The translations under genes were made by a program, and so were the position numbers. Positions 1-64,000 of a DNA stretch of 64,000 bases are shown one piece after another. The notes under the pieces are model-generated. The model was not told the origin of the DNA. It saw nothing but the letters and a program-made list of their open reading frames with translations, and made no database searches. Source of the stretch: Allomuricauda sp. (GTDB taxonomy: Bacteria > Bacteroidota > Bacteroidia > Flavobacteriales > Flavobacteriaceae); the NCBI RefSeq assembly GCF_013911645.1, contig NZ_JACESV010000007.1:1-64000 (forward strand). Reading direction: 5' to 3'. Position 1 is the first letter of the stretch. The number at the start of each line of letters is the position of its first letter.

Positions 1-330
1 GACGACGACAATGATGGTGTTGCGGATGTGGATGATGCGTTCCCCACAAGTGAAGAACCTTCATTGGTACCCGCTCAAGCTTTTACCCCTAATGGTGATG
101 GCAACAACGATGCTTGGGTCATCCCCGGGATAGACAACTACCCAAATAATGTGGTGAAAGTCTATAACCGATGGGGGCACGAAGTGTTCGGCACCAAATC
201 GTACCGGAACAACTGGGAAGGTTTCTACAAAGATAGGAACGAGAAACTCCCTGCCGGATCGTACATGTACATCATCAACTTGGGCGATGGCAGTGCGCCG
301 CTTCAGGGATGGATTTTCATCAACTATTAA
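1..330 (+). CDS. T9SS type B sorting-domain protein, C-terminal fragment (5' end outside window)
   Basis: The frame is open from base 1, so the GTG given in the ORF track is internal and the gene begins upstream of the window. The first residues (DDDNDGVADVDDAFP) look like the end of a thrombospondin type 3-like, Asp-rich calcium-binding repeat. They are followed by a clear gliding motility-associated C-terminal domain: AFTPNGDGNNDAW, VKVYNRWGHEVF, LPAGSYMYIINL and a final GWIFINY. In this family the domain directs export through the type IX secretion system and attachment at the cell surface. The body of the protein is not visible, so its function cannot be named. The PorP/SprF gene 33 bases downstream is the usual partner of such proteins. 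Confidence 0.9.
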   Translation, partial: DDDNDGVADVDDAFPTSEEPSLVPAQAFTPNGDGNNDAWVIPGIDNYPNNVVKVYNRWGHEVFGTKSYRNNWEGFYKDRNEKLPAGSYMYIINLGDGSAPLQGWIFINY

Positions 331-363
331 TACCAACAGAACAAAAAACACCATACAAAACAG

Positions 364-1254
364 ATGAGACTTTTCAATAACATACAATTACTGGCCCTGT
401 TCCTTGTGCTTTCCTTCTCGGTAAGCGCTCAGCAGGACCCCAACTATACCTTTTACCGCTACAACATGAACATCTACAACCCCGCCTTTGCCGGAAGCTC
501 GGAGGCTGCCGAGCTCTCCTTGGGCATCAGGAGCCAATGGGCGGGCGTTGAAGGTGCCCCCGAGAGCCAAAGTGCCATTTTCGGCATGCCCATGGGCAGG
601 AACGTGGGGCTTGGCGTGTCCATCCTCAACGACCGTACCTTCATAGAACAGCAGACCTGGATGGCCATCGATGTTTCCTACCACATCCGATTGGATGAAG
701 ACCACAGGCTATACTTTGGGATCAAGGGAAGTGCCAACTCCTATGATGCCAACACCAATGGCCTTGTCACCTATGGGGTTGGCCAAGATGGAACCCTGAT
801 GGACTACGATAGCCGTTTCACCCCCAATGTAGGGGCAGGGGTCTATTTAAAGCACGATAGGTATTTTGCATCCCTGTCCGCTCCCAAACTACTGACCCCG
901 GATCGCTTGCAGGAACGCGATGGAAATGCCTATTTGGGAACCGACCGCATGCACGCCTACCTCAGCGGGGGATATACCCTTCTCTTGGGCAAAACCTTGG
1001 ACCTGAAGACCATGGGGATGTTGCGCTACGTGGATGCCTCCCCCATATCGGTGGAACTGACGGGTATCCTGGACTTTGGGGAACGCTTTGAGTTTGGCGC
1101 CAGCTATAGGTACGATGAAAGCATCAGCGGACTGTTCCTGTTCAATATCAACAACGGATTCAATTTGGGCTATGCCTATGAGACCTCCATCCAAAACCCC
1201 ATTGACGGGCTGGACAACAATACCCATGAATTGTTTATGAGATTGAGGATGTAA
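364..1254 (+). CDS. PorP/SprF family type IX secretion system outer-membrane protein
   Basis: A 296-residue protein with an N-terminal signal peptide (hydrophobic LLALFLVLSFSVSAQQ) and the family's typical opening DPNYTFYRYNMNIYNPAFAGS. The rest is an alternating beta-barrel-like pattern ending in a short beta strand (HELFMRLRM), as expected of an outer-membrane protein. PorP/SprF proteins sit in the outer membrane and are needed for secretion or anchoring of particular T9SS type B cargo, usually encoded just upstream, which is the case here. Probable co-transcription with the upstream gene (33-base gap, terminator only after this gene). The family call is strong; the exact cargo specificity is inferred from position. 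Confidence 0.9.
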   Translation: MRLFNNIQLLALFLVLSFSVSAQQDPNYTFYRYNMNIYNPAFAGSSEAAELSLGIRSQWAGVEGAPESQSAIFGMPMGRNVGLGVSILNDRTFIEQQTWMAIDVSYHIRLDEDHRLYFGIKGSANSYDANTNGLVTYGVGQDGTLMDYDSRFTPNVGAGVYLKHDRYFASLSAPKLLTPDRLQERDGNAYLGTDRMHAYLSGGYTLLLGKTLDLKTMGMLRYVDASPISVELTGILDFGERFEFGASYRYDESISGLFLFNINNGFNLGYAYETSIQNPIDGLDNNTHELFMRLRM

Positions 1255-1289
1255 CAATCTCAAAATCAATTAATACTGTTATAAGTGAT

Positions 1290-1320
1290 AAATGCCCTTG
1301 GCTAAAAGGGCATTTTTTTT
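1290..1320 (+). terminator. Rho-independent terminator after porP/sprF
   Basis: Perfect 8-bp stem AAATGCCC / GGGCATTT with a 10-base loop, running directly into an eight-T tract. It lies 36 bases after the PorP/SprF stop codon and should end the upstream transcript. Confidence 0.85.
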
Positions 1321-1847
1321 GCTTAAAAATGAATTTAAAATAGCAAATACTATCTTCATTCCCATATTTAAATCTTTTTGGCACATCTAGTTCGTCCACT
1401 TCAATTCACTGGTAATGAGGAGGCATATCTTCATTATTTGCCAGTGCTTAAATACAAGAGGCGTTATAGCAATCACTTAATGGAGCACTTAGGCTTAGCT
1501 CAAATGCTTTTTCATAAAGTCCGGATTAACTTCTATAATCTTTAGCAAGGCAAAGTTTCCACCCCCTATTAATTTTGAGTAATCTGAAGTATTTTGAGAA
1601 AATCCTTTTAGCGTTGTTAAAATGATTTGAGGAAAAATTATTGGGTATTTCATAGATGCATTGATTTGTAGATACCCTGATTTTTAGGACAGTTTTTCTT
1701 AAGCAAATCTGACTGTTGAAATCAAACTTTTGACCATTACCAAACTGTAATATTTTTTGAGAGGCTTACAAAACAACTAAAAAAGCTGTTCTACAATCCA
1801 CAAACAGTACCCCCCTTTTAAATCACCAACTTTTTGTAACGAAACCT
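1321..1847. other. Gene-poor stretch with an unassigned 54-codon open frame
   Basis: I see no intact gene here. One forward frame is open from about 1381 to the stop at 1543-1545 (reads HLVRPLQFTGNEEAYLHYLP and onward) and has a protein-like composition, but it has no start codon or ribosome-binding site and is preceded by an in-frame stop. It may be the 3' remnant of a lost gene. I do not recognise the family. The rest is AT-rich and shows no further structure that I can support. Confidence 0.35.
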
Positions 1848-2341
1848 TCAATAGAAAAAATCACGTATCTGCAAAACTTTGAACGTTTGTTGATCTATCC
1901 AAAATTCACTCCATTGTTTTTCATTGTGCTCTATTTTCAGCACCCAACAGCTGAACTCTTGATCATTAATGGACAGCTTTTCCTCTCTTACCTTTTGATA
2001 CGTATGGTATTCAGGTTTTGATTTGGAACCCGGATGATAAAAATTAATATCAAATTGATTGAAGTCCTCAAATGGCAACATCCCAAGTATTTCCAAATCC
2101 AATTCCCAGTTGAAAGCCAAAGCAGTATTTTCCATGGTAAACGTAGCTTGTTGTGCTTGACGGTGTCGTTGTCCGTATAGACCTTATTATCTTTAAAATG
2201 ATAAAATTTGCGCAGCTCACCTTGAGGGCTTTTACCCAATGTACTTACTACAATTTCTTCTGAAACAGGCTGAAATCTTTGACCTACTGTTATCTTATAG
2301 TCGTGGAGTTCTTTATAGTTCTGTCTTACCCAGCTAATGGG
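1848..2341 (-). pseudogene. Frameshifted remnant of a DUF3108-like protein
   Basis: Two reading frames on the minus strand join into one protein. The upstream part (PISWVRQNYKELHDYKITVG, then GELRKFYHFKDNKVY) stops making sense at about 2135-2145. The downstream part (MENTALAFNWELDLEILGML ... EFSCWVLKIEHNEKQWSEFW) carries on in another frame until the stop at 1848. A single-base indel near the TTTACCATGG region reconnects them. Upstream of PISW there is an in-frame TGA and no start. The C-terminal half resembles the DUF3108-type fold seen in Bacteroidota secreted proteins, but that family assignment is tentative. The gene looks dead. Confidence 0.55.
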
Positions 2342-2371
2342 TCATTTTCACTCATAGGATTCTTAGTTCAC

Positions 2372-2395
2372 AAAAAAATCAAGTTTAAATACTTG
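2372..2395 (-). terminator. Possible terminator after iolG
   Basis: Read on the minus strand, a short stem CAAGT/ACTTG with a 6-base loop is followed by ATTTTTTTG. It lies about 15 bases after the iolG stop codon, where the long minus-strand operon should end. The stem is only 5 bp, so this is a weak call. Confidence 0.4.
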
Positions 2396-2408
2396 CATTT
2401 TGTCTTAT

Positions 2409-3416
2409 TCAAAATATCTCAGTGATTTTAACAGGTCTATTCTCCCTGAGTGATTTGATTGCTGCCAGACCTATTTTCAACGATTGAAGTCCATCATTTC
2501 CATCAACTGGTGTCTTGTCATTATTTTCAAGGCTCTTTGCAAAGTCACAGATTTCGTTCTTGTACGCTTCCCTATACCGTTCCAAGAAAAAATGTAAAGG
2601 CAAGGCTGCATGTATGCCCTTATCGTTGTACAATTTATGAGAATCCATAAAGTTGTTATTGGACTGGACCATGCCCTTGGATCCAAACACCTCCACCCTT
2701 TGATCATATCCGTAGGACGCCTCCCTACTATTATCAATTACGGCCATAGTACCATCGGAATAGGTAAGCGTTACCACTGCAGTATCTATATCACCTGCCT
2801 TGCCAATGGCCTCGTCTATAAGAACGGCCCCCTTGGCGTATACCTCCTCTACTTCCTTATCGACCACAAAACGGGCCACATCAAAATCGTGAATGGTCAT
2901 GTCCAAAAACAGTCCACCCGATTTTTCAATGTAACTTATGGGCGGGGCCCCGGGATCCCGGCTGGTAATCTTGACCAAGTGGGGCTGACCCACAGCTCCG
3001 GTCTTCACTAAATCCTTCACTTTTCTGAACTCTTTGTCGAACCTACGGTTAAAGCCCAACATGAGCTTGACCCCGGCCTTGTTCACAATATCGAGGACCT
3101 CCACTACCCTCTGTAATGATAGATCGAGGGGTTTTTCACAAAAGACATGGATACCGGCCTTTGCAGCCATCTCCACATAATCTGCATGGGTGTCGGTTGG
3201 TGAGCAGATCACTATGGCGTCTATGGGGGTCATTGTCAACATTTCTTCGAAGTTAGAAGCAATGTACGGGATGTTCTTGTTCTTGGCATATTGTCTGCCC
3301 TCTTCCAAGGGATCCATGGCCGCGACCACTTGTACCCCTTCCATTTGGCAAATGTTGCCCAAATGAATCTTGCCTATTCTGCCTAAACCGGCAACGGCGA
3401 ATTTTGGTTTTTTCAT
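2409..3416 (-). CDS. iolG: Inositol 2-dehydrogenase (Gfo/Idh/MocA family)
   Basis: Oxidises myo-inositol to scyllo-inosose (2-keto-myo-inositol) with NAD+, the first step of inositol breakdown. The 335-residue length fits the family. The N-terminal Rossmann motif is GLGRIGKIH (residues 10-18), the conserved EKP is at 94-96 and supplies the catalytic lysine, and FLDMTIHDFD carries the Asp/His pair of the active site. It is the last gene of the minus-strand iol operon, 18 bases after iolE. Substrate specificity rests on the operon, because the family also contains other sugar dehydrogenases. Confidence 0.9.
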   Translation of the reverse strand: MKKPKFAVAGLGRIGKIHLGNICQMEGVQVVAAMDPLEEGRQYAKNKNIPYIASNFEEMLTMTPIDAIVICSPTDTHADYVEMAAKAGIHVFCEKPLDLSLQRVVEVLDIVNKAGVKLMLGFNRRFDKEFRKVKDLVKTGAVGQPHLVKITSRDPGAPPISYIEKSGGLFLDMTIHDFDVARFVVDKEVEEVYAKGAVLIDEAIGKAGDIDTAVVTLTYSDGTMAVIDNSREASYGYDQRVEVFGSKGMVQSNNNFMDSHKLYNDKGIHAALPLHFFLERYREAYKNEICDFAKSLENNDKTPVDGNDGLQSLKIGLAAIKSLRENRPVKITEIF

Positions 3417-3434
3417 GAATTTGATTTCTATAAA

Positions 3435-4340
3435 CTATAATCCCAATGTTATAATATAATCCCTATTTGACTTGGCGCATGCTTTTGGGTTTCCCATGCC
3501 CGGCAAAATATCTTGTTCCACTACAATCCAGTCATCGTATCCGGTTCGGCACAACAAATCCACAATTGCTTTAAAGTCAATATCTCCTTTGCCCAGTTCA
3601 CAAAAAACTCCTCTTTTGAGCGCATCGAAATAATCCCCTTGGGCCTTTCTGGATCTCTGGGCAGCTTTGGGGTCATAATCCTTAAAATGAACGTGCCAAA
3701 TCCTATCCCTATATTTTTCCAAAGCTTTTATCGGATCCCCACCTCCAAAGGCATAATGCCCCATATCGAGGCAAAGTCCGATCAGTTCGGGATCAGTAAG
3801 TTCCATAAGGGTATCTATTTCTTCAGGAGTTTCCACATAGCCAGCACAATGGTGATGGAAAACCGTCCTTATCCCGAAAGTATCTTTCACGGCCCTCGCA
3901 ATTTTTTCCGCCCCTTCGGCAAAAACCTGCCATTGTTTTCGATCCAACCCCATTTCGGGGGTTATCCTACCCGCATTTTGGGTCCTTTCCAATATCGAGG
4001 CATTGTCGTCCGCAAGAACGATAAAAGCATCACCATACCCTGCATTGTACATCAATTCGGCCACGCGCATAGCCGAAGCCTTCCCGTTTTCATGCTGATC
4101 GGCTTTGACCAGCGCAACGGGCACAAATGCACCGAGAAGCTCGAGTCCACGCTGGCTTATCTCATTCTTCAAAAGCGCGGGATCTGTGGGCATATATCCC
4201 CAGTCGCCAAGTTCGGTGCCCAAATACCCCGTTTCCTTGATCTCGTCCAAAACCTGTTCAAAACCTATTTCTTCAGATTTTTTTTCGAGATCGAATTCCA
4301 GAGCCCCCCATGAACAGGGGGCATTTGCTATCTTGATCAT
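3435..4340 (-). CDS. iolE: Myo-inosose-2 dehydratase (IolE-type, AP endonuclease 2 TIM barrel)
   Basis: Removes water from scyllo-inosose to give the cyclic dione that IolD hydrolyses. The 301-residue protein begins IKIANAPCSWG, the hallmark N-terminus of IolE proteins. It also shows the metal-site segments of this TIM-barrel family: VFHHHCAGYVET, LCLDMGHYAFGG and WHVHFKDYDP. It lies between iolA and iolG with a 10-base gap to iolA, clearly in one operon. A general sugar-phosphate isomerase/epimerase label would also fit by fold, but the start motif and context favour IolE. Confidence 0.9.
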   Translation of the reverse strand: MIKIANAPCSWGALEFDLEKKSEEIGFEQVLDEIKETGYLGTELGDWGYMPTDPALLKNEISQRGLELLGAFVPVALVKADQHENGKASAMRVAELMYNAGYGDAFIVLADDNASILERTQNAGRITPEMGLDRKQWQVFAEGAEKIARAVKDTFGIRTVFHHHCAGYVETPEEIDTLMELTDPELIGLCLDMGHYAFGGGDPIKALEKYRDRIWHVHFKDYDPKAAQRSRKAQGDYFDALKRGVFCELGKGDIDFKAIVDLLCRTGYDDWIVVEQDILPGMGNPKACAKSNRDYIITLGL

Positions 4341-4350
4341 TTGTTATCCT

Positions 4351-5823
4351 TTAAAATTTGCGCGACCAAATATTTGGCCAACGTTCTATGACCACCTTGG
4401 TCTGTGTGAAAAATTCAATGGCATGCTTCCCTTGGCCGTGCAGATCGCCAAAAAAGCTATCCTTCCAACCACTGAAGGGGAACTGGGCCATTGGTGCCGC
4501 TACGCCTATGTTGATCCCGATGTTTCCTGCATCAGCTTCGTTCCTGAATTTTCTGGCATTGGCACCACTGGTCGTGAAAAGGCAGGCCATGTTCCCATAA
4601 TTGCCATTATTGACAAATTGCAAGGCCTCATCAATGTTCTTCATCGATATCAAGCTCATCACAGGTCCAAAAATTTCAGTTTGTATCAACTCTTTGTCCA
4701 AAGCCACATTTTCCAAAATGGTGGGGGTTATAAAATTTCCCTTTTCATATCCGGAAATCGTTGCATTTCTACCATCCAACAAAAGTTTGGCCCCTTCGTC
4801 CACCCCTTTTTGGATGAGTCCTTCAATCCTTGTTTTGCTTTCTGGGGTAATCACCGGTCCCATATCCACATTGTCCAGACCATAGCCCGTGGTCCTGTTC
4901 TTTACTGTTTCATAAATGGAATCCTTGATCTCCCCTTTTTCATCTCCTACAGTGATAATGGTTGAAGCGGCCAAACACCTTTGTCCGGCACATCCATATA
5001 CTGAATCCGCAATGATCTTGGAAGACATTTCAATATCCGCATCGGGCAGAACCACAACAGGGTTTTTAGCTCCGCCCTGCGCTTGAACCCGTTTTCCATT
5101 GGCCGTTCCCTTGGAATAAATGTAACGGGCTACCGGGGTACTTCCCACAAAGCTTACTCCTTTTATGATGGGGTTTTCCAATATTGCATCTACGGATTCC
5201 TTTCCTCCGTGCACCAAGTTCAACAACCCGTCCGGAATATTGAGCTGATCGATCAGTTCAAAGACCTTCATCATGGTCATGGGCACTTTTTCCGATGGTT
5301 TTACGATAAAGGCATTCCCCGTGGCAATGGCGTAGGGCAAAAACCAAAACACGATCATTCCCGGAAAGTTGAACGGAGTGATGCAGGCCGCTACTCCAAG
5401 TGGTTGGCGGATCATCATCTCATCGATACCCGTGGCAATGTCCTCAATGACATCCCCTGCCATGAGCATAGGAGTGCCACAAGCAACTTCCACATTTTCT
5501 ATGGCCCTCTGGATTTCCCCAAGCGATTCAGCCCTGGTCTTTCCCGATTCGTTGGTAATGACTTCTGCCAACGCTTCCCGATTGTCCTCCAATAAGGTTT
5601 TGAGCTGGTACAGTACCTGTGTTCTTTTCATCACGGGTACTTTGCTCCATTCTTTGTATGCTTTATGTGCGGCCTTGGTCGCCCGATCTACATCCTTTGC
5701 GGTATCCGTACCGTAAGGGACCTTTGCCAAAACTTCTTGATTGGCCGGATTATGTACCGCTATCGAATCTTTTGATGCGCTTTCGGACCATTTTCCGTCA
5801 ATGTAATTCTTTAAAATATTCAT
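4351..5823 (-). CDS. iolA: CoA-acylating methylmalonate/malonate-semialdehyde dehydrogenase
   Basis: Converts malonate semialdehyde, the last inositol-pathway product, to acetyl-CoA and CO2 using NAD+ and CoA. The same family handles methylmalonate semialdehyde from valine. The 490-residue protein has the aldehyde dehydrogenase fold: FNFP at about 151-154, a cofactor-binding segment around GSTPVARYIY, and the catalytic cysteine near residue 283 in GCAGQRCLAAS, a signature of the CoA-acylating MMSDH subgroup. The position between the transporter and iolE supports the inositol role. Start ATG is followed by the typical NYIDGKW opening. Confidence 0.93.
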   Translation of the reverse strand: MNILKNYIDGKWSESASKDSIAVHNPANQEVLAKVPYGTDTAKDVDRATKAAHKAYKEWSKVPVMKRTQVLYQLKTLLEDNREALAEVITNESGKTRAESLGEIQRAIENVEVACGTPMLMAGDVIEDIATGIDEMMIRQPLGVAACITPFNFPGMIVFWFLPYAIATGNAFIVKPSEKVPMTMMKVFELIDQLNIPDGLLNLVHGGKESVDAILENPIIKGVSFVGSTPVARYIYSKGTANGKRVQAQGGAKNPVVVLPDADIEMSSKIIADSVYGCAGQRCLAASTIITVGDEKGEIKDSIYETVKNRTTGYGLDNVDMGPVITPESKTRIEGLIQKGVDEGAKLLLDGRNATISGYEKGNFITPTILENVALDKELIQTEIFGPVMSLISMKNIDEALQFVNNGNYGNMACLFTTSGANARKFRNEADAGNIGINIGVAAPMAQFPFSGWKDSFFGDLHGQGKHAIEFFTQTKVVIERWPNIWSRKF

Positions 5824-5862
5824 TTTCTTGTTATTAAGGCTATATTAAAATAATTCTTTTTA

Positions 5863-7461
5863 TTATGAATTGCTTCCGAGCAATATGTAAATCAGTATGG
5901 TGACCAAGCAAAGTCCAATGGACATGGCTTTGGTGTATTTCCATGAAACAAGGCTCACCGCACCCACATCCACCATGTCGTATGAGCTTTTTCGTGGATA
6001 AAAATGGGAGACCACAAACATGACGGCCACATTCAGGACAAACTCAATACCCCACAAATGCACGAAATGGATCCCGTGTTCCGTATAAATCCACGACATA
6101 AAAATGTAGAACAGAAGCCCAAATATCAATGCCGCCTTCGCCCCTGTGGCCGAAATGCGCTTCATGAAAAACCCTGCCAACAAAATGGATGCAATAGGGA
6201 TAAAATAGATACCGTTGAGCTCTTGGAGCAATTGGTAAAGTCCGTCCGGTGCATTGGCCATCATAGGAGCCGCGAATATGGCTACCACCGCCAAAATTGC
6301 CGATGTGGCCTTGCCGACTACCACAAGTTTGCTGTCACTTATATCCTTATTGATGTGCTTTTTGACGATGTCTATACTGAACAGCGTGGCCACAGAGTTG
6401 AGTACGGAGTTGAACGTGCTCAATACAGCACCCATGATGACGGCCGCAAAGAAACCGATCAGCCATGTTGGCAACACCTTTTTTACCAGTTGTGGATAAA
6501 CACTGTCCTGGTTGCCATAATAGGCATCCTGAAAATAATAGTAACAGATTACCCCTGGTAACACGATAATCAATGGAATCAAAATTTTGAACAAACCCGT
6601 GAGCAAAAGACCCTTTTGGGCCTCCTTGAGGTTTTTGGCTCCCAATGCTCTTTGGACAATGGTCTGGTTCATACCCCAGAAATACAACTGGTTTATGATC
6701 AATCCCGTGAACAGCACTTCAAACGGCAGTACGGAATCGGGTGCCCCAACGACATTGAACTTTTGAGGTGCAAATTCATATACTTCGGTTAGACCATGCA
6801 ATACATTGCCATCACCTATGGCCATCAGGGCGAGGAAGGGAATGAGCAAACCGCCCAACAAAAGGCCGAACCCGTTGATGGTATCGGAAAATGCAACCGC
6901 TCTCAACCCCCCAAAGATTGCGTAAATAGATCCTATGGCCCCAATGACCACCACGGTAATCCATAAGCCCTGTGTCTTGTCTACCCCCAAAATTTCCGAT
7001 ACGCCAAAAAGGCTCTCTATACCAATGGCACCGGAATACAGTACTATGGGCAACAGAGTGACCACAAAAGAAAAAATCAAGATGATGGCCACTAATGAAC
7101 GTGTAAAACTGTCAAAACGGTTCTCCAAAAACTGGGGAATCGTGGTGAGTCCCATTTTAAGGTATTTAGGTACAAAAAACACGGCTGCCACGACCAATGC
7201 TATGGAAGATGTCACTTCCCATGCAATAACGATGAACCCGTTGACGTATGAATTCCCGTTCATGCCGATCAAGTGCTCCGAAGATATGTTCGTTAAAAGC
7301 ATGGAACCAGCAATCACAGTCCCCGTAAGGCTTCTTCCACCCAAAAAGTAACCATCTGATGAACTCAGGTTGGTTTTCCTTAGACTGTACCAGGTAAAGA
7401 GTGCAACTCCTCCCGTAAAAAGGACAAACGATGCCAGCATGATTATAAAATCTGAATCCAT
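5863..7461 (-). CDS. Sodium:solute symporter (SSS family), probable inositol transporter
   Basis: A 532-residue inner-membrane protein with about 13-14 hydrophobic segments, the length and pattern of SSS-family symporters. It contains the GGRSLTG segment after helix 1 and SSEHLIGMNG in the first helix pair, both typical of the SGLT-like branch that takes up sugars, inositol and related polyols. It is embedded in the iol operon between iolD and iolA, so myo-inositol is the likely substrate. That assignment is by context, not by a specificity motif. It moves the solute from periplasm to cytoplasm after the SusC/SusD-type outer-membrane step. Confidence 0.85.
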   Translation of the reverse strand: MDSDFIIMLASFVLFTGGVALFTWYSLRKTNLSSSDGYFLGGRSLTGTVIAGSMLLTNISSEHLIGMNGNSYVNGFIVIAWEVTSSIALVVAAVFFVPKYLKMGLTTIPQFLENRFDSFTRSLVAIILIFSFVVTLLPIVLYSGAIGIESLFGVSEILGVDKTQGLWITVVVIGAIGSIYAIFGGLRAVAFSDTINGFGLLLGGLLIPFLALMAIGDGNVLHGLTEVYEFAPQKFNVVGAPDSVLPFEVLFTGLIINQLYFWGMNQTIVQRALGAKNLKEAQKGLLLTGLFKILIPLIIVLPGVICYYYFQDAYYGNQDSVYPQLVKKVLPTWLIGFFAAVIMGAVLSTFNSVLNSVATLFSIDIVKKHINKDISDSKLVVVGKATSAILAVVAIFAAPMMANAPDGLYQLLQELNGIYFIPIASILLAGFFMKRISATGAKAALIFGLLFYIFMSWIYTEHGIHFVHLWGIEFVLNVAVMFVVSHFYPRKSSYDMVDVGAVSLVSWKYTKAMSIGLCLVTILIYILLGSNS

Positions 7462-7488
7462 TGGTTTGGTTGGTTTAATTGAGAGGGG

Positions 7489-9348
7489 TTATAGGTAATA
7501 TTTTTGGGTCTTCTTATTGTTTTGATAGGTTTCAAAGGATTCTTTGACAGCGTCTTTTTCAGACACTTCGGCCACGGCAACATCCCACCAAGCAAAACCT
7601 GGCACCCCTTTTTTTCGATCCACTTCAATGTAGATCAAAGTGGTCCTATCAATGGTCTTCGCTTCTTTTAAGGCCTCCTTGAATTCGGCCACGTTGGATG
7701 CTTTTATGACATAAGCGCCCATGCTCGCGGCATTCGCCACATAGTCCACGGGCAACAATCCGCCATCAAGCTGATCCGTTGCTTCGTTTCGATATCGGTA
7801 GTATGTGCCAAAACCTTCGCTCCCCAAAGAAGCAGAAAGAGAGCCTATACTGGAGTAACCATCATTGTTCAACAAGATAATGGTAAGTTTTTGCCGTTCC
7901 TGAATGGCAGTGACTATCTCCTGTGACATCATCAAATAACTGCCGTCACCCACCATCACATAGATTTCACTATTAGGTCTAGCCATCTTGGCACCAAGGC
8001 CACCCGCAATTTCATAGCCCATGCAAGAGTATCCGTATTCCAAATGGAAACCTTTCGGATTCCTTGTGCGCCATAGTTTATGTAGATCACCGGGCAGGCT
8101 TCCTGCTGCACAGAGCACAATGTCCTTGGCCTCCGAAAAATTATTCACGGCACCTATGACCTCGCCTTGAAAAGCGGGTGTTCCGTTTTTTTCCGCATAT
8201 ATTCCGGATACAAAATCATCCCAGTTTTTGTTGAGTTCCAATACTTTTTTCCGGTAGGGTTCCCCCACTTCAAAATCTGAAAGTTGTTGATTCAATTCTT
8301 CGAGAATCGCCTTGGCATCTCCCACCAAGGGAAGGGCACCGTGTTTGAAAGAATCGAATTCCGTTACATTAATATTGATGAAACGGACATTTGGATTTTG
8401 AAACCCTGATTTGGATATGGTGGTAAAATCACTGTAACGGGTTCCTATGCCTATGACCACATCGGCTTCCTTGGCCACTTCTATGGCTCCTGGGGTTCCC
8501 GTAACACCGACTGCACCCAAATTTTGGGGCACATCATAGGGCAACGATCCTTTTCCCGCATAGGTCTCTGCTACCGGAATTCCTGTTCGGGTGACCATTT
8601 CTTCCAAAACATCTGTGGCACCGCTATAAATGGTCCCTCCCCCGGCAACAATAAACGGTTTTTTGCTCTTTTTAATGAGTGAGACGGCCCGTGCCAATAA
8701 GCTACGATCAGGCAATGTCCTACCTATTGTCCATATTTTTTTCTCGAACATTTCAGATGGAAAGTCATAAGCCTCAGCTTGGACATCCTGTGGAATGCTC
8801 AAGGTTACCGCACCTGTCTCCGCAGGAGAGGTCAATACCCGCATGACTTCAGGTAGGGCCGTAATCAGTTGTTCTGGCCGGTTGATTCGATCCCAATATT
8901 TTGAGACAGGCTTAAAACAATCGTTTACAGAAATATCTTGCGTAGTATTGGATTCAAGTTGTTGCAGTACGGGAGCCACTTGTCTTGTTGCAAAAATATC
9001 CCCGGGGATGAGCAGTACAGGAATCCGATTTATGGTCGCCAAGGCTGCGCCTGTGACCATGTTTGTTGCTCCAGGCCCTATGGAGGTGGTACAGACAAAG
9101 GTTTCCAAACGGTTCTTAACTTTGGCATAGGCCACTGCAGAATGGACCATGCCCTGCTCGTTACGGGCCACATAAAACGGAAATTCCGGGTCTTGGTGGA
9201 GTGCCTGCCCGATTCCTGCTACATTTCCATGTCCCAGAATCCCAAAACATCCGGCAAAAAACTTGTGCTCCCTGCCATCCCGTTCCACGTATTGGTTCTT
9301 AAGGTACGCGATGGTCGCTTGGGCCACTGTCAATCGTATTGTTTTCAT
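7489..9348 (-). CDS. iolD: 3D-(3,5/4)-trihydroxycyclohexane-1,2-dione hydrolase (ThDP enzyme)
   Basis: Opens the inositol ring: hydrolyses the cyclic dione to 5-deoxy-glucuronate. The 619-residue protein has the three-domain thiamine diphosphate enzyme layout. The N-terminal Pyr domain carries GCFGILGHGNVAGIG and its acidic environment, a central domain holds VIGIGTRYSDF, and the C-terminal PP domain has the ThDP motif beginning VGDGSYLMM and ending LLNN. The length matches IolD rather than acetolactate synthase (about 560). It is followed by the symporter gene with a 27-base gap and preceded by iolC with about 94 bases between. Confidence 0.93.
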   Translation of the reverse strand: MKTIRLTVAQATIAYLKNQYVERDGREHKFFAGCFGILGHGNVAGIGQALHQDPEFPFYVARNEQGMVHSAVAYAKVKNRLETFVCTTSIGPGATNMVTGAALATINRIPVLLIPGDIFATRQVAPVLQQLESNTTQDISVNDCFKPVSKYWDRINRPEQLITALPEVMRVLTSPAETGAVTLSIPQDVQAEAYDFPSEMFEKKIWTIGRTLPDRSLLARAVSLIKKSKKPFIVAGGGTIYSGATDVLEEMVTRTGIPVAETYAGKGSLPYDVPQNLGAVGVTGTPGAIEVAKEADVVIGIGTRYSDFTTISKSGFQNPNVRFININVTEFDSFKHGALPLVGDAKAILEELNQQLSDFEVGEPYRKKVLELNKNWDDFVSGIYAEKNGTPAFQGEVIGAVNNFSEAKDIVLCAAGSLPGDLHKLWRTRNPKGFHLEYGYSCMGYEIAGGLGAKMARPNSEIYVMVGDGSYLMMSQEIVTAIQERQKLTIILLNNDGYSSIGSLSASLGSEGFGTYYRYRNEATDQLDGGLLPVDYVANAASMGAYVIKASNVAEFKEALKEAKTIDRTTLIYIEVDRKKGVPGFAWWDVAVAEVSEKDAVKESFETYQNNKKTQKYYL

Positions 9349-9442
9349 TGATCTTTCTCTTTTTGGTTGTACTTAAAAGTGCACCTTTTCACAATCCGTT
9401 TCATCTGTCCTTGATTGATAGTGCACCTGGCTGTTCCATAGT

Positions 9443-10456
9443 TCAGAAACCGCCCTTGTCCTCTATAAATTTCAGTGATTCTTCCAGGGTCGGCATAAAA
9501 TTGGCACACCCATTTTTGGTCACCACCTGTGCTCCGCTGGCATTGGCCATCCGGCATGCTTTGTACAGGTCCCAGCCTTGAAGCAGACCATATAAAAAGC
9601 CGCCTGCAAATGCATCACCCGCCCCCAATACGTTCAAGACCTCTACCGGAAACCCGGGCACATCTTCCCGTGAACCATCTTTTGAATAGATGCTTACCCC
9701 TTCCGAGCCCCTTTTTACCAAAAGCGTCTCAATTCCCGAAGAAAGCAACCATGCTATTGATTTTTCAATATCCCCTTTGATTTCGGGTGCCGATATCTGT
9801 TGGTGTTTGATGACCACCTGTGATGCCTCGCTCAGAGTAGCCGCAAGAATTTCCTCTTCGGTACCCATCGCGATCTTGACTTTGGGCAAAATGGCTCTTA
9901 CGGTGAGTCCAAAGGCACGGTAGTCATGCCACTGGTCTGCCCTGAAATCGAGATCCAAAACAATATTAACATTATGTTTTTGGGCTATCTCGGCGGCAAA
10001 AAAGGTTGCGCTCCTACTGGGTTCAACGTTCATGGCCGTACCGTTTATGAGCAATATCTTATGATCTTGTATGTTGGCCTTCAGCACATCATCTATATCG
10101 ACTTGGCTATCGGCCGCATTATCGCGATAATAGACCAAGGGAAACCTGTCGGGAGGTTCGATGCCCAAAATGACCGCACTGCTTCGTGCTCCATTTTTGA
10201 CTGGGATGCAGTCTGTGTTCACCTTTTCCTTATTCAAAAAGTTGATGATGAATTCACCAACTTTGTCTTTGCCCACTGCGGTAAGTAGGCTGGGTTGGAG
10301 CCCAAGGCGGGCACAGGCCACCGCTATGTTCAGCGGAGAGCCTCCCACAAAGGCGTCAAATCCTTTGATATCATTGAATGGGTAGCCTATGTTCTGCGAA
10401 TACAGGTCTATGGAAGATCTTCCGAACGTAATCACATCGTATTTCTTATTGCTCAT
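9443..10456 (-). CDS. iolC: 5-dehydro-2-deoxygluconokinase (PfkB family)
   Basis: Phosphorylates 5-dehydro-2-deoxy-gluconate (DKG) with ATP to DKGP, the substrate of the IolJ aldolase. The 337-residue protein is a ribokinase/PfkB-type kinase. It has the N-terminal glycine pair region FVGGSPLNIAVACARLG and the C-terminal ATP/anion-hole signature NVLGAGDAFAGGF with the catalytic Asp. The opening (YDVITFGRSSIDLY) is characteristic of IolC proteins. iolB lies only 3 bases upstream in the same direction, so translation is probably coupled. Confidence 0.92.
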   Translation of the reverse strand: MSNKKYDVITFGRSSIDLYSQNIGYPFNDIKGFDAFVGGSPLNIAVACARLGLQPSLLTAVGKDKVGEFIINFLNKEKVNTDCIPVKNGARSSAVILGIEPPDRFPLVYYRDNAADSQVDIDDVLKANIQDHKILLINGTAMNVEPSRSATFFAAEIAQKHNVNIVLDLDFRADQWHDYRAFGLTVRAILPKVKIAMGTEEEILAATLSEASQVVIKHQQISAPEIKGDIEKSIAWLLSSGIETLLVKRGSEGVSIYSKDGSREDVPGFPVEVLNVLGAGDAFAGGFLYGLLQGWDLYKACRMANASGAQVVTKNGCANFMPTLEESLKFIEDKGGF

Positions 10457-10459
10457 CTT

Positions 10460-11335
10460 TTAGTGTTTGTTCATTTGTGCGGTAACCAAGGGCAACCTAT
10501 TGTCTTTTGTTTTCCATGAACCATAGATCCACTCATGATCGGGATCTGTGGTATTGGCCAAGCACTGGTCGGTACCGGCCAAAAAATTGAGGTAGTAACA
10601 ATGGAAACCATGTTCTGCCACTACTGGATGAAATCCCTTTGGAATCATAACCACATCATTGTGGCGTGGCCTTACTATTTCGTCCAATGAACGGTCTGCC
10701 GTATATACTTGTTGAATGGCATAAGCCTCTGGTTTTTGGAATTTGTAGAAATAGGTTTCCTCTTGAACGGGCTCCAATACATTTCCTTCTACATCTAAAA
10801 TTCGCTCATCATGCTTGTGTGCGGGGAAGGAACTCCAATTGCCCGATGGGGTGTACACTTCTCGCACCACGATCTTACTGCATCCAAAACCGGGCGGCAC
10901 CAAGTCGTTGAACTGCCTTGTTGCGTTGTCCCCACCAAAAATTACCGTGGGCGTTTCTTCGGGCGTGACAAACTTTGCTGGATATTCCCCATCAGATTTG
11001 CACCATCCGAAGGCAATATCCAAAGTATCGCTCGTTGCGGTCAGTTCAAACCTACTGTCCCTTGGAATGTAGAGGGTGTGTGCTACTCCGCTGAACACAT
11101 CTTTCCGCCCATTCCTCGTTTCCCATGTTCCCTTATCGCTCTTCACTCTAAAGTTTCCGCTCAGGAGCACAATAACCATTTCATTGTCTCCCGTACTATG
11201 TTCCCAGTTCTCTCCCCTTCTCATTTCCCTGGCCCCAAAACTCAGATAGTTCCAATTTGCTGTCTCTGGAGTTATGCTATGGTATGTTCCTGGTGTTTTA
11301 AGGGGTTTGACCAATAAATGGGATTCTTTTCTCAT
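10460..11335 (-). CDS. iolB: 5-deoxy-glucuronate isomerase
   Basis: Isomerises 5-deoxy-glucuronate to 5-dehydro-2-deoxy-gluconate. The 291-residue protein has the double-cupin fold of the KduI/IolB family. The metal-binding segment is SFPAHKHDE, with later conserved parts ETYFYKFQKPEAYAIQQVY and HNDVVMIPKGFHPV, which are diagnostic of IolB. It overlaps the upstream iolJ stop by four bases (ATGA), so the two genes are translationally coupled. Length and motifs match the family throughout. Confidence 0.94.
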   Translation of the reverse strand: MRKESHLLVKPLKTPGTYHSITPETANWNYLSFGAREMRRGENWEHSTGDNEMVIVLLSGNFRVKSDKGTWETRNGRKDVFSGVAHTLYIPRDSRFELTATSDTLDIAFGWCKSDGEYPAKFVTPEETPTVIFGGDNATRQFNDLVPPGFGCSKIVVREVYTPSGNWSSFPAHKHDERILDVEGNVLEPVQEETYFYKFQKPEAYAIQQVYTADRSLDEIVRPRHNDVVMIPKGFHPVVAEHGFHCYYLNFLAGTDQCLANTTDPDHEWIYGSWKTKDNRLPLVTAQMNKH

Positions 11336-12297
11336 CTGCTCATTACTATTTTGTTGTTTGTCCTTATTCTTTCTGCCTTGCCAGTGGCTCCCAAAAGTTC
11401 AAATTTTTGCAACATGAACTTTTCGTATTCTTGTATGTATTCCTTTCCGGGCAATATTGGGTCGAACAAGTCTGGAGTCTGTTTAAAAAACTCCCGATGC
11501 ACCCTGGCCCAGAGCAATCTGGTGTCGGTCGCAATATTGATCTTGCAAACACCGTACTTTATGGATTCTACTATCTCTTCCGGAGAAACACCCGCTGCTC
11601 CCTCGGTCAACTTTCCACCTGCTTGGTTGATCCGTTCTATTTCCTCTACATTGACGGCAGAGCCCCCGTGCAGTACAATGGGGAAACCGTTCAACCGATC
11701 CTGTATTTCTTTTAGTATATGGAATTGGATTCCCTGGCCTCCCGAAAATTTATAGGCCCCATGGCTGGTCCCGACCGCTACGGCAAGACTATCACATTTT
11801 GTGGCATTGACAAACACCGCCACTTCGGATGGTTGGGTGTAGCAGGAATGTTCCTCTGCAATGTCGATATCGTCTTCCACACCTGCGAGCACACCCAATT
11901 CAGCCTCCACGACCATATTGGCCTGGTGGGCCTTTTCCACCACGGTACGTGTCCGCACCACATTGGTCTCAAAATCATCGTGGGAAGCATCGATCATCAC
12001 AGATTGGTACTTTTTCGAGTTAATGGCGTCAAAGGCATGCTCTTCATTGCCATGGTCCAAATGAACGGCATATACAGCCTTGGGATAGATCTTTGCCGCG
12101 GCATCGATCATGGCGGACAACATTTTTGCATGGGCGTAGCTCCTTGCCACGGGGGTCAACTGCACTATAAAAGGAGCATTGGCCCGCTGTGCGGCACTAA
12201 AAAGCCCGTGCACCTGTTCCATTGTAAAAACATTTACGGCCGCAATGGCATATTTGCCGTAGCAGTCGTTAAAAAAAATCTTGGGAGAAACAACCAT
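11332..12297 (-). CDS. iolJ: Class II aldolase, probable 6-phospho-5-dehydro-2-deoxy-D-gluconate aldolase
   Basis: Splits DKGP into dihydroxyacetone phosphate and malonate semialdehyde. The 321-residue protein is a class II, zinc-dependent fructose-bisphosphate aldolase relative: AVHLDHGNEEHAF carries the metal-binding His and catalytic Asp, VEAELGVLAGVEDD is the conserved glutamate loop, and FPIVLHGGSAV the second metal-ligand segment. It is the first structural gene of the iol operon and overlaps iolB by ATGA. A classical glycolytic FbaA role is possible by family alone; its place at the head of an otherwise complete iol operon makes IolJ more likely. Confidence 0.87.
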   Translation of the reverse strand: MVVSPKIFFNDCYGKYAIAAVNVFTMEQVHGLFSAAQRANAPFIVQLTPVARSYAHAKMLSAMIDAAAKIYPKAVYAVHLDHGNEEHAFDAINSKKYQSVMIDASHDDFETNVVRTRTVVEKAHQANMVVEAELGVLAGVEDDIDIAEEHSCYTQPSEVAVFVNATKCDSLAVAVGTSHGAYKFSGGQGIQFHILKEIQDRLNGFPIVLHGGSAVNVEEIERINQAGGKLTEGAAGVSPEEIVESIKYGVCKINIATDTRLLWARVHREFFKQTPDLFDPILPGKEYIQEYEKFMLQKFELLGATGKAERIRTNNKIVMSR

Positions 12298-12352
12298 GTC
12301 CTTTTATTTTTTTAGTGGTCAGACAAAAGCCTTAAACCGAGGTTAAAAGAAC

Positions 12353-12385
12353 AAAAAAAACGCTATGCCCGAAAGCATTGGGGCG
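12353..12385 (-). terminator. Weak terminator/attenuator candidate between lacI and iolJ
   Basis: On the minus strand, an imperfect hairpin within CGCCCCAATGCTTTCGGGCATAGCG runs into eight Ts. It lies downstream of both the lacI stop and the palindromic operator, and upstream of iolJ. It could end the lacI transcript or attenuate read-through. The stem has mismatches, so the call is tentative. Confidence 0.3.
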
Positions 12386-12392
12386 AAAACTC

Positions 12393-12410
12393 CATGCAAA
12401 GGTTTGCATG
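12393..12410. promoter_or_regulatory. LacI-type operator candidate upstream of iolJ (O1)
   Basis: An 18-base palindrome CATGCAAA-GG-TTTGCATG with perfect 8-base arms, in the 128-base gap between the lacI stop and the iolJ start, about 96 bases before the iolJ ATG. The same core is found twice more in the window, upstream of the first susC and of the divergent phosphodiesterase/phosphatase gene, at nearly the same distance from each start codon. A short, two-fold symmetric site next to a LacI-family gene is the expected form of its operator. Binding itself is inferred. Confidence 0.7.
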
Positions 12411-12425
12411 AAAACCACATCAAAA

Positions 12426-13469
12426 TCAATCGGAAATACCGACCGAATCTTCTCTGGAGGATGCCCTTACAACCAGTTCCGGCTTAAATACTTCCATTCT
12501 GAATTCTTCCTTGGAATTTTTGTTTTTAATGCGTTGCAACAATATCCTGGCAGACAACATGCCCAAACTGTACACCGGTTGCCAAACGGTGGACAATGCA
12601 GGGGAAAAGTATAAGGAATGGGGCTCATCATCAAAACCGACGATTGAAATGTCACCAGGAATAGCCAGTCCCATTTTTTTGGCCACGTGCATGGCCGAAG
12701 CGGCTATATTATCATTAATGGCAAATATGGCATCTGGGGCATCCTCAAGTTCCAGTAATCTCTTGGTGGGTTTGATACCATCTTTATGGGAAAAGCCCTT
12801 AACGTGTTGGATGTAGTCTTTTCGTAAGGGCACCTTGTTCTTCTCCAGAGCATCAAGATAGCCTTGGAGCCTATGCTTTGTGGTGCTCAGGTTCAAAGGG
12901 CCGCCCAAATGGGCTATTCTTTTGCAGCCGGAACGTATGAGGTATTCCACAGCTTGTAATGCCCCGGAATAATCGTCCACCAAAACCTTGTCGCTTTCCA
13001 ACCCTGGGCAGTCCCGATCAAAAACCACCACGGGCACATCGTTCCTCTGCAAATTCTTGAAATGGTCAAAACTCTTGGTTCCTGATGATGGGGATACCAA
13101 AATGCCATCCACGCGCATCTTGGACAACTTCTTCACCAAGGTGACCTCTTCTTCGTAGGATTCATTGGAAATACAAATCATGATATTGTATTCCGTTGGT
13201 CCCACCACATCCTGGATGCCCGTAATAATAGCGGAAAAAAAGTGACTGGTTATTTCGGGCACTATGACCCCTATAGTATTGGATTTTTTTTGAAGGAGCC
13301 CCAAGGCCATGGGATTGGGTTGATAATCCAGTTCCTCGGCCAATTTTTTGATGGCTTTCTTGGTATCGTCCCCGATAGCGGGATGATCGTTAAGAGCCCT
13401 TGAAACTGTGGAAGGGGCAAGGTTGAGCTTGGCGGCAATATCCTTTAAGGTGACACGTCCCTTTTTCAT
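12426..13469 (-). CDS. LacI-family transcriptional regulator of the inositol locus
   Basis: A 347-residue protein with an N-terminal LacI helix-turn-helix (VTLKDIAAKLNLAPSTVSRA, then the hinge region LDYQPNPMA) and a periplasmic-binding-protein-like effector domain (NTIGVIVPEITSHFF ... ISIVGFDDEPHSLYFSPALS). It lies directly upstream of, and in the same direction as, the iol operon. Three copies of a palindrome (see O1-O3) make it the likely controller of the iol operon, the adjacent SusC/SusD operon and the divergent phosphodiesterase/phosphatase. The effector is probably inositol or an early catabolite. Both repressor and activator modes are possible. Confidence 0.88.
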   Translation of the reverse strand: MKKGRVTLKDIAAKLNLAPSTVSRALNDHPAIGDDTKKAIKKLAEELDYQPNPMALGLLQKKSNTIGVIVPEITSHFFSAIITGIQDVVGPTEYNIMICISNESYEEEVTLVKKLSKMRVDGILVSPSSGTKSFDHFKNLQRNDVPVVVFDRDCPGLESDKVLVDDYSGALQAVEYLIRSGCKRIAHLGGPLNLSTTKHRLQGYLDALEKNKVPLRKDYIQHVKGFSHKDGIKPTKRLLELEDAPDAIFAINDNIAASAMHVAKKMGLAIPGDISIVGFDDEPHSLYFSPALSTVWQPVYSLGMLSARILLQRIKNKNSKEEFRMEVFKPELVVRASSREDSVGISD

Positions 13470-13661
13470 AGTGGATAGGTATAAATCTTTTCTTCATCTG
13501 GTTCTTTTGTACTTTTCAACCCTGAACAGGTACAACTATTAAGGGTTGGAAGTGACCTGTTAACAAAATACAATTATTTTTTCCATTACGCGTCCACAGA
13601 TTTGGTTACTGCAAATTTAAAATCGTAACGTATTGATTTTCAATGAAAAAATATTACCTAT

Positions 13662-14534
13662 CTAGATGTCTTTCAACCAATCCAAAAGAAACTGGCCCCA
13701 TTTTGCAAGTCTACCCTTTTGTAGGGCCAGGGCAAATCCATGTCCGCCATACGGGTAAATGTGCATCTCAACCGATATCCTTTTGTCCTTGAGTGCCTTG
13801 ACCAGCTGAAGGCTGTTTTCCAGCGGGACCACTTCGTCATCGGCGCTGTGGAGGATAAATGTGGGAGGCGTGTTTTCCCTTACCTGTAATTCATTGGAAT
13901 AGTGCTCCACCAAATCGTCGGAAAGCTGCTCCCCCAACAAGTTTTTCTTTGAACCGTTGTGAGTGTAGTCTTCTTTCATTGTCACCACTGGATAGATAAG
14001 TGCCATGAAATCCGGTCGGTTCTCATCTTCAAAGTGTGTCCCAAGTGTGGAGGCTAAATGCCCTCCTGCCGAAAAACCCATTATTCCGACCTTGTTGGGG
14101 TCAATTTCCCATTCTTCCGCATTTGAGCGGAGCAGTTCCATTCCCCTCTTGGCGTCCAGCAATGGGGTGAGGTGCGGGACCTCATTGGATTCGTCCTCAG
14201 GCAGTCTGTATTTTAGAACGGCCGCCGCTATGCCATAGCCATTGAGCCATTTGGCAACATCCGTTCCTTCCTTGTCGTAGGCCAACACACCGTATCCTCC
14301 CCCGGGACATATCATGACCATCTTGCCTGTTTTGATGACGCTGGATGGCAAATACACTTCCAAACTAGGCCCTATGACTTTTGAAATCACCCTGGCCTTT
14401 GGATTCTTTTGTACTTCTTCGAGATTTGATTCTTTGGCATTCGGGATTTTTCCTTCCCAGAGGGGGATAATGTGGTTTTGGGCCATACACAAATGGAATG
14501 ACCATAAAAATAGTATTGATACAATATATTTCAT
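13662..14534 (-). CDS. Secreted alpha/beta hydrolase (esterase/lipase family)
   Basis: A 290-residue protein with an N-terminal signal peptide ending near CMAQ. The fold is the hormone-sensitive lipase/BD-FAE-like esterase type: oxyanion-hole segment MICPGGGYGVLAYDKEG, nucleophile elbow GFSAGGHLAS, acid residue in HSADDEVVP and catalytic His in PYGGHGFAL. It acts on carboxyl esters in the periplasm or outside. It is last in the minus-strand SusC/SusD operon, 79 bases after the PLC-like gene. In that setting it could remove acyl chains from a lipid or acetyl groups from a substrate. The precise substrate cannot be read from the sequence. Confidence 0.8.
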   Translation of the reverse strand: MKYIVSILFLWSFHLCMAQNHIIPLWEGKIPNAKESNLEEVQKNPKARVISKVIGPSLEVYLPSSVIKTGKMVMICPGGGYGVLAYDKEGTDVAKWLNGYGIAAAVLKYRLPEDESNEVPHLTPLLDAKRGMELLRSNAEEWEIDPNKVGIMGFSAGGHLASTLGTHFEDENRPDFMALIYPVVTMKEDYTHNGSKKNLLGEQLSDDLVEHYSNELQVRENTPPTFILHSADDEVVPLENSLQLVKALKDKRISVEMHIYPYGGHGFALALQKGRLAKWGQFLLDWLKDI

Positions 14535-14613
14535 TTTCCTAGTTTTTGTCGACCATCAACTGTTTTGCGCATTTAAATTTTACTGTTTCCTATTGCTCTC
14601 TGGATGCCCTTTT

Positions 14614-16527
14614 TCAATCGCAGCCAACGACTTTTTCCAAATCGTTCTTTACTTTCTGTTGTTCCACATAGTTGGTGTACAGGCCTTCATATGGCCTATC
14701 GGAAACGGCAAACATGACATCGGTGCAACGGATATTGTCGTACTGACCGTCACCCGATGCGCTTTGCATGTGGAAAATCCGACTGATGTAGCTGTCGTCT
14801 TTTGCATCAATGAACGCCCCGATATCATTGCCATAGTTCCCAGGGTTTCTCCAATCGGGCGACACCAATTTGTTGTTTTCCCTGTACCGTCTGAGTTGGA
14901 GGAAGTTTTCTTGCAGTATGCCATCAGTTGTGGCAAAGGGCTGAAAGTTGTTGGTGTGCTCACTCTTGGTTATGTTGTTGTTCGGCTGTATATAGAGCAC
15001 CACTTTTCCGAGCAGCCCCCCTTCCTTCGACCCGTTTTCGTCCATAAAGTACAAGGTCTTGCCATCAACAATCTTGTTTTGATCCACCAGATCCTCATTA
15101 TGGAACCCGCTGGAACTATGGTACCTCAGCTTGTCCCCAAACTTGTCCTGCATCAAACGAATGATGCTTTGCCATTTGGCATTTGCCATCCATTGTTCGT
15201 ACTCCTTGAGCTCTGTCATAATGAACAGGGGTTCGTGCTCTGGGTTGTCATTGCTCCAATTGGAGATATATGTTATCCAATCTTCCAAGAAAACGGACGA
15301 TGGATTGTCCACGCTTAAATCTACCTCATCTCCTGGGGCATCATGTCCTAGAACAAGTTCCCCTATCGCTATAGACATCAATTGGACGGATGTATCTTTT
15401 TGTAAAAAAAGGTAATATCCATTTTCAGATGGGTACATACCCGCTTCTGCACCGGACAACATATCAGATTCATTGTTGTACTCATTGACCAAATTAGGCT
15501 TGCCATTGTCCATGATCAATTGCGAACCCTTTACATCACCATTGGCGCCATAGGAGTTCACAAAGAGTTTTCCATTGGTGATTGAAGCCTGTACCGTGCC
15601 AGTGAGCTGGCTTGATGTGCTTGTTTGGTTGCCGTTCGTTGTCCAAGTGTTTCCATTGGTATCGACCGATTCGACCTTGAAATTAGTGACGGTATTTACA
15701 TTGTGCCTAAACATGTAAAGGTTGTTATCCTGCTCAAAAGGATACAGGGTTTCATTGGAGGGAACGGAATTTTGTTCATAGCGTGTTTCTCCAAGGGCAA
15801 CATCTCCACCATCAAAAGAGATGTCGATAATCTTATAGGTGGTACTGTCCTTGGCATGCACTGCTGTGTAGGCTGTATTGTTGAACACAAAAGTGGACAG
15901 GTTCACATTGGTGTCCCCTATGTTTCCTGAATGCAAGGGAGTCAGTGAAGTGCCATTGAAACTGTAAATGATAAAGTCACCGGCCAATGGTTCGTATCCA
16001 AAAATATATAGCCCGTTCTGAAAAGGCAGTATTGAAAATTTCCTATCGACTTCGTCCAAACCTTCTCCTGTATTCTGGTAAACTATTTGTGGATTGCCAT
16101 TGTCCAGGCTGAATATTTTGATACTGCCCCCGATTTTTGAATAGGAAAGGATATGTGGCTCTCCCATGTAATCGAACACGGTAAATCCATCCACTTGCTC
16201 GGCCCAAGTTGTCTGCAAGGCTTTTTGGGTATGGAAGGTGAACAGGTCGAATTCAAAAAACCTGAGCCCCCTTTCCAATTGTGTCTCGATTCCTTCCCTT
16301 TTCATCCCTCCAAGATTTCCTGAATAGGAATTGTGGGTCCCTGTAAAGAAAAACTGCCTATATATGGCGGTCGTGGAATCCGTAACAACAGGATCTGGAT
16401 CTGGATCCGGATTCTGCCCCTGTTTTTGGGGGTCTGGTTTCACAGCGGGTTCTCCGCTGTCCGATGAGCAACCGTAGGCCACAAAAAAGCCCAACAATGC
16501 GATACTGAAGAGAGTTGATCTTGTCAT
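14614..16527 (-). CDS. PI-PLC-X-like phosphodiesterase lipoprotein with a propeller-like insert
   Basis: I take the start at 16527 (637 residues), not 16575. The first in-frame Met lies within a terminator hairpin, while the later one begins a clean lipoprotein signal (hydrophobic run, then AYGCSSD). After a Pro-Asp linker comes a PI-PLC X-type start: FTGTHNSYSG with the first catalytic His, then LERGLRFFEFDLF with the acidic metal/substrate residues. The expected second His appears only about 300 residues later, in LVLGHDAPGDE, followed by an X-domain-like remainder (WITYISNW, LFIMTELKE, TLYFMDENG). Between lie about six 40-45-residue repeats resembling beta-propeller blades. Probably cleaves phosphatidylinositol-type phosphodiesters at the cell surface; specificity is inferred from the linked iol operon. 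Confidence 0.75.
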   Translation of the reverse strand: MTRSTLFSIALLGFFVAYGCSSDSGEPAVKPDPQKQGQNPDPDPDPVVTDSTTAIYRQFFFTGTHNSYSGNLGGMKREGIETQLERGLRFFEFDLFTFHTQKALQTTWAEQVDGFTVFDYMGEPHILSYSKIGGSIKIFSLDNGNPQIVYQNTGEGLDEVDRKFSILPFQNGLYIFGYEPLAGDFIIYSFNGTSLTPLHSGNIGDTNVNLSTFVFNNTAYTAVHAKDSTTYKIIDISFDGGDVALGETRYEQNSVPSNETLYPFEQDNNLYMFRHNVNTVTNFKVESVDTNGNTWTTNGNQTSTSSQLTGTVQASITNGKLFVNSYGANGDVKGSQLIMDNGKPNLVNEYNNESDMLSGAEAGMYPSENGYYLFLQKDTSVQLMSIAIGELVLGHDAPGDEVDLSVDNPSSVFLEDWITYISNWSNDNPEHEPLFIMTELKEYEQWMANAKWQSIIRLMQDKFGDKLRYHSSSGFHNEDLVDQNKIVDGKTLYFMDENGSKEGGLLGKVVLYIQPNNNITKSEHTNNFQPFATTDGILQENFLQLRRYRENNKLVSPDWRNPGNYGNDIGAFIDAKDDSYISRIFHMQSASGDGQYDNIRCTDVMFAVSDRPYEGLYTNYVEQQKVKNDLEKVVGCD

Positions 16528-16546
16528 ACAACTAATATAAAGTATA

Positions 16547-16572
16547 AAAAGGGACCTGATCGGGTCCCTTTT
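16547..16572 (-). terminator. Hairpin between the DUF285 lipoprotein gene and the PLC-like gene
   Basis: Perfect 10-bp inverted repeat AAAAGGGACC / GGTCCCTTTT with a 6-base loop, followed on the minus strand by a T-rich tract (TTTTTATACTTTATATT). It lies within the operon, between the surface lipoprotein gene and the enzyme gene. It may act as a partial terminator or 3'-end stabiliser that makes the SusC/SusD part more abundant than the enzymes. Confidence 0.75.
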
Positions 16573-16592
16573 CAATTAAAAATAAATCCATA

Positions 16593-18116
16593 TCAATTAT
16601 CCCTGTTGCAGAACTCATTATTATCTGTTTTGTCAGCAACAAAATTGGGTTTATAGGCATCTTCCCATTGGGGTGCGTCGGTATCAAAATCGTAATTGCA
16701 CATTACGTTGCTCACGTCCCAACCGGAAAGGTCTTGGTTGAACACCTTGTTTTCTTTGAACAGGTTCTGCATATTGACCACATTGCTCACGTCCCAACCG
16801 GAAATATCTTGGTTAAAGGCGCAATTTTCACCACCGAACATGGTTTCCATGTTGTCCATACTGCTCAAGTCCCAATTATTGATCGAGGGATTGTTAAATC
16901 CGCTGTCCTTGAACATGTCCCACATGCTTACTACCTTGCTCATATCCCATGCACTAAGGTCGCCGTTGTAATCGGATTCCCTGAACATCTCACGCATGGT
17001 AATCACATTGCCCAATTTGTCGCCCCAACCCGAAAGGTCCTGATCAAAGGCATCGTTCTGCCTAAAGGTGGACTGGAAACTGGTCACATTGGAAACATCC
17101 CAATCACCAATGGGCTGGTTGAACGGGCAGTTCCTGAACATGTTTTTCATGGTCGTGGCACTACTCACATCCCATCCGGATATGTCTTGATCAAAAGCGG
17201 TATCCCTGAACATGGTCTCAAAAGTGGTCACATTACTTACGTCCCATTGATCTAAAGGCTGGTTGAAATTATTGGCCTTATAGAACATGTCCCACATGCT
17301 TGTGACACCGCTCACGTCCCAGTGGTTGATATTACTGTTAAAGGATGTGGCTTCCCTGAACATTTCCCTGAAATTGGTGGTTTCACTTAGGTCAGGGGCA
17401 TCTTCTGCTGTTATCTGCAGATTGGTGCACTTTCTAAAATAACCGCCGTCATTGCCCAACTTAACTTGTCCCCAGTTGGTGATGTCGATGATGTTTGCCG
17501 CACTCTCCTTGGTCATATCAAAGTTGAACCCATTGATTTCTCCCCAAACAGTGACCGTATAGTCACCGGCCTCTGCGTAGGTGTGCGTGGCAGACTCAAG
17601 GTCGTAGGTGGCCACTATACTTTCCTGCCCATCGCCCCAGAATACTTTGAAGTTGTAGGTCCCGGTCTCTATAAGTGGAAGGGTTATACTGCCATTGGCA
17701 TCCACTCTCCAAACGGACACAAATTCATCATCGGACTCAAACGGTTCCAATACTTTTAGATTGATGGTGTATTCCTCTTCCAGCCCAAATCCGGATACCA
17801 AAAGGGAGGAAGTCCCAGTAGAAAAACTTTCCCCGGATGCGGGCGAGGTTGTGATTCCATCCTGCAAATGGATGGTGAGCACCATGTCACTGGCATCACA
17901 ATTTTCCGGAAGGGAAGCTGTAATGCTTCTGGAATAATTGGTAACAGAAACCTCAATATCTTCCTCAATACAAGGGTTTTTGGAGGCTTCTATGATTATG
18001 GAGTCGATATAGACGTCCCTGTCGTCAAGGGAAAAGTCTGTACTGTCCACATCACAGGAACTGAGTGCAGCTCCGATAAATGCGATCAATAGGAAAAATT
18101 TATAAAATCGTTTCAT
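16593..18116 (-). CDS. Surface lipoprotein with PKD-like domain and DUF285 (BspA-type) repeats
   Basis: A 507-residue protein with a lipoprotein signal (FLLIAFIGAALSSCDVD). Residues of about 40-130 look Ig-like. A PKD-like domain follows (NFKVFWGDGQES, HTYAEAGDYTVTVWG). The rest is a run of about nine 24-25-residue DUF285 repeats of the form MFRxxxFNQPIGDWDVSNVT. Such repeats are common in bacterial surface proteins and are thought to bind ligands or surfaces. It follows SusD by 18 bases, in the place taken in other utilisation loci by SusE/SusF-like surface binding proteins, so a substrate- or membrane-binding role is reasonable but not shown. Confidence 0.8.
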   Translation of the reverse strand: MKRFYKFFLLIAFIGAALSSCDVDSTDFSLDDRDVYIDSIIIEASKNPCIEEDIEVSVTNYSRSITASLPENCDASDMVLTIHLQDGITTSPASGESFSTGTSSLLVSGFGLEEEYTINLKVLEPFESDDEFVSVWRVDANGSITLPLIETGTYNFKVFWGDGQESIVATYDLESATHTYAEAGDYTVTVWGEINGFNFDMTKESAANIIDITNWGQVKLGNDGGYFRKCTNLQITAEDAPDLSETTNFREMFREATSFNSNINHWDVSGVTSMWDMFYKANNFNQPLDQWDVSNVTTFETMFRDTAFDQDISGWDVSSATTMKNMFRNCPFNQPIGDWDVSNVTSFQSTFRQNDAFDQDLSGWGDKLGNVITMREMFRESDYNGDLSAWDMSKVVSMWDMFKDSGFNNPSINNWDLSSMDNMETMFGGENCAFNQDISGWDVSNVVNMQNLFKENKVFNQDLSGWDVSNVMCNYDFDTDAPQWEDAYKPNFVADKTDNNEFCNRDN

Positions 18117-18134
18117 TGTTTGTGTTTTTTTTGA

Positions 18135-19511
18135 TTAATAGCCGGGGTTCTGTTCCATATCCGTAATATCAACTTCAGCCTGTGGAATAGGGGCCAACAA
18201 TCTTATGGGGTCAACAGTGATACCTCTTCCTTCCGTTTGGAAGAAACTGTTCATAGTCTGTATGGCTTTGCCCGTTCGCAGTAGGTCGTACCAGCGGTGG
18301 CCTTCACCTGCCAATTCCAACCTTCTTTCGAAGGCAATGGCATTGCGCATGCTTGCTTGGTCGCTTGCAGTGGTGTTGTCCAGACCTGCTCTGTTCCTTA
18401 CCCTATTGAGATAAATCTCCGCAGTAGAGGTCTTGTTGTTCTCATTGAGGCATTCCGCATATAGTAGCAACACATCCGCATACCTGACCACAAAGTGGTT
18501 GTCCCCACCATCTTCCCTGTTGCTGTTGGGTGATGGTGTCCATTTGTTGATATAGTACACATTGTTGGATTCGTTGATCAAGTTTCGACGAAGATCTTCT
18601 GCCTCGTATAAATTGTACAGGGAACTTTCCATGGCCATGGCCCCCATGCCCCCTTGGTCATCAGGTTGGGTAAATATGTAATAGAACCGGCTTCCTTCAC
18701 TCATTCCATCTAAATTGGAAGTGTACTGAATACTGAAGACATCTTCATCGTTGCCTTCATTTTCCACACCAAAAAGGCCATCAATCGGAGCAAGGTCATA
18801 TTTTTCGGAACCCACGATGATTTCCAATTGTGCCTCTGCTTTGCCAAAGTCCCCTAGTCTCATGTAATGCTTAGCAAGAATGGCACGTGCTGCATATTCA
18901 TTTGCCCTGCCCACGCTATTGGTTTTTGGCAGAAGTGTTATGGCATCCAACAGGTCTGCCTCGATTTGCGTATAGATTTCAGACACTGGGGTCCGGACAT
19001 CATCAAACGCATTGGTAGGATCGTCCACCTCCAAAACCAAGGGAACATCCCCATAGATTGTTGTAAGCTGCTCATATAAAAATGCTCTGATGAATTTCAT
19101 CTCACCAATCCTTATACTTTTCAAGGATTCACTGTCATATAACACATTATCGATTACATCCAACACGGTATTTGCATATAAGATGCCCTCATAGGCATTC
19201 TCCCATATACTCCCAACAAAACCAGTGGTGCTGATCCATGAAAAATCTTCCAAAGGTCTCGCACCTCCATTGGAGTTTGGAGCTTGGATATATGCATTGT
19301 CAGAAGGAATCTCTCCCCACAGTATCATGTAATAATCATAGAGTGCCTGTAACTCATTATATGTAGCGGTCACTGTCGATTCAACATTTTCCTGTGTGGT
19401 GTAATAGTTGTCGGCCAAGATGCCTGTTTCTGGAAATTGGTCCAGTTCGTCTTCACATGCAAAGCATGAAAGCATTGCCAAAGTGTAAATATATATTCGT
19501 TTCATAACCAT
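18135..19511 (-). CDS. SusD/RagB family outer-membrane nutrient-binding lipoprotein
   Basis: A 458-residue lipoprotein (start MKRIYIYTLAMLSCFACEDE; a second Met two codons downstream of the annotated one is equally good). SusD hallmarks are present: DQFPETGILADNYYTT near the mature N-terminus, the TPR-rich centre (AARAILAKHYMRLGDFGKAE), and the C-terminal RNRAGLDN, FERRLELAGEGHRWYDLLRTG and IPQAEVDITDMEQNPGY. It caps the SusC channel encoded 8 bases upstream and binds the substrate at the cell surface. Neighbouring genes suggest a phospholipid head-group or inositol-containing ligand rather than a glycan, as there are no glycoside hydrolases. Confidence 0.93.
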   Translation of the reverse strand: MVMKRIYIYTLAMLSCFACEDELDQFPETGILADNYYTTQENVESTVTATYNELQALYDYYMILWGEIPSDNAYIQAPNSNGGARPLEDFSWISTTGFVGSIWENAYEGILYANTVLDVIDNVLYDSESLKSIRIGEMKFIRAFLYEQLTTIYGDVPLVLEVDDPTNAFDDVRTPVSEIYTQIEADLLDAITLLPKTNSVGRANEYAARAILAKHYMRLGDFGKAEAQLEIIVGSEKYDLAPIDGLFGVENEGNDEDVFSIQYTSNLDGMSEGSRFYYIFTQPDDQGGMGAMAMESSLYNLYEAEDLRRNLINESNNVYYINKWTPSPNSNREDGGDNHFVVRYADVLLLYAECLNENNKTSTAEIYLNRVRNRAGLDNTTASDQASMRNAIAFERRLELAGEGHRWYDLLRTGKAIQTMNSFFQTEGRGITVDPIRLLAPIPQAEVDITDMEQNPGY

Positions 19512-19519
19512 AATTCTTT

Positions 19520-22500
19520 TTATTGGAATGTTAGATTGATGCCCGCAGAAATGAGTCTGGGAACTGCCGTTGTGCCAAAAATATGTCCTCTGTTCAGTGG
19601 GTTGCCCGTGTTGCCTCCATCAGGGTTCATTCCCCTGAACTTGGTCCAAGTGTGCAGGTTATTGGCAGAGACATATACGCGTAGGTTCTTTAGGTGCAAC
19701 TGTTCCAACACGTCGGAAGGTATGTTATACCCCAACTGTACGCTTCTCAATCTCAGGTAATCCGCATCAAGTACGTTGTAATTGGTGGGGTTTCTACTGG
19801 CAGACCTTGTAGCGGTGTTGCCATAAGCATCGGGAGGGGCTAAAAAACCATCCGGATTATGTACAGGGTCCCAATAATTGTTAAAATAGTGGTAGTTGGT
19901 ATTGGTAAACGCCTCCCCATACTCCAAATATCTGGAAGTCATCTCATCAAAGGCCATTCTTCCCACGGTTCCATTGAAGTTCAAGCTCATGTCAAACCCT
20001 TTATAGGCGAGGTTTATTCCAAAACCATAGGTTACTTCGGGGTTGTAGTCGCCCAAAAGCACCCTATCATTGGCATCAATAGTATCGTTTCCATCCGTGT
20101 CTTGGAATATGTAGTCACCCACTTCTGCAGATAGGGTAGTATTCTTTCTATTGTTATATTCAGCTACTTCTTCCTCGGATTTCAAAATCCCGATGATCTT
20201 ATAGCCATAAAGGTTCGCCAAGGACTCCCCTACCCGGGTAATGAACCTTTGATTTCCTCCTTCGAACAACTCGTCGGCACCTCCAAGGGAAAGAATCTCA
20301 TTATTGTTGGTTGCCAAATTGGCATCAAAGCCAAAGCTTAGATCCCCCAAGTTGAAATTAGATCCGCTGAGTTGGAATTCCCAGCCCTTGTTTCTCATTT
20401 CCCCAATGTTCTGAAGAGAATTGTTGAAACCAGTATGTTTGGGTACCGGCCTGTCCAACAAAAGATCGGTAATGTCTGCTACGTAGTAATCGACCCCTAG
20501 CCTGATTTTGTTGAAAAAACTCAAATCCACACCAAAGTTGTTGGAAGTATTAGTCTCCCAAGTAAGGGCATAGGATGGGGCACTGGACGGGGCGGCACCG
20601 GGATGGAGCGTACCATCATAGGGATAGTCCCTTCCTGTGCCAATGGAGGCATACTGTGCATAGTTGCCAATCTGATTATTCCCTGTTTGCCCCCAACTAT
20701 ATCTCAATTTTGCAAACGTGAGTATATCATTTTCCGGAAAAAAGGATTCATTGCTCAACACCCAACCTGCGGAGAACGAACCAAAGGTTCCATACCTATT
20801 GTCCCTTCCGAATCTGGAGGAACCATCGGTACGTATGGATCCCGATAGGAAATAGGTATCCTTGTAATCATACATAATCCTACCAAAATAGGAGAGCTGT
20901 GTCCATCGGCTTCGTGATGCCCCGGCCGTCTGCACAGTAGAGCCATCTATATTTTCAATGATATCGTTTGGAAAATCGAACCCGTCAACGGACAGTCCAG
21001 ATGAAGAGCTTTTCTGAAAACTTTGTCCTGCCAATGCATTGAACGAATGCTGGCCAATATCGAAGGTATAGTTGGCCGTGTTCTCTATGAGAACATCCCC
21101 CTGATCGCTTCTGCTTTCCGACCCCTGCTGAGGATTTCTTTCACTGATCAATTCACGGTATGCACCGGTGAGCATTGGCGCATACTGGTCGGTAAACTTG
21201 TAGTCTAACAGATAACCCAATGAGGTCTTTAGTTCCAGATTGTCTATAGGCTCATAGGAAAGATAGGCATTTCCGAAAGTCCTGAACTCTCTTCTATCAT
21301 ACTTGGACAATTCTGCCATGGCCACAGGGTTTTCTTGCAAGTTTGCATTATAGGGCCTGTTTGCACGAATTTGTGCCTCAATATTGTACCCGGTTGGGTG
21401 CGAATCGTCATAAGCAGAGAAAAATGGGTACATATATACCATGGCTCTGCCTGCTGGATCTATAGGGAACCTATATTGGTTACTTCCATTGGTAAGTCCT
21501 CTTTCAGAATAGTAACCGTTCATGTTTGCCCCGAACTTCAAACGTTCACTCAATTTGGTGTTGAACTTGATGTTAGTGGTATAACGTTTTTGGTCTGCAG
21601 TAATCACTATACCTTCCTCATCGGTGTACCCCAATGATACTGAATAGTTGGTGGCATCGTTCGAACCCGATACATTTATATGGTGGTTCTGTACTATCCC
21701 TGCCCTGTACACAGCATCTTCCCAGTTAAAATCCATTAGACCCTGTTCGTTATTCAGGTACGGAAGGGTATAATCCAATAAAAGTTCCCGCACGTTTGCT
21801 CCATTAGCAATACGCTGTGCCTCTGTGTCATTAACACTAACATTGCTATGGTTTTTCAGATATGCGTTGTTTCGTCCGTCCCTAAAGAAAATGGCCGCAT
21901 CATAAGCGTTCAAAAGGTCGTATGTCCCGGTACGTTCTTGTATCCCGGCCACGGAATTAATCTGAACTGTCGTTTTTTTGCTCCGTCCCTCTTTCGTTGT
22001 AATCATGATAAGCCCGTTGGCCGCCCGAGATCCATAAATGGCCGAAGAAGCCGCATCTTTTATCACATCAATGGATGCAATGTCATTGGGATTGATGACA
22101 TTGAGGGAGCTTCCTTCTGCCAACGGAAAACCATCGACCACCACGAGTGGGTTTGCGCTTCTGGTAATGGAGCCCGCACCCCGTATGGTTATAGTATTAC
22201 CATCCCCAGGGTTTCTTGCGTTGGTCAAAATGTCAACCCCAGGTAGTTTTCCTACTATGGCCTGGTCGAAGTTGGCGTTGGAATACTCCTGGATACTTTC
22301 TGCATCTATACTGACCACCGAGCCAGTGATTTTTTCCTTGGAGCTTGTCCCATAACCAATGACCACCACATCATCAAGAACATTGCTGGCCTCTTTCAAA
22401 ACAAAATCCAGGGTGAATACAGATGGGCCAACAGTTTTTTCCATTGTTTCAAAACCCATATAAGAAGCCACCAAAACAGGTGTGTCGGAACTGGTTTCAA

Positions 22501-22681
22501 TGGAATATTCCCCATTAAAGTCGGAAATAGCCCCATTGTTGGTTCCCTTCTCCACAACACTGGCCCCTGGAAGGGGGTACCCATCACTATCGATAACAGT
22601 ACCATTTATTTTCTTTTGGGCCCACGAAACCGTGGTAAGGCCAATTAGAAAAATTGTTACCAAAAATTTAAATTTCTTCAT
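19520..22681 (-). CDS. SusC/RagA family TonB-dependent outer-membrane transporter
   Basis: Start chosen at 22681 (MKKFKFLVTIFLIGLTTVSW, a clean signal peptide), 42 bases inside the ORF-track start, giving 1053 residues. In order: carboxypeptidase-like regulatory domain (INGTVIDSDGYPLPGASV), TonB-box/plug region (DDVVVIGYGTSSKEKITGSV, VVDGFPLAEG), SusC signature SIDVIKDAASSAIYGSRAAN, then a 22-strand-type barrel ending in a hydrophobic strand with terminal Phe-Gln. It has no STN domain, unlike the second SusC here, so it should not use an anti-sigma partner. Together with SusD it imports the locus substrate using TonB. A palindromic operator lies 83 bases upstream. Confidence 0.95.
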   Translation of the reverse strand: MKKFKFLVTIFLIGLTTVSWAQKKINGTVIDSDGYPLPGASVVEKGTNNGAISDFNGEYSIETSSDTPVLVASYMGFETMEKTVGPSVFTLDFVLKEASNVLDDVVVIGYGTSSKEKITGSVVSIDAESIQEYSNANFDQAIVGKLPGVDILTNARNPGDGNTITIRGAGSITRSANPLVVVDGFPLAEGSSLNVINPNDIASIDVIKDAASSAIYGSRAANGLIMITTKEGRSKKTTVQINSVAGIQERTGTYDLLNAYDAAIFFRDGRNNAYLKNHSNVSVNDTEAQRIANGANVRELLLDYTLPYLNNEQGLMDFNWEDAVYRAGIVQNHHINVSGSNDATNYSVSLGYTDEEGIVITADQKRYTTNIKFNTKLSERLKFGANMNGYYSERGLTNGSNQYRFPIDPAGRAMVYMYPFFSAYDDSHPTGYNIEAQIRANRPYNANLQENPVAMAELSKYDRREFRTFGNAYLSYEPIDNLELKTSLGYLLDYKFTDQYAPMLTGAYRELISERNPQQGSESRSDQGDVLIENTANYTFDIGQHSFNALAGQSFQKSSSSGLSVDGFDFPNDIIENIDGSTVQTAGASRSRWTQLSYFGRIMYDYKDTYFLSGSIRTDGSSRFGRDNRYGTFGSFSAGWVLSNESFFPENDILTFAKLRYSWGQTGNNQIGNYAQYASIGTGRDYPYDGTLHPGAAPSSAPSYALTWETNTSNNFGVDLSFFNKIRLGVDYYVADITDLLLDRPVPKHTGFNNSLQNIGEMRNKGWEFQLSGSNFNLGDLSFGFDANLATNNNEILSLGGADELFEGGNQRFITRVGESLANLYGYKIIGILKSEEEVAEYNNRKNTTLSAEVGDYIFQDTDGNDTIDANDRVLLGDYNPEVTYGFGINLAYKGFDMSLNFNGTVGRMAFDEMTSRYLEYGEAFTNTNYHYFNNYWDPVHNPDGFLAPPDAYGNTATRSASRNPTNYNVLDADYLRLRSVQLGYNIPSDVLEQLHLKNLRVYVSANNLHTWTKFRGMNPDGGNTGNPLNRGHIFGTTAVPRLISAGINLTFQ

Positions 22682-22763
22682 ATTAGGTTGATTATAATTG
22701 TTAATTCGGCAACCAAATAACAATAAAAAAACGATTTCGTTAATACGCCTACATCAAAACTTT

Positions 22764-22779
22764 ATGCAAAGGTTTGCAT
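22764..22779. promoter_or_regulatory. LacI-type operator candidate upstream of susC (O2)
   Basis: Palindrome ATGCAAA-GG-TTTGCAT, identical over 16 bases to the core of O1 before iolJ, located 83 bases before the susC start chosen here. It sits in the divergent promoter region between susC and the phosphodiesterase/phosphatase gene. Confidence 0.7.
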
Positions 22780-22924
22780 TGGTTAACCTTTAATTTGCAA
22801 GCATTTAACCGCTTGTTTATCCCCTATTTGAAAACATTTTATAAAGGGTGACAACAGTCTCTGCAAGGAGTGTGAAGGTACCCCCTTCCAACTCTTTGAT
22901 CCTTAGGGGTTGCAACACCTTTTT

Positions 22925-22944
22925 TTGTGCAAACCTTTGCACAA
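22925..22944. promoter_or_regulatory. LacI-type operator candidate upstream of the phosphodiesterase/phosphatase gene (O3)
   Basis: A 20-base palindrome TTGTGCAAA-CC-TTTGCACAA with perfect 9-base arms, ending 88 bases before the 23032 start. Its core is the O1/O2 core read from the other strand. About 18-25 bases downstream is GTATTATTTG, close to the Bacteroidota -10 consensus TAnnTTTG (one extra spacer base). The palindrome contains a TTTG in the -33 area, so a bound regulator would overlap the promoter. Confidence 0.65.
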
Positions 22945-23031
22945 TATTTTTTTAAAGAATGTATTATTTGTCGTTGTTTTGAATTGTCCAATTTTCCCAA
23001 CTGGGTCTGTGGATGAATCTATCCTTTATAA

Positions 23032-24858
23032 ATGATTTCTATGCACCTTACATTGCACAAGTACAAGATTTCCTTGCTCCATTTGGTCGTTCTCATTGGT
23101 GTTTTCCAATTCCAGTCCAACGTCCATGGCCAGAGCATCCATTCACACAATGATTATGAACAGGCTGTTCCTTTTTGGGATGCTTTTTCTGGTGGTCTCC
23201 AATCTTTTGAAGTGGATGTGTTTCTAAAAAACGGAGTATTATACGCCACTCATGAGGAATCCGAAATAATCGAGGACAGGAACATTGAAAATCTTTATCT
23301 CCAACCTATACAAAAGGCCTTGGCTCTGAAACTTGGGAATCAAAAAGCCATCCAAGTGCTCATCGATATCAAATCCGAAGCGGAACCGACTCTGCAAGAA
23401 TTGATCAATGTGTTGGAAAAATACCCGGATATCATAGGGAACAACAATATCACCTTGGTCATTTCGGGAAATCGTCCGCCCGTCGAAACCTACCCAAACT
23501 ATCCACCATACATCAAGTTTGATTATCAAAGCTTGGAAAACTTCAACAACGAGAAACTTTGGGACAAAGTGGCTTTGATCAGTCTCAACTTCAAGAAGAT
23601 TTCTCCTTGGAACGGGTTGGGAAGACTAACCTCAGATGACCTTGACAAAGTAAAGACCATCATCGATAAGGCACACAGCTATGGAAAACCTTTTAGGTTT
23701 TGGGCCACTCCCGATACCAAAACGGCTTGGCGGGCACTTGCTGATCTTGGAGTGGATTTCATCAACACGGATATGCCCTTCGTTTGCATCGATTTTGTCA
23801 ATTCTTTGGAAAAAAGGAGATACGGAAACAAGATTTTCTCTGAAGTTTATACTCCCCGATATACCGTAGATCAAAAGGAAAAACCGGTGAAAAACATCAT
23901 ATTGTTCATCGGCGATGGAAATGGGTTGAGCCATATCTCTTCAGCAGCCTTGGCCAATGGGGGGGCATTGACCCTGACACAATTGAAGAGCATCGGTTTT
24001 CTGAAAACTGCCTCAGCGGATGATTTCACCACCGACTCGGCTGCTGCGGGCACTGCTTTGGCAACCGGAAGCAAGACATACAATCGTTCCATTGGGCTCG
24101 ATACCTTGAGGGAGCCTCTGGTAAATATTCCCGAAAAACTAGCCACATCTGGCTTTATTTCTGGTTGTGTAACCACAGACAAGTTGACCGGGGCCACACC
24201 AGCTTCCTTTTATGCGCATCAGGAAGACCGGTCACAAGTAACCTCCATTGCAGCAGATTTGTTCAATAGTGAGCTTTCTCTATTTGTAGGGGGAGGAAAA
24301 ACTGATTTTGAAAACAAGGAAAACCTAGTTGGCTTCACTCTAGTGGATCATATAGATGATATTGGTGATTCTGACCATGAGAAGGTCGGTCATTTTTTTT
24401 CCAATGGCGATGTGCCAAGTGTTCTGGAAGGAAGGGGAGATGCATTGGCCAGGGCGACCAAAGGAAGCATCGATTTCCTAAAGGCAAAGAACAAACCTTT
24501 TTTCCTGATGGTGGAGGGTGCAAAAATAGACAAGTATGCGCATAAAAAAAGCGTGGCGGGCATTGTAAGTGAGGGGATAGATTTTGACAGGGCCATAACG
24601 GAGGCCATAAAATTTGCCGATGTTTCGAAAAATACACTAGTCATTATTACCGCCGACCATGAAACCTCTGGTTTTGCCATTCCACAGGGCAATCTCAAAA
24701 GCAGGACCATTGAAGGGGATTTCACCACTTTTGACCACACTGCGGCCATGGTGCCCATTTTTGCCTATGGTCCACACTCCCATGAGTTTCAGGGTGTGTA
24801 TGAAAACAATGAAGTTTTCGATAAAATAATGAACATCTTGAGCATATACCTTGAATGA
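23032..24858 (+). CDS. Fused glycerophosphodiesterase-like/alkaline phosphatase, secreted
   Basis: A 608-residue two-domain exported enzyme (signal peptide to about residue 34; the ATG three codons in is an alternative start). Domain 1 (about 35-260) belongs to the PLC-like/GDPD superfamily: SIHSHNDYEQ with the catalytic His, FEVDVFLKNG with acidic ligands, YATHEE, LIDIKSEAE and FRFWATPDT. Domain 2 (about 285-605) is alkaline phosphatase: LFIGDGNG, nucleophile Ser in TDSAAAGTALATG, TPASFYAHQEDR, EGAKIDKYAH and ITADHETSG, with all expected metal ligands. It would cut a phosphodiester and then release inorganic phosphate. Divergent from susC and sharing its regulatory region; paralogue at 31941-33710. 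Confidence 0.88.
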   Translation: MISMHLTLHKYKISLLHLVVLIGVFQFQSNVHGQSIHSHNDYEQAVPFWDAFSGGLQSFEVDVFLKNGVLYATHEESEIIEDRNIENLYLQPIQKALALKLGNQKAIQVLIDIKSEAEPTLQELINVLEKYPDIIGNNNITLVISGNRPPVETYPNYPPYIKFDYQSLENFNNEKLWDKVALISLNFKKISPWNGLGRLTSDDLDKVKTIIDKAHSYGKPFRFWATPDTKTAWRALADLGVDFINTDMPFVCIDFVNSLEKRRYGNKIFSEVYTPRYTVDQKEKPVKNIILFIGDGNGLSHISSAALANGGALTLTQLKSIGFLKTASADDFTTDSAAAGTALATGSKTYNRSIGLDTLREPLVNIPEKLATSGFISGCVTTDKLTGATPASFYAHQEDRSQVTSIAADLFNSELSLFVGGGKTDFENKENLVGFTLVDHIDDIGDSDHEKVGHFFSNGDVPSVLEGRGDALARATKGSIDFLKAKNKPFFLMVEGAKIDKYAHKKSVAGIVSEGIDFDRAITEAIKFADVSKNTLVIITADHETSGFAIPQGNLKSRTIEGDFTTFDHTAAMVPIFAYGPHSHEFQGVYENNEVFDKIMNILSIYLE

Positions 24859-24907
24859 ATTTTTAACGATTAGTTTAGTTAGCTTTTAGATGCTGATGTT
24901 GAGAGAG

Positions 24908-24938
24908 CTTGGGAACAAAACCGTTCCCAAGTTTTCCC
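24908..24938 (+). terminator. Rho-independent terminator after the phosphodiesterase/phosphatase gene
   Basis: Perfect 9-bp stem CTTGGGAAC / GTTCCCAAG with a 6-base loop and a following TTTT, about 50 bases after the stop codon. Confidence 0.75.
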
Positions 24939-25168
24939 AATTATAACCTGTCACCACTAGCTAATAGATCAGATTAGACTCGTCACTTTTCCATGGCCTT
25001 TACTACTCCCTTCAACTACCCTCCACTTTGGTATTCGCTATCTAGGAGTAAAACATTCTGCTTTATTCAACAAATCTTGACTCATAAAGTTGTAAATGAC
25101 AACACACCATCGGGCATGGTCTCCGTAAGCTCCCTTTTCTTTCTAAATTTTGAGCGTAATTTTATTTT
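24939..25168. other. Intergenic stretch without a recognisable gene
   Basis: About 230 bases between the terminator and the gene remnants. Both strands have only short open frames broken by stops, and I recognise none of them. Together with the remnants that follow, it looks like decayed sequence. Confidence 0.4.
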
Positions 25169-25201
25169 ATGAAAATTCTATTGATTGAGGACGAACTATA
25201 G
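25169..25201 (+). pseudogene. N-terminal remnant of a response regulator
   Basis: ATG followed by MKILLIEDEL and a stop. MKILLIEDE is the typical first beta strand and acidic pocket of an OmpR-type response regulator receiver domain. Only ten codons survive. The sequence joins directly to a ParE-like fragment, so a deletion or recombination has fused two broken genes. Confidence 0.45.
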
Positions 25202-25301
25202 GTACAAGGCACATGTCATATTCTATTTTGTGAAAAATGAGAAAATATTCATTGTAAGAGTTTTGGGCGGTCGGATGGATTTTCCAAAACACCTTAAGTA
25301 A
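25197..25301 (+). pseudogene. C-terminal remnant of a ParE-type toxin
   Basis: Frame beginning YRYKAHVIFYFVKNEKIFIV and ending MDFPKHLK then TAA. It closely parallels the C-terminus of the intact ParE encoded 1.5 kb downstream (YSYKAHVIFYQF, EIFIVRVLGKRMNF, EHL). No start or N-terminal half remains. It is an old second copy, or a leftover of a duplication around the parDE module. Confidence 0.7.
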
Positions 25302-25326
25302 AGTTCAAATAAACGATTCCCAATTT

Positions 25327-26388
25327 ATGAAATCAAATACGCTAGCCTTATTTTTAGTGTTTTCCATAGTAATACTTGGATGTACCACCAAACCAGAAAA
25401 AGGTTTTTTGATCAATGGCAGAATAAGTGGATTGGACAATAGATATATTTATTTAGTATACGGAAACAAAATCGATAGCTCAAAAGTTCTGAATGGTTCA
25501 TTTTATTTTGAGGGGAAAGTTTCCTATCCTAAAAAATCTGCATTATATCCAGACTTACCATCCTCCAAGGAACAAATGACAATTGGAGTCTTAATGCTGG
25601 AAAACAGTGAGATAGATATTGTGGCAAGATATTCCGAAGGAATGACAAGTTCAGGACCAATCAAGTTTTTGGATATTGACAGTATCAATGGATCCAAAAG
25701 CCAAGTTCTTAAAGACCATTTTGAGGGAAAAATGCACCGTACCGTTTTTGAAGAACCAAATGACAGTATTAAGACTGAAACATTGTATGATAATTTGTTT
25801 GAGTTTTTATCTGCAAATCCAGAATTAGAATTGAGTGGGGAATATTTGGCAGATTACAGCACTCCTGGATATAATCTGACTAGCGACCAAATAAACAATC
25901 TTTTTGTTCTTTTGGATACCAGTTACCAAGACGAGCAAAGTTTGGAAAAAATAAGTAAAAACATAAGCCAAAGGAAGCTATTGGAAATTGGCAACACTCC
26001 ACCTAACATTGTTTTGCCTGACATGGAAGGCAACCTGTTGGATAGAAAAACACTAAAGGGAAAGATTGTTCTATTGGATTTTTGGGCTTCATGGTGCGCT
26101 CCATGCAGACAAGCAAATCCAGAACTTTTGAAAATTTATGAGAAATCAAAAGATAAGGGGTTTGAAATTTTGGGAATTTCAATAGATGAAAACTCCCAAA
26201 AATGGAAAGAAGCGATAATAGAGGATGGTATTAGCTGGTTGCAGGTTTTGGATTCTTTAGGAGAAACTAAAAGAACATATAATTTAAATTCCATTCCATT
26301 CAATATACTATTAGACCGTGAAGGACAAATTATGACAGTTGATGTAAACCATGTCGAATTAACTAGAATCTTAGAAACCGAGCTATGA
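25327..26388 (+). CDS. TlpA-like thiol-disulfide oxidoreductase lipoprotein (DUF4369-thioredoxin)
   Basis: A 353-residue lipoprotein (signal ending ILGCTTKPEKG). Residues of about 28-110 match the DUF4369 domain common in Bacteroidota (FLINGRISGLDNRYIYLVY). The C-terminal 140 residues are an AhpC/TSA-thioredoxin domain with the redox motif in LDFWASWCAPCRQANPEL and the cis-Pro region NSIPFNILLDREG. It works in the periplasm on disulfides of exported proteins. The flanks hold toxin-antitoxin genes and gene remnants, and the region is richer in A/T-ending codons than the iol operon, so it may be part of an acquired stretch. Confidence 0.85.
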   Translation: MKSNTLALFLVFSIVILGCTTKPEKGFLINGRISGLDNRYIYLVYGNKIDSSKVLNGSFYFEGKVSYPKKSALYPDLPSSKEQMTIGVLMLENSEIDIVARYSEGMTSSGPIKFLDIDSINGSKSQVLKDHFEGKMHRTVFEEPNDSIKTETLYDNLFEFLSANPELELSGEYLADYSTPGYNLTSDQINNLFVLLDTSYQDEQSLEKISKNISQRKLLEIGNTPPNIVLPDMEGNLLDRKTLKGKIVLLDFWASWCAPCRQANPELLKIYEKSKDKGFEILGISIDENSQKWKEAIIEDGISWLQVLDSLGETKRTYNLNSIPFNILLDREGQIMTVDVNHVELTRILETEL

Positions 26389-26456
26389 TAAACAATAGCT
26401 GACCAACCTATTAGCGAAGAGTAAATTCCACTATAAATTTTAAAAAGAGCCGTACA

Positions 26457-26470
26457 CACCACTGGTGGTG
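26457..26470. promoter_or_regulatory. Palindrome upstream of parDE, possible autoregulatory operator
   Basis: CACCAC-TG-GTGGTG, perfect 6-base arms, 37 bases before the parD start and about 12 bases before a TATATTG that could be a -10 element. ParD antitoxins usually repress their own promoter through such sites. There is no direct evidence of binding. Confidence 0.35.
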
Positions 26471-26506
26471 CGAAAAAGTGTTATATTGCATCACAAACAT
26501 AGGTTT

Positions 26507-26749
26507 ATGGAAACAGTTAGAAAGTCAATCACTTTTACAAATCAACAAGATAGTTGGATAAAGCTTAGGGTTCAATCAGGTGACTTTACCAATGATAGTG
26601 AGTATATAAGGGATTTGGTAAGAAAGGACCAAGAAGAGAACATGAAACTCGCGGAGCTTAAGGCCGCAATTGATGATGGATTGCAAAGTGGCAGAAGTAA
26701 TCTCAAAATAAGTGACATTATCGCAAAAGTTGATAATGGGGAATTATAA
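26507..26749 (+). CDS. parD: ParD-type antitoxin
   Basis: Start chosen at the internal ATG (METVRKSITFTNQQDSWIKL), which gives the usual 80-residue ParD; the ORF-track start adds 14 unlikely residues. The N-terminal part has a ribbon-helix-helix pattern (SITFTNQQDSWIKLRVQ, TNDSEYIRDLVRKDQEE). The C-terminal part (LKAAIDDGLQSG, ISDIIAK) is the toxin-binding tail. It neutralises ParE and probably represses the operon. The stop overlaps the parE start by 14 bases, a common arrangement in these modules. Confidence 0.88.
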   Translation: METVRKSITFTNQQDSWIKLRVQSGDFTNDSEYIRDLVRKDQEENMKLAELKAAIDDGLQSGRSNLKISDIIAKVDNGEL

Positions 26750-27029
26750 TTTATCCACCAGGGCCCAATACGACTTAGTTGGCATTTATAAATATGGTAT
26801 AAAGTTTTTTGGCCCTCAACAGGCCTCTAAGTATTTATTGGATTTGGAAAGTTTTTTAGAGGAACTGTCCGAACGCCCAGAATTGGCCAAAGACGCATCG
26901 GCCATTTCCGGTCCTTTAAAATACTACAGCTATAAAGCTCATGTTATTTTCTACCAATTTGATAGTGTTGACGAAATTTTTATTGTCAGGGTGTTGGGCA
27001 AACGCATGAATTTTGTTGAGCATCTTTAA
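26736..27029 (+). CDS. parE: ParE-type toxin (RelE/ParE superfamily)
   Basis: Start chosen at 26736 (MGNYNLSTRAQYDLVGIYKY), giving 97 residues, the normal size. It has the ParE pattern: N-terminal strand with LSTRAQYDL, helices to KYLLDLESFLEELSERPELA, and the C-terminal strands YYSYKAHVIFYQF and FIVRVLGKRMNF. ParE toxins block DNA gyrase. It is paired with parD upstream and ends before a strong terminator, so the two genes form a complete two-gene unit. A remnant of a second parE lies at 25197-25301. Confidence 0.88.
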   Translation: MGNYNLSTRAQYDLVGIYKYGIKFFGPQQASKYLLDLESFLEELSERPELAKDASAISGPLKYYSYKAHVIFYQFDSVDEIFIVRVLGKRMNFVEHL

Positions 27030-27125
27030 AGTTTATAAAAACGATTGAAAAGTGGCTAAAAAAAGGGCTGAACATATTATTCACTGAACCCAGTCAGGTC
27101 ACTTTTTAGCAAACCATAAGAAATT

Positions 27126-27168
27126 AAACCCTGTAATTTAAATTACGGGGTTTTGTGTTTTTTAGACC
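27126..27168 (+). terminator. Terminator after parDE
   Basis: A 14-bp inverted repeat AAACCCTGTAATTT / AAATTACGGGGTTT with one G-T wobble, followed by TTGTGTTTTTT. It lies about 100 bases after the parE stop. Confidence 0.75.
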
Positions 27169-27504
27169 TATCTTAATTTGATATAATATGGTTTAAAAGG
27201 GTTCACAATACGATCTAAGATGGTATGGATTATGGTTTTCCCTACAAAAAATGATGAAACCTTAGTGACAATCAATAAAATGTATTTGCTTATTACTGTT
27301 TCACGCTATATTTTAACGAGCTGGTAAAAAAGAATGGTATTGGATTATTGTCTTTTCAATTAAAAAATGTGTTGGCCATATTTGCCATTTCCACTTATTA
27401 AACCAAAAAGTATGCAGATATAATTTAGTCCAAGTTGGTACCAGATAACCGACCACGAGATGAATTGATAAAAGAGCCCCTGTTTTCTCACAAAGGAAGA
27501 TGGA
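27169..27504. other. Intergenic stretch, nothing recognisable
   Basis: About 335 AT-rich bases. The overlapping minus-strand ORFs of the track lack ribosome-binding sites and family-like sequence. A 35-codon forward frame from about 27221 is equally unconvincing. I see no RNA gene. Confidence 0.4.
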
Positions 27505-28587
27505 ATGATAAAAACCACAACAAAAACAATGAACCCCCAATTAGAACCTTTTTTTGACCAATCCATGGATTGTCTCTGTATTGCAGACTATAATGGGTAT
27601 TTTGTGAGAGTGAACCCTGCTTTTATAAAGCTATTGGGGTATACCGAAGAAGAGCTGGGCTCAAAATTAATTTCCGAATTCATCTATCACGAAGATAGGG
27701 AACGAACGGCCGCTCACAGGGAAGAACTAAAAAACAATGTTCCACTGGTGAATTTCGAAAACAGGTATGTGTGCAAATCAGGAGCTATTGTCTGGCTACA
27801 TTGGACATCCATACCGTTGGAAAATGAGCGATTGATCTACGCCATAGCCAAGGATATTACGCATACCAAAAAACTGGAAAAGGAGCGCATATTGCATTTA
27901 AGTCAACTGTCCAAGGTAAATGAAAAGCTTAAACAACAGAACTATAGCACCTCACACGACCTTAGATCGCCTCTTAACAATATGCTGTCCCTGGTCAATT
28001 TATTGGATTTGACCAAAATTGATGATGTGGATACCAAAGAAATACTCAGTCTAATAAAACTATCCGCCGAAGGATTGAAGAATACCATGAACGCATATAT
28101 TGATTCCTATTCCGAAGAGGACGTTCGGAATATGGTGTTGGAAGATGTCGATTTTAAAAATGTTTTTGATAAGGTCCAGAACTCTATAAGCTCACTTATA
28201 CAAAGGGCAGGTGCCAAATTCCACATAGATTTTAGTGCCATGCCTAGTGTCCATTTCAAGGATATTTACATGGAAAGTATTTTTTTGAATTTAATCACCA
28301 ATTCCATTAAATATGCCAGACCCAGTGTTCCTCCCATCATCTCAATAAGCACAGCACAAGAAAATGGGAAAAAGAAACTAACCTATACGGACAATGGTCT
28401 TGGCTTTGATATGGAGAAAGTAGGCACCCTTATTTTTAAGTTGAACGAGAAATTTCATGGTAACGAAGACAGTAAAGGTGTTGGCTTATATTTAGTCCAC
28501 GAACAAGTTACCAGCCTTGGAGGAAGTATTTCGGTGGACAGCAAGGTTAACCAAGGGACCACCTTTACGATTCTATTCAAAGCGTGA
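27505..28587 (+). CDS. PAS-domain sensor histidine kinase
   Basis: A 360-residue soluble kinase with no membrane segments. The N-terminal PAS domain (about 10-125) reads DCLCIADYNGYFVRVNPAFI and GYTEEELGSKLISEFIY. The HisKA box follows with the phosphoacceptor in STSHDLRSPLNN, then a HATPase_c domain with N-box FLNLITNSIKYAR, G1 box YTDNGLGFDM and G2 box SKGVGLYLVHEQ. It should autophosphorylate in response to a cytoplasmic signal and pass the phosphate to a response regulator, but no intact regulator is adjacent, only a ten-codon remnant at 25169. The ATG eight codons downstream (MNPQLEPF) is an alternative start. Confidence 0.88.
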   Translation: MIKTTTKTMNPQLEPFFDQSMDCLCIADYNGYFVRVNPAFIKLLGYTEEELGSKLISEFIYHEDRERTAAHREELKNNVPLVNFENRYVCKSGAIVWLHWTSIPLENERLIYAIAKDITHTKKLEKERILHLSQLSKVNEKLKQQNYSTSHDLRSPLNNMLSLVNLLDLTKIDDVDTKEILSLIKLSAEGLKNTMNAYIDSYSEEDVRNMVLEDVDFKNVFDKVQNSISSLIQRAGAKFHIDFSAMPSVHFKDIYMESIFLNLITNSIKYARPSVPPIISISTAQENGKKKLTYTDNGLGFDMEKVGTLIFKLNEKFHGNEDSKGVGLYLVHEQVTSLGGSISVDSKVNQGTTFTILFKA

Positions 28588-28740
28588 GCCCCCTCGCTTG
28601 CAAATTGATCGTACCATCTACTTTGTTTTCCAAACCAATTACGATAATATTCGGGACATTTTTTCCAAAAAACAATTGAGAAATGTCATTTTAAACCTAT
28701 TTGATTAATCTTAACTTTAGTTGAGTTTAAAAGGATAATC

Positions 28741-29145
28741 ATGCTAAATTCTGAGAAAATAGGAAACGAATTCTACCAAAACCTTGGCAAATTGTTTTAT
28801 GCAGTAGCCATGGCAGATAACAATGTAAGGCCCATCGAAATAAAAAGGTTGCGGAAATATGTTCGGCAACATTGGCTGGATATGGATGAAATTGAAGATG
28901 AGTTTCATACCGATGCCGCCTATCAAATAGAAATTGTTTTCGATTGGTTAAATGGAGAGGAGAAAGATGGTGGAGAATATTTCAAGGAATTCAAGGAGTT
29001 TTATAAAGAACATCCCGAAAAATTCACCGAACCTATCAAAAAATTGGTTGTTGAAACCGCCGAATCCATAGCCAAATCTTTTGCTGGAAAGAACAGATCG
29101 GAGATGTTGGCTATCTTTAAGCTCAAACAGCTCTTTAACCATTAA
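28741..29145 (+). CDS. TerB-like hypothetical protein
   Basis: A 134-residue, helix-rich, soluble protein. The segment LGKLFYAVAMADNNVRPIEIKRLRK resembles the first helices of TerB-type domains, where an acidic residue pattern (A-x-AD-x-x-V) binds metal. The remainder (DEIEDEFHTDAAYQIEIVFD and onward) does not give me a clear family. The stop lies one base before the deoC start codon, so the genes are likely co-transcribed. No function can be assigned with confidence. Confidence 0.5.
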   Translation: MLNSEKIGNEFYQNLGKLFYAVAMADNNVRPIEIKRLRKYVRQHWLDMDEIEDEFHTDAAYQIEIVFDWLNGEEKDGGEYFKEFKEFYKEHPEKFTEPIKKLVVETAESIAKSFAGKNRSEMLAIFKLKQLFNH

Positions 29146-29146
29146 C

Positions 29147-29788
29147 ATGTCTTTGGAAAAATATATAGATCACACCAATCTAAAACCCACCGCCACCCAT
29201 GCCGACATAACAAAGTTATGTAAAGAAGCCATTGAACACGGTTTTTATGCTGTTTGTGTAAACGGATGCCATATACCTTTGGCCACAGAAGTTTTAAAAG
29301 GAAGTCAAATAAAAACGGCTGCCGTAATCGGTTTTCCCCTTGGGGCCATGTCTACCAAGGCAAAAGTGTTCGAGGCCATGGACTGCATTAAAAATGGTGC
29401 GGACGAAATAGATATGGTAATTAATATTGGATGGCTTAAATTAAAAGAGGTTGATGCTGTTAGAGATGAGATCAAAGCGATAAAACAAGCGATTGGCAGC
29501 AATATTTTGAAAGTGATCATAGAAACCTGCTACCTGAGCGATGAAGAAAAAAAACTTGCCTGCACCCTAGCGGTTGATGCAAAGGCGGATTTTGTAAAAA
29601 CATCCACTGGGTTTGGAACCGGAGGTGCCACTTTGGATGACGTGGCACTCATGAAAAGCGTTGTGGGCAACAAGTTAAAAATAAAAGCTTCCGGTGGTAT
29701 AAAAACAAAGAAAGAAGCCCTACAATACATAGAACTTGGGGTATCTCGCATAGGAACCTCATCAGGCCCTGCTTTAATTGAACAATGA
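29147..29788 (+). CDS. deoC: Deoxyribose-phosphate aldolase
   Basis: Splits 2-deoxyribose 5-phosphate into glyceraldehyde 3-phosphate and acetaldehyde in deoxynucleoside salvage. Start at 29147 (MSLEKYIDHTNLKPTAT) fits the family; the ORF-track start is inside the upstream gene. The 213-residue class I aldolase has the Asp in IDHTNLKP, the conserved KVIIETCYLSDEE, the Schiff-base Lys in DFVKTSTGFG, and the second Lys in IKASGGIKTK. It is immediately followed by deoD, so phosphorolysis and aldol cleavage are encoded together. Confidence 0.95.
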   Translation: MSLEKYIDHTNLKPTATHADITKLCKEAIEHGFYAVCVNGCHIPLATEVLKGSQIKTAAVIGFPLGAMSTKAKVFEAMDCIKNGADEIDMVINIGWLKLKEVDAVRDEIKAIKQAIGSNILKVIIETCYLSDEEKKLACTLAVDAKADFVKTSTGFGTGGATLDDVALMKSVVGNKLKIKASGGIKTKKEALQYIELGVSRIGTSSGPALIEQ

Positions 29789-29798
29789 TAAATTAGGA

Positions 29799-30503
29799 AT
29801 GAGCACCCATATAGAAGCCAAACAAGGAGAAATTGCAGAAACGGTACTCATGCCGGGCGACCCCTTGCGGGCCAAATGGATTGCCGAAACTTTTCTCGAA
29901 AACCCGTTTTGCTATAATAAAATACGCGGAATGCTGGGCTACACAGGTACATACAAAGGCAAACGGATTTCTGTACAAGGTAGCGGTATGGGAATGCCGT
30001 CTGCCATGATCTATTTTCACGAACTCATCAACGATTATGGAGTAAAAAACATTATTCGAGTGGGATCTGCAGGATCCTACCAAGAAGATGTAAAACTCAA
30101 TGATGTGGTCTTGGCCATGGCCGCTTCCACCACTTCGGGCATGAACAATTCCAGATTTATCAACTCGGATTATTCCCCAACTGCCGATTTTGATCTATTT
30201 ATAAAAGCCGTTAATTATGCCCAAAAAAACAATATCCCCATAAAAGCGGGCAATGTGCTTTCCTCGGACGAATTTTATAATGACGACCCCGAAGAATACA
30301 AGCTTTGGGCCCAATACGGTGTGCTTTGTGTGGAAATGGAGACCGCTGGGCTATATACCATTGCGGCAAAATATAACATTAAGGCTTTGACTATTTTAAC
30401 CATCTCCGATTCCTTGGTAACGGATGAAAGGCTTTCTGCCCACGCACGGGAAACAACTTTTAAGGATATGGTAGAAATTGCCTTAGCGGCTGCTTTGCCC
30501 TAA
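29799..30503 (+). CDS. deoD: Purine-nucleoside phosphorylase, DeoD type
   Basis: Phosphorolyses purine (deoxy)nucleosides to free base and (deoxy)ribose 1-phosphate. Start chosen at ATG 29799 (MSTHIEAKQGEIAETVLMPG), as in other DeoD proteins, in place of the upstream TTG. The 234-residue protein has GDPLRAKWIAETFL (phosphate loop), GSGMGMPSA, VEMETAGLY (ribose/base contacts) and the catalytic Asp in ISDSLVT. It lies 10 bases after deoC. The stop is two bases from the convergent MscS gene stop, with no clear terminator. Confidence 0.94.
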   Translation: MSTHIEAKQGEIAETVLMPGDPLRAKWIAETFLENPFCYNKIRGMLGYTGTYKGKRISVQGSGMGMPSAMIYFHELINDYGVKNIIRVGSAGSYQEDVKLNDVVLAMAASTTSGMNNSRFINSDYSPTADFDLFIKAVNYAQKNNIPIKAGNVLSSDEFYNDDPEEYKLWAQYGVLCVEMETAGLYTIAAKYNIKALTILTISDSLVTDERLSAHARETTFKDMVEIALAAALP

Positions 30504-30505
30504 AA

Positions 30506-31786
30506 TTAGGCTTTAGGCTCATCATCTCCGGCAAAAACATAATCCTTTCCCACAGGCAACTCAAAAAGCTCCAAAGAAAAATAAGGTAGGGCAGCGAGCA
30601 AATGGTCAAAAATATCGGCCATCACATATTCGTAATTTTCCCATCGCTTATCCGAACTAAAGGCATATATTTCCAAAGGAATACCTTGCGGAGTAGGCTG
30701 CAACTGCCGTACCATCAAGGTCATTTTCTTGTTTATAGCGGAATGATTTTCTAGATAATTGGTCACATATTTTCGGAAAACGCCAAAGTTGGTCAGGTTT
30801 CTTCCGTTCACCAATAATTCCTTGTTAATTTTGTTTTCTTCATTATAGGCCTTGATCTGTTCGTTTCTTGTACCTATATAATTTTCTACCAGTTGGATTT
30901 TTTTAAGCTTTTCTATTTCCTCTTCAGATAAAAACCGAATACTCTTTTGCCTAATAATCAACGACCTCTTGATCCGTCGTCCACCCGAAACCTGCATGCC
31001 CCTCCAATTCTTGAAGGAATCCGAAATAAGGGCATAAGTGGGTATGGTGGTTATGGTCATATCAAAATTTTGGACCTTTACCGTGGCCAAGCTAATCTCC
31101 ACAACATCACCATCGGCTCCATATTTTTCGAATGTGATCCAATCCCCAATACGCACCATATCGTTAATGGTAACCTGAATACTGGCCACAAAACCTAAAA
31201 TGGAATCCTTAAAAATGAGCAGTACCACTGCGGAAGCAGCACCCAATGCGGTAAAAAATTTCCAAACCGTAGTATCGGTGACAATAGCAAAAACAGTGAG
31301 CACCCCCACTACCCATGCAAAAATCATGAATACCTGAACATAACTGTTTATGGGCTTGTCCTTAAACTTGGGACGGGTTTTTAAATACCCATTGACACTT
31401 TTAAAAAACTTCCGAAGTATAATCAGAGTCAAAAAAACGAAAAGTATTTTAATGGTCTTTAATGCGATTACCCCAGCATAATCAAAATCTGCAAAGGCTA
31501 TCGGAACAAACTCCAACAAGATTGTCAAAGGAACAATATGAGCCACATACCGGGGCACTCTGTGCGCCACCAAAAAATTATCAAAATTGTTGATGGATTT
31601 TCTGGCCAATCTTACGGACAAGGCACGCAATACTTTCCAAATGAGCACATCCAGCAACAGTACTAGTACAAGAACAACAAGCATAAGTACAAATACGTTG
31701 ATGTAAGCAGCCAAGCCTTCGCTCATTCCTGTCTCCAACAAATAATTGTAAAGCAAACGACCCAGGTCTTTGTCCATAGTTTCCAA
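30506..31786 (-). CDS. MscS-family mechanosensitive ion channel (YbdG-like)
   Basis: A 426-residue inner-membrane protein with about five hydrophobic helices in the first 190 residues, including VLMLVVLVLVLLLDVLIWKV and FTALGAASAVVLLIFKDSIL, the latter being the pore-lining helix of the MscS fold. The beta domain follows with VRIGDWITFEKYGADGDVVE and TTIPTYALISDSFKNW, both typical of MscS proteins. It releases solutes on hypo-osmotic shock. The length and the RRIKRSLIIRQKSIRFLS extension fit the YbdG subgroup. It appears to be a single-gene unit. Confidence 0.88.
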   Translation of the reverse strand: METMDKDLGRLLYNYLLETGMSEGLAAYINVFVLMLVVLVLVLLLDVLIWKVLRALSVRLARKSINNFDNFLVAHRVPRYVAHIVPLTILLEFVPIAFADFDYAGVIALKTIKILFVFLTLIILRKFFKSVNGYLKTRPKFKDKPINSYVQVFMIFAWVVGVLTVFAIVTDTTVWKFFTALGAASAVVLLIFKDSILGFVASIQVTINDMVRIGDWITFEKYGADGDVVEISLATVKVQNFDMTITTIPTYALISDSFKNWRGMQVSGGRRIKRSLIIRQKSIRFLSEEEIEKLKKIQLVENYIGTRNEQIKAYNEENKINKELLVNGRNLTNFGVFRKYVTNYLENHSAINKKMTLMVRQLQPTPQGIPLEIYAFSSDKRWENYEYVMADIFDHLLAALPYFSLELFELPVGKDYVFAGDDEPKA

Positions 31787-31889
31787 TTGAAAGAAATACG
31801 GTACAAAATTACAGAATCTAATCTTGCTCCCAATATATGGGGGTCATCATTTTATCCGAGAAAAGCAGGTTGTATGATTTGATAAGGTT

Positions 31890-31934
31890 TATCAAAAAAA
31901 CCAAAGGCATTACGTGCCTAAAATGCCTTTGGTT
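31890..31934 (-). terminator. Terminator of the second phosphoester locus
   Basis: On the minus strand, a 12-bp stem AACCAAAGGCAT / ATGCCTTTGGTT is followed by TTTTTTGAT. It begins 6 bases after the stop of the phosphodiesterase/phosphatase gene. Confidence 0.85.
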
Positions 31935-31940
31935 CTATAT

Positions 31941-33710
31941 TTATTTCAATACCTCTAATATTTTATCGAAGATATATGTGTTCTCATAAACACCGCTAAA
32001 TTTTTTGGCTCCGGGCCCATAAGCAAACAAAGGCACCATAATTCCTGTGTGGTCAACGGTTAAAAAATCACCTTGCACGATACCATCTTTCATGCTGCCA
32101 CCAACTATTCCAAAACCAGAAGTTTCGTGATCAGCAGTGATGATCACCAATGTATTTTTGTCGGCATCGGCAAATTTTAATGCCTCTGCAATGGCTTGGT
32201 CAAAATCCAACATTTCCCGGATTATGTCGCCAGTGCTGTTGGAGTGTCCTCCATTATCAATTTGGGCACCTTCGACCATCAGAAAAAATGGATTGTTTTT
32301 GGCCCCCAGAACAGTTAGAGCCTTTGCAACACTTTTTGGAAGTGCATCTCCCCTACCATCCGCGATAGACGGAGCTTTATTGTCGCCCAAATAAATAGCT
32401 GTCGGTCTTTTAAAATCGGAGAAGTGTTCCAGTTCCTGTTCGGAAAATACCGCTTCAATGTTTTTTTTGTTCTTTTCCCCACCCGCAATAAAAAAGTCCA
32501 ATGGACTGCTTTTTAAATCCTCTATCAAGCCTGGGGTATCATCTCGTTCAACCCTATGGGCGTAGAATGATGAGGGCGTAGCTCCATAAATGGCATCCGT
32601 GGCAACTATCGCCGTATTGAAACCCTTTTTGCTCACCATATCCACTAAATTTGTCAGTGGTTCAGCCTGTGATCCTGTGCCTATGGCCCGGTTGTTGGTC
32701 TTTCTACCTGTAGCCATGGCGGTAGCTCCAGCGGCAGAATCGGTGATTAAATCATCATGTGAAGCTGTTTTCACCAATCCTATGTTTTTTAACCCTGTTA
32801 CACTTAGTTTACCCCGATTGGCAATCATGGCCGAGCTAATTTGCGCCAATCCATTGCCATCACCTATCATTAAAATAATATTGGTAGGCTTGGTATCGGT
32901 ATTGTATGCATATTTGGGTCGGTACACCTCAACTGTATCCTTTAATGTGAAGGTGTTTGCGTCCAGTTTATCCAAATACTGTTTGGCCAAGGCCGGTCTG
33001 TCCGTATTGATATAATCCACACCCAATTTTGCCAAACGTGCCCAAGCTGTTTTGGTATCCGGTGTGCCCCAAAATTGAAATGGTCTTCCAGATGTTTTGG
33101 CTTTGGCTATGGCCTTTTTTGCTTTCTCCAGATCAAGGGCGGTCATTCGTCCGTATCCATTCCATACAGAATAGTTTTTGTAACTGGAACTGATCAATGC
33201 AACTTTGCTTAAATCCATGTGTTCCAACTCGTCCAAATTCTGATGGTCGAACCAAATAAAACTTGGGTAATTTTTGTACTCTTCTGGTTTAGGCCGATTG
33301 CCAGAAATCACAAATTTGATTTTGTCCGCTTTGATCAAATTTGGGTAAGATCGCAGTATTTCTTCCAATTTTCCCAGTGTGGCATATGCTTCGGACTTGA
33401 TGTCGATAAGCAATTGAAGTGGCCTGAGTTCCCCTGATCTTTCCAAACTACTGAGCCTGTTCAAATACAGCTTATCAAAGGTTTTTCCCTTGACTATCTC
33501 ATCTTCGGCATGGGTAACATAGAGGGAGTCATTCCTTAAAAACACATCGGCCTCTATGGATGATGCCCCATTGCTGTAGGCATACCAAAATGGCAGTTTT
33601 TGGGCATAATCGTTATGGGAGTGGACTTTATAAACGGTCTGGGCAAAGATTTTTCCCGTAACGAAGAAAATCAATCCAACTATAACTAAAAAGGCTGCTC
33701 TCTTTTTCAT
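31941..33710 (-). CDS. Fused glycerophosphodiesterase-like/alkaline phosphatase, paralogue 2
   Basis: A 589-residue exported protein (signal ending near IFAQ) with the same two domains, in the same order, as the protein at 23032-24858. Domain 1: VHSHNDYAQKLPFW, IEADVFLRND, YVTHAEDE, LLIDIKSEAY, FQFWGTPDTKTAW. Domain 2: LMIGDGNGLAQ, TDSAAGATAMATG, TPSSFYAHRVERD, EGAQIDNGGH, IITADHETSG, DHTGIMVPLFAYG. All expected metal ligands and the Ser nucleophile are present. It overlaps the upstream alkaline phosphatase gene by ATGA, so the two phosphatases are translationally coupled. Probably releases phosphate from phosphodiesters in the periplasm; controlled by the ECF sigma/FecR pair of this locus. 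Confidence 0.88.
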   Translation of the reverse strand: MKKRAAFLVIVGLIFFVTGKIFAQTVYKVHSHNDYAQKLPFWYAYSNGASSIEADVFLRNDSLYVTHAEDEIVKGKTFDKLYLNRLSSLERSGELRPLQLLIDIKSEAYATLGKLEEILRSYPNLIKADKIKFVISGNRPKPEEYKNYPSFIWFDHQNLDELEHMDLSKVALISSSYKNYSVWNGYGRMTALDLEKAKKAIAKAKTSGRPFQFWGTPDTKTAWARLAKLGVDYINTDRPALAKQYLDKLDANTFTLKDTVEVYRPKYAYNTDTKPTNIILMIGDGNGLAQISSAMIANRGKLSVTGLKNIGLVKTASHDDLITDSAAGATAMATGRKTNNRAIGTGSQAEPLTNLVDMVSKKGFNTAIVATDAIYGATPSSFYAHRVERDDTPGLIEDLKSSPLDFFIAGGEKNKKNIEAVFSEQELEHFSDFKRPTAIYLGDNKAPSIADGRGDALPKSVAKALTVLGAKNNPFFLMVEGAQIDNGGHSNSTGDIIREMLDFDQAIAEALKFADADKNTLVIITADHETSGFGIVGGSMKDGIVQGDFLTVDHTGIMVPLFAYGPGAKKFSGVYENTYIFDKILEVLK

Positions 33711-34837
33711 TTTGCTTGATTTATGGCATTGATCATTTTATGGTAAATCTCGTTGTTTTCATAGATGCCCTGGAAATTGTCCGACCCCTTGCCCTTGGCA
33801 AAAACAGGGATTAATTCCCCGCTATGCTGATCGGAATTGAAGTAAACGGTCACTTTTTCGGGCACTTCCCTTTTTTTGCCCGTACTTTTGTCCACTTCAT
33901 AATGTTTGCCAATACTCACTCCTCCTGTTTCATGGTCTGCCGTAACCACCAGCAAGGTATTCGGGTTGTTTTCCACATAATCCAACACAACTCCCAAGGT
34001 CTTATCAAAATCCAACACTTCGGATATCATCATTTCGGCATTTTCTGCATGTCCGCCCCAATCAATGTACGAGCCTTCGACCATCATAAAAAATGGCTCC
34101 CCTTTTTGATCAAAATAATCCAAGGCCATGGTAGTTGCTTCGGATAAATAATTGGCCCGCCCATCAATTTTTGAGGGAATCCCATCATCGGCCAAAACAT
34201 AGGCATTCCTTTTGTCCTTCGCGGTTTTTGATAGTGCCAAGGTATCCAAATGATAGTTTTTGTCCTTTAATTCCTCAAAAAGATTTCTTCCATCGTTTCT
34301 TTTATTGAAAAACTTTCTTCCTCCGCCCGCAAAAAAATCAACTTCAGCCTCAATCAACTGTGAAGCAATCTCATTGTGCATGTCACGGTCGGTTACATGG
34401 GCATAAAAGCTCGCAGGCGTTGCATGTGTAATTGTGGTAAGACTGATCAAGCCTGTTTGGTATCCATTCCCCTTCAACTGTTCCAAAATGGTTTCTTGCG
34501 GAAGCGAATCAACAGATACCCCAATGGCCCTTTTATAGGTTTTCTGTCCGGTTGAAAAGGCGGTGGCCCCAGCGGCCGAATCGGTGATGGTATAATCCGT
34601 TGCCGATGTTTGGTGAAATCCAATTTGCTTGAACCGTGAAAAATTGGGCAGGCTATCGCCAAAATAATAGGCCGTTGATACTTGTGGAACACCCATCCCG
34701 TCGCCTATCATAAAAATAATGCTCAGGGGCTCTTCATTGATGGATTCTATAGGTTTTTCTTCTTTTTTTGATGTGGTACAGCCCAAAATCCATAGAACGG
34801 CCAAAGATGCAGCAGCTTTTTTAAATGAAATTTTCAT
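33707..34837 (-). CDS. Alkaline phosphatase lipoprotein
   Basis: A 376-residue lipoprotein (signal ending WILGCTTSK) comprising only the alkaline phosphatase domain. Motifs: IIFMIGDGMGVPQ, nucleophile in TDSAAGATAFSTG, TPASFYAHVTDRDMH, EGSYIDWGGHAENAE and VVTADHETGGVSIG, with the late metal-ligand His in NSDQHSGELIPVFAKG. It hydrolyses phosphomonoesters in the periplasm or at the surface. It lacks the N-terminal phosphodiesterase domain of its neighbour, which it overlaps by four bases. It stands 80 bases after susD, behind an inverted repeat. Confidence 0.92.
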   Translation of the reverse strand: MKISFKKAAASLAVLWILGCTTSKKEEKPIESINEEPLSIIFMIGDGMGVPQVSTAYYFGDSLPNFSRFKQIGFHQTSATDYTITDSAAGATAFSTGQKTYKRAIGVSVDSLPQETILEQLKGNGYQTGLISLTTITHATPASFYAHVTDRDMHNEIASQLIEAEVDFFAGGGRKFFNKRNDGRNLFEELKDKNYHLDTLALSKTAKDKRNAYVLADDGIPSKIDGRANYLSEATTMALDYFDQKGEPFFMMVEGSYIDWGGHAENAEMMISEVLDFDKTLGVVLDYVENNPNTLLVVTADHETGGVSIGKHYEVDKSTGKKREVPEKVTVYFNSDQHSGELIPVFAKGKGSDNFQGIYENNEIYHKMINAINQAK

Positions 34838-34865
34838 GAATCTGTTCTTTTTCTTTTATAACATG

Positions 34866-34899
34866 TAAGCGGCAAGTGGATAAACCAACCTGCCGCTTA
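34866..34899 (-). repeat. Inverted repeat between susD and the alkaline phosphatase gene
   Basis: TAAGCGGCA / TGCCGCTTA, perfect 9-bp arms with a 16-base loop, in the 80-base gap. There is no immediate T tract on the minus strand, so it is more likely an mRNA processing or stability hairpin than a full terminator. The first locus has a hairpin in a comparable place, between transport genes and enzyme genes. Confidence 0.55.
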
Positions 34900-34917
34900 G
34901 CTAAAAAATACACCCTA

Positions 34918-36663
34918 CTAATAACCTTCATTCTGCTCCAAATACCCTGCAACATTGGATGCGCCATCTATGGCGTCTTGTGGAATCGGGAACAATCTGT
35001 GATGAACGTTGTCATCTGTTTTTTCGGTCCAAGTATCTTCGTAACGACCAAACCGGATTTGATCGCTCCTGCGGAAACCTTCCCAGTACAACTCAAATCC
35101 TCTTTCACGGAACAAGATATCCAAATCGATAGCGGAAAGTGGTTCCGGAGTCTGCTCTGGACGTGCCGTTCTGGAGGTTCTAACTGTATTTACATCAGCC
35201 AGAGCACCGGCATTATCACCTGTCCGTAATTTAGCTTCTGCACGCATCAAATAGATTTCGGCCAAGCGCATCAAAACAAGGTCTACGCTACTGTAATTGT
35301 TGCCATTTGGCGAGGTACGGCTAAACTGGTATTTGGATACGCGGTAACCGTTTTTGTGCAATCTGCCTTCGTTGGAGAAATCCACCTGCAAGGTATGGTT
35401 CACATAATCCACATCCTTATCGGGACCATTCCCTTTTCTTTGGATTACCGGATAAATACGGTAACCTTCGTCGCAGGTGTAAAAAGAGCCGTTTTCGTCT
35501 TTGCGCGGCCCCCAAATTACACCTCGGATAATTCCCCTGTTGATTTCAAAATCTTCAGCGGACATGCAGTAGTAATGATCTTCATCATTTTCCGGTGAAA
35601 CACCCGTCAAGTCCCTGAGCTCTTCAGGGATAATCTGGTTTTCCTGATAAAATCTGGCATCGGCCTCCGCCGGGTCAACATCGCCGTAGGCATCTACCCA
35701 GGTCTGATAAAAATCCGGGGTAATGGCCGGCCCATCGGTACCATCTGCGCTGGGGTGTTCCGGTCTGGGATACCAAGATCCCGCCAACGACCAATAGGCC
35801 CATCGGCTGTGCTCCCTGTTCATCACGCCACGTTGATCCAAAGCAAAGATCAACTCTGGGTTGTCGTGGTTTTCATCATTAAAAAGCTCAAAATACTCTG
35901 GGGACAAGGAGTACATTCCGGAGTTGATGATATTGTCGGTGTACTCAATTACCTTGTTCATATCTTCTGAGGTAAAATCCGGTGTTCCGTAGGGATCGCG
36001 GTACACGGCAGCATTTAGGCTCAATCGGGCCAAGAACCCCCAAACGGTTGCTTGTGTTATTCGTCCCGGGCCTCTACTGGTATTGATCACATCAACAACT
36101 GAAAGCAGTTCATTTTCGATGTAATCAATGGCATCTTGCCCTCGGATCACTTCTGAAAGCTCACCTGAAGTTTCTTTCTTAAAAGCCAATCCCCAACTAT
36201 CCAAAGTAAGCATGTTCAAGTAGGCCCTTAGGGCAATCATTTCATATAGCCCCCCCTCTGCCTCTACGTTTCCTTCATCCGCAAGGGGTTGTAAAACATC
36301 AATTGCCGTTATTGTCCTGGATATGTTTCGTGTCACTTCGTTCCAAGAGCTTCCTACCAAACTATTACTTGGAGCAATATTGTGGCGATGTACTTCTAAA
36401 AACTTCCCATTATCGTACCAGTCGACCCCACCGCGATAAGGTAATATGGCCTCATCGGACGGAATTAACTGCAATCCATAGTAATTGGTGTGCCTCCAAG
36501 TCCAAGAAATTTGCCCATAAGCCGGAGCAATGGCCCCGCTTATGGCTTCTGCCTGTCCACTACCTTCCAGGGATTCGTCGATAACTTCTTCTTCAAGATC
36601 GGTACAGCTTACGTTTGAGAGCAAGCCTATTCCAAATAGTGCGATTATTATTTTATGCTTCAT
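34918..36663 (-). CDS. SusD/RagB family lipoprotein of the second phosphoester locus
   Basis: A 581-residue lipoprotein (signal ending LLSNVSCTDLEEE). SusD features: long N-terminal region with AISGAIAPAYGQISW, helical TPR-like centre (TQATVWGFLARLSLNAAVYR), then YSSVDLVLMRLAEIYLMRAE, a VNTVRTSRT segment, FRERGFELYWEGFRRSDQIR and the final LFPIPQDAIDGASNVAGYLEQNEGY. It is longer than the first SusD. It binds substrate at the surface and works with SusC encoded 20 bases upstream. Confidence 0.94.
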   Translation of the reverse strand: MKHKIIIALFGIGLLSNVSCTDLEEEVIDESLEGSGQAEAISGAIAPAYGQISWTWRHTNYYGLQLIPSDEAILPYRGGVDWYDNGKFLEVHRHNIAPSNSLVGSSWNEVTRNISRTITAIDVLQPLADEGNVEAEGGLYEMIALRAYLNMLTLDSWGLAFKKETSGELSEVIRGQDAIDYIENELLSVVDVINTSRGPGRITQATVWGFLARLSLNAAVYRDPYGTPDFTSEDMNKVIEYTDNIINSGMYSLSPEYFELFNDENHDNPELIFALDQRGVMNREHSRWAYWSLAGSWYPRPEHPSADGTDGPAITPDFYQTWVDAYGDVDPAEADARFYQENQIIPEELRDLTGVSPENDEDHYYCMSAEDFEINRGIIRGVIWGPRKDENGSFYTCDEGYRIYPVIQRKGNGPDKDVDYVNHTLQVDFSNEGRLHKNGYRVSKYQFSRTSPNGNNYSSVDLVLMRLAEIYLMRAEAKLRTGDNAGALADVNTVRTSRTARPEQTPEPLSAIDLDILFRERGFELYWEGFRRSDQIRFGRYEDTWTEKTDDNVHHRLFPIPQDAIDGASNVAGYLEQNEGY

Positions 36664-36683
36664 TTTTGAAGTGTTTTTTTTGA

Positions 36684-39600
36684 TTAGAATGATACGTTTA
36701 AGCCAAATACAAGGGTTCTTGTTTTGGGATAATTGAAGTAATCAATCCCAAAGGTCTGTATGCCGTCTATAGTCAAGTTTGAATTGATTTCCGGGTCAAA
36801 ACCGCTGTAATCCGTAATCACAAATAGGTTTTGCCCCGTTATGGAAAAGCGAATCGTGTTTACCAATCCATCAAGACCGACCAATTCCGGACTAAGGTTG
36901 TAACCCAAAGTGGCATTGTTCAACCTCAAGAAATCACCGTCCTCCAAATATCTGGTGGATACGGCATTGGAGTTGGTGATATCCTCATTGGGAAATTGCG
37001 TGGCAATGGAGGTCGTGTTAAAGTTGGAACTTAAAAGCCCTTTACTGAACAACGACATTGCGGTGTGGTTGTACACCTTGTTTCCAGAAACCCCGTTAAA
37101 GTTCAATCCAAGATCAAAGTTCTTATAGTTGAAGTTCAGATAAAATGCATAGATCAAATCCGGCAATGCACTCCCCACTACTCTCCTATCTTCGGACAAA
37201 ATACTCAGGCCATCATCTCCGATTCCCAAGAACTCCTGCATATAATAAGCTCCTATTGGTTCACCATTAATGTTTCCGTTAATGGTTGCATCGGTCTGAC
37301 CCGCTCCTTGTGCAGCTCCCGTGGTCAGCACTTCGTAGGGTGAGTTGGACACTTCGTTTTTGGTATAGGCCAAGTTACCGCCGATGTTATAGGAAAAATC
37401 CTTGCTGTAATCGCTGTGGTAATCCAAAGCAAGTTCAAAACCGCTGTTCTTAATTTCCATATCGGGAATATTGGTCCAGTATTTATCGGTAGGTTGAACA
37501 GGGTCGGCCGGGGTTACTTCCAACAAAATATTCTCAGAAACTTTATTGAAATAATCCAACGTACCGGACAAGCGATTGTTGAACAGTCCAAAATCCAAAC
37601 CAAAATCCAATTGCTCGGATACTTCCCATTGGATGTCGGGATTGGCCAAACGGGTAAAAATGGTTCCGTAAGGGTAATCGGCCAAGGTCTTTTCGTCGCC
37701 ATTGATGGGGTAGGAATCATTATTGTCCCTACTATCGGTGAAACTTCTTTTTGTAATTTTTGATGGAATTTCTTGATTACCGGTTCTACCCCAACTTGCC
37801 CTAAGCTTTAAATTATTGATGGTTGTGTTCGAGCTCAAGAATTCTTCGTTCATAATGTTCCAACCAGCGGCAACGGAGGGGAAATATCCATACTTGTTGT
37901 TCCCACCAAACTTGGATGACCCGTCCGCCCTCATGGTGGCGGTAAGCATATACCTGTTATCGAACACATAATTGGCCCTACCAAAGAAAGATTGCAGCTC
38001 ATTCTTTGTGGCATAAGTATTCATAAAAGTTGGCATATCTTCAGAACTTATCTGATCCTGATATTTTGGGTCGATACCATTATCGGAAAAACCCTCCATT
38101 TCAAAACTCTTTTGGTGGACAAAGGTTTCTTGGTACGTATGCCCGACCAAAAAGGTAAAATTGTGTTTATCGGTCATCAAATTATACGTCAATGTATTCT
38201 CGATAAGACTGTTTTTGTTGGTGGTGTAGATACTGTTCAGTTCTCCCCTTATGTAATCTTCCAACAAAGAGTAGGGCTTGTACTGTATATCCCTTTGTGT
38301 AGATGAGTAATCCACGCCCAAGTTCAACTTATAGGTAAGCCCATTCACAATTTCCACGGAAGGTGCCAAGTTGGCCAGAATACGATGGTTCACGGCATCA
38401 TCACTGTATATTTGCTCTCTGGTCAAGGGATTGAGCATATTATCCAACAAGGTTGGTTGCCCATCGGTGTACAATGGTAATGTTGGGTTCAGCTGAAGCA
38501 TGTCTCCCACAATGGCCCTTGAATCTGCGCGAAGGTTCTCGGTCCTGGTAGCTGTCATATTGAACTCGACCTTTAAACGATCGTTGAAAGCCCTTTGGGT
38601 CAAATTCAATCGACCTGAATAACATTTAAGATCATTGCCCCTAAGAATTCCTTCTTGATCGTTCACCCCCAAGGATGCTCGGTAGGAGAATTTTTCGGAT
38701 GCGCCGCTCATGGCTAAATTCACATTTTTGGTAAACCCCGTTCTGCTAAGGGCATCCTGCCAATTGGTATTGGCACCTCCGTCTTCCAAATTACCTCCGG
38801 TAACCACAACTTCTTGTCTAAAGCGATCAGCCGAAAAAACATCAACTTGGTTAGCCAAGGTTGAAAACCCGGTGGATACGTTCAAATCCATGCTGGTTCT
38901 TCCGGCCTTGCCCCTTTTGGTGGTAATTACAATTACTCCATTGGCTGCTCTTGCACCATAAATTGCTGCGGCAGAGGCATCCTTAAGCACATCTATACTT
39001 TTTATGTCCTGTGGGTTGATGAAGTTCAAGGGGTTGGTCGGAACACCGGTGCTCGTATTGTCCAAAGCAAAACCATCAATTACATAAAGTGGTGTGGTGC
39101 CCGAACGAAGACTCCCTACACCCCTGATGATTACATCCTGTGCTGCTCCCGGTTCCCCACTAACGTTGGAAATGTTCACGCCCGCTACTTTACCTTGTAA
39201 AAGCTGTCCTGGGTTCATCACGATTCCTTTGTTAAAATCTTCGCTGTCCACGGAAGCGATAGAACCAGTCACATCGGTTTTTCTTTGGGTGCCATACCCA
39301 ACAACAACCACATCTTCCAACATGGTGGCATCCTGCTCCAACTGAATATTGATGGTACTGCGGCCATCTACGGAAACTTCTTGGGGTTTGTACCCCAAAT
39401 AAGAAATTTGCAGCACGGCATCACTTTCAACATCAATGGAAAAGTTTCCATCAAAATCGGTAATGGTACCGTTGTTTCTACCTTTTTCCATTACGGAAGC
39501 CCCTGCCAAGGGTACTCCACTTTCATCGGTAACTTGGCCCGTAACGGTAATAAAAACCACTTCCACCACTCTTTTTGGGGCCTTTGGCCTTACATCAATG

Positions 39601-39938
39601 GAAATGGTGTTGTTTATTCTTCTAAATGTAAGATGGGCATCTTTGGCCATCAATTCCAAAACAGACCTCAGCGACACATTTTGGTATGCAATATCGTAGG
39701 TGTTCTGTAACCTATCCACTTTGCGGTCGTACACAAATTTAAAATCCGTTTGGCCTTCAATTTGTCTTAGCACATCTACTACGGTGGCATTGTCCATGGA
39801 CAGGTCCACCTTAAAACTTTCCAAGTTCTGTCCTCTGACATCAGCGGCCAGCACTGGGTTCAGAAGTGCCAAAACAATCAGAAAGCAAAATGTATGGAAT
39901 GTCAACTTGATTAATTGTTTAATAGTTAGTGAATTCAT
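36684..39938 (-). CDS. SusC/RagA family TonB-dependent transporter with STN signalling domain
   Basis: A 1084-residue outer-membrane transporter. After the signal peptide comes an STN (secretin/TonB short N-terminal) domain at about 45-115 (VDLSMDNATVVDVLRQIEGQ, SVLELMAKDAHLTF), then a carboxypeptidase-like domain (VTGQVTDESGVPLAGASVME), plug (EDVVVVGYGTQRKTDVTGSI) and SusC signature (SIDVLKDASAAAIYGARAAN), then the barrel. The STN domain contacts a FecR-type anti-sigma factor, and the matching fecR and ECF sigma genes lie just upstream. It should therefore both import substrate and signal its presence. Confidence 0.96.
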   Translation of the reverse strand: MNSLTIKQLIKLTFHTFCFLIVLALLNPVLAADVRGQNLESFKVDLSMDNATVVDVLRQIEGQTDFKFVYDRKVDRLQNTYDIAYQNVSLRSVLELMAKDAHLTFRRINNTISIDVRPKAPKRVVEVVFITVTGQVTDESGVPLAGASVMEKGRNNGTITDFDGNFSIDVESDAVLQISYLGYKPQEVSVDGRSTINIQLEQDATMLEDVVVVGYGTQRKTDVTGSIASVDSEDFNKGIVMNPGQLLQGKVAGVNISNVSGEPGAAQDVIIRGVGSLRSGTTPLYVIDGFALDNTSTGVPTNPLNFINPQDIKSIDVLKDASAAAIYGARAANGVIVITTKRGKAGRTSMDLNVSTGFSTLANQVDVFSADRFRQEVVVTGGNLEDGGANTNWQDALSRTGFTKNVNLAMSGASEKFSYRASLGVNDQEGILRGNDLKCYSGRLNLTQRAFNDRLKVEFNMTATRTENLRADSRAIVGDMLQLNPTLPLYTDGQPTLLDNMLNPLTREQIYSDDAVNHRILANLAPSVEIVNGLTYKLNLGVDYSSTQRDIQYKPYSLLEDYIRGELNSIYTTNKNSLIENTLTYNLMTDKHNFTFLVGHTYQETFVHQKSFEMEGFSDNGIDPKYQDQISSEDMPTFMNTYATKNELQSFFGRANYVFDNRYMLTATMRADGSSKFGGNNKYGYFPSVAAGWNIMNEEFLSSNTTINNLKLRASWGRTGNQEIPSKITKRSFTDSRDNNDSYPINGDEKTLADYPYGTIFTRLANPDIQWEVSEQLDFGLDFGLFNNRLSGTLDYFNKVSENILLEVTPADPVQPTDKYWTNIPDMEIKNSGFELALDYHSDYSKDFSYNIGGNLAYTKNEVSNSPYEVLTTGAAQGAGQTDATINGNINGEPIGAYYMQEFLGIGDDGLSILSEDRRVVGSALPDLIYAFYLNFNYKNFDLGLNFNGVSGNKVYNHTAMSLFSKGLLSSNFNTTSIATQFPNEDITNSNAVSTRYLEDGDFLRLNNATLGYNLSPELVGLDGLVNTIRFSITGQNLFVITDYSGFDPEINSNLTIDGIQTFGIDYFNYPKTRTLVFGLNVSF

Positions 39939-39990
39939 AATTTCACATAATGTTTAAATGGTTATAAGTATTTGTAATTATTGAACTATC

Positions 39991-40029
39991 GACAGCCTGT
40001 TTCCGCTCGCCAAAGTGTTACAGGCTGTC
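39991..40029. repeat. Inverted repeat between fecR and susC
   Basis: GACAGCCTGT / ACAGGCTGTC, perfect 10-bp arms with a 19-base loop, in the 150-base gap. On the minus strand no T run follows; on the plus strand CTCTTTTT follows. It could limit read-through from the regulator genes or serve as a processing hairpin. Confidence 0.55.
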
Positions 40030-40088
40030 TCTTTTTAATTTGTTTGCTTTTATGTCATAGTAATGCTGTTTTTTGGTTTGAGTTGGTT

Positions 40089-41042
40089 TTAGTCAGTACA
40101 TTTTCCTTTTAATTGGATTTTATTTTTATCCAAAAATTGATAGCGCAATCCGTTTTTAGCATACACAATGCTTTCCAGAATAGCATCCAATCTTTCGTTA
40201 TCGTATGTTGCGGTGATATGGCAATTGCCAATGGTATTGTTATCAACCACAAAAGTTACTCCGTACCAGCGTTCCAAGGTCTGTAGCACTTTGGACAGTT
40301 CTGCGTCATCAAAATGAATGATGCCGTCTTTCCAATGTAGAAATGAGGCAATATCTATCTTTTCCTTGGAAATGGATTTTGAATTTCTATTGAAAATACC
40401 CTGCTCATTGGGCAACAGGAGTAGTTCGCTTTCTTCTGAAGCTACTTTTACCTTGCCTGTTGCCACTGTTATTGCCACTTGCTGGTTTTCTGGATAGGTA
40501 TTCACATTAAAAGAAGTACCCAGCACCGTGGTTGCCACCTCGCCCGATTTTATGATAAAGGGTTTATCCAGGTTTTTAGCAACATCAAAAAAAGCTTCGC
40601 CTTCGAGTTCCACTTCCCTTGTATCGCCTTCAAATCGTTGCGGATATTTTATGGTACTGCCAGCGTTAAGATATACCTCGGTACCATCGGCCAAAACAAT
40701 GTGTAGCTTTTGTCCCCACTCCGTGGTTTTGGTAATCTTGGCAATGGGTTCCACCACTTCTGTTTGATGGGTAAAGGTGTAGGCAAAATATCCAAGTCCA
40801 ATCAACAAGGTTAACGAAGCCGCCACGCTGCTCCATTTTAGTATTGGCCTTCTTTTGGAATTATTTATATGTTTGGCCAATTTTTGACCTACCCGCTTCT
40901 TTTGTTTTGGATTTTTAAAAACGTTTTGATGGTTCTTGAAAAGCAACTTATGGTCAAACTCCTCCAAGAGTGATTCCTCCTTTTTGGTAATGGTACCATT
41001 CAGGTATTTTTTCATCAAAACTTTGATCTCATTTTCAGTCAT
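40089..41042 (-). CDS. FecR-family anti-sigma factor
   Basis: A 317-residue inner-membrane protein. The cytoplasmic N-terminus (KVLMKKYLNGTITKKEESLL) binds the sigma factor. One membrane helix follows at about 70-90 (WSSVAASLTLLIGLGYFAYTF), then the periplasmic FecR domain (ADGTEVYLNAGSTIKYPQRF, VELEGEAFFDVAKNLDKPFI) and a C-terminal DUF4974 domain (IHFDDAELSKVLQTLERWYG) that meets the STN domain of SusC. It holds the ECF sigma factor until SusC is loaded with substrate. It lies between the sigma and susC genes, as is standard. Confidence 0.95.
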   Translation of the reverse strand: MTENEIKVLMKKYLNGTITKKEESLLEEFDHKLLFKNHQNVFKNPKQKKRVGQKLAKHINNSKRRPILKWSSVAASLTLLIGLGYFAYTFTHQTEVVEPIAKITKTTEWGQKLHIVLADGTEVYLNAGSTIKYPQRFEGDTREVELEGEAFFDVAKNLDKPFIIKSGEVATTVLGTSFNVNTYPENQQVAITVATGKVKVASEESELLLLPNEQGIFNRNSKSISKEKIDIASFLHWKDGIIHFDDAELSKVLQTLERWYGVTFVVDNNTIGNCHITATYDNERLDAILESIVYAKNGLRYQFLDKNKIQLKGKCTD

Positions 41043-41163
41043 TGTATGTCCGTTTCAACTACAAGTACCAGAAACGTACAGGGACGCACACTCGAAAAAT
41101 CTGTTTTAATGATTACTTAATAGTACAGGAAACCTCTTAACCTTAAGCTAAAAAACCCATCAT

Positions 41164-41733
41164 TTAAAGGAACAATGATTTAACAATGGAAAGGTCTTTG
41201 CGAAGCCTTCGAAGTGCAAAGGAAATTTGATTCTCAACCGAGCGATGGGAAATGTTCAGTCGCTCCGCGATTTCCTTATTACTGATGTTGTGTATCCGGC
41301 TCAACCTAAATACTTCCTGACATCTTTGAGGAAGATTGGACATACTTACATCAATACGTTCGGTAAGCTCCATAAGGTCTTCTTCCAACTCCATTTCTGG
41401 GGCTATATAAATCGAATTGGCAGCCTCAATCTGTGTTTTGTTAAACTTGGTATCCCTTAAAGTATTGTAACATTTATACCGAATCGCTTTGAAGAGATAT
41501 GACTTAATATGGTTTACGTCTACAGTTTCCCTGCGTTGCCAATAATCGATCCAGATGTCCTGAACCAAATCCTTGGCCAAGGAATCGTTCATTACCAAAG
41601 ACGCTGCGTAAACGTACATGGGCTCCCAAAGCATGGAGAACAGACTGTTAAATGCATTCCTGTCCGAGGCTTTGACCCGGACAGCAAGTTCTTGCTGTGC
41701 TTCATTTGTATGGGGGTGTTTCATCACGGACAA
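41164..41733 (-). CDS. ECF RNA polymerase sigma-70 factor
   Basis: A 189-residue sigma factor. Region 2 is seen in FNSLFSMLWEPMYVYAASLV and LAKDLVQDIWIDYWQRRE. Region 4 is a helix-turn-helix in IHNISNKEIAERLNISHRSV followed by ENQISFALRRLRK. The layout (ECF sigma, FecR, STN-SusC, SusD, enzymes) is the standard trans-envelope signalling set of Bacteroidota, so it should activate the susC promoter of this locus when its ligand is sensed. ATG three codons downstream is an alternative start. Confidence 0.94.
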   Translation of the reverse strand: MSVMKHPHTNEAQQELAVRVKASDRNAFNSLFSMLWEPMYVYAASLVMNDSLAKDLVQDIWIDYWQRRETVDVNHIKSYLFKAIRYKCYNTLRDTKFNKTQIEAANSIYIAPEMELEEDLMELTERIDVSMSNLPQRCQEVFRLSRIHNISNKEIAERLNISHRSVENQISFALRRLRKDLSIVKSLFL

Positions 41734-41862
41734 ATTTCATAAAAATAAGAGTGGACGGATATTATGATATTGTAAACTTTACGAAAGCTTGTTCTCGTGT
41801 TGGTTTTAAAAACCATCGACCATAAAAAGCCATTAAAATCCTTCCCTTTTGTCCAAAAAAAT

Positions 41863-41870
41863 TATATTTG
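41863..41870 (+). promoter_or_regulatory. Likely -10 element of the tRNA-Leu gene
   Basis: TATATTTG exactly matches the Bacteroidota -10 consensus TAnnTTTG and ends 19 bases before the tRNA. I see no good -33 TTG at the normal distance. Confidence 0.55.
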
Positions 41871-41889
41871 CACACCTAAAATTCCAAAG

Positions 41890-41973
41890 GCCCACGTGGT
41901 GGAATTGGTAGACACGCTACCTTGAGGGGGTAGTGTTCGTAAGGACGTGCTGGTTCGACTCCAGTCGTGGGCA
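41890..41973 (+). tRNA. tRNA-Leu (anticodon GAG)
   Basis: Acceptor stem GCCCACG / CGTGGGC, D arm with GGAATTGGTAGACAC, anticodon stem CTACC / GGTAG enclosing loop TTGAGGG with anticodon GAG at 41924-41926. A long variable arm typical of class II tRNAs is followed by the T arm with GGTTCGACTCC. The CCA end is not encoded. It reads CUC and CUU leucine codons. It is followed at once by a terminator. Confidence 0.95.
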
Positions 41974-41980
41974 CAGAAGA

Positions 41981-42007
41981 AAACCGCAAAATCTTGCGGT
42001 TTTTTTG
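41981..42007 (+). terminator. Terminator after tRNA-Leu
   Basis: Stem AAACCGCAA / TTGCGGTTT with a 4-base loop and a T tract, starting 8 bases after the tRNA. Confidence 0.9.
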
Positions 42008-42132
42008 TTTTCAAGGCTACGGATAGACTTCTATTTTTAGTCATTCTTTTTACTTCTGCTTTTTTTATTTATTTTCCGAGTAATTCCTAATCAGTCATAG
42101 TTGAATACTTATCCCTTATATAAACGATAGGC

Positions 42133-43236
42133 ATGGATGCACAAGTATCAAGTGAAATTTCCATGTTTTATGGATGGTGGCAGCTTTCGGTATGCCTTTT
42201 TGCATTTCTTTCCCTAATGGCCATTTGGTACCATATCGGGAAAAAGCAAAATGATTATGGCCCTGTATGGCTGGCCCTTTCGGTGCTTTGTTGGGCGTTT
42301 TCTGGGCTTGTGGAAATTGTGTACCTCAACAATAATGGTTTTTACCCTCATTTTAAAGATGGCCTTAGGAGTATTCTATCATTGACCAACAGTTTGTTTA
42401 TTTTGATGGCCCTGCCTTGGTTCAAATATTTGCCCAAACAATTGGCTCCTTTGATAAAATCGAAGTTTTGGCCCTACATCATCGGTATTCCTTATGCATT
42501 TGCACTGTTTCCTACCCTGTTCAAAATGTTTTTGGTCCGTGAAGCATACGTCATCAACGAGCTGGATGTTGTTTATGCGCTGTTGACCTTACTATTTTTA
42601 GGATTTGTTCTATGGGAATCTTTTATAAAAAGAAGACTCCCCCTCTTGGGTTGGTTGGCATTGATCACCATTTTGGTAACGTTGATGGCCCAGATGTACA
42701 AATTGATGGACAGCACCATCAATCTGTTGTTGTTTTCCGCTATTTTCAAAACTTCCCTGATCATGCTGTTCTTTGCCCTGGCACTAAGCTGGGTAAAGGA
42801 ACTTACCGAAACGGTGATACCAGGACCCCATCAGCTAAAACTTTTATTTGGCAAAACCGATAACCAAAAAAGCGGTGGCGAAACCTCCGTGACCTTGATC
42901 GGGTTTGCTGGCAATAAAGATAGAATCGTGCGGCTCACCCCTGCCCTCTACCGCTTGTTGAGAACATTTGCCGAACGCAAACTAAATTCAACCGATAATT
43001 GGTTGGAAATAAAGCCCAAAAATTTTGAAGCCTCAAAAAATTACGACATTAACGACCACAATGAGCTTAAAAGGTTATTGGAGGCGCTGCTTAATGGACT
43101 CTTCGGCAAAAAGAATTGGACAAGGGACAAACACTATAATCCCTTAAAAAATACATTGTTCGAAATGTCAGAAAACAGGGAAAGGAAAATTAGACTACAC
43201 ATTCCAAAAGAAAACATACGCATTGAAAATGAATGA
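42133..43236 (+). CDS. Seven-transmembrane protein with cytoplasmic C-terminal domain, function unknown
   Basis: A 367-residue protein I cannot assign to a named family. The first about 225 residues hold seven hydrophobic segments: WQLSVCLFAFLSLMAIWYHI, VWLALSVLCWAFSGLVEIVY, ILSLTNSLFILMALPWF, YIIGIPYAFALFPTLFKMF, VYALLTLLFLGFVLWESF, LGWLALITILVTLMAQMY and LLLFSAIFKTSLIMLFFALA. The last 140 residues are charged and soluble, with TSVTLIGFAGNKDRIVRLTP followed by a mixed helical part. The layout is like a 7TM sensor with an effector domain. It is monocistronic, between tRNA-Leu and an AGCS symporter. Confidence 0.6.
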   Translation: MDAQVSSEISMFYGWWQLSVCLFAFLSLMAIWYHIGKKQNDYGPVWLALSVLCWAFSGLVEIVYLNNNGFYPHFKDGLRSILSLTNSLFILMALPWFKYLPKQLAPLIKSKFWPYIIGIPYAFALFPTLFKMFLVREAYVINELDVVYALLTLLFLGFVLWESFIKRRLPLLGWLALITILVTLMAQMYKLMDSTINLLLFSAIFKTSLIMLFFALALSWVKELTETVIPGPHQLKLLFGKTDNQKSGGETSVTLIGFAGNKDRIVRLTPALYRLLRTFAERKLNSTDNWLEIKPKNFEASKNYDINDHNELKRLLEALLNGLFGKKNWTRDKHYNPLKNTLFEMSENRERKIRLHIPKENIRIENE

Positions 43237-43342
43237 CTTAGCTTTTATTTGTCAGTTCTTTGGTTACTGACATTTTGAGATTCATTCCGACAATTCCCAA
43301 TAAGTTCAATCCAACAATCGAAATTCAGGCAAACTTTCGACT

Positions 43343-44989
43343 ATGGATAAAACTCTTTTGTACATCACATTATGTATTCCAAGCAATGCAATTTTAGCAT
43401 CCACATCCGAAAAAGGTCTGGACGAAAAAATAAATGAAGCCTTTATGCCCTTTGCTGTATGGTGGGAAAACCTGATTTTGGCAGAAATCCCCATTTTCGG
43501 GCATGGCATTCCAATAATCCTTATCATTCTGATATTGGGGGCTCTGTTCTTCACTCTCTACTTTGGATTTGTCAACATCCGTCATTTTCCAACAGCCATA
43601 CAAGTGGTCCGTGGAAAATATGATGAATTTGAAAAGACAGCCCCCAAACCAAAACCACAGGTTTATGAAGTTGATGGTGACTTGGTGGATACCATTAAAG
43701 ATGAAGGACACTCGGGAGAGGTAAACCACTTTCAGGCCTTGGCCACCGCAGTATCAGGTACTGTAGGTCTGGGCAATATAGCCATGGTTGCCGTGGCCAT
43801 TTCCTTTGGAGGGCCCGGAGCCACTTTTTGGATGATTTTGGCCGGGCTGCTTGGCATGTCCACTAAGTTTGTGGAATGCACCCTTGGGGTAAAGTATCGA
43901 GATATTGATACTGATGGAAACGTATATGGTGGTCCCATGTATTATTTGTCCAAAGGGGTAAAAGAGCGAGGGTTTTCCCGCTTGGGCAAATTTTTGGCCG
44001 CCGTTTTTGCCATACTCTGCGTGGGGGCTTCCTTTGGTGGTGGAAACGCTTTTCAAAGCAACCAGGCCGCCGCCCAGATTATAGAACGTTTTGGTTTGAC
44101 TGGTGATGCTACGGGGAGCATCATTGGCCTTGTTTTTGCAATTTTGGCGGGAATTGTAATCATTGGTGGAATCAAACGCATAGCCAAGGTTACGGAAAAA
44201 GTGGTTCCCTTTATGGCCATACTATATGTGGGTGCTGCACTGTTCATCATAATTTCCAAAATAGAATGGGTCGATGATGCCTTTGCCCTCATCATAAAAG
44301 AAGCTTTCACACCCGAAGCAACAATTTCAGGTGGATTTGTAGGGGTTATGATCCAGGGGTTTAGAAGAGCTGCCTTTTCCAATGAAGCGGGCGCAGGCTC
44401 TGCCGCCATAGCCCACTCGGCCGTGAATACCTCGTTCCCAGCGTCGGAAGGACTGGTTGGCCTGTTGGAACCTTTTATTGACACCGTTTTGGTGTGTACC
44501 ATGACAGCCGTTGTCATCATCCTCTTTAACATGGACGGTGTTTTTGTATATGGCAATGTAGTAGAGGGCCAAGCCTTAATGACTGATGGAAGTCGATTGG
44601 GCGGGGTCAACATTACATCCCTGGCTTTCGAAAATTCCATTAACGGTTCTTCCTGGATCCTAATGGCCGCTGTATGCCTGTTTGCCTTCAGTACCATACT
44701 ATCTTGGTCCTATTATGGGCTACAGGCCTGGAAATACCTTTTCGGAAGGGGAAAAATGGTTGACTTAACCTATAAAATCATATTCCTCTTGTTTACAGTG
44801 CTGGGTGCTGCGATAACCCTGGATGCAGTGATAAAGTTTTCAGATGCCATGATATTGGCCCTGGTATTCCCAAACATGATCGGTTTGCTCATCTTGTTCC
44901 CCTATGTAAAAAAAGAATTCAAAGGCTATATGCATTTGATTGCCAAAAAATCAGCATTTAAAAAAGATAATGGCAAGAAACACCTATAA
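43343..44989 (+). CDS. Alanine/glycine:cation symporter family protein (AGCS)
   Basis: A 548-residue inner-membrane symporter importing alanine or glycine with Na+. The AGCS signature region is present: FQALATAVSGTVGLGNIAMV, VYGGPMYYLSKGV and RAAFSNEAGAGSAAIAHSA, with about ten or eleven membrane segments. The N-terminus carries an extra hydrophobic segment (LLYITLCIPSNAILAS) and an insert between the first helices (KPKPQVYEVDGDLVD), as often seen in flavobacterial members. It is probably monocistronic. The exact substrate cannot be read from the sequence. Confidence 0.92.
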   Translation: MDKTLLYITLCIPSNAILASTSEKGLDEKINEAFMPFAVWWENLILAEIPIFGHGIPIILIILILGALFFTLYFGFVNIRHFPTAIQVVRGKYDEFEKTAPKPKPQVYEVDGDLVDTIKDEGHSGEVNHFQALATAVSGTVGLGNIAMVAVAISFGGPGATFWMILAGLLGMSTKFVECTLGVKYRDIDTDGNVYGGPMYYLSKGVKERGFSRLGKFLAAVFAILCVGASFGGGNAFQSNQAAAQIIERFGLTGDATGSIIGLVFAILAGIVIIGGIKRIAKVTEKVVPFMAILYVGAALFIIISKIEWVDDAFALIIKEAFTPEATISGGFVGVMIQGFRRAAFSNEAGAGSAAIAHSAVNTSFPASEGLVGLLEPFIDTVLVCTMTAVVIILFNMDGVFVYGNVVEGQALMTDGSRLGGVNITSLAFENSINGSSWILMAAVCLFAFSTILSWSYYGLQAWKYLFGRGKMVDLTYKIIFLLFTVLGAAITLDAVIKFSDAMILALVFPNMIGLLILFPYVKKEFKGYMHLIAKKSAFKKDNGKKHL

Positions 44990-45136
44990 GAGTTTTTTTC
45001 CAAGGGAAAATCCTGTCTGCCTTTAGGAATATATCAAGAACAAGGACTTTGACGTTGAACTCTGCAATCCTTTATAACTTTTTGAGGGTTAGTGCAAATT
45101 TTATGATAAAAATCTAGGATGGCATCTATTTAATCG

Positions 45137-45158
45137 TAAATTTGTTTAATCTTTAAAC
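45137..45158 (+). promoter_or_regulatory. Promoter with overlapping palindrome upstream of the MerR-crt operon
   Basis: TAAATTTG (45137-45144) matches the Bacteroidota -10 consensus. Its last base begins the inverted repeat GTTTAA-TCT-TTAAAC (45144-45158), which ends 7 bases before the regulator's start codon. A regulator bound there would block transcription initiation, so this is a good candidate for autoregulation by the downstream MerR-type protein. No matching -33 TTG was found. Confidence 0.45.
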
Positions 45159-45165
45159 GTAAAAG

Positions 45166-46065
45166 ATGAACAGTGTAAAAACTTCTTTTAGTATTCGGGA
45201 TATGGAGAACCTTTCGGGCATAAAAGCCCACACCATCCGAATTTGGGAAAAGAGATATAATTTATTCCGTCCTGAAAGAACGAACACAAATATCCGGACA
45301 TACAACATTACCAGTCTACAAAAGTTATTGAACGTTACCCTACTTTATAACAATGGGTACAAAATTTCCAAAATCGCCAAGTTAGGGGATGAAAAAATAC
45401 CGGCATTGGTCAATGAGATTGTTTCGCAAAAAAGTGAAAAGAACCACATACTCAATTCATTGAAACTATCGATGCTCAATTTTGACCAATCACTTTTTTT
45501 GAAGACCTACAATGGGCTCATGGAGGAGAAATCGTTTACCCAAATCTTTAACGAGGTCTTTATCCCCCTGTTGAACGAACTTGGATTGTTGTGGCAAACC
45601 AACACCATAAGTCCGGCCCACGAGCATTTTATATCCAACTTGATCAAACAAAAAATATATATCCATACCGAGAAGCTTCAATTTGAAACTCCCGCAAAAA
45701 AAGATGAAGTATACGTTCTTTTTCTTCCTGAAAACGAGATACACGAATTGGGGCTCTTGTACATTAATTACCAATTGGCCCTTAACGGCTACAAAACCAT
45801 ATATTTAGGACAGACCATGCCGGTGGAAAGTCTTGAGGATTTACTGAAATATTACGATAACATCAGGTTTATTTCCTACTTTACCGTAGCACCCACCAAA
45901 GATGACATTGATGATTATTTTAAACGATTCCGTAAGGTGTTAAAAAAATCGCCCGGTTCCAAACTTTACGTTTTGGGTCATCAGATACAAGAATTTGAGG
46001 ATGAGCAACCTTCGGGTCCCATCAAAATATTTAAATCCATTAATCAACTGATAGAATCGCTTTAA
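45166..46065 (+). CDS. MerR-family regulator with B12-binding domain (CarH/LitR-like)
   Basis: A 299-residue protein. The N-terminal MerR winged helix reads FSIRDMENLSGIKAHTIRIW then EKRYNLFRPERT. A four-helix-bundle domain contains Trp143 followed nine residues later by Glu153-His154 (WQTNTISPAHEH), the W-x9-EH signature of AdoCbl-based photoreceptors. The cobalamin-binding domain has E191-x-H193-x-x-G196 (EIHELG), the His expected to be the lower axial cobalt ligand. Proteins of this type repress carotenoid genes in the dark and let go of DNA when light breaks the Co-C bond. It starts the crt operon, 6 bases before crtI, so that function is very likely here too. Confidence 0.88.
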   Translation: MNSVKTSFSIRDMENLSGIKAHTIRIWEKRYNLFRPERTNTNIRTYNITSLQKLLNVTLLYNNGYKISKIAKLGDEKIPALVNEIVSQKSEKNHILNSLKLSMLNFDQSLFLKTYNGLMEEKSFTQIFNEVFIPLLNELGLLWQTNTISPAHEHFISNLIKQKIYIHTEKLQFETPAKKDEVYVLFLPENEIHELGLLYINYQLALNGYKTIYLGQTMPVESLEDLLKYYDNIRFISYFTVAPTKDDIDDYFKRFRKVLKKSPGSKLYVLGHQIQEFEDEQPSGPIKIFKSINQLIESL

Positions 46066-46071
46066 GTCCAA

Positions 46072-47532
46072 ATGGAAAAAGTAATTGTCATCGGTTCTGG
46101 TTTTTCTTCCCTATCCGCCTCATGTTATTTGGCAAAAGAAGGATTTGAGGTGGAACTATTCGAAAAAAATGATACCGTGGGCGGCAGGGCAAGACAATTG
46201 GTCAAAGATGGTTTTACCTTTGATATTGGCCCAAGCTGGTATTGGATGCCCGATATTTTTGATAAATTTTTTGCTGACTTCAACAAAAAGACCTCGGACT
46301 ATTACCAGTTGGACAAGCTAAACCCCGCCTATAAAATTTTCTTCGAAGACGACGTGATCACCATAGGTGACTGTATGGATAAAATATGCAGCGAGTTCGA
46401 ACGCATTGAATCGGGAAGCAGCGTACATTTGAAACAATTTATAGCCGAAGCCCAAGAAAATTATAATATCGCTATCAACAAGGTGGTGTTGAGGCCAGGT
46501 CTTTCCCCTTTAGAACTTGTAACCAAAGAAACCGTTTTAAAGGTTGACCAGTTTTTTAAAACCATAAGTCAACAGGTGCGTAAACGCTTCAAAAATCCAA
46601 AGTTGGTATCCACTTTGGAGTTTCCCGTACTTTTCTTGGGAGCCAAACCCAGCAAAACCCCATCCTTCTACAATTTTATGAATTTTGCCGACTTTGGTTT
46701 GGGCACATGGCATCCAAAAGGTGGTATGTACGAAATCATCAAGGCCATGCAAAGTCTGGCAGAAGAATTGGGCGTAACCATACATACCAATAGCCCCGCA
46801 ACACATATTCTAGTATCCGATGGAGAGGTCTTGGGCATCAGGAGCAAAGGGGAAAATCATCTTGGTGATTATGTGGTGAGCGGTGCCGACTATCATCATT
46901 CCGAAACTTTATTGGATAAAAAATACCGACAATATTCCGAAGAATACTGGAACAAAAAAACTTATGCCCCTTCCTCTCTGCTGTTCTATATAGGTTTTGA
47001 CAAGAAATTGGAAAATATTGAACATCACAATTTGTTTTTTGACACCGACTTTGAAAAACATGCCCAAGAAATCTATGATAATCCCCAATGGCCCAGCAAT
47101 CCGTTGTTCTATGCCAACTTTCCGTCGGTAACCGATGCCACAATGGCGCCAAATGGTAAAGAAACAGGTTTTTTCTTGGTGCCCATTGCCCCTGGATTGG
47201 AAGATACACCACAAGTACGTGACCAATATTTTGATATTGTAATGGACCGATTTGAAAATTTAACCAAGCAAACTGTAAAAAAATCAGTAATTTTTAAGGA
47301 AAGTTTCTGTGTAAACGATTTTGTGGAGCAGTACAATTCCTATAAAGGTAATGCCTATGGCTTGGCAAACACGTTGCGCCAAACCGCTTTTTTACGACCT
47401 AACCTCAAAAGTAGCAAAGTAAAAAAATTGTTCTTTACCGGTCAGTTGACCGTTCCCGGCCCAGGGGTACCACCATCCCTGATCTCCGGAAAATTGGTGG
47501 CTGATTTAATCATTAAGGAAGTAAAAAGATGA
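46072..47532 (+). CDS. crtI: Phytoene desaturase
   Basis: Desaturates phytoene stepwise to lycopene. The 486-residue flavoprotein has the N-terminal FAD site VIVIGSGFSSLSASCYLAKE, the conserved TVGGRARQLVKDGFTFDIGP, and the C-terminal CrtI signature FFTGQLTVPGPGVPPSLISG. It lies 6 bases after the regulator stop and overlaps crtB by ATGA, showing translational coupling. Length and motifs agree with CrtI rather than the related CrtD or CrtO enzymes, although those share the fold. Confidence 0.95.
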   Translation: MEKVIVIGSGFSSLSASCYLAKEGFEVELFEKNDTVGGRARQLVKDGFTFDIGPSWYWMPDIFDKFFADFNKKTSDYYQLDKLNPAYKIFFEDDVITIGDCMDKICSEFERIESGSSVHLKQFIAEAQENYNIAINKVVLRPGLSPLELVTKETVLKVDQFFKTISQQVRKRFKNPKLVSTLEFPVLFLGAKPSKTPSFYNFMNFADFGLGTWHPKGGMYEIIKAMQSLAEELGVTIHTNSPATHILVSDGEVLGIRSKGENHLGDYVVSGADYHHSETLLDKKYRQYSEEYWNKKTYAPSSLLFYIGFDKKLENIEHHNLFFDTDFEKHAQEIYDNPQWPSNPLFYANFPSVTDATMAPNGKETGFFLVPIAPGLEDTPQVRDQYFDIVMDRFENLTKQTVKKSVIFKESFCVNDFVEQYNSYKGNAYGLANTLRQTAFLRPNLKSSKVKKLFFTGQLTVPGPGVPPSLISGKLVADLIIKEVKR

Positions 47533-48371
47533 AAACTATTTTTGACGAAGTATCCTACAACTGCAGCAAGGTCGTGACCCAGTCTTACAGCACCTCTTTT
47601 TCGTTGGCCACCAAAATGTTGGCACCGTCCATCCGTTCCGATATATACAATATTTACGGTTTTGTACGTTTTGCCGACGAAATTGTGGATACCTTTCACT
47701 ATTACGACAAGGCCAAATTGTTCAATGCCTTTGAAAAAGACATGGAACGGGCCATTGATGACAAAATTAGTTTGAACCCTATTTTGAATTCCTTTCAGCA
47801 TACCTATCACAAGTATGACATTCCGCATCATTTAGTAGCGTCGTTTATGAAAAGTATGCGCATGGACCTTACCAAGAAAAACTATGAGACTTTTGATGAA
47901 TACCGTGAGTATATTTATGGTTCTGCCGATGTTGTTGGTTTGATGTGCCTTTGTGTATTTGTAAAAGGGGACAAGGAAAAGTATGAAAAATTGAAAGAAT
48001 CGGCCATGGCTTTGGGTTCCGCTTTTCAAAAAGTGAACTTTTTACGTGATCTAAAAGCTGATTACGAGCATTTGAACCGGGCCTATTTTCCGAACACCAA
48101 CTTGATGGAACTGGACGAGGAGTCCAAAAAGCGTATCGTAAACGAGATCAAGGCCGATTTTGCGCTTGGGTACTCAGGAATTGTACAGTTGCCCGAACAA
48201 GCCAAGTTTGGAGTTTATACCGCATATAGATATTATAAAAAACTGCTCCAAAAATTGCAGGGCACACCTCCGCTGGAGATCAAAAACACTAGGATCCGTG
48301 TCCCCAATTATCAAAAATTTGGGCTGTTGGCACAATCGTATGTAAATTATAAATTACAATTGGTACAATGA
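47529..48371 (+). CDS. crtB: Phytoene synthase
   Basis: Condenses two geranylgeranyl diphosphates to phytoene. The 280-residue trans-isoprenyl diphosphate synthase carries the first aspartate-rich motif in FVRFADEIVD and the second in FLRDLKADYEHLNRAYFP, plus the conserved YGSADVVGLMCL. It overlaps crtI by four bases upstream and crtZ by four bases downstream, so crtI-crtB-crtZ are made as one coupled unit. Confidence 0.95.
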   Translation: MKTIFDEVSYNCSKVVTQSYSTSFSLATKMLAPSIRSDIYNIYGFVRFADEIVDTFHYYDKAKLFNAFEKDMERAIDDKISLNPILNSFQHTYHKYDIPHHLVASFMKSMRMDLTKKNYETFDEYREYIYGSADVVGLMCLCVFVKGDKEKYEKLKESAMALGSAFQKVNFLRDLKADYEHLNRAYFPNTNLMELDEESKKRIVNEIKADFALGYSGIVQLPEQAKFGVYTAYRYYKKLLQKLQGTPPLEIKNTRIRVPNYQKFGLLAQSYVNYKLQLVQ

Positions 48372-48820
48372 AAGTAGCACTTTGGATATTGATATTTTTG
48401 GCAACTTTTTGCTTTATGGAGTTTATGGCATGGTTTACCCATAAATACGTAATGCATGGTTTTCTATGGAGCCTGCATAAGGACCACCATAAAAAAGATC
48501 ATGATTCCTGGTTTGAGCGGAATGATGCTTTCTTTATTTTTTACGCCGTCGTTAGCATGACGTTGTTTTACTTGGGCAGTTACACCTCGTTTTGGTATGG
48601 ATGGCCGTTAGGATTTGGCATTTTGGCCTATGGCATTGCTTATTTTACAGTTCACGATATATTTATTCACCAACGCTTTAAAATATTTAGGAATGCCAAC
48701 AATTGGTATGCGCGAGGAGTACGTAGGGCGCACAAAATCCATCATAAACATTTGGGTAAAGAAGATGGGGAATGCTTTGGAATGTTGGTCGTCCCTTTCA
48801 AATATTTTAAGAAGAAATAA
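48368..48820 (+). CDS. crtZ: Beta-carotene 3-hydroxylase
   Basis: Hydroxylates beta-carotene to zeaxanthin, an integral-membrane non-haem di-iron enzyme. The 150-residue length is typical of CrtZ. The His clusters are THKYVMHGFLWSLHKDHHKKDH, split as HKYVMH and HKDHH, and HDIFIHQRF, RRAHKIHHKHLG near the end. Two or three hydrophobic segments are present. It is the last gene of the crt operon; the convergent TlpA gene ends three bases away. A lycopene cyclase, needed before this step, is not in the window. Confidence 0.93.
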   Translation: MKVALWILIFLATFCFMEFMAWFTHKYVMHGFLWSLHKDHHKKDHDSWFERNDAFFIFYAVVSMTLFYLGSYTSFWYGWPLGFGILAYGIAYFTVHDIFIHQRFKIFRNANNWYARGVRRAHKIHHKHLGKEDGECFGMLVVPFKYFKKK

Positions 48821-48823
48821 TAG

Positions 48824-49390
48824 CTATTCGGAAATCAGCTCGTCCAACAGGCTACGGGTCTTGTCGGAATTCCAATTGGCGGCCCCCGTTTTATCCACTA
48901 CTACATTGCCCTTTTTATCAATAATATAGGTTACGGGAATACTACTACTTTCCAACTCCTTTGGTGTGGCCGATGCTTGAAAATATACAGGTAAATCATA
49001 CCCTTTTTTCTTTAGAAATGCCTCAACTTTTTGTTTTTCATCATTGGCAACAAAGGCAAAAGTGACTTTATCTCCATAATCTTCGTAGAGCTCCACAAAA
49101 CCCGGTAGTTCGGCCACACAAGGGGGACACCAAGTTGCCCAAACGTTCACCAAAATAACTTCCCCTTGTTTTGATTGGAGGTTGGTTGATTTACCCTTTA
49201 GATCAACAAGGTTCCAGTTATAGTTTTTCAACCTAGTTTGTTCATCCTTGTCAACTGTGCTTGGACTGATTACTGTGGCAACGATTTTATTGACCCATAC
49301 CCGTGGATAGAAGCCCAAAGGGGTAAAAAGTATGAGCACTATGGCCAAAATCCATATAGCGTTGCCGATCTGTTCCTTGGTGATTTTCAT
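48824..49390 (-). CDS. TlpA-like membrane-anchored thiol-disulfide oxidoreductase
   Basis: A 188-residue protein with one N-terminal membrane anchor (IWILAIVLILFTPLGFYPRVW) and a periplasmic thioredoxin-fold domain with an intact redox motif in VNVWATWCPPCVAELPGF and cis-Pro in SSIPVTYIIDKKG. It reduces or exchanges disulfides of exported proteins, in the manner of TlpA/ResA. It overlaps the upstream paralogue by ATGA. The paralogue has lost both redox cysteines, so this member keeps the chemistry. Confidence 0.9.
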   Translation of the reverse strand: MKITKEQIGNAIWILAIVLILFTPLGFYPRVWVNKIVATVISPSTVDKDEQTRLKNYNWNLVDLKGKSTNLQSKQGEVILVNVWATWCPPCVAELPGFVELYEDYGDKVTFAFVANDEKQKVEAFLKKKGYDLPVYFQASATPKELESSSIPVTYIIDKKGNVVVDKTGAANWNSDKTRSLLDELISE

Positions 49391-49947
49391 TCTGCGATTA
49401 ACCGTTCTATTAATTTATAAACTTTATTGGTGCTCCAATCCGAAATTCCTTCTTCGTGAATCACAATGCTTCCTGATTTATCGATCAAATAGGAAGAAGG
49501 TACCTCGCTGGGATCAATGGGCATTTTTTCACCTATGATCAAATAGGTTACCGGAAATGTAAATTCGTGCTCTTCCATAAAAGCCTCAACAGGTGCTCTC
49601 TCCTCATTTGTGATGATGTAGAAATCAACTTCACCTTTATATTTGTCGTACAATTCCTGAATACTTGCAAGCTCTGCTTCCGATGGCAATCGCCATGAAG
49701 CCCATAAGTTGATGAAAATTACCTTTCCTTTGGATTTTTCAAAGTTGAAAAAGTTCCATTCTGCATCTTTTAGCTTCCAATCGTAATCGGTGATTTTTTG
49801 TTGCTCGCCCTTATCTATGATCTCAGGAGAAAATGCAAACGCCCTGTTCAACCAAATTTTCCCGTAGTAACCGATCGGGGTCACAAAAAACGATAGGATA
49901 AAAAGAATCAATACAACATTGAGAATGGTCTTTTTATTGATCTTCAT
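49387..49947 (-). CDS. TlpA-like paralogue lacking the CxxC motif
   Basis: A 186-residue protein built like its downstream neighbour: one N-terminal membrane segment (VVLILFILSFFVTPIGYYGK), then a thioredoxin-like domain (VIFINLWASWRLPSEAELAS, SEVPSSYLIDKSG). Where the neighbour has WCPPC, this one has WRLPS, so both active-site cysteines are missing and ordinary thiol-disulfide exchange is impossible. It may be a binding or chaperone partner of the active paralogue, or be decaying. No stop or frameshift is seen, and it keeps full length, which speaks for a kept role. Confidence 0.85.
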   Translation of the reverse strand: MKINKKTILNVVLILFILSFFVTPIGYYGKIWLNRAFAFSPEIIDKGEQQKITDYDWKLKDAEWNFFNFEKSKGKVIFINLWASWRLPSEAELASIQELYDKYKGEVDFYIITNEERAPVEAFMEEHEFTFPVTYLIIGEKMPIDPSEVPSSYLIDKSGSIVIHEEGISDWSTNKVYKLIERLIAE

Positions 49948-49965
49948 TGAAAATTATTTATCAAA

Positions 49966-50007
49966 AATTAAAAACTCCTGACATCTTTTACAACATCAGG
50001 AGTTTTT
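49966..50007 (-). terminator. Terminator after aconitase
   Basis: On the minus strand CTCCTGA / TCAGGAG forms a stem with a 14-base loop, running into TTTTTAATTTTTG. It starts 21 bases after the aconitase stop. The reverse direction also has a T run (GTTTTT), so it may serve both ways. Confidence 0.8.
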
Positions 50008-50027
50008 ACAGATTATATTAGATACAA

Positions 50028-52295
50028 TTAAGCATTCTGCTTCTTGATCAAGTTCAAGGCCGAACCTTCGTTGAACCACTTGATTTGCGCATCGTTGTAC
50101 GAATGGTTTGTTACGATGGTATCCTTACTTCCATCGGCGTGCACTACTTCGATGGTCAAAGGTTTGTCCGGAGCAAACTCTGCTGCATCCACAATGTTGA
50201 ACGTATCGTCTTCCTGAATCAAATCGTAATCGTCCTCATTGGCAAAGGTCAAGGCCAACATACCTTGTTTCTTAAGGTTGGTCTCGTGGATCCTTGCAAA
50301 GGATTTTACCAATACAACGGCAACACCCAAGTGCCTTGGTTGCATGGCCGCATGCTCCCTTGATGAACCTTCACCGTAGTTGTGGTCTCCCACAACAACC
50401 GTCATGATTCCTTTTTTCTTGTATTCACGCTGCGTATCTGGAACACCTCCGTATTCACCGGTCAACTGGTTTTTTACAAAGTTGGTCTTTTGGTTGAATG
50501 CATTTACAGCACCAATCAAAGTATTATTGGCAATATTGTCCAAATGCCCTCTGAAACGCAACCATGGTCCTGCCATGGAAATATGGTCAGTAGTACATTT
50601 TCCAAAGGCCTTTATCAACAATTTCATACCCTGAAGATCGCTTGCTTTGATGGGCACAAATGGCTCCAACAATTGCAAACGCTCAGAATCCGAAGCCACT
50701 TTTACCTCTACTCCACTTCCATCTTCCAACGGGTCTTCATAACCGTTTTCCTTAACTTCAAAACCTTTTGGTGGCAATTCCCATCCTGTCGGTTCATCCA
50801 ACATTACTTCTTCGCCATCTTCGTTGATCAACTTATCCGTTAAGGGATTAAAATCCAAACGACCTGCAATAGCGATTGCAGCGGTCATTTCGGGCGAAGC
50901 TACGAAAGCGTGTGTATTGGGGTTTCCATCGGCGCGCTTTGCGAAGTTTCGGTTAAAGGAGTGAACGATGCTGTTCTTTGGTGCGTTCTTTGGATCTTTA
51001 TAACGGGCCCATTGACCTATACATGGTCCACAAGCGTTAGTAAAGATTTTGGCATCCAATTTTTCGAATATCTCAAGGATACCATCACGCTCCGTAGTAT
51101 ATCTTACTTGTTCCGAACCTGGGTTGATACCAAATTCAGCTTTTGTCTTCAATTTTTTATCCAAAGCCTGTTGTGCAATAGATGATGCTCTCGACAAATC
51201 TTCGTAGGAAGAGTTGGTACAAGAACCTATCAATCCCCACTCTACAGCCAAAGGCCAATCATTCTTTTCTGCTTTTTCCCTCATGGTACCTACTTCGGTT
51301 GCCAAATCCGGGGTAAATGGTCCGTTGAGCAAAGGCTTTAATTCAGAAAGGTTGATTTCGATTACTTGATCAAAATATTGTTCTGGATTGGCATAGACCT
51401 CTGGGTCAGCGGTCAAATGTTCTTTAACTTTATTGGCTTCATCTGCAACATCGGACCTGTCCGTAGCTCTTAAATAGCGCTCCATGGACTCGTCATAACC
51501 AAAGGTTGAGGTGGTTGCCCCAATTTCAGCACCCATGTTACAGATGGTTCCTTTACCAGTACAGGACATGGAAGTGGCTCCTGGGCCAAAATATTCAACA
51601 ATAGCTCCGGTTCCACCTTTTACGGTAAGAATTTCGGCCACTTTTAATATAACATCTTTAGGTGCTGTCCAGCCAGAAAGTTTTCCTGTTAATTTTACAC
51701 CGATCAACTTAGGAAATTTAAGCTCCCAAGCCATTCCCGCCATTACATCCACAGCATCGGCCCCACCAACTCCAATGGCCACCATTCCCAATCCACCGGC
51801 GTTTACCGTGTGGGAATCGGTTCCAATCATCATACCTCCGGGAAATGCATAATTTTCCAAGACAACTTGGTGAATAATACCTGCACCTGGCTTCCAAAAC
51901 CCAATTCCATATTTGTTCGATACAGACCCCAAGAAGTCAAAAACCTCTTTACTGGTTTCGTTGGCGTGCTTTAAATCCGTGGCTGCGCCATCCTTGGCTT
52001 GGATCAAGTGATCACAGTGAACTGTTGTAGGCACCGCTACTTTATCCTTGCCCGCCTGCATAAATTGAAGCAAGGCCATTTGCGCCGTTGCATCTTGACA
52101 AGCGATTCTATCGGGTGCAAAGTCAACGTAATCCTTGCCTCTTACAAATGCTTTTTCGGGTTTACCGTCCCAAAGGTGGGAGTATAAGATTTTTTCGGAA
52201 AGTGTAAGGGGCTTGCCCACCAATTCACGGGCTTTTTCCACACGTTCCCCTATGGAAGCGTAAACGCCCTTAATCATGTCTATATCAAATGCCAT
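50028..52295 (-). CDS. acn: Aconitate hydratase
   Basis: Interconverts citrate and isocitrate via cis-aconitate in the TCA cycle. The 755-residue protein is of the mitochondrial-type (shorter than AcnA, about 890). It shows the substrate loop [20 protein letters not shown], iron-sulfur ligand cysteines in [14 protein letters not shown] and [12 protein letters not shown], and the swivel-domain motif [20 protein letters not shown]. It appears to be a monocistronic unit with its own terminator. Confidence 0.95.
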
Positions 52296-52399
52296 TATAC
52301 AATTGAGTTTTTAAGATTTTCGTAATTCGGTAAATTTACTAAAATGAGAAGTAATTTGGAATTAGAATCGCACTAAATAAGTGTTGACTTTCTTATTTT

Positions 52400-53353
52400 T
52401 TACAATAATTCCGTGATAATTTTTTCCTCATTGATGCCTTCAGCCTCAGCTTTGTAGTTTTTTAGTATCCTGTGGCGAAGGATTCCCAAGGAAACTGCTT
52501 TAACATCTTCGATGTCCGGAGAGAACTTACCATTGATTGCTGCATGGGCCTTAGCTGCCAAAACCAAGTTCTGTGACGCCCTCGGGCCTGCTCCCCAATC
52601 AATATAACTTTTTACGTAATCGGATGCACCTTCTTGGTCCGGCCTTGTTCTATTGACCAACCTAACCGCATAATCCACAACATTGTCCGGCACGGGAATA
52701 CGTCTTACCAAATGCTGTACTTCGATGATTTCGTCGGCATTGAAAAGTGTGTTTATCTGGACCTCATCATCTGCAGTAGTGGATTTCACCACTTGGATTT
52801 CCTCTTCGATCGAGGGGTATTTCAGCTCTATGGCGAACATAAAACGGTCCAATTGCGCTTCGGGCAATGGGTAGGTCCCTTCTTGCTCTATCGGGTTTTG
52901 TGTGGCCAGTACAAAATAGGGCCGATTTAATTTGTACTGTTTTCCTGCAATGGTCACAGCTCTCTCCTGCATGGCCTCCAGCAAAGCTGCTTGGGTTTTT
53001 GGCGGTGTACGGTTGATCTCATCAGCCAAAATGATATTGCCAAAAACCGGTCCCTTAATAAATTTAAAGTTTCGGTTTTGGTCCAAGACCTCACTTCCTA
53101 AAATATCGCTGGGCATTAGGTCGGGCGTAAACTGGATTCTTTTAAAATCCAGTCCCAAGGTTTGTGCAATGGTGTTGACCATTAAGGTTTTTGCCAGACC
53201 GGGAACACCGATCAACAAGGAGTGCCCCCCCGTGTAAATGGATAGTAGTATTTGCTCGATCACTTCATTTTGGCCCACAATGACCTTGGCAATCTCTTTT
53301 TTTAAATCTTGGTGCTTTTTTACCAGATTTTCTACTGCAACTACATCCGACAT
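52400..53353 (-). CDS. MoxR-family AAA+ ATPase
   Basis: A 317-residue chaperone-like ATPase. Walker A is in LIGVPGLAKTLMVNTIA, Walker B in ILADEINRTPPKTQAALLEA, and sensor region in LATQNPIEQEGTYPLPEAQL, all characteristic of MoxR. Such ATPases help insert cofactors or metal, or assemble complexes, usually with von Willebrand-type partners, which are not in the window. It lies 4 bases after the SurA/PpiC gene in the same direction, so it is probably in the same operon as the two periplasmic chaperone genes. Confidence 0.92.
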   Translation of the reverse strand: MSDVVAVENLVKKHQDLKKEIAKVIVGQNEVIEQILLSIYTGGHSLLIGVPGLAKTLMVNTIAQTLGLDFKRIQFTPDLMPSDILGSEVLDQNRNFKFIKGPVFGNIILADEINRTPPKTQAALLEAMQERAVTIAGKQYKLNRPYFVLATQNPIEQEGTYPLPEAQLDRFMFAIELKYPSIEEEIQVVKSTTADDEVQINTLFNADEIIEVQHLVRRIPVPDNVVDYAVRLVNRTRPDQEGASDYVKSYIDWGAGPRASQNLVLAAKAHAAINGKFSPDIEDVKAVSLGILRHRILKNYKAEAEGINEEKIITELL

Positions 53354-53357
53354 ACAA

Positions 53358-54758
53358 TTATTCCTTTACCCAGTTGTTTGCAAAATCGCAGTTCCTACTT
53401 TCGGAGTCAACATGGATATAAGTATCCTCTATATGTTCGTCCATCCATTCTTTAATGGCCTTGAATTGTTTTTCTCGTAGTGCCAGTTCCTGGATTTTCA
53501 TGTAGTCTTTTGCAAAATCTGCCTCGTGCTCGTCATAACGGTTGGAAATCTTCATGATTTTGAACTTGGGAGCTCCTCCTCTTTGGTCATCTTCACGAAT
53601 GGGACGTGATATTTCACCATCCTTTAAATCCCTAACTTGATTGTATAGTGTTGGATCCATTTTGGTCAGCTCAAAACGGGAATCAAAGTTTACTGGGTTA
53701 CGGAGCAATCCACCATCGAACTTGGTCTCTTTTTCGTCTGAAAAGTTCAATGCAGCCTCTGCAAAGGTGTATTTGCCATCCAAAATTTGTTGGCGGATAG
53801 TATCCAATTCATTTACGGCCTTATCAATAGCACTTTGAGGAATTTTAGGAATCATCAGGATATGTCGAAGATCCAACTCTTGTCCCCTGATTTTTTCTAT
53901 ATAAATAATATGATAGCCGAAACTTGTTTCAAAGGGCTCCGATATCTCCCCTTCTTGAAGACTGAAGGCTACATCCTTAAATTCCTTTACAAACGGAGTT
54001 TCTTTCGTCATACTATAAAAACCTCCTTTGGATTTAGAACCTGGATCTTGTGAATACAAAATTGCCTTTACATTAAAGCTAGCATCGTTTTCCAAAACGT
54101 CCTGACGAATTTCCTTTAACTGGTCAATGACCTTTTGTTTTTCCTCTTCCGGGGCCTCGGGCTGTTTTACAATCTGGGCAATTTCCAGTTCTGCCCCAAA
54201 AACAGGTCTTTCATCTTCCGGAATTTTATAGAAAAATTGGCGAACTTCTTCCGGGGTCACTTCAATCTCTTCAACAATTTTGCCCTGCATTTTTTCGGAG
54301 AGCATACGCAGTTTGTTGATTTCAAAAAGCTCCTCGCGGAAACTTTCCATATCGGGCTTTTTATAGTAGCTCAGCATTTTTTCAACACTGCCTATTTGTT
54401 GGGTAAGTTGTTGTATCTGCTGATCACTTTGGGCGTTTACCATATCGTCGGACACCAATAAACTATCCTGTACCGCTTGGTGGGCGTACAATCTATCCTC
54501 CATAAGTTTGCCCAATAGGTTGCATCGGGTAACATCTTCGGTGGATGCCCCTTGATTTTGAAGGTCTATCAATGTTTTATCTATATCCGATTCCAAGATC
54601 ACGTAATCCCCGACCACGGCGGCAATACCATCCAATTTTACTTTTTTGGCGTTACTTGTGGAATCGTTAACGCCCAATGCTTCGTCGGCTTCCTGCGCTT
54701 GTACCATACCGAACAGTGCAAAAAATGCAATAAAAAGTCCTTTAATTTTCTTTGTCAT
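53358..54758 (-). CDS. SurA-like peptidylprolyl isomerase (two parvulin domains)
   Basis: Start chosen at 54758 (MTKKIKGLFIAFFALFGMVQ, signal peptide), 466 residues; the ORF-track start is 12 codons upstream. The N-terminal SurA-like helical domain (DGIAAVVGDYVILESDIDK, LMEDRLYAHQAVQDS) precedes two PpiC/parvulin domains, the first with SKGGFYSMTKETPFVKEFKD and SFGYHIIYIEKIRG, the second with LRHILMIPKIP and KFDGGLLRNPVNFDS. It folds and escorts outer-membrane proteins in the periplasm. Its start overlaps the upstream lipoprotein gene by 17 bases. Confidence 0.9.
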   Translation of the reverse strand: MTKKIKGLFIAFFALFGMVQAQEADEALGVNDSTSNAKKVKLDGIAAVVGDYVILESDIDKTLIDLQNQGASTEDVTRCNLLGKLMEDRLYAHQAVQDSLLVSDDMVNAQSDQQIQQLTQQIGSVEKMLSYYKKPDMESFREELFEINKLRMLSEKMQGKIVEEIEVTPEEVRQFFYKIPEDERPVFGAELEIAQIVKQPEAPEEEKQKVIDQLKEIRQDVLENDASFNVKAILYSQDPGSKSKGGFYSMTKETPFVKEFKDVAFSLQEGEISEPFETSFGYHIIYIEKIRGQELDLRHILMIPKIPQSAIDKAVNELDTIRQQILDGKYTFAEAALNFSDEKETKFDGGLLRNPVNFDSRFELTKMDPTLYNQVRDLKDGEISRPIREDDQRGGAPKFKIMKISNRYDEHEADFAKDYMKIQELALREKQFKAIKEWMDEHIEDTYIHVDSESRNCDFANNWVKE

Positions 54759-55623
54759 AAACCTCAAATTCATTCTTCTTAATAGCTTCATCAATAATTT
54801 CGGTTTCCAGTTTTTTTATGTAGTTCAACCGTCTCCTGTTCAATATCAATTGTTTGATGTCCGGCTCCACATAATCAAAAGGAGCTGTTTCGTTGACTTC
54901 CAACACATTGGTCACCAAGCCCAAATATACCTCTAACGAATCTTGTAACTCAAAAAATTGTGATTTTTTTAAGTGGGTTTCCTCATTTGCCCGCGTTAAA
55001 GGCGGGATTTCCTCGATTACCCGTGATGCACTTATCCAAATAGAATCATTAAAATGAATTTTTTTGAACTGTACCGCGATGGAATCCAAATATCTTTTAT
55101 CCGAAACGTCCCAATTTTTTATTTTGGCCTCTACACCGTCCCTGTCCAAAAACTTTTCGGACATGCCCACAAACCTGAGCTGCACCAATTTTTCGTTTAG
55201 TTTGAAGTTTTCCTTCTCCCGCTCGTAAAACTCCTGTAGCTGTGCCTTGGTAACGGAAGTGTCCTGGGATTGGTTCACCAATGCCTCTATATAAGCCCTT
55301 GTGTAGAGGTCGGCTCGGTAATCGGACACCAAACGGTCAAATTCGGCCAACTTTTCTTCGGGCAGATTTATTTTGGATTTGGACAACAATAATTGCTTCG
55401 ATGCCCAATTGTTGATATAATTGGCGACAAAAACGGTACTATCCTCCGCTGTCATGTCGTCTCTGATCAAGGAAGCAATGTCCTCTTTGTACAAAAAAGT
55501 ATCGTCCACCCTTGCCAAAGGTTCCTTCTCTTCTTCCTTGTTGAACATGCCCTCGCAAGAAGAAACGAGTATTGCAATAAAAGTGCAAAGAAGGAACAGC
55601 GTATTTTTTTGGTGCTTAAGCAT
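54742..55623 (-). CDS. PpiC/SurA-like periplasmic lipoprotein
   Basis: Start chosen at 55623 (MLKHQKNTLFLLCTFIAILV, lipobox VSSCEGM), 293 residues; the ORF-track start lies 17 codons upstream and lacks a signal at its beginning. The protein resembles the SurA helical domain (VDDTFLYKEDIASLIRDDMT, YINNWASKQLLLSKSKINLP, LYTRAYIEALVNQSQDTSVT) but shows no clear parvulin active-site domain. It is probably a periplasmic chaperone companion of the next gene. Operon order is this gene, the parvulin gene, then moxR. Confidence 0.8.
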   Translation of the reverse strand: MLKHQKNTLFLLCTFIAILVSSCEGMFNKEEEKEPLARVDDTFLYKEDIASLIRDDMTAEDSTVFVANYINNWASKQLLLSKSKINLPEEKLAEFDRLVSDYRADLYTRAYIEALVNQSQDTSVTKAQLQEFYEREKENFKLNEKLVQLRFVGMSEKFLDRDGVEAKIKNWDVSDKRYLDSIAVQFKKIHFNDSIWISASRVIEEIPPLTRANEETHLKKSQFFELQDSLEVYLGLVTNVLEVNETAPFDYVEPDIKQLILNRRRLNYIKKLETEIIDEAIKKNEFEVYDKEN

Positions 55624-55740
55624 TTCGCAAAAATAACAATTACAAAATCCCTTACAAGAAGGTTCTAATTTCATTAACAGATTTTTTTAGTTGGAGATAG
55701 ATGCCAGAAATTGCTACATTAGTGCAAAACCAAACCAAAC

Positions 55741-56193
55741 ATGAAGTACACTACCGAAATTGTTGTTAATGTCCCAAGGGAAGAATTCATCAAAAAGATG
55801 GACGATCCCGAAAACATGAGGCATTGGCAAAGAGGTCTTGTAAACTATGAGCAACTATCCCAAAACCCTGGACAGGAAGGTGCCCAAATGAGTCTCAGTT
55901 ACAAAATGGGCAAACGAGAAATAACCATGGTAGAGACCATCATCAAAAGAAACCTTCCCGACGAACTGCACACCATTTACGACACCAAAGGCGTGCATAA
56001 CATTCAAAAAAATTATTTTAAGGAAGAAGGGGGCAAAACCCGCTGGGTTTCCGAGTCTGAATTCCAATTTTCGGGATTTGGCATGAAAATTATGGGGCTT
56101 TTTATGCCCGGGGCGTTTAAAAAACAATCCTTAAAGTACATGCAAGACTTTAAATCCTTTGCCGAAACCGGCAAATCCGTAACCGACTCATAA
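55741..56193 (+). CDS. SRPBCC-fold protein, possible lipid- or ligand-binding
   Basis: A 150-residue soluble protein with the START/SRPBCC pattern: N-terminal strand TTEIVVNVPREEFIKKMDDP, NMRHWQRGLVNYEQL, central strands (KREITMVETIIKRNLP) and a long C-terminal helix (FKKQSLKYMQDFKSFAE). Proteins of this fold bind hydrophobic ligands in a central cavity. No catalytic residues are evident. It lies 5 bases before the next small gene, in the same direction, and probably shares its transcript. Confidence 0.7.
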   Translation: MKYTTEIVVNVPREEFIKKMDDPENMRHWQRGLVNYEQLSQNPGQEGAQMSLSYKMGKREITMVETIIKRNLPDELHTIYDTKGVHNIQKNYFKEEGGKTRWVSESEFQFSGFGMKIMGLFMPGAFKKQSLKYMQDFKSFAETGKSVTDS

Positions 56194-56198
56194 AAACC

Positions 56199-56456
56199 AT
56201 GGAAAAGCTTTTGGACAGAAAAATAAAGATTATTTGGGACTTTAGAGGCCCCAATGCGGCCCATGTCGCCGAACACTATTTAAAACACCTCAAAGAATTT
56301 GTAGAGGCAGAGGAATTAAAACATGACCTTTCCGGAGTAGAACATTATAGTCCCACCCACAGTATTGCTTTTTTGGTCGTGGCCGAATTTGAATTAAAGG
56401 AGGCAAGGGAAATTCTGAAACCCCACAGGGGCCAGGTATATACGGGGGAAATTTAA
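56199..56456 (+). CDS. Small conserved-looking hypothetical protein
   Basis: An 85-residue soluble protein beginning MEKLLDRKIKIIWDFRGPNA with HVAEHYLKHLKEFVEAEEL, ending EILKPHRGQVYTGEI. The predicted alpha-beta mix and good ribosome-binding context suggest it is real. I do not recognise the family. It is squeezed between the SRPBCC gene (5 bases) and the serine hydrolase gene (10 bases), so the three form one likely operon. Confidence 0.65.
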   Translation: MEKLLDRKIKIIWDFRGPNAAHVAEHYLKHLKEFVEAEELKHDLSGVEHYSPTHSIAFLVVAEFELKEAREILKPHRGQVYTGEI

Positions 56457-56466
56457 TCTTTTTTTC

Positions 56467-57600
56467 ATGAGGTCCAGACTTGGGATATTGAGTTTACTTG
56501 TATTGGGGCTCTCCTGCTCCAAAAATTCATCTACCGACCCTTTGATCCAAGTGCTTTCTTCCGGGAATGTCAAAATTAGTAGGGTAATGGACAATCTGGA
56601 GGCACATGAAGTCCAAATAAGATACACCCAAATAGACCGAAGCAACGACAACATCGTTTTCACAGATTACGATTTTCAGGTTGACAAAAGCAACTATTTT
56701 TATCCTGCAAGCACGGTTAAATTCCCCGCTGCGGTGGCCACTCTGGAAAAACTCAACGAACTTGACTCACTTTCCCTAAACACCCGGTTTTTTGTTGAAG
56801 GTGATTCCGTAAACACAACATTCGCAAAGGCCATTTCAGAAATTTTTGCCGTCTCGGACAATGCTGCAAACAACCGATTGGTAGAGTTTTTAGGGCAAGA
56901 CGACTTGAATAAAAGGATGCAAAGGAGAGGCGTTTCGCCCATTCGGATAGCCCATCGTTTATCTACGGACAATGCTGATGATGTAACTACCAAACCATTG
57001 GTTTTTTACCTTAACGATTCCACGACCTCATTGAGCAAACCCATTATAAATTCTCCGATAAAACCACTTGAACTAAATAGGGCTGAAAAAGGAAAAGGTT
57101 TTATTTCTGATGAATCTTTGCAAATGGATCCTTTTGATTTTTCGTTGAAAAATTACTATCCCATCGAGGCACAGACTGCACTTTTAAAACGTATCATCTT
57201 TCCTGAAGCATTCCCAAGGGAACAACGTTTTAACCTAAGTGAAAGCCAACAAGAGTTTGTGTTGACCGCCATGCACACGCTTCCACCACAATTGGGTTAT
57301 GATCCCGATGAGTTTTATGATAGCTACGTAAAGTTTTTTATGTTTGGCGATAGCACCGAGCCCATGCCCGAACACATAAAAATATATAACAAGGTGGGGT
57401 ACGCATACGGCACGTTAACAGATTGCGCCTATATCAAGGACACCAAAAACAATGTTGATTTTATGCTCACGGCAACGATATTGGTCAATAGTGATGGTAT
57501 TTTTAATGATGATGCCTACGAATACGACGAAGTGGGCATTCCATTTTTGGCACAATTGGGTCGGGAACTATACAAGTATGAGCTAAGTCGGAAACGTTGA
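56467..57600 (+). CDS. Serine hydrolase lipoprotein (class A beta-lactamase-like)
   Basis: A 377-residue lipoprotein (signal ending LVLGLSCSKNSS). Motifs of the penicillin-recognising fold: nucleophile S-x-x-K in YPASTVKFPAAVAT, the SDN triad in VSDNAANNRLVE, and KVG in KIYNKVGYAYGTL in place of the KTG box. The usual class A Omega-loop glutamate is not obvious, so this need not be a true beta-lactamase. Members of this group act on peptide or amide bonds in the periplasm. It is the last gene of a three-gene plus-strand unit. Confidence 0.8.
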   Translation: MRSRLGILSLLVLGLSCSKNSSTDPLIQVLSSGNVKISRVMDNLEAHEVQIRYTQIDRSNDNIVFTDYDFQVDKSNYFYPASTVKFPAAVATLEKLNELDSLSLNTRFFVEGDSVNTTFAKAISEIFAVSDNAANNRLVEFLGQDDLNKRMQRRGVSPIRIAHRLSTDNADDVTTKPLVFYLNDSTTSLSKPIINSPIKPLELNRAEKGKGFISDESLQMDPFDFSLKNYYPIEAQTALLKRIIFPEAFPREQRFNLSESQQEFVLTAMHTLPPQLGYDPDEFYDSYVKFFMFGDSTEPMPEHIKIYNKVGYAYGTLTDCAYIKDTKNNVDFMLTATILVNSDGIFNDDAYEYDEVGIPFLAQLGRELYKYELSRKR

Positions 57601-57650
57601 TCAGCTCCCTTTCAACATTAAACTACTTTCTTCTAAAGGCAACCAAAGAG

Positions 57651-57715
57651 TCCTCCCCCAACCCCTCCAACGGAGGGGAGAATAGTTCCTCCCCTTTGGG
57701 GAGGTTAGGTGGGGA
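57651..57715. repeat. Palindromic GC-rich repeat element (REP-like)
   Basis: Two hairpins side by side: CCCCTCC-AAC-GGAGGGG at 57662-57678 and CCTCCCC-TTT-GGGGAGG at 57688-57704, flanked by outer arms CCCCCAACC and GGTTAGGTGGGG that can pair across the whole element. The GC-rich run stands out from the AT-rich surroundings. Elements with this CTCCCCTTTGGGGAG-type sequence are common intergenic repeats in Bacteroidota genomes. Only one copy is in the window. Confidence 0.75.
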
Positions 57716-57875
57716 CAAAACGTGAAAGAAAAAAGACCAAAGTCTTCACCTAAAGGCGAGGGATTTACCTCCAGATTCATACATTAAGAAAAGAGGGACA
57801 TTGGCCCAAGAATCAAATTCTTTTCGGCAATATCCCACCTTCCGGACTAGAAGAATCCATAAAAGTCAAGAAACC

Positions 57876-59492
57876 TCATCCAACCATTTCTGGTTGCATG
57901 TTCCAATTTTCGTTACCCAAGAGTACTTGGTCAAAATCTATACCTTCAATCGGTTTTAAGGTTTGGCTTGCTGCATCCCATTCTATTTTCCTTCCCAACT
58001 TCCAGGATAAACCTGCCATGTGGGCAGAAATAGCCTCATCAAAACCTTCTTTGATGCCGCAGCTTACGTTTCCGCCGTTTTTTATAACACTTAACCATTC
58101 CCTCATGTGCAAAAAGGTAGAATCTACACGAACCCCATCAATATAAGTCCACATTAGGCCTTTATCGGCAAAGTACTGCGATGTTGCCGATGATACGGCA
58201 TCTGTTGCATTCGCTGCTGGGTCGTATTGGTAGATAGGTACGTCAGGTCTCATTTTTTCCATTTCCAGCATATCGGCATATCGGGTAGACGCCCCATCGG
58301 GCCAAACCGTTAATCTATTGCCCAGTTCCATAGTGGCATCGTGCCCCATTAAAATAGTGGGGCGGTTGAAACCGTTGCCCAAGGTAGCACTATAGCAAAA
58401 GGTCATTCCTTTTTCCTTGCCCTTGGTTTGACTACTTCCTGTACTGAAATCGGGGAATTCCATATTCACTTGAATCACATCGGGAACATTACGGCCATCG
58501 TTATGGGTATAAATTCCACCTGAAGCACTTACCGAAGCTGGAATTCCCATATTGAGGACGCAGTTCAAGCGGTCGTAATCGTGCGTCAATAAATCCCCGG
58601 AAAGGCCAGAACCATAGGCCCACCATTTACGCCATCTAAAAAAGTGGTTTTTGTTGAACGGCACCTTTGGTGCCGACCCCAAGAATTGTTCCCAATCAAT
58701 GGTATCGGGACTGGCTTTTTCGTGGATATCGTAGTTCCATGCCCCGTTGTCGTCGTTCCTGTTTGTGTTTGTCTGGATCAAGGACACATGCCCCAGCGTT
58801 CCTTTTTCCACAATGTCGCGGGCCGTGCCAAAACTCAAGGTTTGCCTATGTTGGTGTCCTACTGCAAAAACCGCATCGGATTTTTCGGCCGCTTCACGCA
58901 AGGTATAGGTCTCGCCAACGGTATGCGTCATAGGTTTTTCTACATACATATGCACATTATTGTTCAATGCTTCGATAGACATGGGAGCATGCCAGTGGTC
59001 CGGGGTAGCGATTACCACGGCATCCACTTCGCCACTTTGGATCATATCCTTGTAGGTCAAATATCTTTTTATTTGATTATCATCCGTCGAGAAGGAGTTG
59101 ATGAATTTTTCGGCTCGTACATCGAATACATCACAAATACCGACCAACTTTACATTGAGCCGTTCTTGTTTCTCAAAATCTTCCAACCTTTTATTGTTCG
59201 GGTCTTCTTCGGCTTCCAAACGCATTTCTTCTTTCCATTCGTCCGTGGCAAAGCCCAATGCCCTGGTCAATTGTTCCCCTCGGATACCAAAACCTATAAT
59301 TCCGATTCGAACAGGTTCACCGCCAATACCTGGAACCGCAGGGGGCAATGATGGTTTTATATTAAGTTGTTCCAATATTTCCGAGCGTTTATTCCTAGAC
59401 CCCACAGAGGTCGCAGCTCCTGCCCACCATACAGCTCCGAGTATGGGCAGGCCTCCCAATCCTAGTAAAAGGTCTCTTCTAGTCCATTTCAT
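57876..59492 (-). CDS. Tat-exported Gfo/Idh/MocA-family oxidoreductase
   Basis: A 538-residue protein with a twin-arginine signal (KWTRRDLLLGLGGLPILGAV), implying export after folding with its NAD(P) cofactor. The Rossmann start is IGIIGFGIRGEQLTRAL, the EKP box is YVEKPMTHTVGE, and the later segments FFRWRKWWAYGSGLSGDLLT and HDYDRLNCVL are typical of the Bacteroidota/Planctomycete secreted subgroup, which handles sugars outside the cytoplasm. It overlaps the DoxX gene upstream by four bases. The substrate is unknown. Confidence 0.88.
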   Translation of the reverse strand: MKWTRRDLLLGLGGLPILGAVWWAGAATSVGSRNKRSEILEQLNIKPSLPPAVPGIGGEPVRIGIIGFGIRGEQLTRALGFATDEWKEEMRLEAEEDPNNKRLEDFEKQERLNVKLVGICDVFDVRAEKFINSFSTDDNQIKRYLTYKDMIQSGEVDAVVIATPDHWHAPMSIEALNNNVHMYVEKPMTHTVGETYTLREAAEKSDAVFAVGHQHRQTLSFGTARDIVEKGTLGHVSLIQTNTNRNDDNGAWNYDIHEKASPDTIDWEQFLGSAPKVPFNKNHFFRWRKWWAYGSGLSGDLLTHDYDRLNCVLNMGIPASVSASGGIYTHNDGRNVPDVIQVNMEFPDFSTGSSQTKGKEKGMTFCYSATLGNGFNRPTILMGHDATMELGNRLTVWPDGASTRYADMLEMEKMRPDVPIYQYDPAANATDAVSSATSQYFADKGLMWTYIDGVRVDSTFLHMREWLSVIKNGGNVSCGIKEGFDEAISAHMAGLSWKLGRKIEWDAASQTLKPIEGIDFDQVLLGNENWNMQPEMVG

Positions 59493-59968
59493 TGTTCCTG
59501 AGTTTTAAGTTTGTACTTTCTAAGGTAATCCAGACCAAAGTATTTGCCTGTTGGTAGTTGGTAAATCACAATACAGGCCACAAGTTCAATCAAATTCTTA
59601 TTGATCAACCAGTAGTTTCCTTCTGCGTTCATTTGTGTTAACCCGGGAAATGGCGGATGGGCCAAGAAATACAATGCCAGCAGGCCAATGCCCACAATGG
59701 CCCCGATTTTTTCAAAGATTCCAAGGGTAAAGGTGACCCCAACCACCATAAGGGCAATAATGTTCAAAGTATCCACCCAACCTATGGTTGCATCGCCGAT
59801 CAACATGGTAAAAAACCACTCAAAAGGTCCTTGCGCGGTTGCCAAATACCCAAACGATGTCCATTCGGGATTGTACATCTTCACCACACCTTCAAATAAA
59901 AAGTGCCACCCGATAAAAATACGAAGCAGGGTAACACTTGCTTTCAGTTTATTTTGATTTTGGTTCAT
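59489..59968 (-). CDS. DoxX-family membrane protein
   Basis: Start chosen at 59968 (MNQNQNKLKASVTLLRIFIG), 159 residues; the ORF-track start adds 18 unlikely residues. Four hydrophobic segments (LLRIFIGWHFLFEGVVKMY, TLNIIALMVVGVTFTLGIF, IGAIVGIGLLALYFLA, LIELVACIVIYQLP) and the GWHFLFEG motif match DoxX-like quinone-related membrane proteins. It overlaps the Tat-exported oxidoreductase gene by ATGA, so it may serve as the membrane electron acceptor or partner of that enzyme. That link is inference. Confidence 0.82.
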   Translation of the reverse strand: MNQNQNKLKASVTLLRIFIGWHFLFEGVVKMYNPEWTSFGYLATAQGPFEWFFTMLIGDATIGWVDTLNIIALMVVGVTFTLGIFEKIGAIVGIGLLALYFLAHPPFPGLTQMNAEGNYWLINKNLIELVACIVIYQLPTGKYFGLDYLRKYKLKTQEQ

Positions 59969-60299
59969 AGTTATATAGTTAATTGCAAACAATCGTTGCT
60001 TCTGATATGTTTTAGAAATCAAGAATTGGGAAATGACACAGCTGAGCTTTTTTATTTTGAAATACTAAAAGTACCTAACACCACCACCAAATACCATGAC
60101 AAATGTCATTTTCAAGGATTAGACCTATTGCTTCTGTTTAAACATCAAAATCGTGACTTTAAAAAAATGGTTGAAAAGAATTTTCATCAAATAAAAGCAT
60201 GTTGAGACAACACACCAAACTGTGCAAGGCAGAACAAGTGTATTATGGAATCACGCGCCTATGATGATAAGAAGAAGAATATTGCCCTAAGCAAAACCC
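59969..60299. other. Intergenic region upstream of doxX, with one palindrome
   Basis: About 330 bases between the rimO stop and the doxX start. It holds a 14-base palindrome ATGACA-AA-TGTCAT at 60096-60109, about 128 bases before the doxX start, in a place suitable for an operator of the DoxX/oxidoreductase operon. I see no gene, RNA or terminator in the rest. Confidence 0.45.
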
Positions 60300-61601
60300 T
60301 TATGCTGGTTCACCGAACAAATCGTAGTCCGAAGCGTCCGTGATTTTGATGTTGACAAAGTCACCGATTTTCACGTAATGTTTGGTCGCATCAATAAGCA
60401 CTTCGTTATCTACATCGGGAGAATCAAACTCAGTACGTCCCACAAAATGATTCCCTTCTTTTCTATCGATAATACAACGGAAGGTTTCCCCGATTTTCTC
60501 CTGGTTGAGTTCCCAAGAAATTTGGGACTGGATTTCCATGATAATATTGGCGCGCTCTTGTTTCACCTCTTCGGGAACATCGTCTTCCAAATTGTAGGCA
60601 TGGGTATTCTCCTCATGACTGTACGTGAAACAGCCCAAACGTTCAAAGCGCATTTCTTGGACCCATTGTTTCAAGGTCTCAAAGTCTTCCTCTGTTTCTC
60701 CTGGGTAGCCAACGATCAATGTGGTTCTAATGGCCATTTCGGGAACGGCTTCCCTAAAATCTTGCAACAACTTCGTCGTTTTGGCCTGGGTAGTACCGCG
60801 TCGCATACTTTTAAGTATGGAGTCGGCTATATGTTGAAGTGGAATATCAATATAATTACAGATTTTGGGCTCGTTGCGCATCACCTCCAAAACATCCATT
60901 GGAAATCCTGTTGGAAATGCGTAGTGCAAACGAATCCATTCAATGCCGTCTACTCTGGCCAAGGCTTGGAGCAGCTCGGCCAAATTTCTTTTCTTATAAA
61001 GGTCAAGACCGTAGTAAGTAAGGTCTTGGGCAATCAGAATCAGTTCTTTGACCCCATTGGCCGCCAACTTTTCAGCCTCGGCCACCAAATCTTCAATAGG
61101 TGTGCTCCTGTGCTTGCCTCTCATTAATGGAATCGCACAGAACGAGCAAGGCCGATCACAACCTTCGGCAATTTTAAGATAGGCATAGTTTTTAGGTGTA
61201 GTGGTCAAACGCTCACCAATCAACTCGTGCTTGTAATCGGCACCAAGCGCTTTCAACAAATTGGGAAGGTCACTAGTCCCAAAATACTCATCCACATTGG
61301 GAATTTCTTTCTCCAAATCTGGTTTATAGCGCTCGCTCAAGCAACCGGTCACAAAAACTTTGTCCACATCTCCGGACTCTTTCTTTTGAACATACTCCAA
61401 AATGGTATTGACGCTTTCCTCCTTTGCATTGGCAATAAATCCGCAGGTGTTGATCACCACCACATTGCCTTCTTCTTCGTGAGCCACCTCTTTATTGTTG
61501 GCACGCAATTGTCCCATCAACACTTCGGAATCGTAGACATTTTTGCTACAACCCAAGGTCACCACATTGATTTTGTTCTTTTTAAGCGATTTTGTGCGCA
61601 T
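60300..61601 (-). CDS. rimO: Ribosomal protein S12 methylthiotransferase
   Basis: Methylthiolates the conserved Asp of ribosomal protein S12. The 433-residue protein has the N-terminal methylthiotransferase domain with conserved Cys residues (VTLGCSKNVYDSEVLMGQLR, VVINTCGFIANAKEES, VTGCLSERYKPDL), the radical-SAM CxxxCxxC in EGCDRPCSFCAIPLMRGKHR, and a C-terminal TRAM domain. The LGCSKN start and GFI segment favour RimO over MiaB. Both iron-sulfur clusters' ligands are present. Confidence 0.95.
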   Translation of the reverse strand: MRTKSLKKNKINVVTLGCSKNVYDSEVLMGQLRANNKEVAHEEEGNVVVINTCGFIANAKEESVNTILEYVQKKESGDVDKVFVTGCLSERYKPDLEKEIPNVDEYFGTSDLPNLLKALGADYKHELIGERLTTTPKNYAYLKIAEGCDRPCSFCAIPLMRGKHRSTPIEDLVAEAEKLAANGVKELILIAQDLTYYGLDLYKKRNLAELLQALARVDGIEWIRLHYAFPTGFPMDVLEVMRNEPKICNYIDIPLQHIADSILKSMRRGTTQAKTTKLLQDFREAVPEMAIRTTLIVGYPGETEEDFETLKQWVQEMRFERLGCFTYSHEENTHAYNLEDDVPEEVKQERANIIMEIQSQISWELNQEKIGETFRCIIDRKEGNHFVGRTEFDSPDVDNEVLIDATKHYVKIGDFVNIKITDASDYDLFGEPA

Positions 61602-61716
61602 AGTTCCTTAAAATGGAGTGCAAAAATACAATAACACAAAGCATTACAATCACTTTAGTGTATAATTTTAGTAAAGGAACACGTATCGAAATTAGATGAA
61701 AGCCATACCTAGACAC

Positions 61717-63381
61717 TTAATCCTGATACCCTTCCGGGATTTTTCGGGCCTTGGTCAGATTCTCAAAAGCTTTTCCCATCCGCAATAAATGGGCTTCTGA
61801 AAAAGGTTTCCCGATAAAGGTCAAGCTTTCCGGCTCGCCATCGGCTTTGTAACCCATCGGGATGGTCAAGGCGGGGTATTCGGCCACAGCGGCGTAACCC
61901 GCGTGGTAATTGTTGATGCTCAACACGGCATCAAGCTGCTTTTCTTCCATGATATTGAAAAAGGCCCTACCCGATTCCCTCAAATCTTGCTTTATTTTTT
62001 CGAATTGTTCTGCCGTGGTCGAATCGGCCAAAATACCATCAAAACGTGCTTGCCCGTAGGGTATTCTAACCAAAGAATCTTGATTGTTGAATGTAACCAC
62101 ATCTTCTACCGATGCTACTCTTACAGCGTCCCTATCTTTCACCTCAGCGTTTAAATAAGCAGGTAAATCCTCTTTCATATCCAAATTCAACAGCGTAGTG
62201 AAACCTTCCAAAGGAATACTTTCTGCTTCAAATGCAACTATTTGAGCACCAGCTTCTCGCAAAGCTTCCACATTGGCAGCATAAATGGAGTCCCCCTCCA
62301 TTAAGTTTGTCATCACCCCAAGACGAATTTCATTGAGGGGCTCTGGATTCATCCAAGCGGATAAAATACCCGGTTCCGCAGTCACTGATTTGTAGTCTGC
62401 TTCATCTTTCCCCAACATGGCATCCAACAGAATGGCATTGTCCGTCACATTTTTAGTCATGGGACCTGGGGTGTCCAAGGTACTCGATATAGGCACAATC
62501 CCTGTTCGACTCAATAAGCCAATGGTCGGTTTTAATCCCACTACAGAATTCTGACTGGATGGGGAAAGTATGCTTCCTGAAGTCTCGGTTCCAACTGCAC
62601 CCACGGCATAGTTGGCCGCTGTAGAAGTTCCACTGCCCGCGCTGGAACCACCCGTATCAAAAATCCTTCTTCCGTAGGGATTTAAGGTCTGTCCGCCTAT
62701 GGCGCTCTGGCCATTGGGACATACACTACAAATAAAGTTAGCCCACTCACTTAGGTTTACCTTACCTAAAATTAATGCTCCCTTTGACTTTAGACGTTCC
62801 ACGATAAAAGCATCATCGGTCTGGTTTTCTTTGAGAACAATGGCACCTGCTGTGGTTTTCATTTCGGAGGTTCCTATATTATCCTTCAATAAAATGGGCA
62901 TTCCATAAATAAGATGATGGATCTCCTTGCTCTCATCCAGTTGACGGGCTTCTTCAAGCACCTTTGGATTCAATGCAATTATGGTGTTTAAGGTGGTTTT
63001 GTTCGGCAACTCGTATTTATAAATTCGATGTAGGTAGAACAATACCAAATCTTCGTAGGTGAAAGTTCCATCATCAATATGGTTTTGAATGGTTGGGATA
63101 TCCTGTTCCAAAACCAAAGGTTTCATTTTTTCGTATTGCGCTTCGGTGAACTGGGATACTTCGTCATACAGAGGAAGAAACACTTCGTTCTTATCCAAGA
63201 CCTTGCTCTGGATGAATTTATAGCGCATCCTCTTGTTCTCGTGATCTGCATTGGCAGCAACCTCAGCGGAATCGTTATAGGGTGTCCAGAGAACAATATC
63301 CTCCTTGGGTTCAGCATTTTTATCTTTACAAGAAATGAATCCTCCGATGAGTAGAAAAGCACATAGAAAATATCTGAACAT
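61717..63381 (-). CDS. Amidase-family lipoprotein
   Basis: Start chosen at 63381 (MFRYFLCAFLLIGGFISCKD, a lipoprotein signal), 554 residues; the ORF-track start is 24 codons upstream. The amidase signature has the catalytic Lys in MPILLKDNIGTSEM, the GGSSAGSGTSTAANYAVGA segment with the cis-Ser, and the nucleophile Ser in GTETSGSILSPSS, giving a complete Ser-cisSer-Lys triad. It resembles the exported GatA-like amidases of Bacteroidota rather than the tRNA amidotransferase subunit. The substrate, some amide or peptide in the periplasm, is unknown. ftsY ends 4 bases upstream. Confidence 0.9.
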   Translation of the reverse strand: MFRYFLCAFLLIGGFISCKDKNAEPKEDIVLWTPYNDSAEVAANADHENKRMRYKFIQSKVLDKNEVFLPLYDEVSQFTEAQYEKMKPLVLEQDIPTIQNHIDDGTFTYEDLVLFYLHRIYKYELPNKTTLNTIIALNPKVLEEARQLDESKEIHHLIYGMPILLKDNIGTSEMKTTAGAIVLKENQTDDAFIVERLKSKGALILGKVNLSEWANFICSVCPNGQSAIGGQTLNPYGRRIFDTGGSSAGSGTSTAANYAVGAVGTETSGSILSPSSQNSVVGLKPTIGLLSRTGIVPISSTLDTPGPMTKNVTDNAILLDAMLGKDEADYKSVTAEPGILSAWMNPEPLNEIRLGVMTNLMEGDSIYAANVEALREAGAQIVAFEAESIPLEGFTTLLNLDMKEDLPAYLNAEVKDRDAVRVASVEDVVTFNNQDSLVRIPYGQARFDGILADSTTAEQFEKIKQDLRESGRAFFNIMEEKQLDAVLSINNYHAGYAAVAEYPALTIPMGYKADGEPESLTFIGKPFSEAHLLRMGKAFENLTKARKIPEGYQD

Positions 63382-63385
63382 GATA

Positions 63386-64000
63386 TTATATTTTGAAGAA
63401 TGAATCGACAAATTCATATTTATTGAACACTTGAAGATCTTCGATACCCTCACCTACACCAATATATTTTACGGGGATCTGGAATTGGTCGGAAATTCCG
63501 ATGACAACCCCACCTTTTGCTGTTCCGTCCAACTTGGTTACGGCCAAACTGGTTACTTCGGTGGCCTTGGTAAATTGTTTGGCCTGTTCAAATGCGTTCT
63601 GTCCCGTAGATCCGTCTAGCACCAAAAGCACCTCGTGAGGCGCGTCGGGGACTACTTTTTGCATTACGCGCTTCACTTTGGAAAGCTCGTTCATTAGATT
63701 GACCTTGTTGTGCAGACGCCCTGCGGTATCCACCAAAACCACATCGGCGTTTTCTGCTACGGCGGAATTTAGGGTGTCAAAGGCAACGGAAGCGGGGTCA
63801 CTCCCCATTTTTTGTTTGATGATGGGCACATCCACCCGTTTTGCCCAAACTTCCAATTGGTCTATGGCGGCGGCACGGAAGGTATCAGCAGCACCCAGCA
63901 CCACTTTTAGCCCTTTTGCCTTAAACTTATGGGCCAATTTCCCGATAGTGGTTGTTTTTCCCACACCATTTACGCCGACCACCATAATCACGTATGGTTT
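63386..64000 (-). CDS. ftsY: Signal recognition particle receptor FtsY, C-terminal part (5' end outside window)
   Basis: The frame is open to the window edge (KPYVIMVVGVNGVGK), so the gene starts beyond base 64000; the GTG in the ORF track is internal. What is seen is the SRP GTPase G domain: P-loop GVNGVGKTTTIGKLA, GAADTFRAAAIDQLEVWAKR, DTAGRLHNK, TKLDGTAKGGVVIGI and the closing GVGEGIEDLQVF. It docks ribosome-SRP complexes at the inner membrane for co-translational targeting. The sequence of the G domain separates it from Ffh through the DTFRAAA and GRLHNK forms. Confidence 0.93.
   Translation of the reverse strand, partial: KPYVIMVVGVNGVGKTTTIGKLAHKFKAKGLKVVLGAADTFRAAAIDQLEVWAKRVDVPIIKQKMGSDPASVAFDTLNSAVAENADVVLVDTAGRLHNKVNLMNELSKVKRVMQKVVPDAPHEVLLVLDGSTGQNAFEQAKQFTKATEVTSLAVTKLDGTAKGGVVIGISDQFQIPVKYIGVGEGIEDLQVFNKYEFVDSFFKI

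Follow-up and report, generated by a model that had tools for sequence, protein, structure and literature searches.

Gene content of the locus

The window (the whole stretch of 64,000 nucleotides that was analysed) contains a gene for a lipoprotein in which a catalytic domain of PI-PLC type is split by a predicted β-propeller. It is referred to here as the PLC gene. The genes and features around it are:

2409..12297, reverse strand: myo-inositol catabolic genes (IolG, IolE-like, IolA/MMSDH-like, Na+/solute symporter, IolD, IolC, IolB, class II aldolase)
12426..13469, reverse strand: LacI-family regulator, presumed reader of the palindromes
13662..14534, reverse strand: alpha/beta hydrolase of esterase-like type; in the four iol-bearing loci the PLC gene is followed by an ORF of equal length
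14614..16527, reverse strand: CDS of the 637-residue lipoprotein, a PI-PLC-C1-type catalytic domain split by a predicted six-bladed β-propeller
16545..16574, reverse strand: terminator-like hairpin in the gap between the DUF285 and PLC genes
16593..18116, reverse strand: DUF285/PARCEL-repeat lipoprotein with a PKD-like segment; its gene immediately precedes the PLC gene in the six loci
18135..19511, reverse strand: SusD-like surface lipoprotein
19520..22723, reverse strand: SusC-like TonB-dependent transporter
23032..24858, forward strand: fusion of GDPD_2 and alkaline phosphatase, divergent from susC

The order susC-susD-DUF285-PLC is kept in all six loci, with a GDPD-type gene nearby. The GDPD_2 gene is fused to an alkaline phosphatase in Flagellimonas, and is stand-alone in Wenyingzhuangia and in a genome designated G122. 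The locus contains a gene set of the PUS type, that is, SusCD together with phosphodiesterase and phosphatase genes. In three of the loci (L004, L005 and L007), susC, susD, DUF285 and the iol genes were assigned by ORF length and order, IolD being confirmed by profile and the GDPD fusion by Pfam; the PLC gene is followed there by ORFs of esterase, LacI and iol length.

The iol operon that adjoins the PLC cluster in Flagellimonas looks complete at the level of sequence. IolG (431 bits), IolD (907 bits) and IolC (379 bits) are over their NCBIfam cut-offs, IolE (214 bits) is under its own cut-off of 290, and IolB was recognised by Pfam KduI/IolB. Of 301 family genomes, only 18 have an IolD that scores over its cut-off. 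No IolD over cut-off was found in the genomes of G122 or Wenyingzhuangia, although both have the PLC and SusCD cluster. Because these two carriers are without iol genes, inositol catabolism is neither obligatory nor the universal purpose of the cluster.

All six loci have a hairpin between the DUF285 and PLC genes, with a sequence that differs among loci. The hairpin may reduce PLC expression relative to susCD, and its occurrence in every such gap suggests that attenuation has been selected.

The window has a second SusCD cluster at 31941-41733 (reverse strand), consisting of a GDPD-phosphatase fusion, alkaline phosphatase, SusD, SusC, FecR and an ORF of 189 residues. Its gene content resembles that of PUSII from F. 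johnsoniae, which has PhoA1 with PF13653, PusD2, PusC2 and a FecR-like protein (PMC8115612).

The split gene and its catalytic flanks

The PLC ORF is uninterrupted from the ATG at 16527 to the stop at 14614 and codes for 637 residues, with the coordinates that had been given in an earlier note on this DNA. The note had also quoted three motifs, all of which are there (FTGTHNSYSG with H65, FFEFDLF with E92 and D94, and LVLGHDAPGDE with H395), and a gap of about 300 residues before the second histidine. The distance from D94 to H395 is indeed 301 residues, against approximately 13 in the Streptomyces enzyme 3h4w as read from the alignment. The protein is divided as follows:

16468..16527, reverse strand: lipoprotein signal (residues 1-20) with lipobox Cys20, followed by SSDSGE
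16237..16380, reverse strand: N-terminal catalytic segment (residues 50-97) with HNSY (H65, N66) and EFD (E92, D94), from profile matches and alignments
15364..16236, reverse strand: predicted six-bladed propeller insert (residues 98-388), from AlphaFold2, Foldseek, self-similarity and low identity
14617..15363, reverse strand: C-terminal catalytic segment (residues 389-637) with H395, E439-x-K441, GKTLYFMDEN and later strands, from the PF16670 match, hhalign (probability 94-96%) and alignment

Residues 19-20 are GC, and the SSDSGE directly after them is compatible, as a sequence, with a Bacteroidetes surface-export signal, for which the consensus SDDFE is that of F. johnsoniae (PMC5080379). 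We infer that the PLC lipoprotein is located on the outer surface.

All six family members have an identical architecture, which rules out a sequencing or frame artefact. The split domain arrangement is real and uncommon, inside an otherwise recognisable enzyme family. The GC3 is 0.48 in the insert, 0.54-0.59 in the flanks and 0.46-0.56 in neighbouring genes. Since the values for insert and flanks lie within or close to the range of the neighbours, a recent patchwork origin is not claimed from base composition.

The family PF16670 (Ca2+-dependent PI-PLC) matches residues 413-484 with an E-value of 5.4e-5. The score of 22.8 bits is under the Pfam curated cut-off of 29.9, and a weak match is seen in all six members. 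The match to PF00388 (PI-PLC-X) is weak, with an E-value of 0.0042 at best among the six, and a PF00388 search of this protein's own genome gave no match, but is uninformative, control genomes being equally silent. The reading as a PI-PLC X-like domain in the earlier note is right in that the flanks are of PI-PLC type, but PF16670 fits better than PF00388. Judged by sequence, the flanks appear to belong with the Ca2+-dependent PI-PLC-C1 enzymes (PF16670) more than with PF00388.

Profile-profile comparison of the family with insert-less Bacteroidota relatives, made with hhalign, gave a collinear match on either side of the insert, at residues ~54-96 (probability 79-86%) and 352/408-515 (probability 83-96%). 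The profile of these relatives also matches the PI-PLC structures 5fyo and 3h4w. Residues H65, N66, E92, D94, H395, E439 and K441 are invariant in all six members; the HN, E-x-D and K are common to the insert-less relatives, and the (E/D/N)-x-K strand aligns as well. H395 was placed by eye from strand context and spacing, because MAFFT did not bring it into register. A single MAFFT alignment over all relatives misplaced E92 and D94 because of the insert, and the flanks were then aligned separately, with the N-terminal part correct. Between distant orthologs, the N-terminal catalytic segment is 71-88% identical. Profile matches and the conserved catalytic columns support a barrel made of the flanks, but its segments have pLDDT values mostly below 50 in both AlphaFold2 models, probably because the alignment is shallow.

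PDB sequences were searched with three queries (protein, insert and C-terminal profile), and nothing meaningful was found. Matches to MCM10 and RxLR had E-values above 0.1 and were judged to be due to chance.

The propeller insert

AlphaFold2, run with an alignment of five sequences, predicts 24 strands (six times four) over residues 98-388. The pLDDT of the insert is mostly 75-91 up to residue 310, and mostly 50-70 beyond it. For the Wenyingzhuangia ortholog, which is 56% identical, 24 strands are predicted again, with pLDDT mostly 77-93. Foldseek was run on the insert from both models, and the matches were propellers, including PfCyRPA (E-value about 1e-8, TM 0.6 by target length), LGI1 EPTP (E-value 6e-11), the lectins RSL, SapL1 and PHL, sialidases and, with the second model, alkaline phytase. 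The propeller that the earlier note had proposed is thus well supported by two models and by the structural matches. Such matches are common to propellers in general and point to no particular ligand. No lectin Pfam family matched.

The blades run approximately from 112-156, 157-204, 205-253, 254-304, 305-353 and 354-390. Six repeats had been proposed and are borne out, but the units are 37-51 residues long rather than 40-45. The self-similarity of the blades can be detected by profile, with a mean hhalign score of 13.4 against 8.6 +/- 2.0 for column-shuffled blades; seven of the 15 blade pairs are above the shuffled 95th percentile.

Between distant orthologs the insert is 36-44% identical, compared with 69-88% for the flanks. 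It therefore behaves as a separate domain, and on these sequence identities insert and flanks appear to evolve as different modules. Across positions 98-389, 57 are invariant in the six orthologs. Several of these are polar and located in blades 5-6 (Q336, D340, E349, N352, D355, K377 and Q382), and are a possible binding face.

Distribution

Six members were found. The others are from Muricauda sp. TY007 (98% identical to the protein from this genome), Flagellimonas hadalis (92%), Muricauda sp. F6463D (62%), G122 (57%) and Wenyingzhuangia sp. (56%). The protein or its profiles were used to search about 1,400 sampled genomes, and about 85,000 species were screened by a pattern scan. The rarity is an impression rather than a census, because the pattern scan relies on short conserved peptide words. 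The insert is present in all six members, and no member without it was found in the sampled genomes or the pattern scan. The nearest insert-less relatives (L036, L038 and L039) are distant. A further candidate, L003, was rejected because its match is confined to the low-complexity lipoprotein leader. Viral and plasmid searches found no relatives except for one weak match in Nonomuraea.

Palindromes and regulation

Three operator-like palindromes, for which no strand applies, are located at the locus:

12395..12408: TGCAAAGGTTTGCA, upstream of the iol operon
22765..22778: TGCAAAGGTTTGCA, upstream of susC
22928..22941: TGCAAACCTTTGCA, upstream of the GDPD-phosphatase gene

The 3.98-Mb genome contains the pattern TGCAAANNTTTGCA three times (12395, 22765 and 22928), where base composition predicts about 0.4 copies. 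Each of the four iol-bearing Flagellimonas-type genomes has exactly three copies of the LacI-type palindrome TGCAAA(CC/GG)TTTGCA, always within the PLC locus. By whole-genome count, the CC/GG-centred palindrome is absent from both carriers without iol genes. In F. hadalis one of the three lies at another place in the locus (L005:654), and there is one mismatch in the site on the GDPD side. This additional palindrome (L005:654-667) is near a short, truncated-looking reading frame that resembles a sulfatase.

A LacI-type dimer reads a palindromic operator. The LacI protein of the locus is the presumed reader of the TGCAAA(CC/GG)TTTGCA sites, and in Flagellimonas one LacI-type repressor probably co-regulates uptake (PLC and SusCD) and inositol catabolism. 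In the Wenyingzhuangia locus (L006:1384-3271), the SusCD-PLC operon is preceded by regulators that by sequence are sigma-factor-like and of FecR type, and there is no LacI gene. Because these look-alikes stand in place of LacI, regulation appears to have been swapped between lineages.

Proposed function

We consider it probable that PLC is a surface Ca2+-dependent phosphodiesterase of PI-PLC type with an inserted propeller, and that it belongs to one acquisition system for inositol phosphodiesters, together with the SusC/SusD importer, the DUF285 lipoprotein and the GDPD-alkaline phosphatase. The architecture (seen in models and conservation), the collinear profile match, the neighbourhood and the operator pattern are the observations from which we infer an activity, a substrate and a role for the propeller. 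The propeller would be inserted into the normally short β2-β3 connection of a PI-PLC-C1-like TIM barrel, right after the strand carrying the Ca ligand and acid and right before the strand of the second histidine. Because it enters directly after the Ca-ligand strand, it is probably beside the mouth of the active site, reading substrate or partner; its most likely ligand would be either part of the substrate (the head group or glycan) or a partner within the SusCD complex. The earlier note had suggested that it positions the enzyme on a membrane or surface substrate, which would fit a surface lipoprotein adjoining SusCD.

At the outer membrane, the split PLC would cleave phosphatidylinositol, glycerophosphoinositol or a related head group, and the product would be imported via SusCD. 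The GDPD-phosphatase would then strip off phosphate and glycerol, and myo-inositol would be taken up by the sodium symporter and broken down by the adjacent Iol enzymes, with LacI-type repression being lifted by inositol. On the best reading, the split PLC would supply both inositol and phosphate.

The main rival reading is phosphate scavenging, in which PLC would be a PUS-type phosphodiesterase for many lipid head-group or nucleotide phosphodiesters, and the iol neighbourhood a lineage-specific addition. In F. johnsoniae, PUSI and PUSII encode PF16670 and PF00245+PF13653 enzymes next to SusCD, and Pi depletion induces these loci (PMC8115612). The SusCD, GDPD and phosphatase genes would also fit, IolD over cut-off is missing from two of the six carriers, and the regulators in Wenyingzhuangia are, by sequence, of sigma-factor/FecR type and not LacI. 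We nevertheless regard this reading as unlikely: the only CC/GG palindromes in the four Flagellimonas-type genomes tie together susC, the GDPD-phosphatase gene and the iol operon, and therefore indicate an inositol-type signal rather than Pi.

It is less likely again that a phosphodiesterase of the same fold acts on another polymer or conjugate, such as a glycan phosphodiester or a GPI-like glycolipid, with the propeller as a lectin. Glycans are the usual substrates of SusCD loci, and lectins and sialidases are among the Foldseek matches. These matches, at 8-13% identity, are however common to propellers in general and are not accompanied by a lectin Pfam match, and the iol linkage favours a product containing inositol. 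A catalytically inactive surface binding protein that has retained the PLC scaffold would account for the PF16670 score being below threshold, but is very improbable: the expected catalytic and Ca-ligand positions are all invariant, no part of the protein is more conserved than the catalytic flanks, and the C-terminal segment differs from that of L005 by 36 synonymous and 12 non-synonymous codon differences.

The acquisition system for inositol phosphodiesters is therefore our preferred reading. More tentatively, and with somewhat less than even confidence, we propose that this is a dedicated outer-membrane locus of marine Flavobacteriaceae for the use of inositol phospholipids (or GPI-like molecules), in which the propeller is a substrate-reading or gating module and a single LacI-type regulon covers cleavage, SusCD import, dephosphorylation and catabolism. 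If this is true, a small catalytic barrel tolerates a closed domain of 290 residues between its catalytic residues, which would provide a test case for the evolution of domain insertions and for substrate gating. It would also extend the SusCD paradigm beyond polysaccharides and phosphate to inositol lipids of eukaryote type, and connect cleavage at the surface with a catabolic pathway that is rare in marine Bacteroidota, by way of a directly testable regulon.

Comparison with known systems

A literature search of partial coverage found no description of a propeller inside a PI-PLC. The X-Y linker of eukaryotic PLC (for example PLC-gamma) similarly has a domain inside the catalytic barrel, but X-Y inserts sit between the barrel halves, not between β2 and β3, and are not propellers. 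In prolyl oligopeptidase, a propeller interrupts a hydrolase whose catalytic fold differs from that of PLC. The Ca2+-dependent bacterial PI-PLCs (PF16670; 3h4w/3h4x, PLC1 from Streptomyces antibioticus; 5fyo/5fyp/5fyr) share the HNSY and E-x-D motifs, the second histidine on the next strand, (E/D/N)-x-K one strand further on, and a collinear strand order. The protein in the window differs from them in its inserted propeller, in being a lipoprotein in a SusCD operon, and in scoring below the Pfam cut-off.

Bacterial iol clusters are similar in having IolG, IolD, IolC, IolB, IolE-like and IolA-like proteins and a symporter, but the iol genes here are linked to a module of SusCD and phosphodiesterase at the outer membrane. 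Myo-inositol catabolic clusters were reported for 2% of the species in the Flavobacteriaceae (PMC9430895). Among described systems, the nearest are the Pi-inducible loci PUSI and PUSII of Flavobacterium, where SusCD adjoins a PF16670 enzyme in PUSI and a PF00245+PF13653 fusion in PUSII (PMC8115612). In contrast, the locus described here has both types of enzyme together, its PLC is a lipoprotein split by a propeller, and it has LacI-type operators and an iol operon.
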